Part shown: one piece after another, positions 1-44,844 of the stretch
Numbering within the stretch: the stretch's first letter is position 1
Layout of the letters: each line of letters opens with the position of its first letter
Assembly: GCA_028703835.1 (NCBI GenBank)
Contig: JAQVMB010000012.1
Coordinates: 1 to 44,844 of the forward strand
Origin: Candidatus Peribacteraceae bacterium
Lineage (GTDB): Bacteria > Patescibacteriota > Gracilibacteria > Peribacterales > Peribacteraceae
Direction of reading: 5' to 3'
Length of the DNA: 44,844 nt
Translations under genes and position numbers: made by a program
Notes under the pieces: generated by a model
The model's database searches: none
Seen by the model: the letters and a program-made list of their open reading frames with translations, nothing else
What the model was told of the DNA's origin: nothing

Positions 1-1052
1 GGGTTCGACTGGAGGTACAGGTAGCGGTACTCCGTGCCGTCCGGCGTTTCCCAGCGGTAGTTGATGGACCGGGCGCCCAACGGCCACAGGTAGAAGGGGC
101 TGCCGTTCTCGTCCGCCTTGCACAGGTCCAGGCGCGGGGCGCCGCGGTTGTAGAAGGGGACGTACCGGATGGAGTCGCGCAGCATCACGGGGAATGCCAG
201 GAGGGAAGCCGTCCGGCCTTCCGCGATGACGGTCTTGTAGGCGTCGGAGGCCTGGTAGAAACCGTTGTCCGGCAGCGTCGGCTGGATGGTCTTGCCCAGG
301 GCGAAGTGGATGTACCACACGGAGCAGTACACCGCGAGGAAGCCGACGGAAAAGAGCGCCGTCGCTTTGGCGATCCGTTTCCAGTGCGGCAGGAGCGTGT
401 AGAGGTAGGCGGGGAGGAACAGGATCATCGCCAGCCCGAAGAGCTTGGTCGTGGCGACGAGGCCGAAGCTGACGCCGAAGAGAAGCGAAAGCCAAGCGAA
501 CCGCCGCGGACGTTCCCCGTATTCCAGGAGCAGGAAATACGCCAAGACCATCAGAGCGCAGAAGAACATGAGCGGCCCCTCCAGCATCGCCCCGCGGATG
601 TGCACCAGGAGCGCGTTGTCAAAGATGTAGAGGAAGCTCAGGAGCGCGGCGAAGAGCGAGTTGCGCGTGATGTACAGGAAGATGAGGAAGAGCAGCGGCG
701 CCGTGAGCCATCCGAGCAGCGCGGAGAAGAGACGGTAGCCCGCGAAGGAGAAGTCGTCGGAAAAATCGGCGGCGTAGTCCGTGCCGAGAAACTGGTCCGT
801 GCGTTCGTTGGGGCTGAGCAGCTTCTCCCCCAGCGCGATGAGGAGCTTGCCGAGCGGCGGATGCTGCTCCATGAAGTACACGCCGTTGAGGTATTTCTGG
901 GCGCTCGCGATGTGGTAGTTCTCGTCCCAGAAGACGCGGGGCGGTTCCGTGTAGCGGAAGAAATACGTGAGGAAAGACAGGAAGAGGACGAATGCCAGGA
1001 AGACAACCGTCTGCTTGTGGAACAGGGGGGAGCGGTCGGTGGAAGTGTGCAT
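1..1052 (-). CDS. PMT-family protein O-mannosyltransferase (5' part; C-terminus beyond window)
   Basis: This reading frame is open from an ATG at 1052 down to the window edge, giving about 350 residues with no stop. It begins MHTSTDRSPLFHKQ and runs into a first membrane helix. The first extracytoplasmic loop has the family's acidic pair (VFWDENYHIASAQKYLNG) and the motif MEQHPPLGKLLIALGE, both typical of dolichyl-phosphate-mannose-protein mannosyltransferases (PMT/ArnT GT-C fold). Several hydrophobic helices follow, then a soluble loop. The known family role is transfer of mannose from a lipid carrier to Ser/Thr of secreted proteins at the outer face of the membrane. It is divergent from the Ser-rich surface-protein genes that begin about 100 bp away, which suggests (inference) that those proteins are substrates. 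The acceptor cannot be proven from sequence. Confidence 0.85.
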   Translation of the reverse strand, partial: MHTSTDRSPLFHKQTVVFLAFVLFLSFLTYFFRYTEPPRVFWDENYHIASAQKYLNGVYFMEQHPPLGKLLIALGEKLLSPNERTDQFLGTDYAADFSDDFSFAGYRLFSALLGWLTAPLLFLIFLYITRNSLFAALLSFLYIFDNALLVHIRGAMLEGPLMFFCALMVLAYFLLLEYGERPRRFAWLSLLFGVSFGLVATTKLFGLAMILFLPAYLYTLLPHWKRIAKATALFSVGFLAVYCSVWYIHFALGKTIQPTLPDNGFYQASDAYKTVIAEGRTASLLAFPVMLRDSIRYVPFYNRGAPRLDLCKADENGSPFYLWPLGARSINYRWETPDGTEYRYLYLQSN

Positions 1053-1140
1053 GTCGCGGATTGTAGCGGGGAACCTCTTTCCTCCACAATGCAATTCGAG
1101 GTGGGACGTCGGAGTGGGTGCGCAAGGAGCGCATCGCTGG

Positions 1141-1146
1141 TACGCT
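1141..1146 (+). promoter_or_regulatory. Extended -10 box, TGG-TACGCT, for the first surface-protein gene
   Basis: TACGCT preceded by TGG lies 7 nt before the ATG at 1154. The start codon would be at or next to the transcription start, and no Shine-Dalgarno is placed for this ATG. Confidence 0.5.
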
Positions 1147-1153
1147 GGCTGCC

Positions 1154-2950
1154 ATGCCGTTCCCGCAGGACATTCCGCCCAAGCCGATCATCGGGTTCCT
1201 GGCCGTGGGTGTTTTTCTTGTCGGATTCTTCGTCATCCGTTCGGGACTCTCCCTGCCCGCGGACAAGCGCGATATGCCGCCTCTCCTCGCGCAGGCGGCG
1301 GCTTCCTCCGTGGCCGTGGATATCTGCCAAGGGGCGGCCATCGTGGTGGAGTATCCGTATAATCGCAGGGGAAAGGAACAGCCCTTTGAATGTCAATTCC
1401 AGTGCAACGTACCCGAGCACTACTTCATTCTCTACACGAACATCGATCCCGCGACGGGCTTCCTGTACGGCACACAGTGCGGCAAAAACCCGCCGAGCGC
1501 CTGGCCCTTGTGCTCGGATTGGGGAGAAGATCTCATCCAGCCGTGTATCTCCGGCATCGCTCCGCAGTATCCCACCATTGATGTCATCTTCGGCACCTCG
1601 ATAGCAGTGGTGTCTTCTTCCAGTTCCGTTTCCTCCGGTTCCAGCCGATCCTCCACAAGTTCCGTTTCCTCCGGCTCCAGCCAATCTTCCGCCAGCTCCG
1701 GTTCCAGCCGATCCTCCACAAGTTCCGTTTCCTCCGGTTCCAGCCAATCTTCCGCCAGTTCCGTCTCCTCCTCCAGCAGGTTCTCTTCCAGCAGATCTTC
1801 TTCCAGCAAGCCATCCTCGAGCAAATCTTCTTCCAGCAGATTTTCCTCCAGCAAGCCTTCCTCCAGCCGATCTTCTTCATTGGCGGGAAGTGTCTCATCC
1901 GGCAAGGTCTCCTCGGCCACGGCGTCCGTCAGTTCGGGGCAATCTGTCTCGGGCGGGTCTTCCGCCGGTTCCTCATTTCACGGAGCGGCATCATCCTGGT
2001 CCTCGGGCGGATCGCCGTTCATCCGCAGGTCGTCGAGTGGCGGCGGAAGGGCTGACGTGCCGGCAACGTGCGGGAACGGCATGACGGAGCCGCAAGAAAG
2101 GGAGGAATGCGACGAGGGCCTGCGCAACGGCATGCCCGGTGCCCGCTGCGGTTCGGATTGCCGCTGGCTGCAGGCCGGAGGCATGTGCGGCGATCGTCGG
2201 CTCGATGCGGGTGAAACATGCGACGACGGCAATGTCCTGGACGGCGACGGCTGTTCGGCTGTCTGCACGCTCGAGAGCGGCAGTTTCATCCGCTGCGGCA
2301 ACGGCATCGTGGAGACGGGAGAAGTGTGCGACAGCGGCGCACGCAACGGCGTCTTCGGTGACATGTGCTCTCCGCTCTGCCGCCTGCAGGACGGCCAGCC
2401 CTGTCTCCGGCCCGAAGAATGTGAGAGTCTACAGTGCCGGGAGGGCAGTTGCGGACCTTGCAGGACGGACGGGGATTGCCGCGGTGGGGCATGCATCAAC
2501 GGCCGATGTCTCGTCGCATCGTGCGGCAACCGCCGCCTGGATGCCGGAGAGACGTGCGAGGATGGCAACACGACGGACGGCGACGGCTGTTCGGCACGGT
2601 GCCTGCTGGAGCCGGGTTTCATCCCCCGTTGCGGCGACGGCATCATCGAGCTCGGGGAAACATGCGATGACGGCACCCGGAACGGCTTGCCGATGAGCGG
2701 GTGCACCGAGGCTTGCCGGTTCGCGAACCCGGATGTTGCGGGCCAATTCACCGCCATGGGGGCGCAGCATTCGTACGGAACCATTCCCGGTGGGGTGAAC
2801 GGGGGGATCCAGGGGGGGCAATATCAGGGGAATTTGACGCAGATCGTGACGACGCACGCGCCGGGCGGGCAGACGGGTCCCGCTGCGATTGCCGTCATGG
2901 CCGCGGGAGCGGCCGCGGGCTATGCATGGATGCGGAGAAAGAGGAAGTAG
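1154..2950 (+). CDS. Secreted Ser-rich/Cys-rich DUF4215-repeat surface protein with C-terminal anchor
   Basis: The protein has 598 residues from ATG 1154. A GTG at 1118 would add 12 residues, but the -10 box sits between the two. A membrane segment (about 12-28) is followed by a region with six or more Cys, a Ser-rich stalk (about 153-290, units such as [12 protein letters not shown]), then DUF4215-like modules (about 305-527) of the form CGxG....E.CDDGN...GDGC. Between modules is an EGF-like Cys patch ([19 protein letters not shown]). The C-terminus is [13 protein letters not shown], a hydrophobic helix, then MRRKRK: a motif-helix-basic tail shared with the next three genes. It is probably exported and held at the cell surface. 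DUF4215 function is not established; adhesion is a guess. The stalk DNA contains 63-bp tandem duplications. Confidence 0.85.
1637..1762 (+). repeat. Two tandem 63-bp copies within the Ser-stalk coding sequence
   Basis: A unit starting GGTTCCAGCCGATCC at 1637 recurs at 1700, almost identical. The period of 63 bp equals 21 codons, so copy-number change keeps the frame and simply lengthens the stalk. Confidence 0.75.
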
Positions 2951-2974
2951 GGATCAAGTGAAGATGTAGCAGCA

Positions 2975-3060
2975 CCCCTTCGCGGGTGCTGATACTTTCC
3001 CCCATCAAAATCCCCTTCGCGGGTGCTGATACTTTCCTCCAACCCTTCGGGGTGCTGATT
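2975..3060 (+). repeat. Intergenic 37-bp-period repeat with GC-rich hairpins
   Basis: A 26-bp block (CCCCTTCGCGGGTGCTGATA and 6 more bases) at 2975-3000 is repeated exactly at 3012-3037, and in part at about 3043-3059. The first copy forms a stem AGCACCC/GGGTGCT. It lies between two surface-protein genes; the rest of 2951-3143 shows no gene. Confidence 0.7.
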
Positions 3061-3130
3061 GGGAATTGAAAGAGTATGAATGGCAAGTCCTGAATGCGGA
3101 CGCAAGCTGACGTACAAGGAGCAAACATGC

Positions 3131-3136
3131 TAGCTT
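3131..3136 (+). promoter_or_regulatory. Extended -10 box, TGC-TAGCTT
   Basis: TAGCTT preceded by TGC ends 7 nt before ATG 3144, the same geometry as the other surface-protein genes. Confidence 0.5.
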
Positions 3137-3143
3137 TCCTTCA

Positions 3144-6100
3144 ATGCCGCGCCGGTATCGATTATTGTTGGGTCTGCTCTTCTTGGCGTTGCTGGGAGGA
3201 GGAGTGACGATGACCGCGTCCGGGATGCGATTGGCGGCAAGCTGGGCGGATGTCGCGCGCTGGTTCCTTCCCCCGACGCTCCGGATCGCGGAAGATGACG
3301 GAGGCAGTTGCGGTGATGGTGATTGCGGAGTCACCGAAGATTGTTTCAATTGCGATACGGACTGTTGGTGGCAGTGTGACGACGGCGGGGATGACGGCGG
3401 CACGGATTGCACGGACGGCAATGACTGGGAGTGCGATGACGGTGACATTTGCACCGATGATTATTGCAGCGCTGGTTTTTGCGAACATCCCACGAAAGAT
3501 CCTTTGCCTTCCGAATGCATGGAGTGCCTGGGGGACGGCGACTGCGATGACGGTGATATCTGCACTGACGATTCCTGCGTCGATGGCTATTGCCTCTATC
3601 CCACGAAAGATCCTTTGCCTTCCGAATGCGAGGAAGAACCATCCGGTGCTTGCTGCGATGGGACGTGCGAGCAGATGCCGGCATCGTCTTGCGGAGCCGA
3701 CTGGTACGAAGGGGAAGACTGTTCCGTTTGCGACTTACCCACCGGCGCCTGCTGCGATGCCAATGACGGTTCCTGCGTTGGCGACGGCATGACCGAGGAC
3801 GATTGCGGGGACGATGACTGGCACCCGGAGAGCGACTGTGGAACGGCCTGCGAAGAGGAAGACCCCACCGGCGCTTGCTGCGATTCCAATGACGGTTCCT
3901 GCGTTGGCGACGGCATGACCGAGGACGATTGCGGGAGTGGTGACTGGCATGAGGGCAGCGATTGCCAAACTGCCTGCGAGGAAGACATCACGGGTGCCTG
4001 CTGCAACGGATCGCAATGTACGGAGGAGCTGGAATCCGACTGCACCCGCGATGGAGGGGATTACCATGGCGGGAGCAAGTGCGACCCTAATCCCTGCTAC
4101 GGTTCCTGCGGCGACGGAACGCAAGATGACGATGAGGAGTGCGACGACGGCGACGACAACTCCGACGAGCCGAATGCGTACTGCCGCACGGACTGCACGG
4201 TTTCCACCTGCGGCGACGGGATTATCGATGACGAGTATGGTGAGGAGTGTGACGGGGAGGACGACTGCACGGACGATTGCACCTATGAGGCGTACTGCGG
4301 CGACGGAAATGTGGATGAGGATGAGGAATGCGACGACGGCGAGGACAATTCCGATGAACCGAATGCCGCTTGCCGTTCCGATTGCACGGAAGCGAAGTGC
4401 GGGGACGGGATCGTCGATGACGAGAATGACGAGGAGTGCGATGATGGGGAAGAGAACGGCGGCGAGGAAGCCACCTGCAGTGAAGATTGCGAGGAGCTAT
4501 GTCTTGTTTGCGAGGGACCTGCTGAGGACGAAGGCGGCTATGACAGCGGCTATGACTTGGATTATTTAATGGAGGAAGGGGGCGAATATGGGTATGCTGT
4601 ACCGCAACGGTATCCGGTGGCGCAGACGTTGCATCAGCTCCTTCGGAAGGTCCCCTTTTACGGTTCCCTGTTTGCCGCCGACGGCGAAGAGGGCGGGGAA
4701 GAATTGGTCGATCCCATTCCCAATTGTGACTACGACGAGCAGAGGATTGCAAGTCACCGGCGCATGCTGAATGAAGAGAACAGGTGGTTACGTTGTCGTT
4801 TCTTGGCTGATCCCGGAGAACGGATCCGGTACGATTCCCGCAACAAGAAGTTCTGTCTGGAGCCAATCGGAAAACCGGGTGTGAAGTTTTGTGAAGGCGA
4901 AGCGGGAGAAGATGCATGCGATGACGAGGATGAGCGATGCGTTTTCGCCACGGATATCGGATGCAACGTCTGTCGAAAATGCGTGTCCGAAGGAGGCTCA
5001 TGCAACACAGGATATGAATGCTGCTTGGATGGTGGGGAAAAAGTAGCGTGTTATTTTCTCAGTGAAAAGTCGACAGGATGGGAAGATTGGGGACATTGCG
5101 GAGACGGACCGCAGAGCGTTGCCCCTCCCGAGAAGAAGATGAAGGACATCGGCGGTTGTCCGCCGGGTGTCGGAGGGGGGGGTGGTGGCGGGGGAGGAGG
5201 GGGAGGCGGGGGTTGGGGCGGCGGTGGAGGGGGGGACCAGGGAGAAGGAACAAGCGTAGGCGCGAGGAGCAGTGGCGCCAGCGTGCAGGGCGGCAGCAGC
5301 CGGAGCGGGGGCGGCAGCAGCGGAGCGAAGAGCAGCGGCCAAAAAAGCAGCCTGCCTGCCCACCAATCTTCAGCCCGATCCAGCCGCATCAGTTCTTCAA
5401 AATCATCCAAGTCATCCTTCGCCGCTTCGTCCAAGTCTTCCTCTTCATCGAAAATATCTTCGAGCAGGTCTTCCGGTTCATCATCATCTTCACGTTTTTC
5501 GTCATCGAGATCTTCTTCACGCTCCTCCTCCTCACGCAGCTCCCTCGCTTCACGCTCCTCCTCCTCACGCAGCTCCCTCGCTTCACGCTCCTCCTCGTCC
5601 CGGAGTTCGTATGCATCTTCCGGTACCTCTCGCAGCGCTTCCTCCCGCTCTTCCCTCCATACGGCGGCCTCTTCCCGCGCCTCTGTTTCCCGTTCCTCGT
5701 TCTCCCGCTCTTCCGCCCTTCCGCCGCCCCTTTCCTGCGGCAACGGTATCCTGGAGCGCTACCTGGGTGAGGCGTGCGATAATGGGCTCCTGAACGGGAC
5801 GCCGGAGAGTTTATGCAGTACCAGCTGCCGTTTGGCTTCTTCCTGCGGCAACGGGAGGATCGAAGCGGGGGAAGCGTGTGATGACGCGGGCCGCAACGGC
5901 ACGCCTGCGTCCCGTTGCACGACTTCCTGCATCCTTGCCTCGGTGTCCCCCTCCTGCGGCAACGGCATCGTGGAACGGGGCCGCAGCGAGGAGTGTGACA
6001 GCGGTTCCCTCAATGGAACGCCCGAAAATGCTTGTGATGCTTTCTGTCGTCTCCTGCCTTCCTGTGGCATCGGCAAGGTCGAGGCGGGAGAGGAGTGTGA

Positions 6101-7223
6101 CGACGGAGGGCGCAATGGTAGCGGATCCTGCATGGTGGATTGCCGTTTCCCGCCAGGCATCTTTCCTTTCTGCGGCGACGGCTCCCTCCAGGCCGGTGAG
6201 GAGTGCGATGACGGCTCCCTCAACGGCACCTCCGCCAGCCAGTGCATGACCGATTGCCTCCTCGTACCTCTCTCCCCCTCCTGCGGCAACGGCGTCATGG
6301 AGCAGTACCTCGGCGAAGAGTGCGACAACGGCCCCCTCAACGGCTCCCCCGGCCATACCTGCGGCATCGACTGTCTCCTCCTGCCCTCCTGCGGCAACGG
6401 CAAGATCGATTCCGGCGAAGCCTGCGATGACGGCAGCCTCAACGGAACGTCCGCCTCCCGCTGCACCGCCGCTTGCACCCTCCCGTCCTCCGTCCAGCCC
6501 TTCTGCGGCGACGGTTCCCTCCAAGCCGGCGAGGAATGCGACCACGGTTCCCAAAACGGTAATCCTTCGGATTCTTGTTCTCTCGACTGCCGCCTCATCC
6601 GCGGCTGCGGCAACGCCGTCCGCGAACCCGGCGAGGAATGCGACGACGGCTCCCGCAACGGCCTCTCCATCAGTCCCTGCGCCCTCGACTGCCGCCTGCT
6701 TCCTCCCTGCGGCAACAAGCGCCTGGACCCCGGTGAGACTTGCGATGACGGGAACCAAGTCAATGGCGACGGCTGCGACGTCACCTGCCACCTCGAACCC
6801 GGCATCCAGGCCTTCTGCGGCGACGCCATCGTTTCTCTGGGCGAACAGTGCGACGACGGCGCGCAGAACAGCGACCTCCTCCCCGACCGCTGTCGCACCC
6901 GCTGCATCCTGCCCTACTGCAGCGACGGCGTCCTGGACATCGGGGAGCAGTGCGACTACGGGCTACTCAACGGCACCCCTTCCTCTCCCTGTGACAGCAC
7001 CTGCCGCGCGGTCGTTTCCGTCGCCGGTTCCGTGATCCAACCACTTTCGCAGCAACAGCAGCAGCAGGTCACCATGGGTGTCCCCTTTGTCGGCTCCGTC
7101 GTCACGGTCCCGCTCACGCAACAGCCTCTCCAGCAGACGGGTCCCGCCGCCCTCATCGCCGTGGCGGGAGGCGCGGCCGCGGGGTATGCGTGGATGCGGA
7201 GGAAGAAAAAGCGCTTGCCCTGA
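3144..7223 (+). CDS. Giant Cys-rich/Ser-rich secreted protein with DUF4215 array and sorting-like tail (1359 aa)
   Basis: An N-terminal signal/anchor helix (RRYRLLLGLLFLALLGGG) is followed by a very acidic Cys-rich part (about 50-450). That part holds repeats such as TGACCDSNDGSCVGDGMTED and CGDG...DEECDDGDDNSDEPNA. A less repetitive segment (about 450-680) precedes a poly-Gly run (about 675-700), a long Ser/Arg stalk (about 705-860) and then roughly eleven DUF4215-type modules (CGNG.....GE.CDDG..NG). The tail is a Gln-rich linker, LQQTGPAALIAVAGG, the rest of a helix, then MRRKKKRLP. The last 400 residues are nearly the same as in the genes ending at 15122 and 18875, with module-by-module differences that imply recombination. 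It is probably a fibre-like or adhesive surface protein; Asp/Cys-rich modules may bind calcium (inference). G runs in the Gly tract could slip. Confidence 0.88.
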   Translation: MPRRYRLLLGLLFLALLGGGVTMTASGMRLAASWADVARWFLPPTLRIAEDDGGSCGDGDCGVTEDCFNCDTDCWWQCDDGGDDGGTDCTDGNDWECDDGDICTDDYCSAGFCEHPTKDPLPSECMECLGDGDCDDGDICTDDSCVDGYCLYPTKDPLPSECEEEPSGACCDGTCEQMPASSCGADWYEGEDCSVCDLPTGACCDANDGSCVGDGMTEDDCGDDDWHPESDCGTACEEEDPTGACCDSNDGSCVGDGMTEDDCGSGDWHEGSDCQTACEEDITGACCNGSQCTEELESDCTRDGGDYHGGSKCDPNPCYGSCGDGTQDDDEECDDGDDNSDEPNAYCRTDCTVSTCGDGIIDDEYGEECDGEDDCTDDCTYEAYCGDGNVDEDEECDDGEDNSDEPNAACRSDCTEAKCGDGIVDDENDEECDDGEENGGEEATCSEDCEELCLVCEGPAEDEGGYDSGYDLDYLMEEGGEYGYAVPQRYPVAQTLHQLLRKVPFYGSLFAADGEEGGEELVDPIPNCDYDEQRIASHRRMLNEENRWLRCRFLADPGERIRYDSRNKKFCLEPIGKPGVKFCEGEAGEDACDDEDERCVFATDIGCNVCRKCVSEGGSCNTGYECCLDGGEKVACYFLSEKSTGWEDWGHCGDGPQSVAPPEKKMKDIGGCPPGVGGGGGGGGGGGGGGWGGGGGGDQGEGTSVGARSSGASVQGGSSRSGGGSSGAKSSGQKSSLPAHQSSARSSRISSSKSSKSSFAASSKSSSSSKISSSRSSGSSSSSRFSSSRSSSRSSSSRSSLASRSSSSRSSLASRSSSSRSSYASSGTSRSASSRSSLHTAASSRASVSRSSFSRSSALPPPLSCGNGILERYLGEACDNGLLNGTPESLCSTSCRLASSCGNGRIEAGEACDDAGRNGTPASRCTTSCILASVSPSCGNGIVERGRSEECDSGSLNGTPENACDAFCRLLPSCGIGKVEAGEECDDGGRNGSGSCMVDCRFPPGIFPFCGDGSLQAGEECDDGSLNGTSASQCMTDCLLVPLSPSCGNGVMEQYLGEECDNGPLNGSPGHTCGIDCLLLPSCGNGKIDSGEACDDGSLNGTSASRCTAACTLPSSVQPFCGDGSLQAGEECDHGSQNGNPSDSCSLDCRLIRGCGNAVREPGEECDDGSRNGLSISPCALDCRLLPPCGNKRLDPGETCDDGNQVNGDGCDVTCHLEPGIQAFCGDAIVSLGEQCDDGAQNSDLLPDRCRTRCILPYCSDGVLDIGEQCDYGLLNGTPSSPCDSTCRAVVSVAGSVIQPLSQQQQQQVTMGVPFVGSVVTVPLTQQPLQQTGPAALIAVAGGAAAGYAWMRRKKKRLP
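5172..5235 (+). repeat. Poly-G/Gly-codon tract with 7- and 8-G runs inside a coding sequence
   Basis: The tract encodes uninterrupted Gly residues and includes G runs of 8 (5175-5182) and 7 (5229-5235). It sits between the soluble N-terminal region and the Ser stalk. Confidence 0.7.
5519..5600 (+). repeat. Tandem repeat of about 36 bp in Ser-stalk coding sequence
   Basis: A unit containing CTCACGCAGCTCCCTCGCTT occurs twice in succession, and its start (CACGCTCCTCCTC) begins a third. It encodes the RSSSSRSSLAS units of the stalk, in frame. Confidence 0.65.
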
Positions 7224-7226
7224 GGA

Positions 7227-7243
7227 GCCCCGCACGGCGGGGC
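7227..7243 (+). other. Hairpin just after a surface-protein stop codon
   Basis: A perfect 7-bp stem, GCCCCGC/GCGGGGC, with a 3-nt loop lies 3 nt after the TGA. Homologous hairpins follow the paralogues at 15126 and 18879. There is no T-tract, so intrinsic termination is uncertain; mRNA 3'-end protection is another possibility. Confidence 0.5.
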
Positions 7244-7345
7244 GACGAAGGGTGGATGAAGAGGCGGAGAAACGGCGGTGGCCGGTAGTCTTTTGGGGGG
7301 CAGTGAATGAAAATGAATAGGGTGGCAAATCACGTGAGGATTTGC

Positions 7346-7351
7346 TATAAT
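7346..7351 (+). promoter_or_regulatory. Consensus extended -10 box, TGC-TATAAT
   Basis: A perfect TATAAT with an upstream TG ends 11 nt before ATG 7363. The predicted leader is only about 4-5 nt. Confidence 0.65.
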
Positions 7352-7362
7352 AGTCAGATTTT

Positions 7363-10300
7363 ATGGCAAAAATGCTCATGCCCATCAAAGCTCACTTCTT
7401 GCATTGGCGGACGGCAATAGGCTTGCTGATGCTCCTGGTTGCCGCAGCCGGCAGTTCATTGTACATGGGAGGAACGACGGCGCTCGCATCTCTCACTGTC
7501 ACTTCCGGTAACGGCACAATCACTCTTGCCAACAAGACCACGGGCAACAATACATTTCACGTCGGTGACAGCATTACCATCACATGGTCAAAAACGGACC
7601 CTGCGCAACCCATGAGCTGCCTGCGGTACGGCAATGTTCAGTATATCATTAATTCCGATTATTTCTCTTCCAGCGAAAAGTTTGGCGGCAGTAAAACTGT
7701 TACCCTCGGTTCACATGGATATTATGGCTGTTATATCGGTGCCAGTTCCGGTTTTCCGCAAGCGGATTTCTTTTTCTCCGTCTACCCGGACCAGGCACCC
7801 ACCATCACCGTCTTACCGTCCTCCATTCATGCCGGTGACTCAACCCTGGTTACGTGGACATCAGGGGGATGGGCCAACGGTGAATGCACATTCTGGTCGT
7901 CAGATGGCAAATGGAATACTGCCGCCGCATTTGGCGGAATGACATTCACCCCGGAGGTCGGCGTGAGAACTTCCTACACCGTAGATTTCTTCTATGGTTG
8001 CAGTACGAGCCTCGTCAACGAACAAAAAAAGGCAGCCACCCTCACTGTCAGTCCGCCCGTCGTCTGCGGAGATGGCGCCGTGGAAGAAGCCGAGCAGTGT
8101 GATGACCATAACACTGCGCCGGGCGACGGTTGCTCGGGAGACTGTGTGATCGAGGACGGCTGGCACTGTACGTGGGACACGACGCTGCAGAAGAGCAAGT
8201 GCAGTGCCGTCTGTCAGGATGGCATAAAGGCAGGGGACGAAGAGTGTGACAACGCGGAATGGAATAATGCAGATGCATGCACAATCAGCTGCAAATTGCC
8301 GGTCTGTGGCAACGGGTTCAGACAGGATTCTGAGGAATGTGATAATGGCGATGCCACGGATGGGGACGGGTGCTCGCACGATTGTAAGGTGGAACGCGGC
8401 TACACTTGTCGGAGCCTGGATGGACTATGCAGTGCATGGTGGGACACTGCCGGTTCCGGCAAGCAAGACCCCGTCCTTCTTTTGTCAGATTTACACGGTG
8501 GGCAGGTCATTACTTTCAATACGTTCGGACAGATCAGGTATGCCAACATCCAAGGCGTCAATTACACGACGGATTGCAAAGACGGTTTTGCCGCCCCTGC
8601 GTCGACCTCATACCAGCCGCCGAATTATGCCACATTCCCGAGGACGATAGCGGAAATACTGGGACAGAAGATCGGAATTGCTCAATTTACGGATGATGCA
8701 GGGAACGTCGTGCCGCCGGATGTAGCGACCCCGATGAACAAGGGTGCCATTTTACTCAGCAAGTTCGACCCTTCTGTGTCTGCAAGTAGCAGGATCAAGG
8801 TGCCGCAGGGAGCGACCAAGCTTTGGGTCAGCTTTGGTGATGATTATTACGCTGACAACACCGGGACATGCACCGTCAGCAACGTCACCATCGATAGCCA
8901 GAGTGCCACGCCCTCCTCGCTCACTTTCTCTCCCAAGAACGGCCCTTTCCTCGATTGTCCGCAGGGATGCACCACCCTGTGCGGCGACGGCATCGTCGCG
9001 GGCGCCGAGGAATGCGATGACAACGAGGCCGATCCGGACGGCGAAGACGGCTGCTCCGCCGCCTGTGCGGTTGAAACCGGTTGGAGCTGTGCGCACAACG
9101 GCACGAAGAGCGTCTGTCAGAAGTGTGGCAACGGCACCAAGGAAGGCACCGAGGCCTGTGATGACGGCAATACGGATCCGACCGAGGGGTGCAATGGCAT
9201 GTGCTCCGGTGTGGTCCCCGGCTGGATCTGCCTGCCGGACGCGCAAGGGAATACGGTCTGTCAGATGTGTGGCAACGGCATCATCGAGGGGACGGAGACC
9301 TGTGATGATCACAATACGACGTCTGACGACGGCTGCAGTTACCAGGAATGTCGTGTCGAGACCGGGTGGCAGTGCGTTAATGGCGCCGCGTATGGTGAGA
9401 GTATTTGCCAGAAATGCGGCAACGGGAAGATCGAAGGGAACGAAACCTGCGACGACAAGCAGGCGTCTCCCCAGGATAATGACGGCTGCTCCGCTTCCTG
9501 CCAGATCGAGACCGACTGGTCATGCACGCACAACGACACGAAGAGCGTTTGTCAGAAGTGCGGGAACGGCAAGGTCGAAGGGGGCGAAACCTGCGACGAT
9601 GGCAATGCCGTCAATGGGGACGGCTGTTCTTCCCTCTGCACGCTCGAGGACGGCTGGGCCTGCGTCGTCGGCCGTGTCCCCGTATGCAAATCCGTCTGCG
9701 GAGACAGCCTTGTGAAGGGGTCTGAACAGTGCGACGACGGCGCCACGAGCAACAAGGACGGCTGTTCTTCCCTCTGCACCCTCGAAGATGGATGGTCGTG
9801 CATCGGGACGCCCAGTTCGTGCACGAAGAATTGCGGGGACGGGGTTGTGGACACGGCCAAGGGCGAACAGTGCGACGACAAGAATGCAAAGGACAATGAC
9901 GGCTGCACCTCCTGCCTGGTGGATGACGGCTACTCCTGCACCAACACGCCCAGCAAGTGCGCTCCCACCTGCGGCAACGGCTCAAAAGACAACGGCGAAC
10001 AGTGCGATGACGGCAATACGGGCGGCAATGACGGTTGCACGGGTTCCTGCAAAATGGAAATAGGCTGGACCTGTACGAACACCATCTGCGGCCCCGTCTG
10101 CGGTGACGGCCTCGTGAAAGGAACGGAGCAGTGTGATGATGCCAACACGCAGAACAATGATGGCTGCAGCAGCTACTGCCGAAAGGAGTCGACGATCAGT
10201 GTCGCAGCCTCCTCCGCCCGTTCCACGTACGTCCCTCCTCCGCCCGCTTCCTCCTCCGTTTCCACGTACGTCCCTCCTCCGCCCGCTTCCTCCTCCGCCC

Positions 10301-11487
10301 GTTCCACGTACGTCCCTCCTCCGCCCGCTTCCTCCTCCGTTTCCACCGTCTACCCTTCCGCCCCCGTCGCCCGCTGCGGCGACGCCGTCGTCCAAGGGGA
10401 TGAGCAGTGCGATGACGGGAACAGTCTCAACGCCGACGGCTGCACCAATGCCTGCAGGATTCCCTTCTGCGGCGACGGCATCGCCCAGCAGACCGAGCAG
10501 TGCGATGACGGCAACGACAATGAGACGGACGGCTGCACGACACGCTGCAAGTACCCCTCCTGCGGCGACTCCATCGTCCAATCCGGCGAGGAGTGTGACG
10601 ACGGCAATACCTCCAACGATGACTTGTGCACGACGGAATGTCGCAAGCCCCGTTGCGGGGACGGTCTCTTGTACCCGGTCGAGCAGTGCGACGACGGCGC
10701 TCAAAACTCCGACACACTCTCCGACCGCTGCCGCAAGGATTGCACCTTCCCCCGCTGCGGGGACAGGGTGCAGGACAGCGGCGAGCAGTGCGACGACGGG
10801 AACAATGCCAACGAGGATCTCTGCACCGCGGACTGCCGCCGTCCCCGTTGCGGCGACGGTTTCGTCCAGCCCGGTGAGGAATGTGACGACGCCAACACCT
10901 CCAACGACGACGATTGCACTTCCCTCTGCAAATCCTCCCGCTGCGGTGACGGCTTCCTCCAGAGTGGCGAACAGTGTGACAGCGGTTCCCTCAATTCCGA
11001 CTACACTCCCAATGCGTGCCGCAAAGATTGCACGCCGGCACATTGCGGCGACGGCGTTCTGGATCGAAACGAGCAGTGCGACGACATGAACACTGACGAC
11101 AATGATCGCTGCTCCAACCTGTGCAAGCTGCCCGTCTGCGGCGACGGCATCGTCCAGCAGGGAGAACAGTGTGACGGAGGCCAGAATTGCCGTTCCACAT
11201 GCCAGCTTGCCCGCTGCGGGGACGGCACCTTGGATACGAACGAGCAGTGTGATGACGGCAATGTCACCGACGGTGACGGCTGCTCATCTTCTTGCCAGCG
11301 TGTTGCGGCTGTGACGCAACCGCTCGTCACGCATCCCTCGGCTCCATATACCGCGGCGGCCGTTCCTATCCAGTTTTCCTACCCCGTCACTGCTCCCCTC
11401 AACCAGAGCGGCCCCGCCGCGCTCATCATCATGGTCGCAGGAGCAGGAGCTGGGTTTGCGTGGGTGAAGAGGAAGAGGAAAAACTGA
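7363..11487 (+). CDS. Giant DUF4215-array surface protein with Ig-like and lectin-like N-terminal domains (1374 aa)
   Basis: After a signal/anchor helix (IGLLMLLVAAAGSSLYMGG) come two Ig-like beta domains (about 40-145 and 146-230: FHVGDSITITWSK, IHAGDSTLVTWTS). DUF4215 modules follow, then a beta-rich insert (about 365-510) with VPQGATKLWVSFGDDYYADN, which looks like a sugar-binding LecA/galactose-binding-type fold (tentative). Next are about eight longer DUF4215 modules ending in GWxC, a short Pro/Ser stalk (three STYVPPPPASSS units, 10219-10350), and about ten compact modules. The C-terminus is LNQSGPAALIIMVAG, the rest of a helix, then VKRKRKN. In total there are about 23 CGDG...QCDDGN modules. 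It differs from its neighbours in having almost no Ser/Arg stalk. It is likely a cell-surface adhesin; ligand unknown. Confidence 0.88.
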   Translation: MAKMLMPIKAHFLHWRTAIGLLMLLVAAAGSSLYMGGTTALASLTVTSGNGTITLANKTTGNNTFHVGDSITITWSKTDPAQPMSCLRYGNVQYIINSDYFSSSEKFGGSKTVTLGSHGYYGCYIGASSGFPQADFFFSVYPDQAPTITVLPSSIHAGDSTLVTWTSGGWANGECTFWSSDGKWNTAAAFGGMTFTPEVGVRTSYTVDFFYGCSTSLVNEQKKAATLTVSPPVVCGDGAVEEAEQCDDHNTAPGDGCSGDCVIEDGWHCTWDTTLQKSKCSAVCQDGIKAGDEECDNAEWNNADACTISCKLPVCGNGFRQDSEECDNGDATDGDGCSHDCKVERGYTCRSLDGLCSAWWDTAGSGKQDPVLLLSDLHGGQVITFNTFGQIRYANIQGVNYTTDCKDGFAAPASTSYQPPNYATFPRTIAEILGQKIGIAQFTDDAGNVVPPDVATPMNKGAILLSKFDPSVSASSRIKVPQGATKLWVSFGDDYYADNTGTCTVSNVTIDSQSATPSSLTFSPKNGPFLDCPQGCTTLCGDGIVAGAEECDDNEADPDGEDGCSAACAVETGWSCAHNGTKSVCQKCGNGTKEGTEACDDGNTDPTEGCNGMCSGVVPGWICLPDAQGNTVCQMCGNGIIEGTETCDDHNTTSDDGCSYQECRVETGWQCVNGAAYGESICQKCGNGKIEGNETCDDKQASPQDNDGCSASCQIETDWSCTHNDTKSVCQKCGNGKVEGGETCDDGNAVNGDGCSSLCTLEDGWACVVGRVPVCKSVCGDSLVKGSEQCDDGATSNKDGCSSLCTLEDGWSCIGTPSSCTKNCGDGVVDTAKGEQCDDKNAKDNDGCTSCLVDDGYSCTNTPSKCAPTCGNGSKDNGEQCDDGNTGGNDGCTGSCKMEIGWTCTNTICGPVCGDGLVKGTEQCDDANTQNNDGCSSYCRKESTISVAASSARSTYVPPPPASSSVSTYVPPPPASSSARSTYVPPPPASSSVSTVYPSAPVARCGDAVVQGDEQCDDGNSLNADGCTNACRIPFCGDGIAQQTEQCDDGNDNETDGCTTRCKYPSCGDSIVQSGEECDDGNTSNDDLCTTECRKPRCGDGLLYPVEQCDDGAQNSDTLSDRCRKDCTFPRCGDRVQDSGEQCDDGNNANEDLCTADCRRPRCGDGFVQPGEECDDANTSNDDDCTSLCKSSRCGDGFLQSGEQCDSGSLNSDYTPNACRKDCTPAHCGDGVLDRNEQCDDMNTDDNDRCSNLCKLPVCGDGIVQQGEQCDGGQNCRSTCQLARCGDGTLDTNEQCDDGNVTDGDGCSSSCQRVAAVTQPLVTHPSAPYTAAAVPIQFSYPVTAPLNQSGPAALIIMVAGAGAGFAWVKRKRKN

Positions 11488-11535
11488 GGGTAAGTGAAGG
11501 AGAAGACAGACATTTCTTTCGTCCGCCGATTCTGG

Positions 11536-11541
11536 TAGTTT
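11536..11541 (+). promoter_or_regulatory. Extended -10 box, TGG-TAGTTT
   Basis: TAGTTT preceded by TGG ends 8 nt before ATG 11550. It supports that internal ATG over the upstream in-frame extension, which overlaps the preceding gene. Confidence 0.5.
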
Positions 11542-11549
11542 CAGCGCCA

Positions 11550-14500
11550 ATGACGAAGAAGAGGGTTTTCCTCGCGGCGGTGTTGGGTGTGGCGATCATA
11601 ACCGGTGTTTCTTGGGCGTTTTCGGCACAGATGCGCCACCTGACGGCACGGGTCTTTCTGGCGCAATGGGAAGAGGAAGGAGGCGAAGAGGCGGGCGCGG
11701 GTGGGGAAGATCTGGTGATCGACTGTGGGAGCGGATCTTGTGATGGGGGAGAGAATTGCAAGAACTGTCCTCAAGATTGTGCTTGCGAGGAGGGCTTTCG
11801 ATGCGGGAGGCCCTACTGGGGAACATATGCGGGTGATGATATGTGTGTTTATTTTTGCGGCAATGGAACCTGTGACGGAGGCTCAATAGCGTCAGAGGTG
11901 AGTGAAGATTGTGATACCTGCCCGCAAGATTGTCCTTGCGGGGAGGGACAGGAATGTAGCACGTTGGGTTATATCGATTTTGGAATGCAGGGCGGCGCTT
12001 GCGTCGACTCAGAATCGTCCTCTTCCGAGGGGTCGGAGGATTCGGGCAGTTCCGAGGAGCCGGAGGATCCCGATGATGCGGGGGATGCGGCGGACGACTC
12101 CGGTGACTCAGGCGATGCGGGCGACTCGGGCGATGCGGGCGATCCGGACTCCGGAGATGAGGATTCCTCTTCCTCTTCCTCCGAACCCGGCTGCGGCGAT
12201 GGCAAAAAGGGTTCAGACGAGGAATGCGACGATGGCGACAAAAACGGGACGGAGCAGTCGACCTGTACGGATGAATGCAAGAAGAAGAGGTGCGGCGACG
12301 GGCATGTGGATAAGAACATGGGCGAGCAATGTGACAACGGGGATCCGAATACGTACGATGCGATGGCGGGTTCCGTTTCCCGGGAGGACGGGGAAGGAGG
12401 TGCTCCGAATATCCCCGCGGGCATCGCGAATGGCATTGATCCGAAGCCTTCACTGAGTAACGGCAATCCGGATGCGTTGCACAGCAAAGCTTGGGATGAT
12501 GCCCTCAAGGAGAGTGATTGCATTGCCAAGACATGCAAGCGCACGGTATGTGCCAAGGCATTCGAGGGGGGCGGGAATGTTGGATCCACCTGCTACATTC
12601 ATCACGTGTATCAGGAGGGAGACAAAGATTGCGTGGACTTTCCGATGCAGGAGGATGCGGAGGGGAACATGGTGGGCATCCCGGGCAACAATCCCTTGGG
12701 CGTGCAGATCGATCTCTCCGGCTGCCCCCGGGCGCCGGGCATGAACGTCAACAATTTCAATGATATCTTCATCCTGCCGCCGGAGCGCAGCACGCAGGGG
12801 CTGGAGATGGGAGTGGATGAGGAGATGTTCTCGCAGGTGCCGCGTGCAAAAAACAATGATCCGGGGGAGAAGCTTTTTGCATTCATCACGCGCATGTTCC
12901 CGTTCCTTGCACACCTGCAGGCGGATACTTCCAGGCTTCCATCCTCCGCGCTTCTGGCGGATGTCAACGGCCAACCGTTTTCAAGCAACGAATGCACTGC
13001 CACGGGAGCAAGGACATGCGATCTGTATCCGAATCTCTATTATTGTGTCGAGAGATACGGGGTATCTTGTCCTGTGGGTAACGTCACGGTGCATGGCCCT
13101 TGTTGCCAAGTGCCTGGTGGGGAAACGCAAGGAAGCATATTGGAGTTTATGGGCAACTATAAAGACACAACTGCCAGACGATATGCCATCGTTGAGCAGT
13201 CAAAAGGCTTGTGTTCTGTTTCCGGAGATTGCAAGAGCGGAGTTTGTTACGATCCGGCAACCGGTACGGAGACGACGGATAACGGCGGCCGAAGCGGAGT
13301 GACATACTGTACGGATGCGCATCCTTGTGACTATGGATGGTGTGCTCCGGTGCAGCTGACGGTCTTTCCGCCGTGTTGCAATGCAGGGGCGAAAGATGAT
13401 ACGGCCAACAGCTATACGACAGACAGGACGAAGGGGGCCAACTACAACGGTGATATTATTTGCGCGGATTCCAAGTGTGTCATCCCGCAAGTCTCTCCCT
13501 ATCGGGGGGAGGGAGGCGGCGGTGGTGAGGCGGAACCGGGGAAAAATCAGACAAAGGGACGTTCTCCCACGAATCAACCTGCTTCAACGAAGCAGTCTAC
13601 TCCCCGGATCCAGGACGATAGTCGCAGTTCCGCCGGTGTTTCTTCAGACAGCCCCTCCTCCGACGAGGGCGGGGATGATGATGCGGATGACGACGACGGC
13701 CGCACTGTCAATTTCACCGGGGTCCGATACGGTGGAGTACGGTCTTCCGCCCGTTCCGGCTCCGGTTCTTCCGCCCGCACGTCCTCTCTGAGGAGTTCTT
13801 CCTCTTCGCGCGCCTCTTCCCTGAGAAGTTCTTCCTCTTCCCGCACCTCGAACAGCTCCTCCGGCAACAAAGCCTCCTCCGCCTCCTCCTCGTATCGTTC
13901 CTCCTCTTCCACCCACACGAGCGCCGCCCCCATCGACTATTGCAACGACTACGGTCTCTTTTGCTCCTCCTCCTCCGCACGTTCCGGAAGCATCTCTTCC
14001 GGCGTCGTCTATTCATCCCACGCTTCCTCCCTCCATTTGGCCGCCGTATCCTCCTCAACTGCCAGCAATTCTTTCTTCTTCAGTGCCTCCTCTGCCGCCT
14101 CTTCCCCTTTCACTTCCTCTTCCCCCATCGTTGTCTTCAACGCCGGCAGCAGCAGCAGCGCCAGTAGCATCATCTCCCCCTCCTGCGGCAACGGCGTCAT
14201 GGAGCAGTACCTCGGCGAGGAGTGCGACAGCGGACCCCTCAACGGTGCTCCCGGCAACGCCTGTGATGCTTCCTGCCGTCTCTTTCCCTCCTGCGGCAAC
14301 GGCAAGATCGATCCCGGCGAAGCCTGCGACGACGGCAGCCTCAACGGAACGTCCGCCTCCCGCTGCACCGCCGCCTGTACCCTCCCGTCCTCCGTCCAGC
14401 CTTTCTGCGGCGACGGTTCCCTCCAGGCCGGTGAGGAGTGCGACCATGGTTCCCGCAACGGCGTCTTCCCGGATGCGTGCTCGAGTGCCTGCCGCCTCCT

Positions 14501-15122
14501 TCCGCTCTGCGGCAACGCCGTCCTCGAGACAGGTGAGGAATGCGACGACGGCGCCAGAAACGGCCTCTCCATCAGCCCCTGCACCCTCGACTGCCGCCTG
14601 TTTCCTCCCTGCGGCAACCGCCGTCTCGACCCCGGCGAGACCTGCGATGACGGCAACCAGAATGTCGGAGACGGCTGCGATCCGTCCTGTCACCTGGAAC
14701 CCGGCATCCAGGCCTTCTGCGGCGACAACATCGTGGAGTTGGGTGAACAGTGCGATGACGGTGCGCAGAACAGCGACCTCCTTCCCGACCATTGTCGTAC
14801 GCGTTGCATCCTGCCGTACTGCAGTGACGGCGTGCTGGACATCGGAGAGCAGTGCGATTACGGCCAGATGAACGGCACGCCCTCCTCCCCCTGCGACAGC
14901 ACCTGCCGTGCGGTCGTTTCCGTCGCCGGTTCCGTTATCCAACCTCTTTCGCAGCAACAACAGCAAGTCACCATGAACGTCCCCTTCGTCGGCTCCGTCG
15001 TCACGGTCCCCCTCACGCAGCAACCCCTCCAGCAGACCGGCCCCGCCGCCCTCATCGCCGTGGCGGGAGGAGCGGCGGCGGGCTATGCGTGGATGCGGAG
15101 GAAGAAAAAGCGCTTGCCCTGA
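11550..15122 (+). CDS. Secreted Cys/Ser-rich DUF4215 surface protein, paralogue 1 (1190 aa)
   Basis: The start at ATG 11550 gives MTKKRVFLAAVLGVAIITGV, a clear signal/anchor helix; the longer open frame from 11292 overlaps the upstream gene. Order of parts: conserved TARVFLAQWEEEGG; two CGxGxCDGG..C..CPQDC modules; an acidic Asp/Ser linker (about 150-210); DUF4215-like modules; a unique Cys-containing domain (about 270-620) with KAWDDAL, CKRTVCAKAFEGG, CYIHHVYQEG and FNDIFILPPE; a Ser/Arg stalk (about 730-870); seven or eight DUF4215 modules; and the LQQTGPAALIAVAGG anchor ending MRRKKKRLP. The unique domain is shared only with the next gene (DDAIARSGC, CFIHHVFEEG, YADIFILPPE), so the pair is a tandem duplication. 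The domain's function is not recognised. Confidence 0.88.
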   Translation: MTKKRVFLAAVLGVAIITGVSWAFSAQMRHLTARVFLAQWEEEGGEEAGAGGEDLVIDCGSGSCDGGENCKNCPQDCACEEGFRCGRPYWGTYAGDDMCVYFCGNGTCDGGSIASEVSEDCDTCPQDCPCGEGQECSTLGYIDFGMQGGACVDSESSSSEGSEDSGSSEEPEDPDDAGDAADDSGDSGDAGDSGDAGDPDSGDEDSSSSSSEPGCGDGKKGSDEECDDGDKNGTEQSTCTDECKKKRCGDGHVDKNMGEQCDNGDPNTYDAMAGSVSREDGEGGAPNIPAGIANGIDPKPSLSNGNPDALHSKAWDDALKESDCIAKTCKRTVCAKAFEGGGNVGSTCYIHHVYQEGDKDCVDFPMQEDAEGNMVGIPGNNPLGVQIDLSGCPRAPGMNVNNFNDIFILPPERSTQGLEMGVDEEMFSQVPRAKNNDPGEKLFAFITRMFPFLAHLQADTSRLPSSALLADVNGQPFSSNECTATGARTCDLYPNLYYCVERYGVSCPVGNVTVHGPCCQVPGGETQGSILEFMGNYKDTTARRYAIVEQSKGLCSVSGDCKSGVCYDPATGTETTDNGGRSGVTYCTDAHPCDYGWCAPVQLTVFPPCCNAGAKDDTANSYTTDRTKGANYNGDIICADSKCVIPQVSPYRGEGGGGGEAEPGKNQTKGRSPTNQPASTKQSTPRIQDDSRSSAGVSSDSPSSDEGGDDDADDDDGRTVNFTGVRYGGVRSSARSGSGSSARTSSLRSSSSSRASSLRSSSSSRTSNSSSGNKASSASSSYRSSSSTHTSAAPIDYCNDYGLFCSSSSARSGSISSGVVYSSHASSLHLAAVSSSTASNSFFFSASSAASSPFTSSSPIVVFNAGSSSSASSIISPSCGNGVMEQYLGEECDSGPLNGAPGNACDASCRLFPSCGNGKIDPGEACDDGSLNGTSASRCTAACTLPSSVQPFCGDGSLQAGEECDHGSRNGVFPDACSSACRLLPLCGNAVLETGEECDDGARNGLSISPCTLDCRLFPPCGNRRLDPGETCDDGNQNVGDGCDPSCHLEPGIQAFCGDNIVELGEQCDDGAQNSDLLPDHCRTRCILPYCSDGVLDIGEQCDYGQMNGTPSSPCDSTCRAVVSVAGSVIQPLSQQQQQVTMNVPFVGSVVTVPLTQQPLQQTGPAALIAVAGGAAAGYAWMRRKKKRLP

Positions 15123-15125
15123 GGA

Positions 15126-15142
15126 GCCCCGCACAGTGGGAT
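15126..15142 (+). other. Hairpin after stop codon, second homologous copy
   Basis: This is the counterpart of the 7227 and 18879 hairpins, with a GCCCCGC/GTGGGAT stem. It contains G-T wobbles and one outer mismatch relative to the 7227 copy. Confidence 0.4.
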
Positions 15143-15252
15143 GATGAAGGGTGGATGCGGAGAAGGAAAGGTTGAGAGTAATGCATTGGGGGAAGGGTTG
15201 TTTGAGCAGCCTTCCTTCGCTGCGTCACATTCCCCTTTGCTTGCCTCTCTGG

Positions 15253-15258
15253 TAGTGT
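15253..15258 (+). promoter_or_regulatory. Extended -10 box, TGG-TAGTGT
   Basis: TAGTGT preceded by TGG ends 8 nt before ATG 15267, matching the spacing of the paralogous gene at 11550. Confidence 0.5.
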
Positions 15259-15266
15259 TCCTGCCA

Positions 15267-18200
15267 ATGTCGAAGAAGAAGATCTTCCTAGCGGCGTTGG
15301 GATTGACGGTATTTCTTTCCGCTTCATGGGGGGCATCGGCCACGTTCCGCCGTTTCACCGCGCGCGTATTCCTGGCGCAGTGGGAGGAGGACGGCGGCTG
15401 GGAAGAGGAGGAGCCTCCGTCGGATGATCCCGGTGCCGGAGAGGGAGATTCGGAGGGCCCAGAAGGAAACGTTCCTTGTAGTTCACTCGGGCCCGGTGCC
15501 ACGTGTCCCGGAGACTGCTACTGCGACCAGAACACAAAGTGCGATGTTGGTGGTGTTTGCGACACGTACCGCGGGAACAGTGAATGTGATCAGTGGATTA
15601 CTTATGAACCTTGTGAAGATGGGAGTGGATGTTTGCAGGGGACTGTCCATCCTGAAGATTGTAACAATAGCGGTGGAGATTGCCCTTGTGAGGCAGGAAC
15701 ACAATGTAAAGCGTTAGGTTGGGATTATTACACAGGAGATCCTGCATACGATTGCATATTTGAATCTTCCGATCCTGAAGAGGAAAATGATACTCCAGAA
15801 CCTGAAGTTCCTGAAGAAGACGGTGATACACCACAAACTGATCCTGATCCCTGGGTACCCGATGCAGTCGATGATGTGCCCGATGATGGCTGCGTCGGTA
15901 GTTCGTGCGGTGAGAGTGAATCTTCTTCTGATTCCTCATCTCCCGTCGCTGTATGTGGCGATGGCATCGTACAGAGTGGTGAGGAGTGCGACGAAGGCAA
16001 GGCGGAGACGAGTGAGTCGTACCCAAATCTCAACCGCATCGGCCATGACACTTCCGTGTGTAAAGAGGGTGGCAAGTGTTCCGATAATGTTGTGAACATC
16101 CCGGTAACCATCGCCGATGCCGTCGATCCTCTGCCTTCGTTCTCCGATCCTCGTCCTTATGCGCGCCACAACAAGACGTGGGATGACGCGATTGCACGAA
16201 GCGGTTGTCTGGATACATGCAAACGGTCGGCATGCGCCAAAGCATTCGCTGGTGGCGAACAGCCGAAATCCACCTGCTTCATTCACCATGTATTTGAGGA
16301 GGGAGAGGAGAGCTGCTTGGAACTTCCTCTGCAGGAGGACAGCGAAGGCAACGTGGTTGGCATCGAAGACAAGAACAATCCCCTCGGCGTGAAGATTGAT
16401 CTCTCGCGCTGTACTCCTGCCTTGGGTATGAACGTGAACAGCTACGCGGACATTTTTATCCTGCCTCCCGAAAGCAGTGGGCAGGGTTTGGAGTTCGGTT
16501 ACGACTTGTTTGCGCAGGCTCCTCTCGCCACAACCATCGCCCAAGAACACTCATCGTGGGAGCAGCTGCGTGCGCTCATGACGCGGTCCTTTCCATTCCT
16601 CGCGCGTCTGTCGGCCTCAGCCGATCCTCTTTCCTCCCCATTGCTGGCAGCGGCGGAAGGTGGAGAAAAAATCAATGGCACTAATAGTTGCGTCAAGCCT
16701 GGGGAATACACGTGTGACATCAATCCAAATCTCTATTATTGCGTTGATGTTAAGAAGTTTGAAACATCATGTCCGGGTGGAGATAAAAAACACCGATGCT
16801 GTCAGATCAGTACCGAGAGGACATACACTGATGATCAAGGTAATAGAAAGCAAATAGGAAATGTGTTGAAACTGGTCGCAGAGAAAGAAGGAGGAGCAAG
16901 GCAATATGACATTCAGGAAGAGGGGGGAGAGTATGATGATCAGGGAAGAAAGAAGTGTAAGTATAGCGGTCAGTGTAAGAGTGGATACTGTTACGACAGT
17001 GAACTTTATGATGCTAAAGGCGTTTATAAATTATGTTCAGGGCTCGGCTCATTTGACAATAGGGATGATTGCGATATAAAAGTGGGGCGGTGTGCAGGAT
17101 ATAGAATCACAGTCTTTCCACCCTGTTGTAACAATGTGGAAGTTAAAAAGGTAAATGGGAAAGAAGTGGACAGTAGTGGCACTGCGTATGTGTCTCCGGA
17201 CTCCGAAACGTACAGCAGATACTACATTTGCTCCGATTCGAAGTGTATCGGGCCAAGCGACAATGATGATTCTTCTCCTGGCTCTCCTCCGGGCGATGAA
17301 GGAGGGCCTCCTACAGGACAGAACACCGCAACGGGACGTCCCCCATCCAACAGTCCGGCACCCAATCGCGGTGATGGAGTTTCGTTAACTATCAATAGGT
17401 TTCCCGATCCACGTCCACGGCAACCTTCTTCTAATGGCCCCTCCTCTGAGGACGGAGGTGATGATGACGATGGCGGTGGTGGAGGCGGTGGCGGAGGCGG
17501 TGGAGGCGGGGGTGGCGAACGGTCTTTGCGCAGTTCCTCGTCGCGCGGCAGTTCCGCATCATCATCGTCAAAAGGGTCTTCCTCCCGCTCGGCTTCCTCG
17601 GGTAGCAGGTCGTCAGGCGGGTCTTCATCGCACTTTTCCTCGGGACGCTCGAGCAGCCTGCGCATCGACTACTGCCTCGAGTACGGTCTGTACTGCTCTT
17701 CCTCTTCGAGGAGGAGCTCCTCCTCCGGAACCGCCTACTCTTCACACGCCGGTTACTCTTCACATGTCACTTACTCTTCACACGCCGGTTACTCTTCGCA
17801 CATTTCTTCTCTCCATTTGGCCGCTGTTTCTTCCTCCTCGGCTGCCAGTCAACCGTTCTCCTTCTTATTCTCTTCCTCCGCTTTACCACCTGTTTCCGTC
17901 GCTTCCAGCAGCAGCGGCGGCATTATCTCCCCATCCTGCGGCAACGGCATCCGGGAGACGTATTTCGGGGAGGAGTGCGATATCGGCTCTCTGAATGGAA
18001 CGCCGGGCGCTTCCTGCACCGCATCCTGCCGTTTCCCGCCTGCCTGCGGGGACGGGAGATTGGACGTTGGCGAAGCTTGCGATGACGGCGCGTTCAACGG
18101 TACTGCCTCTTCCCGCTGTACGTTCTCCTGCACTCTCCCGCCGGGCATCCAGCCTTTCTGCGGCGACGGTTCCCTCCAAGCCGGTGAGGAGTGTGATCAC

Positions 18201-18875
18201 GGAAGCCGGAACGGTGTTTTCCCGGATGCGTGCTCGAGTACTTGCCGTCTCCTTCCGCTCTGCGGCAACGGCATCCTCGAGACAGGTGAGGAATGCGACG
18301 ACGGCGCCAGAAACGGCCTCTCCATCAGCCCCTGCACCCTCGACTGCCGCCTGCTTCCTTCCTGCGGCAACAAGCGTCTGGATCCAGGCGAAACCTGCGA
18401 TGACGGGAACCAAGTCAATGGCGACGGCTGCGACAATACCTGCCACCTCGAACCCGGCATCCAGCCCTTCTGCGGCGACGCCATCGTGTCGCTCGGCGAA
18501 CAGTGCGACGACGGCGCGCAGAACTCCGACCTCCTCCCCGACCGCTGCCGCACCCGCTGCATCCTGCCGTACTGCAGCGACGGCGTCCTGGACATCGGGG
18601 AGCAGTGCGATTACGGACAGATGAACGGCTCCCCCTCCTCCCCCTGCGACAGCACCTGCCGTGCGGTCGTTTCCGTCGCCGGTTCCGTGATCCAACCTCT
18701 TTCGCAGCAACAACAGCAAGTCACCATGAACGTCCCCTTCGTCGGCTCCGTCGTCACGGTCCCGCTCACACAGCAGCCCCTCCAGCAGACCGGCCCCGCC
18801 GCTCTCATCGCCGTGGCGGGAGGCGCGGCCGCGGGCTATGCGTGGATGCGGAGGAAGAAAAAGCGCTTGCCCTGA
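15267..18875 (+). CDS. Secreted Cys/Ser-rich DUF4215 surface protein, paralogue 2 (1202 aa)
   Basis: The start at ATG 15267 (MSKKKIFLAALGLTVFL) matches the paralogue and the -10 box; an upstream in-frame ATG at 15141 would precede the promoter. Parts in order: signal/anchor helix; FTARVFLAQWEEDGG; a Cys-rich segment with CPGDCYCDQNTKC and CPCEAGTQCKALG; an acidic linker (about 170-215); one DUF4215-like unit; the paralogue-specific domain (about 270-660: KTWDDAIARSGC, CKRSACAKAFAGG, ADIFILPPES); a poly-Gly run (about 735-752); a Ser stalk with AGYSSH/TYSSH units; about seven DUF4215 modules; and the LQQTGPAALIAVAGG tail. Codons in part of the specific domain (about 16660-17270) are visibly more AT-rich than the rest, hinting at a different history for that segment. 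Confidence 0.88.
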   Translation: MSKKKIFLAALGLTVFLSASWGASATFRRFTARVFLAQWEEDGGWEEEEPPSDDPGAGEGDSEGPEGNVPCSSLGPGATCPGDCYCDQNTKCDVGGVCDTYRGNSECDQWITYEPCEDGSGCLQGTVHPEDCNNSGGDCPCEAGTQCKALGWDYYTGDPAYDCIFESSDPEEENDTPEPEVPEEDGDTPQTDPDPWVPDAVDDVPDDGCVGSSCGESESSSDSSSPVAVCGDGIVQSGEECDEGKAETSESYPNLNRIGHDTSVCKEGGKCSDNVVNIPVTIADAVDPLPSFSDPRPYARHNKTWDDAIARSGCLDTCKRSACAKAFAGGEQPKSTCFIHHVFEEGEESCLELPLQEDSEGNVVGIEDKNNPLGVKIDLSRCTPALGMNVNSYADIFILPPESSGQGLEFGYDLFAQAPLATTIAQEHSSWEQLRALMTRSFPFLARLSASADPLSSPLLAAAEGGEKINGTNSCVKPGEYTCDINPNLYYCVDVKKFETSCPGGDKKHRCCQISTERTYTDDQGNRKQIGNVLKLVAEKEGGARQYDIQEEGGEYDDQGRKKCKYSGQCKSGYCYDSELYDAKGVYKLCSGLGSFDNRDDCDIKVGRCAGYRITVFPPCCNNVEVKKVNGKEVDSSGTAYVSPDSETYSRYYICSDSKCIGPSDNDDSSPGSPPGDEGGPPTGQNTATGRPPSNSPAPNRGDGVSLTINRFPDPRPRQPSSNGPSSEDGGDDDDGGGGGGGGGGGGGGGERSLRSSSSRGSSASSSSKGSSSRSASSGSRSSGGSSSHFSSGRSSSLRIDYCLEYGLYCSSSSRRSSSSGTAYSSHAGYSSHVTYSSHAGYSSHISSLHLAAVSSSSAASQPFSFLFSSSALPPVSVASSSSGGIISPSCGNGIRETYFGEECDIGSLNGTPGASCTASCRFPPACGDGRLDVGEACDDGAFNGTASSRCTFSCTLPPGIQPFCGDGSLQAGEECDHGSRNGVFPDACSSTCRLLPLCGNGILETGEECDDGARNGLSISPCTLDCRLLPSCGNKRLDPGETCDDGNQVNGDGCDNTCHLEPGIQPFCGDAIVSLGEQCDDGAQNSDLLPDRCRTRCILPYCSDGVLDIGEQCDYGQMNGSPSSPCDSTCRAVVSVAGSVIQPLSQQQQQVTMNVPFVGSVVTVPLTQQPLQQTGPAALIAVAGGAAAGYAWMRRKKKRLP

Positions 18876-18878
18876 GGA

Positions 18879-18895
18879 GCCCCGCACAGCGGGAC
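18879..18895 (+). other. Hairpin after stop codon, third homologous copy
   Basis: The stem GCCCCGC/GCGGGAC has one mismatch. It occupies the same place relative to the stop codon as the copies at 7227 and 15126. Confidence 0.4.
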
Positions 18896-18931
18896 GACGA
18901 AGGGTGGATGCGGAGGCGGAGGAAAGGATAG

Positions 18932-19006
18932 GAAGCAAAGGAAGCATAAGAAGCAAAGGAACGTCGCTTCACGTGCATCGTTTACTTCCTCTGCTTCCTT
19001 TGCTTC
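18932..19006 (+). repeat. Low-complexity inverted repeat upstream of ftsH
   Basis: GAAGCAAAGGAAGC (18932-18945) is the exact reverse complement of GCTTCCTTTGCTTC (18993-19006). Each arm also contains further short GAAGCAAAGGA-type iterations, so a long imperfect hairpin can form. Type resembles REP-like intergenic repeats. Confidence 0.65.
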
Positions 19007-19056
19007 TTCTTCGCAAAATCTTGCCCTGCTTCCTTCACGGCTGCAGGCTTCGATGG

Positions 19057-19062
19057 TAAGAT
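19057..19062 (+). promoter_or_regulatory. -10 box TAAGAT before ftsH
   Basis: TAAGAT ends 6 nt before the GTG start at 19069, which supports this GTG and a leaderless or near-leaderless transcript. Confidence 0.5.
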
Positions 19063-19068
19063 CGCGGC

Positions 19069-20976
<1,908 letters not shown>

Positions 20977-20977
20977 C

Positions 20978-21084
20978 GGTTACTGGTTTCTTGTTGCTGG
21001 TTACTTGATATTTGAATATGTCGCCCTGTGGATGTATCGCTGCCACAACCAGTAACCAGAAACCAGTAACAAGTAACCTGTAAC
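20978..21084 (+). repeat. Imperfect inverted repeat of GGTTACTGG-type units between ftsH and purB
   Basis: The left arm (20978-21007) contains GGTTACTGGTTTCTTG and TGCTGGTTACTTG. The right arm (21046-21084) contains AACCAGTAACCAGAAACC and AGTAACAAGTAACC. The arms are largely complementary, so a long cruciform or hairpin can form just before the purB promoter. Confidence 0.65.
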
Positions 21085-21116
21085 AATGAGTCTGGGCATT
21101 GCCGCTCATTTTCTTG

Positions 21117-21122
21117 TATAAT
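21117..21122 (+). promoter_or_regulatory. Consensus -10 box TATAAT before purB
   Basis: A perfect TATAAT ends 8 nt before ATG 21131. The expected transcription start is within 1-2 nt of the start codon. Confidence 0.65.
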
Positions 21123-21130
21123 GTCCATAC

Positions 21131-22441
21131 ATGGACAACGCCCTCTCCCCCCTGGACGGCCGCTATGCGAAAGCCGTCGAGCCTTTGCGTGCGCACTTTT
21201 CCGAGGAAGCGCTTATCCAGGCGCGCCTGGAAGTGGAAATCCGGTACTTTGTCGCGCTCTCCCGTGAACAGGGCGTCAAGGAACTGCCGCCCCTCTCCGC
21301 CCGCGACGAAGCGACGCTCTTCGAGATCGTCACGAAGTTTGACGGGGCGGAGGCGAAGAAAGTGAAGGAAATCGAGGCGACCACGAAGCACGACGTGAAG
21401 GCCGCCGAGTACTACCTTAAGGGAAAGATGGCGAAGATGCCGGGCGTGCGGGATCACGGTGAGTTCGTCCACTTCGCCCTCACGAGCGAAGACGTGAACA
21501 ACCTGTCCTACGGGCTCCTCGTCCACCGTGCGCTCAAGCAGGCCGTCATGCCCGCGCTGACGGGAATCATCCGCGACCTCACCCACATGGCGCGTTCCTC
21601 CAAGGCGGTCCCGATGCTCAGTTTGACGCATGGCCAGCCTGCCACGCCCACGATCGTCGGCAAGGAACTGATGGTCTTCGTCGAGCGCCTGGAGCGACAA
21701 TTGGCGCAACTCAAAGCATTCAAGATGCAGGGAAAGCTGGGCGGCGCCGTCGGCAATTTCTCCGCGCACAAGGCCGCGTATCCGGACGTGAACTGGGAAG
21801 GCTTCCGCAATCGCTTCGTGAAGAGCCTGGGCCTCGTCCCGTTGCAGCACACGACGCAGATCAATCCTCACGATGACATTGCCGAGCTCAGCCACATCCT
21901 CCACCGCATCGACACCATCCTCCTTGACCTCAGCCGCGACGCGTGGCTGTACATCTCCCGCGGCGTGTTCAAGCAGAAGGTGGTGGCGGGCGAAGTCGGT
22001 TCATCCACGATGCCACACAAGGTGAACCCCATCGACTTCGAGAATGCGGAAGGCAATTTGGGTCTCGCGAACGCCCTCTTCGACCACTTCGCCGCCAAGC
22101 TCCCGGTCAGCCGCCTGCAGCGCGACCTCAGCGACTCCACGGTGCAGCGCAACATAGGCGTGGCGTTCGGGTACCACCTGCTCGCCGTCACGTCGCTGCG
22201 CAAAGGACTCGGGAAACTCACCCTGGACCGCGCGGTCCTGAAGAAGGAATTGGCGGATCACCCCGAAGTGGTCGCCGAAGCCGTCCAGACGGTGCTGCGC
22301 AAGCACGGCGTGGAAGGCGCCTACGAGAAGCTCAAAGCCCTGACGCGCGGCGAGAAGGTCACGCGCGAGAAGTTCCTAGACTTCATCGCCAAGCTGCCGT
22401 TGCCCAAAGAGGAGATCGGCAGGCTGCAGGGGCTGTTATAG
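21131..22441 (+). CDS. purB: Adenylosuccinate lyase
   Basis: The enzyme splits fumarate from adenylosuccinate (AMP synthesis) and from SAICAR (purine pathway). The 436-residue protein begins MDNALSPLDGRYAKAVEPL, as in the PurB group of the fumarase/aspartase superfamily. It has the signature loop GSSTMPHKVNPIDFENAEGN, the upstream catalytic-region motifs TSEDVNNLSYG and LTHGQPATPTIVGKEL, and the C-terminal domain. Length is close to the usual 430-460 residues. It stands alone behind its own promoter, and no other purine genes are nearby, so in a CPR-type genome it may serve nucleotide salvage or interconversion rather than full synthesis (inference). Confidence 0.97.
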   Translation: MDNALSPLDGRYAKAVEPLRAHFSEEALIQARLEVEIRYFVALSREQGVKELPPLSARDEATLFEIVTKFDGAEAKKVKEIEATTKHDVKAAEYYLKGKMAKMPGVRDHGEFVHFALTSEDVNNLSYGLLVHRALKQAVMPALTGIIRDLTHMARSSKAVPMLSLTHGQPATPTIVGKELMVFVERLERQLAQLKAFKMQGKLGGAVGNFSAHKAAYPDVNWEGFRNRFVKSLGLVPLQHTTQINPHDDIAELSHILHRIDTILLDLSRDAWLYISRGVFKQKVVAGEVGSSTMPHKVNPIDFENAEGNLGLANALFDHFAAKLPVSRLQRDLSDSTVQRNIGVAFGYHLLAVTSLRKGLGKLTLDRAVLKKELADHPEVVAEAVQTVLRKHGVEGAYEKLKALTRGEKVTREKFLDFIAKLPLPKEEIGRLQGLL

Positions 22442-22499
22442 GGCTATAAACGCATCGGAAGGTGTTGCCCTCGCCGCGAACCTTACCTACACTTTCTGC

Positions 22500-22517
22500 G
22501 CTCCGATGGAGCTTTTT
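22500..22517 (+). terminator. Probable intrinsic terminator after purB
   Basis: A short GCTCC-GAT-GGAGC hairpin is followed directly by TTTTT. An alternative longer pairing CGCTCCG/CGGAGCG overlaps it. It lies between purB and the tRNA. Confidence 0.5.
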
Positions 22518-22545
22518 ACCGGAGCGAGTTCTTTCTTTGCACCGT

Positions 22546-22631
<86 letters not shown>

Positions 22632-22715
22632 TTACAACTAGTTGTACGAACGTACACCGTAACACATTATTCAATGATCACCACATATAGTGTTTGATTT
22701 GTTCATATACAACTA

Positions 22716-22721
22716 TATCTT
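22716..22721 (+). promoter_or_regulatory. -10 box TATCTT
   Basis: TATCTT ends 6 nt before ATG 22728. The same hexamer occurs before ATG 23534. The A+T-rich stretch just upstream (22632-22715) also holds a small TGTACG-AA-CGTACA inverted repeat at 22643-22656. Confidence 0.45.
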
Positions 22722-22727
22722 GTGTTT

Positions 22728-22928
22728 ATGGCAAAATATCTTAGAAATACTGGAAAGCATTGGTCGCATCAGGAAGAAAAGCAACTTGCCCAACTTGCCG
22801 ACGACAATACGCCTACACGCATTATCGGCTTGAAGCTCGGCCGGAGCGAAGATGCCGTCCGAAACAAGGCAAGCGAACTGGACGTATCCTTACGCCCAAC
22901 GAACCAGCGTCCCTACAATCGCCGTTAA
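22728..22928 (+). CDS. Small SANT/Myb-like helix-turn-helix protein
   Basis: The 66-residue product (MAKYLRNTGKHWSHQEEKQL) resembles small bacterial Myb/SANT-like proteins. Features are a conserved Trp followed by an acidic helix, then TPTRIIGLKLGRSEDAVRNK, which reads as a helix-turn-helix with the recognition helix at GRSEDAVRNKA, and the Pro-rich tail LRPTNQRPYNRR. Such proteins are presumed to bind DNA; no target is known. ATG 22728 is preferred over GTG 22722 because it follows the -10 box at 6 nt. The next gene starts 2 nt after its stop. Confidence 0.7.
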   Translation: MAKYLRNTGKHWSHQEEKQLAQLADDNTPTRIIGLKLGRSEDAVRNKASELDVSLRPTNQRPYNRR

Positions 22929-22929
22929 T

Positions 22930-23412
22930 ATGTGGCAGTTCGACCCTTCAAAATTTCCATTAATAATTGGCTTTTCTATTGCCTCTATTCTCTTTTCGCT
23001 CCTTCTTGACCTTTACTTAATTCGAAGTTGTCGAACAGACGAAGCAGCCGAACTTCTTGCTCTTCGGCTCAATGATCTTGGCACTTTTATTGCCCTTATC
23101 TCAATTACTTCTGCGAGTGGTATTAGCTTTGGAGGCGCGGCACCATTGGTTGCTACATTCTCTTTTGGCTCTCCGATTGCACTCAATCTACTGATATACA
23201 GTCATAGTATCCGTGTAGGCATTCTCAAAAGACGTATCGCCCAATCGCGAGAAGTTCTTTCAACGCCGGTATTGAACAACGCAACTGCCATGAACGAGAA
23301 TGACCCGGATTTGATTCACGCCTCTCTTCCCACGCTTTCTCAACTTGAACTGCCGTCTGGCGAGGCGGCTGCGATCGCTGCGCCTGACGTTGGCGAGACT
23401 CTTGAGATATGA
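22930..23412 (+). CDS. Unknown membrane protein (160 aa, two helices)
   Basis: Start ATG 22930 (MWQFDPSKFPLIIGFSIA) is 2 nt after the upstream stop, suggesting co-translation. Two hydrophobic segments are visible: about 10-30 (LIIGFSIASILFSLLLDLYL) and a longer one at about 50-90. A charged hydrophilic tail follows (ILKRRIAQSREVL). No domain is recognised. Composition is lower in G+C than flanking core genes. A longer frame from 22852 overlaps the previous gene and is unlikely. Confidence 0.6.
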   Translation: MWQFDPSKFPLIIGFSIASILFSLLLDLYLIRSCRTDEAAELLALRLNDLGTFIALISITSASGISFGGAAPLVATFSFGSPIALNLLIYSHSIRVGILKRRIAQSREVLSTPVLNNATAMNENDPDLIHASLPTLSQLELPSGEAAAIAAPDVGETLEI

Positions 23413-23520
23413 CCCGCATTCAGCGCGTGAACCCCGTTCGCTGTTCGAAGGCTGAAGGCTAAATGTAGTAAATAGCAACTTCGTCGGCACCAGAAATTGG
23501 GTTTCAAAATCACAAAGTGA

Positions 23521-23526
23521 TATCTT
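23521..23526 (+). promoter_or_regulatory. -10 box TATCTT
   Basis: TATCTT ends 7 nt before ATG 23534 and begins a new transcript within the small-gene cluster. Confidence 0.45.
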
Positions 23527-23533
23527 AGTACTT

Positions 23534-23956
23534 ATGAGTGATCAAAAGCTTGAAAGAATGAGTTTTACGGTTAATTTTAATTTTCAGTCTGGCAAGGCAT
23601 TTTTTACCGGCTTTGCCATGGAAACTGTAGTAAGTAAAAAGATTGGAGCGAAGTATAGGGTTTTGGTTAAGAATCCGGCTGATGGTTTTTTTTATACGAT
23701 GAAAGGTATGGAAGAGCCCATGACTCAAGATAAGATCGATCAAGTCCTAGAAGAAAGATATAAGGGGGCACTTATGGCCGAAGAATTTGCATTTGAAGTT
23801 TTCGACAGATCAGGAGAGAAGATATTTGCGACCAGATTCAATGCACTAGATAAAATTTCTGCTGATGGATTCAGTTCTGAGAAGATTGTATTCACGAATT
23901 TTTCTTGGCCTTTTGAACTATCGGATTCTACAAAGGCACTTCTTAACGATGAATGA
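23534..23956 (+). CDS. Unknown soluble protein (140 aa)
   Basis: The frame MSDQKLERMSFTVNFNFQSG has no signal peptide or membrane helix. The pattern of alternating hydrophobic residues (TVNFNFQSGKAFFTGFAMET, AEEFAFEVFDRSGEKIFATR) suggests a mainly beta fold. No family is recognised. The DNA is distinctly A+T-rich next to core genes. Its end overlaps the next start (ATGAATGA) by 8 nt, which implies translational coupling. Confidence 0.6.
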   Translation: MSDQKLERMSFTVNFNFQSGKAFFTGFAMETVVSKKIGAKYRVLVKNPADGFFYTMKGMEEPMTQDKIDQVLEERYKGALMAEEFAFEVFDRSGEKIFATRFNALDKISADGFSSEKIVFTNFSWPFELSDSTKALLNDE

Positions 23957-24176
23957 ATCCAATTTTCACGGCAATAAACAACCGGAAGCATCAGGCTATT
24001 TTTCCCCTCTCCCCGGTCCTGATGTATGGACATGGAGTGGTTATAAGAAATTTGGGTGGTGGCAGTACTGGAAACAAGTACTGAGCGTGCTATGTACTAT
24101 TTTTTCGGTAGGGTTGGTATTCGGTGTACTTATTGCTACGACTGTTATTTTGCTTATTTTAAACGGAATTCAGTAA
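23949..24176 (+). CDS. Unknown small membrane protein (75 aa)
   Basis: Start ATG 23949 overlaps the upstream stop. The N-terminal half is polar and aromatic (PGPDVWTWSGYKKFGWWQYW), followed by one long hydrophobic helix (VLCTIFSVGLVFGVLIATTV) and a short end. It probably acts with the coupled 140-residue protein at the membrane (inference from overlap). Not recognised. Confidence 0.6.
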   Translation: MNESNFHGNKQPEASGYFSPLPGPDVWTWSGYKKFGWWQYWKQVLSVLCTIFSVGLVFGVLIATTVILLILNGIQ

Positions 24177-24189
24177 TTTCCCTTTTCGG

Positions 24190-24226
24190 TTTTTATAAAC
24201 CGGCCGCCTCCGAGGAGGGCAGCCGG
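24190..24226 (-). terminator. Probable terminator for the minus-strand secreted protein
   Basis: Read on the minus strand, a GC-rich hairpin (CCGGCTGCCCTCC against GGAGGCGGCCGG, one bulge) is followed by TTTATAAAA. It is placed about 20 nt beyond the stop at 24248. Confidence 0.5.
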
Positions 24227-24247
24227 TGTGAACGTCAGGGATGGTTG

Positions 24248-24778
24248 TTAGCGGGTGTACACGTCTTCCACGACCGCGTACCAGCGGTGAGGATTCGGGT
24301 TGTCCGTGTAGCGGCGCGCGTCTTCGATGGTCGGGAAACGGCGGCCGTAGGCGCGGACCCACATGGCTTTGAAGTGGGCGTAACTTTCCTCGATCGATTT
24401 GAATTCCTTGAAGCCGCAACCGCTGCTGGTGCACTCGGTGATGCCGTGGCAGTTGTTCATCGAGGCGCCGACGCCCGTGAGGCAGTTCTGCGTCTCCGCC
24501 ACCGCGACGGCGCGCGCCAGCTTGTCGAGGTTCACTTCCTTGCAGTGCACGGGCTTGCCGAGCGCGCAGAGTTCTTCGCGGATCTTCTCGGCTTCCTCAT
24601 GGATGTCCTGCTGCTGCTTCGCATATTCCCGCTGGTTGGTCGTCCACTGCTGCTTCAGGCCGGCCAATTGCGTTTCCAGCTCTTCCGGCGTGGACTGCGC
24701 GTACACGATGCCGCCGAGGAGGAGGCTGCCCGCAAGTCCCAGAACGATGCCGAGAGTGCTTTTCGAGATACCCGTCAT
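24248..24778 (-). CDS. Secreted glucosaminidase/lysozyme-like protein with coiled coil
   Basis: The preferred start at 24778 gives MTGISKSTLGIVLGLAGSLL, a signal peptide ending near YAQ; upstream in-frame starts at 24865 would mask it. Residues about 30-70 form a heptad-like coiled coil (TPEELETQLAGLKQQW, YAKQQQDIHEEAEKIREEL). Residues about 80-176 carry AVAVAETQNCLTGVGASMNN, CHGI and FKEFKSIEESYAHF. This resembles glucosaminidase/lytic-transglycosylase-like domains, in which the Glu of AxAExxN is catalytic, an NxxGI-type motif follows and an ES-Y helix ends the fold. Six Cys residues suggest disulfides outside the cell. A role in peptidoglycan cleavage is likely but unproven; total length 176. 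Confidence 0.6.
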   Translation of the reverse strand: MTGISKSTLGIVLGLAGSLLLGGIVYAQSTPEELETQLAGLKQQWTTNQREYAKQQQDIHEEAEKIREELCALGKPVHCKEVNLDKLARAVAVAETQNCLTGVGASMNNCHGITECTSSGCGFKEFKSIEESYAHFKAMWVRAYGRRFPTIEDARRYTDNPNPHRWYAVVEDVYTR

Positions 24779-24943
24779 AAGAAGTGGGGGGGAAAGAAGC
24801 GAGGGATGATGGGTGGTCCTGATAGGTGACGGAGAGGGGTAGCCTCTCATTCTTGACATAATCAAATAGTGTTAGACAGTACTTAAATTGACTTGGAATG
24901 TCAAGACAAATAGACACTCACGTCGATAGTGCAAGTTTTCGGC

Positions 24944-25474
24944 TTATATTTGCGATAATCGGAGTGATTTTTCCAGCTTCTCCAGCTTCGGGGCGATGAT
25001 GAAGGTGCAGTAGGGCGCACCGGGGTTTTTCTCGTAGTATTCGCGGTGATCCACCTCGGCCGGATAGAACGCCTCCAGCTTCCCCACCTCCGTGACGATC
25101 GGATCCGGAAATTGTACCTGCGCCGCCTCCAAAACCCTGTTGATTACTTCCTGCTGTCGTTCATCCGTCCACAGGATGATGGAGCGGTATTGCGGGCCGG
25201 TGTCGTTGCCCTGGCGGTCGGGCGTCGTGGGATCATGCATGGCGAAGAAGATCGCGAGCAGGCGTTCGAGGGAGACTTTCTTCGGGTCGAACCTGACCTC
25301 CGCGACTTCCGCGTGCCCGGTTGTCCCGCTGCACACTTGTTCGTACGTCGGGTGGGCCGTGTGTCCTCCGGCGTATCCGGGCATCACGGAAAGGACGCCC
25401 GGCACTCGGGCGAACACCGCTTCGGTGCACCAGAAGCAGCCCGCACCCAGAATGATGGTTTCAGGATTTGGCAT
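24944..25474 (-). CDS. msrA: Peptide methionine sulfoxide reductase A
   Basis: The 176-residue enzyme reduces the S-epimer of methionine sulfoxide in proteins. The start MPNPETIILGAGCFWCTEAV places the catalytic motif GCFWCTE at residues 12-18. Family blocks seen are PGVLSVMPGYAGGHTAHPTYEQV, split here as PGYAGG and PTYEQVCSGTTGHAEVAEV, then HDPTTPDRQGNDTGPQYRS and EVDHREYYEKNP. The frame extends upstream only through the dispersed repeat, so those extra residues are spurious. It lies downstream of msrB on the same strand, with a repeat copy between them. Confidence 0.96.
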   Translation of the reverse strand: MPNPETIILGAGCFWCTEAVFARVPGVLSVMPGYAGGHTAHPTYEQVCSGTTGHAEVAEVRFDPKKVSLERLLAIFFAMHDPTTPDRQGNDTGPQYRSIILWTDERQQEVINRVLEAAQVQFPDPIVTEVGKLEAFYPAEVDHREYYEKNPGAPYCTFIIAPKLEKLEKSLRLSQI

Positions 25475-25493
25475 CGGGATGCACGGGATTTTT

Positions 25494-25656
25494 CCACCTT
25501 TGTCCGGCGACAAAGGTGGAGCCAAAACGCCGGCGCGCCAATCGCCCCTCCGCCCGGCTCCGTGCCTTCTCGCCAACGCCTCCAAGGTTTCGGAGTTGTC
25601 TCGTCGGCATTGCGCTGCGGCGCGGAGCCTTCCCCTTCACCCTCCGTGGCGCGCCA
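25494..25656 (+). repeat. Dispersed structured repeat, copy 1 (between msrB and msrA)
   Basis: It opens with a perfect 11-bp hairpin CCACCTTTGTC/GACAAAGGTGG (25494-25519, loop CGGC). A body bounded by GGCGCGCCA (25532) and TGGCGCGCC (25647) follows. Internal hairpins are CAACGCC/GGAGTTG (one mismatch) and GCGC-TGCG-GCGC. Copies at 27717 and 31762 share the layout, with compensating base changes. No credible reading frame explains it. Confidence 0.85.
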
Positions 25657-25762
25657 CCCCTCCGCCCGCTTAATTCCCGCATGGGGATCGATTCTGTTGC
25701 TCTCATAAAATGAGAAACAATGAACAGGGAATGGATACTGCCCATGATGTTCGGCAATGGAA

Positions 25763-26134
25763 TCATGACGGAGGATTATCAGGAATGAACCTCATGGATA
25801 AGGAGTTCACGCAATGGCGCGTGTCTTTGTCGGTCAGCTTCTCGCCGAGGAAGACGTGTCCCAAGTGCGCGCCGCAGTTCACGCACTGAATTTCCGTGCG
25901 CATACCATCCACATCGGGCGTCCGTTTCACCGCTCCGGGAATTTCCCGGTCGAAGCTCGGCCAGCCGCAGTGCGCGTCGAACTTGTCGTCGGAGCGGTAG
26001 AGCGCCGCGCCGCAGCGTCGGCAGACGTACGTGCCCTTTTCCCAGAAGTCGTCGTACGCGCCGGTGAACGGTGCTTCCGTTCCCTTCTCCTCGATGATGC
26101 GCTTCTCCTCCGCGCTGAGCGTGTTCCAAGCCAT
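25763..26134 (-). CDS. msrB: Peptide methionine sulfoxide reductase B
   Basis: The enzyme reduces the R-epimer of methionine sulfoxide. The start at MAWNTLSAEEKRIIEEKGTE gives 123 residues; ATG 26158 would add eight and is also possible. Two CxxC zinc pairs are visible (YVCRRCGAAL, IQCVNCGAHLGHVF), together with FDAHCGWPSFDRE and the active-site strand RHCVNSLSMRF. The commoner form is RYCVNSASLRF; the catalytic Cys is kept. Encoded on the same strand as msrA, and divergent from the copper-site lipoprotein gene about 110 bp away, it fits a small oxidative-damage repair group. Confidence 0.94.
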   Translation of the reverse strand: MAWNTLSAEEKRIIEEKGTEAPFTGAYDDFWEKGTYVCRRCGAALYRSDDKFDAHCGWPSFDREIPGAVKRTPDVDGMRTEIQCVNCGAHLGHVFLGEKLTDKDTRHCVNSLSMRFIPDNPPS

Positions 26135-26244
26135 GCCCCCATTGTCGTCTTTTGGCATTCCCTGGCAACAATTCCTTCCAAATACTCGCGTGCACGAATC
26201 GATTGGCGGTATCATGGTCATTCTTTTCCTTCCATCGTTCTCCC

Positions 26245-26646
26245 ATGAAGAAACACATCATATTGGTCGCCGGCCTGCTCCTGCTCTCCGCATGCGTGGC
26301 CGTCGACACGACGTCCGACACGCAGGGAAACACGTCTTCCGCCGCAGCGTCCAGCGAGGCCGTTCCGTCGGCCGCCCGGGTCATCGAGATGACGGCGACC
26401 AACTGGCAGTTCACACCGGCCGCAGTCACCCTGCAGCAGGGGGAAAATGCCGTCATCCGTCTGGCCGCCACGGCGGGCAATCATGGTTTTGCCGTGCAGG
26501 AATTGGGCATCAACGAAGCCGTCAACGAAGGACAGACCAAGGACATCACGATTCCCACCGACCGGCCGGGAACGTACCGATTCCGCTGTTCCGTCCCGTG
26601 CGGCGAAGGCCACACGGACATGACGGGGACGCTGGTGATCGAGTGA
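26245..26646 (+). CDS. Lipoprotein with COX2-like CuA cupredoxin domain
   Basis: Start ATG 26245 gives MKKHIILVAGLLLLSACVAV, with a lipobox (LSAC) for lipid attachment. A Ser/Thr/Ala linker precedes a compact cupredoxin fold (about 45-133). Copper ligands are visible: His in AGNHGFAV (about 78) and the loop CSVPCGEGHTDM (about 113-125). The loop reads C-x3-C-x3-H-x2-M, the binuclear CuA pattern of cytochrome c oxidase subunit II and nitrous-oxide reductase. The Glu of the usual CxExC is Val, but that position binds through its backbone. There is no oxidase subunit I nearby. Electron transfer or copper handling at the outer membrane face is inferred. The 133-residue length is that of a stand-alone domain. 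Confidence 0.85.
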   Translation: MKKHIILVAGLLLLSACVAVDTTSDTQGNTSSAAASSEAVPSAARVIEMTATNWQFTPAAVTLQQGENAVIRLAATAGNHGFAVQELGINEAVNEGQTKDITIPTDRPGTYRFRCSVPCGEGHTDMTGTLVIE

Positions 26647-26727
26647 GGGCGTCCGATCCGCTCCGCGTCTTTACGCTCCTTTCGTCTTGGGGCATGCTCG
26701 TTCGGTTTCCTTCTTCTATTCCCTCCC

Positions 26728-27678
26728 ATGTCCGCACCCGTCCCTCTCCGCGCGCTCCTCATCCGCAGCGGGCAAACCATGCGCCGCAAGGGCAGGGCGC
26801 TCTTCCTCGGCATCGCCGCCGCAGCGTTCTTGGGGATGCTCATGCAGACGGTCATCGCGCAGCACATCGGGCCTCCGGCCGAACAGTCCCTCCGGGAAGT
26901 GCTTGGCGCGGAGCGGTATGAGGAGATCCTGCGTGAAGCGACGATCCGCCGCGGGTCCGCCGAAGGGATGCGCCGCATCGCCCAAAACACGGGGCGGGAA
27001 GTGGAGGAAGCATTCCGCAAGATGGACCCCGCACGGCGCGAAGCGGTCCTCTCGTCCGTCCTCGGATCGGTTGCGGAGGCGTTGCCGGTGGTCCTGTCGT
27101 TCCTCGTCCTGTTGCTCCTGTTGGCGGCGTGGGAGCGGGCGTTCTTCCTGCAGGGTGCGCTCACGCCGGGGACGAACACGGGGGAACTGCTGCACCGCGC
27201 CACCCGGTCGTTCCCGCGGCTCCTGGCCGTGTGGGTCGTCGCGGGCTTTCTCTCGGGCATCTGGCTGCCGTTCGCCTTCCTGCCCTTGGCGCTGTTCTCG
27301 CCCGTCTTCGCCATTCCCTTCCTCCTCTCGTGGGTCCCGTTCGTGTTCGCGGCTCCCCGCCTTGCCCTGTCGCCCGTCCTCGCCCTGCGGGACGGCGGCA
27401 TCCTGCAGCCGGTACGGGAGAGCTGGCGGCGCAGCAGGGGGCGCTGGGGCAAGATCGTCGGCAACATGATCGTCGCGGCGCTGGCGGCGTCGGCATGCGT
27501 GTGGCTCGCGCTATTGATCCTGCAGGGGATCGCTTCCCTGGTCACTACTCCTTCCATCGCATCCGTTTTTGTGTGGATCCAGGCCATGGCCGTCTTGGGC
27601 GGGGCAGCGTACCGCACGATCTTCCTCGCGCAGTTGACGGAGGGATTGGGGCAGCGCCCCACGGTCGCGAGCCGGTGA
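26728..27678 (+). CDS. Unknown polytopic membrane protein (316 aa)
   Basis: An N-terminal helix (GRALFLGIAAAAFLGMLMQT) is followed by a charged amphipathic region (about 50-115), then five or so hydrophobic helices. These include VLSFLVLLLLLAAWERAFFL, WVVAGFLSGIWLPFAFLPLA and MIVAALAASACVWLALLILQ. Between them is the basic cytoplasmic-type loop RESWRRSRGRWGKI. The pattern resembles bacterial integral membrane proteins with a GlpQ-membrane-domain/DUF-type layout, but no family can be named. It follows the CuA lipoprotein gene by 81 bp on the same strand. A dispersed repeat begins 39 bp after its stop. Confidence 0.7.
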   Translation: MSAPVPLRALLIRSGQTMRRKGRALFLGIAAAAFLGMLMQTVIAQHIGPPAEQSLREVLGAERYEEILREATIRRGSAEGMRRIAQNTGREVEEAFRKMDPARREAVLSSVLGSVAEALPVVLSFLVLLLLLAAWERAFFLQGALTPGTNTGELLHRATRSFPRLLAVWVVAGFLSGIWLPFAFLPLALFSPVFAIPFLLSWVPFVFAAPRLALSPVLALRDGGILQPVRESWRRSRGRWGKIVGNMIVAALAASACVWLALLILQGIASLVTTPSIASVFVWIQAMAVLGGAAYRTIFLAQLTEGLGQRPTVASR

Positions 27679-27716
27679 CGTATCAAGAAATGGAAGGAAG
27701 ATGTTGTTGTTCTTTT

Positions 27717-27879
27717 CCACCTTTTCCGGCGAAAAGGTGGAGCCAAACGCCGGCGCGCCAGATCTCCTCCGCCCAGCCCTGCGCCTCCTCGCCAATGCCT
27801 CCAAGGTTTCGGCATTGTCTCGTCGGCTATGTGCTGCGCTGCAGCACAGGGCTTTCCCCTGCACCCCCCGTGGCGCGCC
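27717..27879 (+). repeat. Dispersed structured repeat, copy 2 (between convergent genes)
   Basis: Opening hairpin CCACCTTTTC/GAAAAGGTGG (27717-27740). The body is bounded by GGCGCGCCA (27752) and TGGCGCGCC (27871). Internal hairpins are CAATGCC/GGCATTG (27793-27817) and GTGCTGC/GCAGCAC. It is in the same orientation as the other two copies and lies just past the stop of ligA on the opposite strand. Confidence 0.85.
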
Positions 27880-27939
27880 GCCCCTCCACTGCAGTTTTTC
27901 TTTGTTCAAAATCCTTGAGGCTGATCCGCATGTGAGATG

Positions 27940-30213
<2,274 letters not shown>

Positions 30214-30378
30214 CTTTGCTAATCCCCAATCCCTAATCACTTACTGTCAATTGCTTTCTCCCGTGCTTCGGTAAAGATGCGCGGCGGAATGGTGCCTTCG
30301 TTCCGGAGCGCGAAGCATGGTGCGCGGAAGAGGCGCCGCCGGGTTTCCCTGATTTACTTCCATTCAACACTCTCCGTT

Positions 30379-30615
30379 ATGACCACCATCCGCGACCGGC
30401 TCGAGAAGATCGACGAAGATCTCCTTCGTTTGCTCGGGGACCGCGTTTCACTCTGTGAAGAGGCGCAGGAGGACGATCCGGAATTCATGGGGCCGGAATC
30501 TTTGGGGGACATGCTGGCGCAGTGGGATGCCGCCGCCGATGAGCATGGCTGGAATCCCGCCCTCACAGCGCGGCTCTGCAAAGGCGTGTATGAGCTGTGC
30601 AAGGCGGCGGAGTGA
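30379..30615 (+). CDS. Chorismate-mutase-like (AroQ fold) miniprotein
   Basis: The preferred start at ATG 30379 gives a 78-residue protein, MTTIRDRLEKIDEDLLRLLG. The first helix matches type II chorismate mutase (R...ID.ID..LL.LL..R), and the end (HGWNPALTARLCKGVYELCK) matches its last helix (G.dP.....l...i). The Lys that normally follows the first-helix Arg in the active site is not apparent: the segment reads DRVSLCEEAQEDD. Catalysis is therefore doubtful, and no aromatic-pathway genes are nearby. It may be an inactive or repurposed fold. pilT starts 49 bp downstream. Confidence 0.65.
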   Translation: MTTIRDRLEKIDEDLLRLLGDRVSLCEEAQEDDPEFMGPESLGDMLAQWDAAADEHGWNPALTARLCKGVYELCKAAE

Positions 30616-30652
30616 AGCGGACTTTTCTCTGTAAATTGAAGCCAAAAAGTGA

Positions 30653-30658
30653 TATACT
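30653..30658 (+). promoter_or_regulatory. -10 box TATACT before pilT
   Basis: TATACT ends 6 nt before ATG 30665. Confidence 0.5.
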
Positions 30659-30664
30659 GTTTCG

Positions 30665-31702
30665 ATGAAACAAACAGCAGCAACATCCCTCTTCCGTGAG
30701 GCCCAGAAACGCGGCGCCTCCGACGTGCATGTTGCGGCGGGGTCTCCCGTCATGCTCCGCATCGACGGGGAACTGCGCGCGGAAGGATCCCGCAACCTCA
30801 CGGCGGCGCAGGCGCTCTCCGTCGTCCGCTCCGCGTTGAGCCCGGCCGATTTCAAGCGCCTGCAGAAAGACCGGGAGATCGACGTGTCGCTGCCGCTGCC
30901 CGGCGGCGTCCGCGTCCGCGTCAATTGTCACTTCACGCGGGGGAACGTCGGCCTCGCCGCGCGCCTCATCCCGCCCGCGATCCCTTCCCTGGAGGAGCTG
31001 GGGCTGCGGGAGCTCGCGGCACTCGTCTTCGAACTGCGCAGCGGCCTCGTGCTGGTGACGGGCCCCACGGGCGCGGGCAAATCCACCGCGCTTGCGTCCC
31101 TCATCCACGCGTTCAACGAACGCGAGGCACGCAGCATCGTCACGCTGGAGGATCCCGTCGAGTTCGTGTTCCCGAAGGGGAAAGGCATCGTGCGCCAACG
31201 CGAGTATGGTCAGGACTTCCTCTCGTTCCCCGAAGCGCTCAAGCGCGTGCTGCGCCAGGACCCCGATATCGTGATGGTGGGCGAAATGCGCGACCCCGAG
31301 ACGGTGGCCGCCGCCCTCACGCTGGCCGAGACGGGGCACCTCATCCTCGCCACGCTCCACACGCCCGACGCCGTCCAGACCGTGGACCGCATCGTGGACG
31401 TCTTCCCGCCGCACCAGCAGGCGCAGGTGCGTTCCCAGCTCTCGCTCTCCCTCAAGATGATCATCGCGCAGCAGCTGCTGCCGGGGGCGAAGGGCGGGCG
31501 CATCGCGCTGCGCGAAGTGCTCGTGAACACGCCCGCGGTCGCGCACACCGTCCGTGACGGGCGCGCGCAGGAGCTGCCGTCGGTGATGCAGACGGGGGAG
31601 GATGCGGGGATGGTCACGTTCGCGAAGGCGGCGAAGAAGCTCTACAAGGACGGCGCCATCACGAAGGAAGTTTTCGAGGCGGTGACGCGGCCGGGGAGGT
31701 AA
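30665..31702 (+). CDS. pilT: Type IV pilus retraction ATPase PilT
   Basis: The 345-residue hexameric ATPase drives pilus retraction (twitching, DNA uptake). N-terminal PAS-like domain: ASDVHVAAGSPVMLRIDGEL. Walker A is GPTGAGKST (about 132-140). The Asp box (VTLEDPVEF), Walker B (DPDIVMVGEMRDPETV) and His box (TGHLILATLHTPDAVQTVDR) are all intact. The C-terminal part has ALREVLVNTPAVAHTVRDGR, the counterpart of the AIRNLIRE retraction motif. No other pilus genes are in the window. A dispersed repeat follows after 59 bp. Confidence 0.95.
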   Translation: MKQTAATSLFREAQKRGASDVHVAAGSPVMLRIDGELRAEGSRNLTAAQALSVVRSALSPADFKRLQKDREIDVSLPLPGGVRVRVNCHFTRGNVGLAARLIPPAIPSLEELGLRELAALVFELRSGLVLVTGPTGAGKSTALASLIHAFNEREARSIVTLEDPVEFVFPKGKGIVRQREYGQDFLSFPEALKRVLRQDPDIVMVGEMRDPETVAAALTLAETGHLILATLHTPDAVQTVDRIVDVFPPHQQAQVRSQLSLSLKMIIAQQLLPGAKGGRIALREVLVNTPAVAHTVRDGRAQELPSVMQTGEDAGMVTFAKAAKKLYKDGAITKEVFEAVTRPGR

Positions 31703-31761
31703 GCATGTCAGACGTTTGTTCTCCCGAGCTGACATTTGGATGATTGTTACGAATCGTTCTT

Positions 31762-31918
31762 CCACCTTTTCCGGCGAAAAGGTGGAGCCAAACGCCGGCG
31801 CGCCAAGACTCCTCCACCCGGCCCTGAGCCTCCTCGCCAATGCCTCCAAGGTTTCGGCATTGTCTCGTCGGCTCGTGCTGCGGCACAGGGCCTTCCCCTG
31901 CACCCCCCGTGGCGCGCC
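31762..31918 (+). repeat. Dispersed structured repeat, copy 3 (downstream of pilT)
   Basis: Opening hairpin CCACCTTTTC/GAAAAGGTGG (31762-31785). The body is bounded by GGCGCGCCA (31797) and TGGCGCGCC (31910). Internal hairpins are CAATGCC/GGCATTG and GTGC-TGCG-GCAC (31875-31886). The remainder of the 400-bp gap 31703-32102 holds only the next promoter and no gene. Confidence 0.85.
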
Positions 31919-32090
31919 ATCTCCTCCAATATTATTTTGACGTTCTATAGTGCTATGGATCCTTTTTAATGGCTCATTGAAGCCAAAAAGTCTCCATGGC
32001 TTCCTTCCCGCTTTCCGGGGGCAGGTTGTCAGCGGCAGTTGACATGTATCTGTGAATATTTTTTGATATTGACGATCGGAAAAGGTTGGG

Positions 32091-32096
32091 TAGAGT
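32091..32096 (+). promoter_or_regulatory. -10 box TAGAGT
   Basis: TAGAGT ends 6 nt before the TTG at 32103, which favours that unusual start codon over GTG 32133. Confidence 0.4.
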
Positions 32097-32102
32097 ACAG
32101 GT

Positions 32103-34376
32103 TTGTCTCCGCACACCCCTCCTTTCCCCGTGAACACGCTTCCCTCCAGCATCGAGAACTATCTCCGCGAGGCGGGATTTTCCGGCACGGAGTTGATGGT
32201 GCTGAAGAAGCTGCTCGCGGAGGATGCCATGACGCTGCGGGAGATCGCGGCGAAGACGGGCAAGAGCACGGGCGTGCTGGACCAGGCGGTGAAGAAGCTC
32301 CTGCGGCGCAACATCGTGACGAAGGAATGGATCAACGACACCTTCAAGTACACGCTCGTCTCGCTGCAGGCCATTGCGTCGTGGATGGAGAAGGACACGC
32401 AGGAGAAGAGCGAGATGCTCCGCCGCCGGCACCAGAACTTCGAGACGTTCATCCGCTCCCTGGAGACGGACCAGAAGCGTCCCGACATGGAGTACTTCGA
32501 GGGATACGAGGGGATGGAGAAGGCCTACGTGCGCCTACTCGATCACACCAAGGAGACGCTCCACTACTTCCCCGTGGTCTGCGCCATCGAAGACGATCCC
32601 ATGCGCGATTTTCGCGTGCAGTACTTTCGCGAGCGCCGGTCCCGCGGCGTCTTCGCGCGCTACGTCGTCCACAATACGCCGCTCGGCCGCCGCTTCGTTT
32701 CCCGCGACCCCTTCGAGTACCGCAAGACGTACCTCGTCCCTGAGGATACGTACCCCATTCCGTTCGAGAAGGTGATCGCAGGCGACATCGTCGCGTGCTT
32801 CAACCACGCCGAGAAGCGCGTGTGCTTCCTGCGCTACCCGGAGCTGGCGGAGACGGAACGTTCCCTTTTTGAACGTCTTTGGAAGGAGCAGGAGAACGCC
32901 GTTGCGCTGCCTTCCCCGACGTCTCCTACCTCGAAGCCGGCCGTTCCCGCTGAGCCCCTCGTTCCGCTCTCCACCCGTGCGCTCTCGACGTTGCGGGAGT
33001 TTTTCGTCAGCAGAAGGAGCTTGGTGATGTTTGCCGTGTTTGCGGTGGTGGCGGGAGCGATAACGTATGGGTTGTACGCGCATTATTACCGTCTCAATCT
33101 CCAGATCATCGGCGAACGTGCGATGTCGATAGCATCCACGGGCGCGATGCAGTTCGAAGCCAAGGACTTGGATCAACTGCGGACCGTGTCGGATATTCAT
33201 AAACCGGAATATGCGAAAGTGGTGAAACAATTGAATGATATTCGGGAGAGGAACTCCCAGGTGAGGTTCGCATGGATCATGCGGTATACCGGGAGCGGCA
33301 ATACGTGGGAATTCGTTGCGGATGCGGATTCCCTCGACCCGTTTGCCAAGAAAGACTTGGATGGCAACGGGATCGTTGATGACGCTGATCATCTATCTCC
33401 GCCCGGCGAGAAGTATGAAGATGATCATGCAACCATGACATTGGCATTGAAAGAACCGGTTGCAGACGGATTTCCGACAATTGATCAATGGGGCACATTC
33501 ATCAGCGGGGAAGCACCGATATTTAATGCCGAAGGGAAAGCGGTAGCGGTGCTCGGCATTGATTATGAGTTGGACAGTCTCAGGGCTTTGAACCGCGAGA
33601 CGTTTCGGTCCGTGTTCATATTCATCGGTTTTTTTCTGCTCTTTGTTGTTATCCGTCTTGCTGCCTTCAATAAATCTCTTTTTCAGGAATTGTGGCAGGT
33701 GTTTAAGTTAAGGAAGGTATTGGTGACTGTTGTATTTTGTGCAGAAATAGCATTCTCCATCACGTTGGGATTGTACTATTACACGCTCAGTATTATGAAG
33801 GAGGATTTGGGGAACAAGCTCATGGCCATTGCCGCCACCGCGGCATCACAATTTGATCCGAATGATTTGAAACAACTCCATTTTGCGAGGGATATGAAGA
33901 CAGAGGCGTATCAACGGACATTCAAGAAGTTGAATGAGATTCGCGATAATAATGAGAACATTTTTTCCGTTTACATTCTTCGGTACATGAATGAGGATCG
34001 ACTATTTCAGGTTGTCGCAGATGCTGATGCCAATTTTGATCTTCCCTATTGGATCGATGACAATGCAAATGGAAAAATGGACATGTTGGAAGTGGTATGG
34101 GCACCTGGGATGTATTACGTCGATACCGCGGAGAAGAATTATCTGAGTACTCTTTCTGCTCCGGCTGCCGACAAAGATTTTGTGTTTGATGTCTGGGGAA
34201 CGTGGATATCTGGGTTTGCACCCATCAAGAAAGGTGATCAAGTCGTGGGAATACTTGGAGTGGATTTCGAAGCGACGCATGTGTACCAAGCAGTTAAAAG
34301 TAGATTTCAATTAGGGCTTTGGCTTATTGGAATCTTCGGGATTTTACTGGGTACGCGGCTAACCAGAAGGGGATAA
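32103..34376 (+). CDS. Membrane-anchored TrmB-like regulator with duplicated extracellular sensor
   Basis: The protein has 757 residues from TTG 32103 (GTG 32133 is the alternative). Residues about 15-85 form a TrmB-type winged HTH (GTELMVLKKLLAEDAMTLRE, IAAKTGKSTGVLDQAVKKLL). About 120-265 resembles the TrmB C-terminal phospholipase-D-like domain. A Pro linker leads to helix 1 (about 306-328), sensor 1 (about 330-500), helices 2 and 3 (about 503-562), sensor 2 (about 565-730) and helix 4. The two sensors are homologous: Q[FL]..KDL.QL, then DQWGTFISGEAPI / DVWGTWISGFAPI and V.GI.YE or V.FE ends, a Cache-like pattern. Each holds a 12-residue EF-hand-like loop (DLDGNGIVDDAD, 418-429; DDNANGKMDMLE, 652-663). 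Sensing outside and binding DNA inside as one protein is inferred. G+C drops sharply after about 33.1 kb. Confidence 0.8.
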   Translation: MSPHTPPFPVNTLPSSIENYLREAGFSGTELMVLKKLLAEDAMTLREIAAKTGKSTGVLDQAVKKLLRRNIVTKEWINDTFKYTLVSLQAIASWMEKDTQEKSEMLRRRHQNFETFIRSLETDQKRPDMEYFEGYEGMEKAYVRLLDHTKETLHYFPVVCAIEDDPMRDFRVQYFRERRSRGVFARYVVHNTPLGRRFVSRDPFEYRKTYLVPEDTYPIPFEKVIAGDIVACFNHAEKRVCFLRYPELAETERSLFERLWKEQENAVALPSPTSPTSKPAVPAEPLVPLSTRALSTLREFFVSRRSLVMFAVFAVVAGAITYGLYAHYYRLNLQIIGERAMSIASTGAMQFEAKDLDQLRTVSDIHKPEYAKVVKQLNDIRERNSQVRFAWIMRYTGSGNTWEFVADADSLDPFAKKDLDGNGIVDDADHLSPPGEKYEDDHATMTLALKEPVADGFPTIDQWGTFISGEAPIFNAEGKAVAVLGIDYELDSLRALNRETFRSVFIFIGFFLLFVVIRLAAFNKSLFQELWQVFKLRKVLVTVVFCAEIAFSITLGLYYYTLSIMKEDLGNKLMAIAATAASQFDPNDLKQLHFARDMKTEAYQRTFKKLNEIRDNNENIFSVYILRYMNEDRLFQVVADADANFDLPYWIDDNANGKMDMLEVVWAPGMYYVDTAEKNYLSTLSAPAADKDFVFDVWGTWISGFAPIKKGDQVVGILGVDFEATHVYQAVKSRFQLGLWLIGIFGILLGTRLTRRG

Positions 34377-34514
34377 AGATAATTTCAACTGAAGGAGCTG
34401 CTGGGATTAAGAAGGCCTCTTTCGTTTTTTAGAGTTATCAGGTGTAATGAAATTCGCCCTTGCATAATAAAACACTAAACTTGTATGTTTAAACTCCTTA
34501 AACTAAGTATCTTC

Positions 34515-34520
34515 TATAAT
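34515..34520 (+). promoter_or_regulatory. Consensus -10 box TATAAT
   Basis: A perfect TATAAT ends 8 nt before ATG 34529. The 34377-34514 spacer holds a T-rich run (CGTTTTTTAG, about 34423-34432) that may end the preceding transcript. Confidence 0.6.
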
Positions 34521-34528
34521 CAGAGTGT

Positions 34529-35461
34529 ATGATTTTTCCAGTGTGGATTTTCCTTGCGATCGGCGGCCCGATGACTTGGGCTGCCGTCAATCATATTGAT
34601 AAATATCTCTTATCAGATCGTTTCTCTGAGTCTACGAAAGAGGGATCCGTCGGAGCACTCATGATTTTTTCGACGCTTTTCAGTGTTGTTGTTATCCCTA
34701 TTCTTCTTGTTATTCATCCGAATATTTTTTCTGTAGATATACTATCGGCTTCATGGCTGGTAGTTGCCGGTTTGTTGAACGCAACTTCAAATTATATTTA
34801 TCTCAAGGTGCTCGATATTGAAGAGGCAAGCATTGTTATGCCCATATTCGAGACGATGCCGATTTTTGGTTTCATTTTTGGATATTTTATCTTGGGCGAA
34901 ACTCTTAGTGTGTCTCAGGCGGTCGGCGCATTCCTTATTCTATCGGCCTGTATTTTTTTAACGGTTGAAATTGACTTTGAAGATAAGATCAGAATGAAGC
35001 ATCACGTGCTTTTCCCAATGCTATTGACTGCAGCCATATTTGCTCTTTCGCAAGTTTTTTTTAAACTCGGGGGAAATGTTCAAAATTATACCCAATCTCT
35101 TATATGGGTACACGTGGGTCTTTTTATGTTCGGTATCGTGCTCCTTTGCATTCCAAACAATCGTGCAAGTTTTGTTAAACTCGTAAAGAGAGATCCCAAA
35201 TTTATGTTTAATCTAAATCTTTCGAGTGAAAGTCTGACGGTTCTTGGTAATGTGCTGCATAACTACGCTCTGCTTCTCGCTCCCGTTGCATTAGTGATGG
35301 TTATCAGTAGTACGCAGTCGCTCTTTGTGTTTCTCTATGGGACGTTACTCACAATCTATTTTCCAAAACTGTTCAAAGAAAAGATTTCTAAGAAACATGT
35401 GTTTCAAAAACTATTTTGCATTTTGCTGATCATCATTGGAACAACAATCATTTCTCTATAA
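34529..35461 (+). CDS. EamA/DMT-superfamily membrane transporter
   Basis: The 310-residue protein has about ten hydrophobic helices in two halves. The first half has LLNATSNYIYLKVLDIEEAS followed by IVMPIFETMPIFGFIFGYFI and LGETLSVSQAVGAFLILSAC, the usual EamA consensus of helix 3-5 (A...P.......G...LGE.....Q..G..LI..G). The second half repeats the plan (YALLLAPVALVMVISSTQSL). Family members mostly export amino acids or metabolites; the substrate here is unknown. It stands first in the A+T-rich gene set with an ATP-grasp enzyme and a formyltransferase, so export of their product is a reasonable guess. Confidence 0.8.
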   Translation: MIFPVWIFLAIGGPMTWAAVNHIDKYLLSDRFSESTKEGSVGALMIFSTLFSVVVIPILLVIHPNIFSVDILSASWLVVAGLLNATSNYIYLKVLDIEEASIVMPIFETMPIFGFIFGYFILGETLSVSQAVGAFLILSACIFLTVEIDFEDKIRMKHHVLFPMLLTAAIFALSQVFFKLGGNVQNYTQSLIWVHVGLFMFGIVLLCIPNNRASFVKLVKRDPKFMFNLNLSSESLTVLGNVLHNYALLLAPVALVMVISSTQSLFVFLYGTLLTIYFPKLFKEKISKKHVFQKLFCILLIIIGTTIISL

Positions 35462-35642
35462 TACATCTCATTTGTGTATTTCATTTGTGTAAGCCATGTT
35501 TGTCATGACAAGTTGCCTTCAATTTCGTTTCGGAAGAACATCTTTGGGAAATTGAGAGATTGAGGTTGGCCCAGTGATTTCCCCTTTCTGCATATCGGCA
35601 ATGCATATCATACCGGCTATTGGCTTTCGAACGAAAATATTC

Positions 35643-35648
35643 TAATGT
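35643..35648 (+). promoter_or_regulatory. -10 box TAATGT
   Basis: TAATGT ends 8 nt before ATG 35657. The rest of 35462-35642 shows no gene. Confidence 0.4.
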
Positions 35649-35656
35649 GAAATTAC

Positions 35657-36961
35657 ATGCGAATATTGTTTGTTTCTAGGGATCTCAAAGCCGCTAATTT
35701 AGCATGTGTACTCAAATCCGAAGGCTGCGATGTGAAGCTTTTTATTGCAGATGAATTTCAGAGACCAAATTTTCAAAATCTTGTTCATAAGACACCTGAT
35801 TGGGAGAAGGAATTGCCCTGGGTCGGGAAGAACGGACTAATAGTGTTTGACGACATTGGATATGGGGCTGTTCAAGAAAGGCTGAGAAGTGAAGGCTATT
35901 CAGTCTTCGGTGGCTCCAAGCTGGGTGACAGGCTGGAAGAGGATAGAGAATGGAGCCAGGAGATTTTTAAAAAATATGGGCTGAAATCGCCTTGCACAAT
36001 AAATTTTAGTAACATCAAAGCTGCTATTTCTTTTTTACATCAAAAACAAGGTCCTTGGGTTATTAAGCAAAATGGATGCCTCCCGAAAGATATTAATTAT
36101 GTCGGGCACTTCAAAGATAACCGCGATGCGATTTCTGTCTTGGAAAATTATAATAGACACAATAGCGATAATCTCAGAATGATTACCCTCCAGAAGCGTG
36201 TTTACGGTGTGGAGGTTGGCGTGGCTAGGTATTTCAATGGCGATGATTGGGTGGGACCCATCGAAATAAATGTCGAGCACAAAAAACTTTTTCCTGGCGA
36301 TCTTGGGCCTACCACGGCTGAAATGGGGACTCTCGCCTGGTACACTGACAAAAGTAATTACCTATTTGACACGACTCTGGCAAAAATCAAACCATTCTTG
36401 AGAGAGATTGATTTTAGGGGAGATATTGACATCGGTTGTATTGCCAATGAAAGGGGAATATACCCCTTAGAGGCAACTCCCCGATTGGGAACACCAATTA
36501 TCCATCTTCATCGCGAGTTTCATGCTTCGCCTTGGCACCACTTCTTGAAGGCTGTGGCTGACAAAAAGCCATTTCGATTGAAATGGAAAAAGGGATACGG
36601 GATCGTTGTTTTAATTTCGCTGCCACCGTTTCCATACAATCGTCAAATTAGAGAACCTTCTCCTTTGGGGATAGAGGTTCACTTTGATCCTTCATTAACA
36701 AAGGATGATTATATGCACATCCATTTTGAAGGCATTTCCCTCGAACAACTTAAGAACAATGGCAAAAAATATTATATTTCGGACCCTTTTGGATATGCAT
36801 TGTATGTTACCGGTCTGGGAAAAACAATCAGTCAGGCGCGCCGAAAAACTAATAAATTGATCGAGAAGATCTGCATCCCCAAAATGTTCTACAGGAACGA
36901 CATCGGGTCGAGTTTTGAAGCAACGGGCAAAGAAATGTTGGAGAGGTGGGGCTATCTGTAA
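35657..36961 (+). CDS. PurD-like (GARS-family) ATP-grasp ligase
   Basis: The 434-residue protein resembles phosphoribosylamine-glycine ligase. The N-domain is MRILFVSRDLKAANLACVLK. A PurD-style segment follows (FDDIGYGAVQERLRSEGYSV, FGGSKLGDRLEEDREWSQ, then FKKYGLKSP), and then the ATP-grasp core (GPWVIKQNG; EVGVARYFNG; IDIGCIANERGIYPLEATPR, carrying the usual E.N.R-like metal ligands as E.TPR). ATP-grasp enzymes join a carboxylate to an amine through acyl phosphate. Substrates here need not be purine intermediates, since the sequence is divergent and no purine operon is present. A formyltransferase lies two genes on, paralleling the PurD-PurN order (inference). Confidence 0.75.
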   Translation: MRILFVSRDLKAANLACVLKSEGCDVKLFIADEFQRPNFQNLVHKTPDWEKELPWVGKNGLIVFDDIGYGAVQERLRSEGYSVFGGSKLGDRLEEDREWSQEIFKKYGLKSPCTINFSNIKAAISFLHQKQGPWVIKQNGCLPKDINYVGHFKDNRDAISVLENYNRHNSDNLRMITLQKRVYGVEVGVARYFNGDDWVGPIEINVEHKKLFPGDLGPTTAEMGTLAWYTDKSNYLFDTTLAKIKPFLREIDFRGDIDIGCIANERGIYPLEATPRLGTPIIHLHREFHASPWHHFLKAVADKKPFRLKWKKGYGIVVLISLPPFPYNRQIREPSPLGIEVHFDPSLTKDDYMHIHFEGISLEQLKNNGKKYYISDPFGYALYVTGLGKTISQARRKTNKLIEKICIPKMFYRNDIGSSFEATGKEMLERWGYL

Positions 36962-37113
36962 TTCGAAGTCGACAGCGTCATTAAGGATGCAACGGTGAGA
37001 GGGTCTGGACAATACGCCGCCGCCCATTGCATTTAGGATGAGAAAATTGGATATGTACAATATATTCAATCCTTGATACAATACAAGGACGTTTAGTACA
37101 TTAAATCCTCTCC

Positions 37114-37509
37114 ATGTTCTGGAACAAAAAAATCATATTTACTACAGTTGGCATCTCTCTATTTCTATCAATGGGGATAACGTTTTGTCGTTATTATATA
37201 TTGCGAGATTATATTATCTATGCGGAAGTGGCATGTGACCCGAACAAAGAAAAATGTTTTGTTAGACATTGTACGGAAGATGATTTGGATCCCTGCGATT
37301 TCCTCCATGTGAAATATACTCGGTACTACAAAATTGTGAGAAAGATTGCTTCCCATATTCCTCTCTGCAATCAAAACATTGAACAATGTCCTCCACTGAC
37401 CTGCCAGCCCTCCGAAGAGAATTGCGAGATAATTACTTGTACAGAGGGATATAATGATGACAACTGTAGTAATGTCAGAACTACCACGTCGCCAAAAGGC
37501 GCACAATGA
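37114..37509 (+). CDS. Small single-pass membrane protein with Cys-rich outer domain
   Basis: The 131-residue product has an N-terminal helix (IIFTTVGISLFLSMGITFC) and then an outside domain with nine cysteines: VACDPNKEKCFVRHC, DPCDF, LCNQNIEQCPPLTC and NCEIITC. The frame is preceded by a possible -10 box TACATT 11 nt before the ATG. Similar short CDPxxExCF proteins recur in CPR genomes to my recollection, but no function is known. Its end overlaps the formyltransferase start by up to 56 nt, suggesting coupled expression. Confidence 0.65.
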   Translation: MFWNKKIIFTTVGISLFLSMGITFCRYYILRDYIIYAEVACDPNKEKCFVRHCTEDDLDPCDFLHVKYTRYYKIVRKIASHIPLCNQNIEQCPPLTCQPSEENCEIITCTEGYNDDNCSNVRTTTSPKGAQ

Positions 37510-38551
37510 AGGGCATGGAGCGATTGCATCGAACGCCATTCGCATTTTTTTTGTCGGGTTGCACTACCAAACATTTCTCACTTTGCACGTAGAAAATGAC
37601 TTTGTACTTAAGGGGGTCAATTACATCGATTGTTTCTACCGGAGGACGATCAATCCGATCAATTGGCTTTTTATTTTGGCGTATGAACTCCATGCTCACG
37701 GAACGTGTAGATGGCTATCTCTTCTCTCATTGAAGCTATGGAATCTGCTTGATTCCTTTTCAGACCCCTCGTATGTGCGTTACAAAGATTACATCAATAT
37801 TATCTGCTCCGAAGGGATACAAGTAATTGATTGCGAAGACGAGATCCTATGTAAGAATTTTATTAAACATGCTCAGGTCGATTTATGTGTGGTAGACACA
37901 TGGGGAATGTTGTCGAATAAAATAATCGATTATCCCAGATTTGGCACAATTAATCTTCACCCTTCAGCGCTACCAAAGTATAAAGGTGCTATACCTGAAT
38001 TGTGGGCGCTAAAAAATAAAGACACGCAATCGGCACTGACTTTCATGATTCTTAACGCACAAATGGACGGAGGAAATATTATCGAACAAATACCCTTCCC
38101 CATCGATCCTCATGATTCACCGATTGATATTTCTAATAAAATAAATGCCATCACTGACCTCAATCTTTCGAGGGTGATACGACAGTATGTACAGGGCGAT
38201 ATTGTACCGAAGCCTCAAGTAGGGTGTGGCTCAAAAACAGCGAAATACGATGCCTATCAGCTGATAGATTTTATTGCTGAATCAGCAAAGGATATCTGCG
38301 ATAAAGTCGTAGCATATCCTTCTGGGGAACCGTGGGCATATTGTTATTTTGCGATGAATGGACATAAATATTATTTGTGTCATTGTGATCTGATATCTTC
38401 CCCTGCACCTTTGCTGCCTGGTCAATGCAAAAGGAATGGTTTCGATGTATTCTTTGGGACAAAAAATGGTATACTACAAGTAGTGCTCTTTAGAGATATT
38501 GGTTTCAATGATAGCATTAAGTTAATGTTTGAAATAAAAAATAACACCTAA
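37454..38551 (+). CDS. Formyltransferase (Fmt/PurN-type N-terminal fold)
   Basis: The 365-residue frame from ATG 37454 (ATG 37472 is equally possible) overlaps the preceding gene. The formyl-transfer core is clear: INLHPSALPKYKGAIPELWA carries the catalytic Asn-x-His pair (about 165-168), and ILNAQMDGGNIIEQ carries the catalytic Asp. Members use 10-formyl-tetrahydrofolate to formylate an amine such as Met-tRNA, GAR or an amino sugar. The C-terminal part (YPSGEPWAYCYFAMNGHKYY) resembles the Fmt C-terminal OB-like region, as in UDP-sugar formyltransferases. The N-terminal strand is IRIFFVGLHYQTF. A free-standing accessory role is likelier than initiator-tRNA formylation because of context and A+T-rich composition; substrate unknown. 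Confidence 0.78.
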   Translation: MMTTVVMSELPRRQKAHNEGHGAIASNAIRIFFVGLHYQTFLTLHVENDFVLKGVNYIDCFYRRTINPINWLFILAYELHAHGTCRWLSLLSLKLWNLLDSFSDPSYVRYKDYINIICSEGIQVIDCEDEILCKNFIKHAQVDLCVVDTWGMLSNKIIDYPRFGTINLHPSALPKYKGAIPELWALKNKDTQSALTFMILNAQMDGGNIIEQIPFPIDPHDSPIDISNKINAITDLNLSRVIRQYVQGDIVPKPQVGCGSKTAKYDAYQLIDFIAESAKDICDKVVAYPSGEPWAYCYFAMNGHKYYLCHCDLISSPAPLLPGQCKRNGFDVFFGTKNGILQVVLFRDIGFNDSIKLMFEIKNNT

Positions 38552-38555
38552 ATTT

Positions 38556-40322
38556 ATGATCTTCTGCAAGGCCTTTCCGGATCTGATGTGGTTTATGTTT
38601 ACGGGTAATCAGCCTCCATTGCTGTATTACTCTCATATTCCGACTGCAATTATTGCCCTAAGCATAGGAATTTATATATTGTCTCGTGGTCGTAGAGACT
38701 CCTTGAAGATTATCCTGAGTCTCTTATCCTTGGTTTTTGTTGTTTGGGTAATATTGGATCTGACACTATGGGTGAACCGTGATAGCAGAGTCATTATCAC
38801 TTTGTGGTCCCTGTACGGCATTCTCTATTCCGCCATTTCTTATCTATGTATCTATTTAACTAGTATTTTTCTGAATAATAAAATTCCATCTGTAAAGTTA
38901 AATGCAATCCTTGCTGCTCTATTTCTTCCAATTCTAGTCTTTACACCAACTCATTATAACTTGAGCGGAATCAATCTTCAATATTGTGGAGCCATAGGTT
39001 TTGAAGGGTTAAACTTTCTTAATTACTATACATTCATTGGGATACTCGCATTCATTTGGATATTCACCCAAGGTATTTTTAAAATTTTCAAAAGTGAGAA
39101 GTCGGGGCGGTTTAAAAATATTCTATTTATTTCGGGCATAGAATTCTTTTTGCTGTCATTTTTTCTATCAAGTTTTTTGGCAAGCTACTTAGTTGACTAT
39201 GGCTTAATGACTGATTATGGATTGGAGCAATATGGGCTATTGGGAATGGTGGCTTTTCTTGCGATGATTGCCTACCTAATTGTCCATTATAAAATGTTCA
39301 ACATTAAAATCATCGGTATACAGGCTTTGCTCGTCACAGAAGGAAGCATCATTGCGTCACTGCTATTCATACAAAGACTATCCTACATGTATGCCGTTAT
39401 TGCTGCTTCCCTCATCATTTATCTTATTTTGAGCATTATTACAGTTCGTGGTGTCAAAAGGGAAATTGAGGCAAAAGAAAGGGAACATGATCAGCGCGAA
39501 AAAATTGAAAAATTAGCTGTTGATCTCGAAAAAGCTAATGCTCAACTTAAAGAACTCGACCGTCAGAAAGACGAACTTATGAGCATCGTCAGTCACCAGC
39601 TCGCCGCTCCGGTAACGTCCATCAAGTGGTATCTGGAACTGCTGCGGGAGGGGGATCTGGGAGTTCTTCAAAAAGAGCAACGTGAGTCGATCGATACCAT
39701 GCAGGGTGTCACCACGAACCTGGCAGATCTCGTCAGCATGATTCTCGATGTGTCGCGCATCCAGCTTGGTCGCATGCGCATAGAAGCTGCTCCGTTGGAT
39801 CTCAAAGAATTCTTCCATGAGATTCTGGCTACGGTGGAGCCGAAGGCGTTGGAGAAAAAGATCAACTTCTCCAAGTCTTTGCCCGCATCGCTTCCCACGG
39901 CAACGCTCGACAAGCGTTACACGCGCATGACGATCGAGAACCTCCTGACGAATGCCATTAAGTACACGCCCAGCGAAGGGAAAGTGGAGATGAAGGTGGA
40001 AGTGCGGGGAGACAAGTTATGGTGCGCCGTGACGGACACGGGCGTCGGTATCCCGAAAGCCGAACAGGACAAGATCTTCGGCAAGCTCTTCCGTGCGAGC
40101 AACGTGCGCAACAACGTGGATGGCAACGGTTTCGGTCTCTACGTCGCGAAGGGTGCCATCGAGGCGCAGGGCGGGAAGATCTGGTTCGAGAGCGAGGAGG
40201 GCAAAGGTACGACGTTCTTCGTGGAGTTACCGCTTGTGCAGGCTGACGGTACCGTCACCGGTCATCAATCGGTTGAAGTGAAGTCAGCGGCGCTGAAGAA
40301 GAATAAGAAGAACGTTGCGTAA
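38556..40322 (+). CDS. Membrane sensor histidine kinase
   Basis: The 588-residue protein starts 4 nt after the formyltransferase stop, implying one transcript. Residues about 20-310 hold eight or so helices (7TM/16TM-type sensor). A coiled coil follows (EKIEKLAVDLEKANAQLKEL), then HisKA with the phospho-acceptor in SIVSHQLAAPVTSIKWYLE (about 340-355; the usual form is SHELRTPL). The HATPase_c domain shows N (ENLLTNAIKYTP), G1 (VTDTGVGIP), F and G2 (NGFGLYVAKGAIEAQGG) boxes. Base composition switches from A+T-rich in the sensor to G+C-rich from the HisKA domain, so the gene looks chimeric. The receiver gene follows after 14 bp. Confidence 0.92.
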   Translation: MIFCKAFPDLMWFMFTGNQPPLLYYSHIPTAIIALSIGIYILSRGRRDSLKIILSLLSLVFVVWVILDLTLWVNRDSRVIITLWSLYGILYSAISYLCIYLTSIFLNNKIPSVKLNAILAALFLPILVFTPTHYNLSGINLQYCGAIGFEGLNFLNYYTFIGILAFIWIFTQGIFKIFKSEKSGRFKNILFISGIEFFLLSFFLSSFLASYLVDYGLMTDYGLEQYGLLGMVAFLAMIAYLIVHYKMFNIKIIGIQALLVTEGSIIASLLFIQRLSYMYAVIAASLIIYLILSIITVRGVKREIEAKEREHDQREKIEKLAVDLEKANAQLKELDRQKDELMSIVSHQLAAPVTSIKWYLELLREGDLGVLQKEQRESIDTMQGVTTNLADLVSMILDVSRIQLGRMRIEAAPLDLKEFFHEILATVEPKALEKKINFSKSLPASLPTATLDKRYTRMTIENLLTNAIKYTPSEGKVEMKVEVRGDKLWCAVTDTGVGIPKAEQDKIFGKLFRASNVRNNVDGNGFGLYVAKGAIEAQGGKIWFESEEGKGTTFFVELPLVQADGTVTGHQSVEVKSAALKKNKKNVA

Positions 40323-40324
40323 GG

Positions 40325-40330
40325 TATGAT
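40325..40330 (+). promoter_or_regulatory. -10 box TATGAT
   Basis: TATGAT ends 6 nt before ATG 40337, in the 14-bp gap after the kinase stop. Confidence 0.45.
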
Positions 40331-40336
40331 TGGGAT

Positions 40337-40705
40337 ATGCGTGTGTTCCTCCTCCTCGACGATTCCCCGGATGTCATTGCTGCCTTTCTGCCTTTTCTCC
40401 GTGCGATAGGGAAGGCGGAGGGGGTGTTGCACAAGGGGGAAAGCGCGGAAGAGACGGCGGAGCTGCTTCTGGCGAAGCAACCGAACATCATCCTGGTCGA
40501 CGGGCAGTTGGAAGGCGGCGTAAGGGGATATGAGGTGGTGAAGCTCCTCAAAGAGCGCGCGCCGTCCGTCCGGTGCATCGGTTTCTCCTCCGCCCCCGGT
40601 CTCCGAGAACCCTTCCTCCGCGCCGGAGCGGTCGGCTTCGTGCAGAAGAACACGGAAGACCCCGCTGCGGGCGTCCTGGCGGTGAAGACGCTCGTCGGCG
40701 CATGA
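40337..40705 (+). CDS. Receiver-only response regulator
   Basis: The 122-residue protein is a single CheY-like receiver domain: acidic pair LLLDDSPDV (8-9), phospho-acceptor Asp in IILVDGQLEGG (about 54), switch Ser in GFSSAPG and Lys in GFVQKNTED. There is no output domain, so it must act by protein contact or phosphorelay. It lies directly after the histidine kinase, its likely partner, but has its own -10 box. Confidence 0.88.
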   Translation: MRVFLLLDDSPDVIAAFLPFLRAIGKAEGVLHKGESAEETAELLLAKQPNIILVDGQLEGGVRGYEVVKLLKERAPSVRCIGFSSAPGLREPFLRAGAVGFVQKNTEDPAAGVLAVKTLVGA

Positions 40706-40910
40706 TGCGGCGAATGCATGGGGAAAGCGGTTCGTACGGGGGCAGTGCCTCTTCTCGTGCGACGGAGCGTTTTTGCGAAAGGGCAAAGAAACGCATTCGA
40801 GCGCGGATTCCAAGGCCATAATCGCGAAGCGGCATGAAGGTGCCGCGGGTGCAATTGCATTGCCGACCGTCTTTTCCGCATACTGTGTGCGTTCTTCCCC
40901 TCTTTTGCGT

Positions 40911-42368
40911 ATGAAACAGATGCAATGGAACGGCCCGTTGGTCGTCATGTTCCTGGTCGGCATGTTCGCAGGTGCGGTCCTCACGTCGGGCGTGGGCGCG
41001 GCCTTCAACGGTTCCGCCGTTTTCCCGGACGTCCCTGCGGGCGCGTTCTACGACCAGGCGGTGGGGGAGATGTACGGCGCGGGCATCATCCGCGGCTACG
41101 ACAACGGCCGCTTCGGGCCCGATGATGTCGTCACGCGCGGGCAGCTGGCGGTGATGTTGCAGCGGCTGCGCAATGACATCAACGGGATCTCCAACGATAC
41201 GGCGACGTCGACGTCCTCCGCGGCGCGCCGATCGTCCAGTGCGCGTTCCATGAGCAGCAGTTCCGTCTCTTCGGTTGCCATCACGTCGGCGGGCGGCCTC
41301 CACTTCACGTCCTCCTCCTTCTCCATCCCCGATACGCTCTCGACCCTCACGATCAGCGTCATTCGCACCGGCGGGAGCAGGGGGGCGGTGGCGGTGGGAT
41401 ACACGGTCGGCGGCGGCACCGCGGTGGCGGGAACGGATTACACCGCCACGACGGGCGTTCTCAGCTTTGCGGACGGAGAGACGGCGAAGAACATCAAGAT
41501 CTATCTGATCAACAATGACGATGCCACGGGCAACCGGACGATGGACATCACGCTCAGCAGCCCCACCGGCGGCGCCGTCCTCACGTCACCTGCGACCGCG
41601 ACGGTCACGCTCCAGCACAGCGGTGCCAGCGGCAGTTCCGCCTCGGGCGGCACGAACTCTTCCGCGTCGTCCGCGGCTGCGATCACGAATGCCTTCTCTT
41701 TTTCGGCGGTCACGTACGCGGTGATGGAAAACAGCTCAACCGCCACGTTCACGGTGGTGCGCAGCGGATCCACGAGCGGCTCGGCGAACGTGGAATTCTT
41801 CACCACGAACGGTTCCGCGACGAGCGGGTCGAACTTCGAACAGAAGAGCGAAGTGCTCTCCTTCGCGTCGGGCGATACGACGAAAACATTCACGCTGGTC
41901 ATCCTGGATAACGGCACTTCCGACGGCAGCAAGTCCTTCACCGTCGGCTTGCGCAATACCACGGGCGGCGTCGGGTTGGGGGTCCCCTCCTCGGCGACGG
42001 TGACGATCATGGATGACGAGAGCGTGGAGAGCGGCTCGGGCATCGTCAAGTTCGCACAGGGCGCCAACTTTGCCAGCAACAGCGACGGGACCGCATACGT
42101 CCGGATCACGAGGGCGGGCGGCTACACGGGGACGGCGAGCGCGACGTACGAGACGTTCGACGACACCGCGCAGAACGGCGTGGACTACAACCGCGTGAGC
42201 GGCACCCTCACGTTCGCGCCCGGCGAGATGCAGAAATACATCGTCATCCCGCTCATCCGCCACAGCACGTACGAAGGGGAGAAGTCGTTCCGCCTGCGCA
42301 TCAATTCCGTCTCGGGCAATTCCATCATGGGTTCCCCCTCCGATGCCACGCTGACCATCGAGGGCTGA
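40911..42368 (+). CDS. Surface protein with one SLH domain and three Calx-beta domains
   Basis: Start ATG 40911 (MKQMQWNGPLVVMFLVGMFA) gives a signal helix; the longer open frame from 40773 lacks one. The 485-residue product has an SLH domain (about 38-87: FPDVPAGAFYDQAVGEMYGA, GYDNGRFGPDDVVTRGQLAV). A Ser/Arg linker follows (SSAARRSSSARSMSSSSVSS), then three Calx-beta domains (about 124-237, 262-370 and 379-485), each with GTAVAGTDY-like or NGVDYNRVSG calcium-loop motifs. SLH domains bind secondary cell-wall polymer; Calx-beta domains bind calcium and occur in adhesins. One SLH copy is fewer than the usual three. A -10-like TACTGT lies at 40881, and 40706-40880 shows no gene. Confidence 0.88.
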   Translation: MKQMQWNGPLVVMFLVGMFAGAVLTSGVGAAFNGSAVFPDVPAGAFYDQAVGEMYGAGIIRGYDNGRFGPDDVVTRGQLAVMLQRLRNDINGISNDTATSTSSAARRSSSARSMSSSSVSSVAITSAGGLHFTSSSFSIPDTLSTLTISVIRTGGSRGAVAVGYTVGGGTAVAGTDYTATTGVLSFADGETAKNIKIYLINNDDATGNRTMDITLSSPTGGAVLTSPATATVTLQHSGASGSSASGGTNSSASSAAAITNAFSFSAVTYAVMENSSTATFTVVRSGSTSGSANVEFFTTNGSATSGSNFEQKSEVLSFASGDTTKTFTLVILDNGTSDGSKSFTVGLRNTTGGVGLGVPSSATVTIMDDESVESGSGIVKFAQGANFASNSDGTAYVRITRAGGYTGTASATYETFDDTAQNGVDYNRVSGTLTFAPGEMQKYIVIPLIRHSTYEGEKSFRLRINSVSGNSIMGSPSDATLTIEG

Positions 42369-42399
42369 TACGGCTTCGCAGTCCCTTCACCTGAAATTT

Positions 42400-42425
42400 C
42401 CCGCCGTTCCGTTCGGGACGGCGGG
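42400..42425 (+). terminator. Strong hairpin after the SLH/Calx-beta gene
   Basis: An 11-bp stem, CCCGCCGTTCC/GGGACGGCGGG (one G-T pair), with a GTTC loop starts 32 nt after the stop. There is no T-tract downstream, so termination is possible but not certain. Confidence 0.5.
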
Positions 42426-42467
42426 CCGTGCGGGGTACGATGGATGCATGGTGTTCCTCCGTTGCGC

Positions 42468-43019
42468 ATGACGATGCCCACGCTCCGATCGGCTTTCGTC
42501 GAAACCCCCATCGGCATCCTGCAAATTTCCGCTTCCGAACGCGGCCTTGTGTCGCTGGCATTCACGGACCCTCATCCCTCTGTCTCCCTTCCCCCACAAG
42601 GGGAAGGGAGGACGGGTGGAGGGAGCAATCGGAGCCATCCGTCCGCGGATAACTCCGAAACCTCTGTCGAGCCTGTGCTGGAGGAGGCGGCAAGACAGAT
42701 AAAGGAATACTTTTCTGGTGCGCGCAGGGATTTTGCCGATCTTCCCTTGGCCATCGCCGGCAGTTCCTTCAGCCAAGACGTCTGGGAGCAGGTGCGGCGC
42801 GTGCCGTACGGTTCCACGCTCACGTACGGGCAGATCGCGGCGTCGCTGCGGAAAGAAGGCGCCGCCCGCGCGGTGGGGCGGGCCGTGGGCGCCAATCCTC
42901 TCTGCATCATCATCCCGTGCCACCGCATCCTGCCGTCGGACGGTTCCCTGGGCGGTTTTGCATGGGGAACGGAGCGGAAGAAGTGGCTGTTGGAATTGGA
43001 GAACATCAGCGTCAGATAG
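42468..43019 (+). CDS. ogt: O6-alkylguanine-DNA alkyltransferase with embedded palindrome
   Basis: The suicide repair protein moves alkyl groups from O6-guanine to its own Cys. Start ATG 42468 (MTMPTLRSAFVETPIGILQI) gives 183 residues; ATG 42444 is possible. N-terminal domain: PIGILQISASERGLVSLAF. DNA-binding/active-site domain: SFSQDVWEQVRRVPYGSTLT, YGQIAASLRK, RAVGRAVGANPLCIIIPCHR and LGGFAWGTERKKWLLELE. The PCHR Cys is intact. Between the domains lies an atypical stretch of about 30 residues (HPSVSLPPQGEGRTGGGSNR) translated from a perfect 11-bp-stem palindrome, apparently an in-frame repeat insertion. A possible -10 box TACGAT is at 42436. Confidence 0.93.
   Translation: MTMPTLRSAFVETPIGILQISASERGLVSLAFTDPHPSVSLPPQGEGRTGGGSNRSHPSADNSETSVEPVLEEAARQIKEYFSGARRDFADLPLAIAGSSFSQDVWEQVRRVPYGSTLTYGQIAASLRKEGAARAVGRAVGANPLCIIIPCHRILPSDGSLGGFAWGTERKKWLLELENISVR
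42584..42610 (+). repeat. Palindromic element inside the alkyltransferase gene
   Basis: CTCCCTTCCCC and GGGGAAGGGAG form a perfect 11-bp stem around a CACAA loop. It is translated in frame as part of an inter-domain linker absent from typical family members. Confidence 0.7.
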
Positions 43020-43159
43020 CTCTTACGGCGACTACCCCATTTCTTTTTTTTAACAATTGATCTGATGCCTTGGTGGAGGCAGAAATAGGTGATAGCTCAG
43101 TTCCTCTGCCCGTTTCTTCTTCTAGCCGCCACTTCGGGCGCGTGGACCCTGCCATGTTA

Positions 43160-43191
43160 TTGTTCCTGTTTGTTTAAACAAACAGGAACAA
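43160..43191. repeat. Perfect 32-bp palindrome without loop
   Basis: The half-site TTGTTCCTGTTTGTTT is followed immediately by its exact reverse complement AAACAAACAGGAACAA, centred on GTTTAAAC. It could be an operator, a cruciform-forming site or a bidirectional terminator. Confidence 0.85.
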
Positions 43192-43272
43192 AATCTCAAG
43201 CGACCAGTAACAGGGAAAAAGCTTTCGTTCCCAGCAGGAGGCCGCATTGCCCGGTCAGGAGGGTAAGGGAGG

Positions 43273-43319
43273 TGTCGGAGGGGGAAGGGAACCGGACAAG
43301 GTTCCCTCCTCCTCCGACA
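43273..43319 (+). repeat. Inverted repeat with arms of about 20 bp
   Basis: The left arm (43273-43293) reads TGTCGGAGG...GGGAACC and the right arm (43300-43319) GGTTCCC...CCTCCGACA. They are complementary except for one extra base and one substitution; the loop is GGACAA. Confidence 0.75.
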
Positions 43320-43502
43320 AAGAAAGAAGAGAAATAGCCAAACGGCATGATGTTACTAAAGCTCGTTCACCTTGCGTATTCCGTTACTCTTCCATTAACT
43401 CAGATTTTCCTGTAAAGTATACGGGATTTCCCCATGTCGCTCCTCGCTTTCCCCGGAGCTTCGGGGGCAAGGAGGTTTCTATTTTGTCCATGTCCATTCG
43501 GA

Positions 43503-43532
43503 GCACCCGCACCACTCGCTTCCTTCGGGTGC
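43503..43532 (+). promoter_or_regulatory. Hairpin immediately upstream of typA
   Basis: GCACCCG (43503-43509) pairs with CGGGTGC (43526-43532) around a 16-nt loop, ending 22 nt before the typA ATG. It could affect translation or mark the end of an upstream transcript. Confidence 0.4.
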
Positions 43533-43554
43533 AGGACAAGTCGCCCACTGAACC

Positions 43555-44844
<1,290 letters not shown>

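Follow-up and report, generated by a model that had tools for sequence, protein, structure and literature searches.

Membrane-bound one-component regulators are well documented as a class, and in the main text of a survey of transmembrane transcription regulators (TTRs; PMC10269533) proteins such as CadC, ToxR and TcpP carry a cytoplasmic winged-helix DNA-binding domain, a TM helix and an outside sensor in one chain, most of them being single-pass (56%); the terms TrmB and Cache are absent from that main text. Cache (PDC) sensors sit between two TM helices on kinases, chemoreceptors and some transcription factors, the last being well documented (PMC4822843). The described TrmB proteins (PMC4158304) are soluble and either sense cytoplasmic sugars and other factors or act on chromatin, and those of the TrmBL2 type (PF01978) consist of a winged HTH, a dimer helix and an alpha/beta domain in about 260 aa. 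ArnR/ArnR1 of Sulfolobus, as cited in PMC13286277, is a membrane-bound one-component activator of the archaellum.

The protein described here is encoded in a window of 44,844 nucleotides (the whole stretch of DNA that was analysed) from a Candidatus Peribacteraceae bacterium. It resembles the TTRs in combining the same three parts in one chain, but differs from the mostly single-pass proteins of that survey's text in having a TrmB-type DNA-binding domain, two homologous Cache sensors and four TM helices; across its family the number of sensor units ranges from one to three. It shares the three-part TrmBL2 organisation with its known kin, the TrmB proteins (PMC4158304; PMC9426492), but unlike these soluble proteins it runs on into membrane sensors, without the PF11495 sugar domain. 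Its sensors have the fold and the placement of Cache domains, but with an EF-hand-type loop inside the domain, a TrmB output and tandem TM-Cache-TM units. With ArnR/ArnR1 it has in common an N-terminal HTH anchored in the membrane and a link to surface motility; those proteins, however, are archaeal, with a different HTH context, and the text of PMC13286277 that cites them mentions no Cache sensors. While the types of component are known, TrmB with multiplied Cache units and swappable sensors appears undescribed: the literature searched for the architecture held no described case of TrmB paired with repeated Cache domains, and for that pairing the statement of an earlier, sequence-only reading that no described regulator has this architecture stands. 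Nor did the literature searched contain papers on TrmB with Peregrinibacteria, on Peregrinibacteria signalling, or on Cache with EF-hand and histidine kinase.

The gene is a single frame without internal stop (Table 1). Because most relatives begin at the residue aligned with GTG 32130, this codon is probably the start, giving 748 aa, and the residue numbers of the domains count from it (AF2 numbering); TTG 32103, near the -10-like box, is a possible alternative. Within the gene GC drops from 0.64 to 0.41, in the 32.9-33.1 kb region where, according to the sequence-only reading, a frameshift or assembly join might have undone its interpretation. Either is ruled out, since the whole chain is encoded in many independent genomes and almost every full-length relative examined shows the same GC3 fall between DNA-binding and sensor parts. 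The fall is sharp in nearly every GC-rich relative (L036-L076, gene-wide), which suggests that the modules may differ in age or source.

Table 1. Features of the regulator gene and its neighbours, in window coordinates.
Feature	Coordinates	Strand	Evidence
Membrane-bound regulator TrmB-(TM-Cache-TM)x2, whole ORF	32103..34376	+	ORF reading, alignment, AF2
TrmB-type winged helix-turn-helix, residues 6-76	32145..32357	+	PF01978 above cut-off, AF2, alignment
Recognition helix STGVLDQAVKKLL	32265-32303	+	several residues invariant in 17 family members (alignment)
Dimer helix and alpha/beta domain, TrmBL2 type, residues 79-259	32364..32906	+	AF2; Foldseek to 5bpd
Juxtamembrane helix (LSTLREFFVSRRS), conserved, and first TM helix	32967..33062	+	TM search, alignment, AF2
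Sensor 1, Cache fold, residues 344-480	33159..33569	+	AF2, full chain and isolated domain; Foldseek
EF-hand-like loop DLDGNGIVDDAD, sensor 1, residues 409-420	33354..33389	+	pattern match
TM2, short inside loop, TM3	33612..33755	+	90-96% conserved between close relatives differing in sensor 1
Sensor 2, Cache fold, residues 577-714	33858..34271	+	AF2; identity to sensor 1
EF-hand-like loop DDNANGKMDMLE, sensor 2, residues 643-654	34056..34091	+	pattern match
TM4	34305..34361	+	TM search, AF2
39-bp promoter/operator-like element directly upstream of gene	32068..32106	+	profile in first-in-operon members; single own-genome match
-35-like TTGACG; -10-like TAGAGT; then ACAGGTTTGT	32069-32074; 32091-32096	+	parts of 39-bp element
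PilT-family type IV pilus ATPase, upstream neighbour	30665..31702	+	TIGR01420, 398 bits; upstream in 20/31 relatives' loci
Membrane sensor histidine kinase, downstream neighbour, multi-TM sensor here	38556..40322	+	HisKA and HATPase_c

At the N-terminus, ORF residues 21-87 match the Pfam TrmB model (PF01978) with 27.0 bits against a cut-off of 25.6 (E 4e-6), and with 31.4 bits in a search of the own genome, which encodes five TrmB proteins, of which four have the size of soluble ones (259-284 aa as open frames). The AlphaFold2 (AF2) model, built from 41 family sequences with a mean pLDDT of 86, places a winged HTH at residues 6-76, a helix at 79-112 and an alpha/beta domain at 119-259. In Foldseek the best match of this part was archaeal TrmBL2 (5bpd; 3e-9, probability 1.00), showing that the overall TrmB fold of HTH, dimer helix and alpha/beta domain is present. 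The winged HTH proposed earlier is thus borne out by the model and by PF01978, and the TrmB-like ligand domain proposed with it survives in part: an alpha/beta domain of the TrmBL2 type is there, but it is not the PF11495 sugar-binding domain, for which a Pfam scan of the window protein gave no match. By sequence and predicted fold, the protein belongs to the TrmB family and not to its sugar-sensing subfamily.

The window protein has four hydrophobic TM segments. In the AF2 model the alpha/beta domain is followed by a linker (residues 260-276, flexible and of low confidence, between the DNA-binding module and TM1), the juxtamembrane helix with TM1, sensor 1, TM2, TM3, sensor 2 and TM4; the low pTM of the full chain (0.50) fits separate domains of uncertain relative placement. 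As a sequence-only PDB search with the full chain gave nothing useful and a sensor profile search only weak matches, a fold search was needed. In the Foldseek search of the full model the rest of the chain matched Cache sensors, and isolated sensor 1 (AF2 pLDDT 90) matched KinD (4jgo/4jgq) at 6e-6 to 1e-5, and also DctB, CitA and Tlp3/chemoreceptor Cache domains. The two sensors have one fold and 35% identity, each lying between TM helices. In contrast to described Cache sensors, the window protein stays below the cut-off of every Pfam Cache model; some family members give weak matches (sCache_3_3, dCache_1, sCache_3_2; best E 3e-4), and one kinase sensor scored 19.0 bits against a cut-off of 28.4. 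Membership of the predicted sensors in the Cache superfamily rests on the fold of the closest solved structures, and AF2, these fold matches and family conservation together support what had been read as two homologous Cache-like outside sensors between helices.

Full-length relatives occur across Peribacteraceae with up to 62% identity, and among GTDB genomes nearly all relatives belong to Candidatus Peribacteraceae/Peregrinibacteria. Of 287 genomes sampled over the phylum, all 13 that belong to the window's own family gave matches at E<=1e-20, and no genome outside it did. Two family members are unrelated in phylum by label (L067, a Micrarchaeota MAG, and L075, a Kiritimatiellales MAG) and have Peribacteria-like neighbours; their contigs are probably misbinned. 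Among the ORFs in the fetched loci, 17 have one sensor, 23 have two and 2 have three, and a few further ORFs consist of the DNA-binding module alone, some of these being cut or split; L074 is a module without sensor, and L066 has its sensor as a separate ORF.

The surroundings of the gene are also conserved. All 22 loci with enough flank encode a histidine kinase no more than 6.5 kb downstream, on the same strand in 21, and LigA lies upstream in 25 of 31 loci. In 24 ORFs of the fetched loci the same Cache sensor is joined to a C-terminal part of about 240 aa, the size of a kinase core, which is a histidine kinase in the ORFs scanned; the kinase sensor is of this Cache type in most relatives and of another, multi-TM type in the window's genus. 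In small related genomes such synteny is only suggestive of function, but these loci come from different genera, at about 40-62% protein identity to the window protein. The kinase of the window has an AT-rich multi-TM N-terminus (GC3 0.29-0.47) followed by a GC-rich kinase part (0.68-0.81), as if a sensor had been exchanged onto a kinase already present. Elsewhere in the own genome (contig C32, L002:1426-2838, + strand) the sensor type with Cache fold and EF loop occurs a second time, joined to the ATPase domain of a histidine kinase. From 34529 to 40322 the window carries a low-GC run on the + strand, with an EamA transporter, an ATP-grasp/purD-like protein, a small protein, a formyltransferase and the kinase; in the closest relative, L036, neither the ATP-grasp gene nor that for the formyltransferase was observed between the regulator and kinase genes. 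At 1118-18875 the window encodes several very large proteins that look secreted; they contain repeated CGDG/GEECDDG cysteine units and linkers rich in serine, and have a C-terminal TM end in common.

The 12-residue pattern by which the EF-hand-like loops were defined (D-x-[DN]-x-[DN]-G-x-hydrophobic-x-x-x-[DE]) recurs in 62 of 94 family sensors, in the same place each time, against 0.1% of shuffled sensors, and is present in 22 of 25 kinase sensors. The loop probably holds calcium or another divalent ion. Of 42 first sensors 19 lack the strict loop, as do 9 of 24 second sensors, and overall it is absent from about one third of the family's sensors; calcium is therefore more likely to have a structural or modulating role than that of a universal signal. 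Of the one-component membrane regulator with two outside sensors and EF-hand-like loops originally proposed, the architecture is supported by structure prediction, fold matches and family conservation, and the loops are real and conserved; calcium as a universal signal is the less plausible part. The kinase partner, the conserved promoter element and the exchange of sensors go beyond that sequence-only reading. A calcium-dependent protease with a Cache-domain receptor (PMC13090378) was considered as a parallel and dropped, as its calcium site lies in the protease, not in the Cache domain.

Near-identical DNA-binding modules carry rather different sensors. Between close relatives (L040 or L041 against L045, L050 against L053, L042 against L047, L051 against L061) the modules are 87-95% identical and the first sensors 48-55%, and overall sensor identity is only 45-55% where that of the modules reaches up to 95%, so that sensors are apparently exchanged, gained and lost as cassettes. 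The first sensors of L040 and L041 are about 90% identical and their second sensors about 50-60%; between L040 and L045 identity is about 45% in sensor 1 and about 90% at the TM2-TM3 junction, and L061 is L051 minus one whole unit. In the sensor tree the S1 and S2 labels mix (L051 S2 with L061 S1, L054 S2 with L036 S1, L056 S2 with L044 S1) and the kinase sensors stay separate (support 81/84); in the tree of the DNA-binding module the unit number changes many times. At the level of this protein comparison, exchange and deletion of sensor units would explain the data better than a uniform fast rate. It is quite conceivable, though short of probable, that the family forms a sensor-cassette system, in which a near-fixed TrmB module with its conserved own promoter stays at one syntenic locus beside a histidine kinase and the outside TM-Cache units are exchanged, duplicated and lost from strain to strain; one autoregulatory circuit would thereby repeatedly be given new ligand receptors.

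The 39-bp element has the consensus CTTTACAT-N5-AAAAAT-N3-GTAGAGTACnGGnTTGC, mostly ends at the start codon, and precedes 36 of 41 first-in-operon copies; it is absent from downstream tandem copies. Its profile matched the own genome once, at the regulator gene (E 1e-4), with no second genomic target found there, and gave its best whole-genome match at the regulator in 9 of 12 relatives' genomes, the E-values being partly circular, as the profile was trained on the family's own upstream regions (several of the 12 relatives' sites included) and kinship among these inflates the score, whereas the absence of other sites is not circular. Since the sensorless copy L074 is also preceded by the element, the latter appears to track the TrmB module, not the sensors. 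The same motif search with pilT and kinase upstream regions gave an ordinary TGgTATAAT box of less information, not the 39-bp element; TGgTATAAT is an extended -10 box common to the pilT and kinase genes of the loci searched. Palindrome analysis found a dyad, GTA-N3-TAC, over the -10 box of the element, only suggestive as an operator palindrome and only loosely parallel to the TACTN3AGTA that P. furiosus TrmB binds over its promoter (PMC4158304). Because the element precedes the gene and occurs once in the genome, we infer autoregulation and read the element as a probable operator-promoter bound by the TrmB module.

With PF01978 above cut-off and four TM segments, one chain holds a DNA-binding domain and at least one TM region; its control of transcription from the membrane is putative, with the own-promoter element as indirect evidence. 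We consider it likely that the protein is a ligand-gated transmembrane one-component transcription regulator acting on its own promoter. From the computed fold, TM segments, family, conserved element and neighbours we infer the following mechanism, from the binding of ligand, metal and element to autoregulation and its direction. The TrmBL2-like module would lie in the cytoplasm and bind DNA as a dimer, and the two Cache domains would bind a small ligand outside the cell, their EF-hand-type loops holding calcium or another divalent ion. Ligand binding would shift the TM helices and the juxtamembrane helix and so alter DNA binding, the first target most likely being the own promoter, via the 39-bp element that overlaps the -35 and -10 boxes. 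The regulator would thereby control, at the membrane, its own expression and that of co-transcribed genes, and the neighbouring histidine kinase may read the same or a similar signal in parallel.

Other explanations share parts of this evidence. The 39-bp element could be a promoter variant of an ordinary kind, or could serve another factor, in which case the regulator would act on distant genes and not on itself. Its -35-like and -10-like boxes stand at promoter spacing, it ends at the start codon in most copies, and weaker versions occur near some kinase and EamA genes; but the flanking GTAGAGTACnGGnTTGC shows tighter constraint than the promoters of pilT and the kinase, occurs nowhere else in the own genome and stays with the TrmB module from one genome to the next, and we regard this alternative as doubtful, although deserving attention. 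That calcium is the signal itself, the two EF-hand-bearing domains forming a calcium receptor, would fit the loops in both window sensors and in most kinase sensors. Against this stand the many first and second sensors without the loop, and single EF loops in other folds are often structural, which makes a calcium receptor unlikely.

There are two further rival readings. On sensor engagement, proteolysis could free the DNA-binding module to act as a soluble factor, as the flexible linker before TM1 would allow and as relatives encoding the module without a sensor (L074) or with a separate one (L066) might suggest; yet the strong conservation of the juxtamembrane helix is what mechanical coupling, but not a cut site, would lead one to expect, and no partner protease was seen at the locus, so that release by cleavage seems distinctly improbable. 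Very improbable, in our judgement, is an architectural role, in which the protein would anchor the chromosome at the membrane, its sensors tuning this anchoring with no specific promoter involved: the closest solved structure, TrmBL2, is an archaeal chromatin protein, and the own genome offered no second specific site, but the own-promoter element and the invariant residues of the recognition helix favour sequence-specific binding. A ligand-gated regulator acting on its own promoter is the reading that we prefer.

Genomes are small in CPR bacteria such as Peribacteria, and little is known of how these organisms sense their partners or surroundings. In Peribacteraceae an outside chemical signal is probably converted directly into gene control by a membrane-anchored DNA-binding protein. 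A receptor that acts directly on DNA, combining exchangeable sensors with a promoter element of its own, a kinase partner and a place beside a pilus-retraction gene, would make a compact and testable model, and would extend the TrmB family, soluble in the literature found, to transmembrane signalling.
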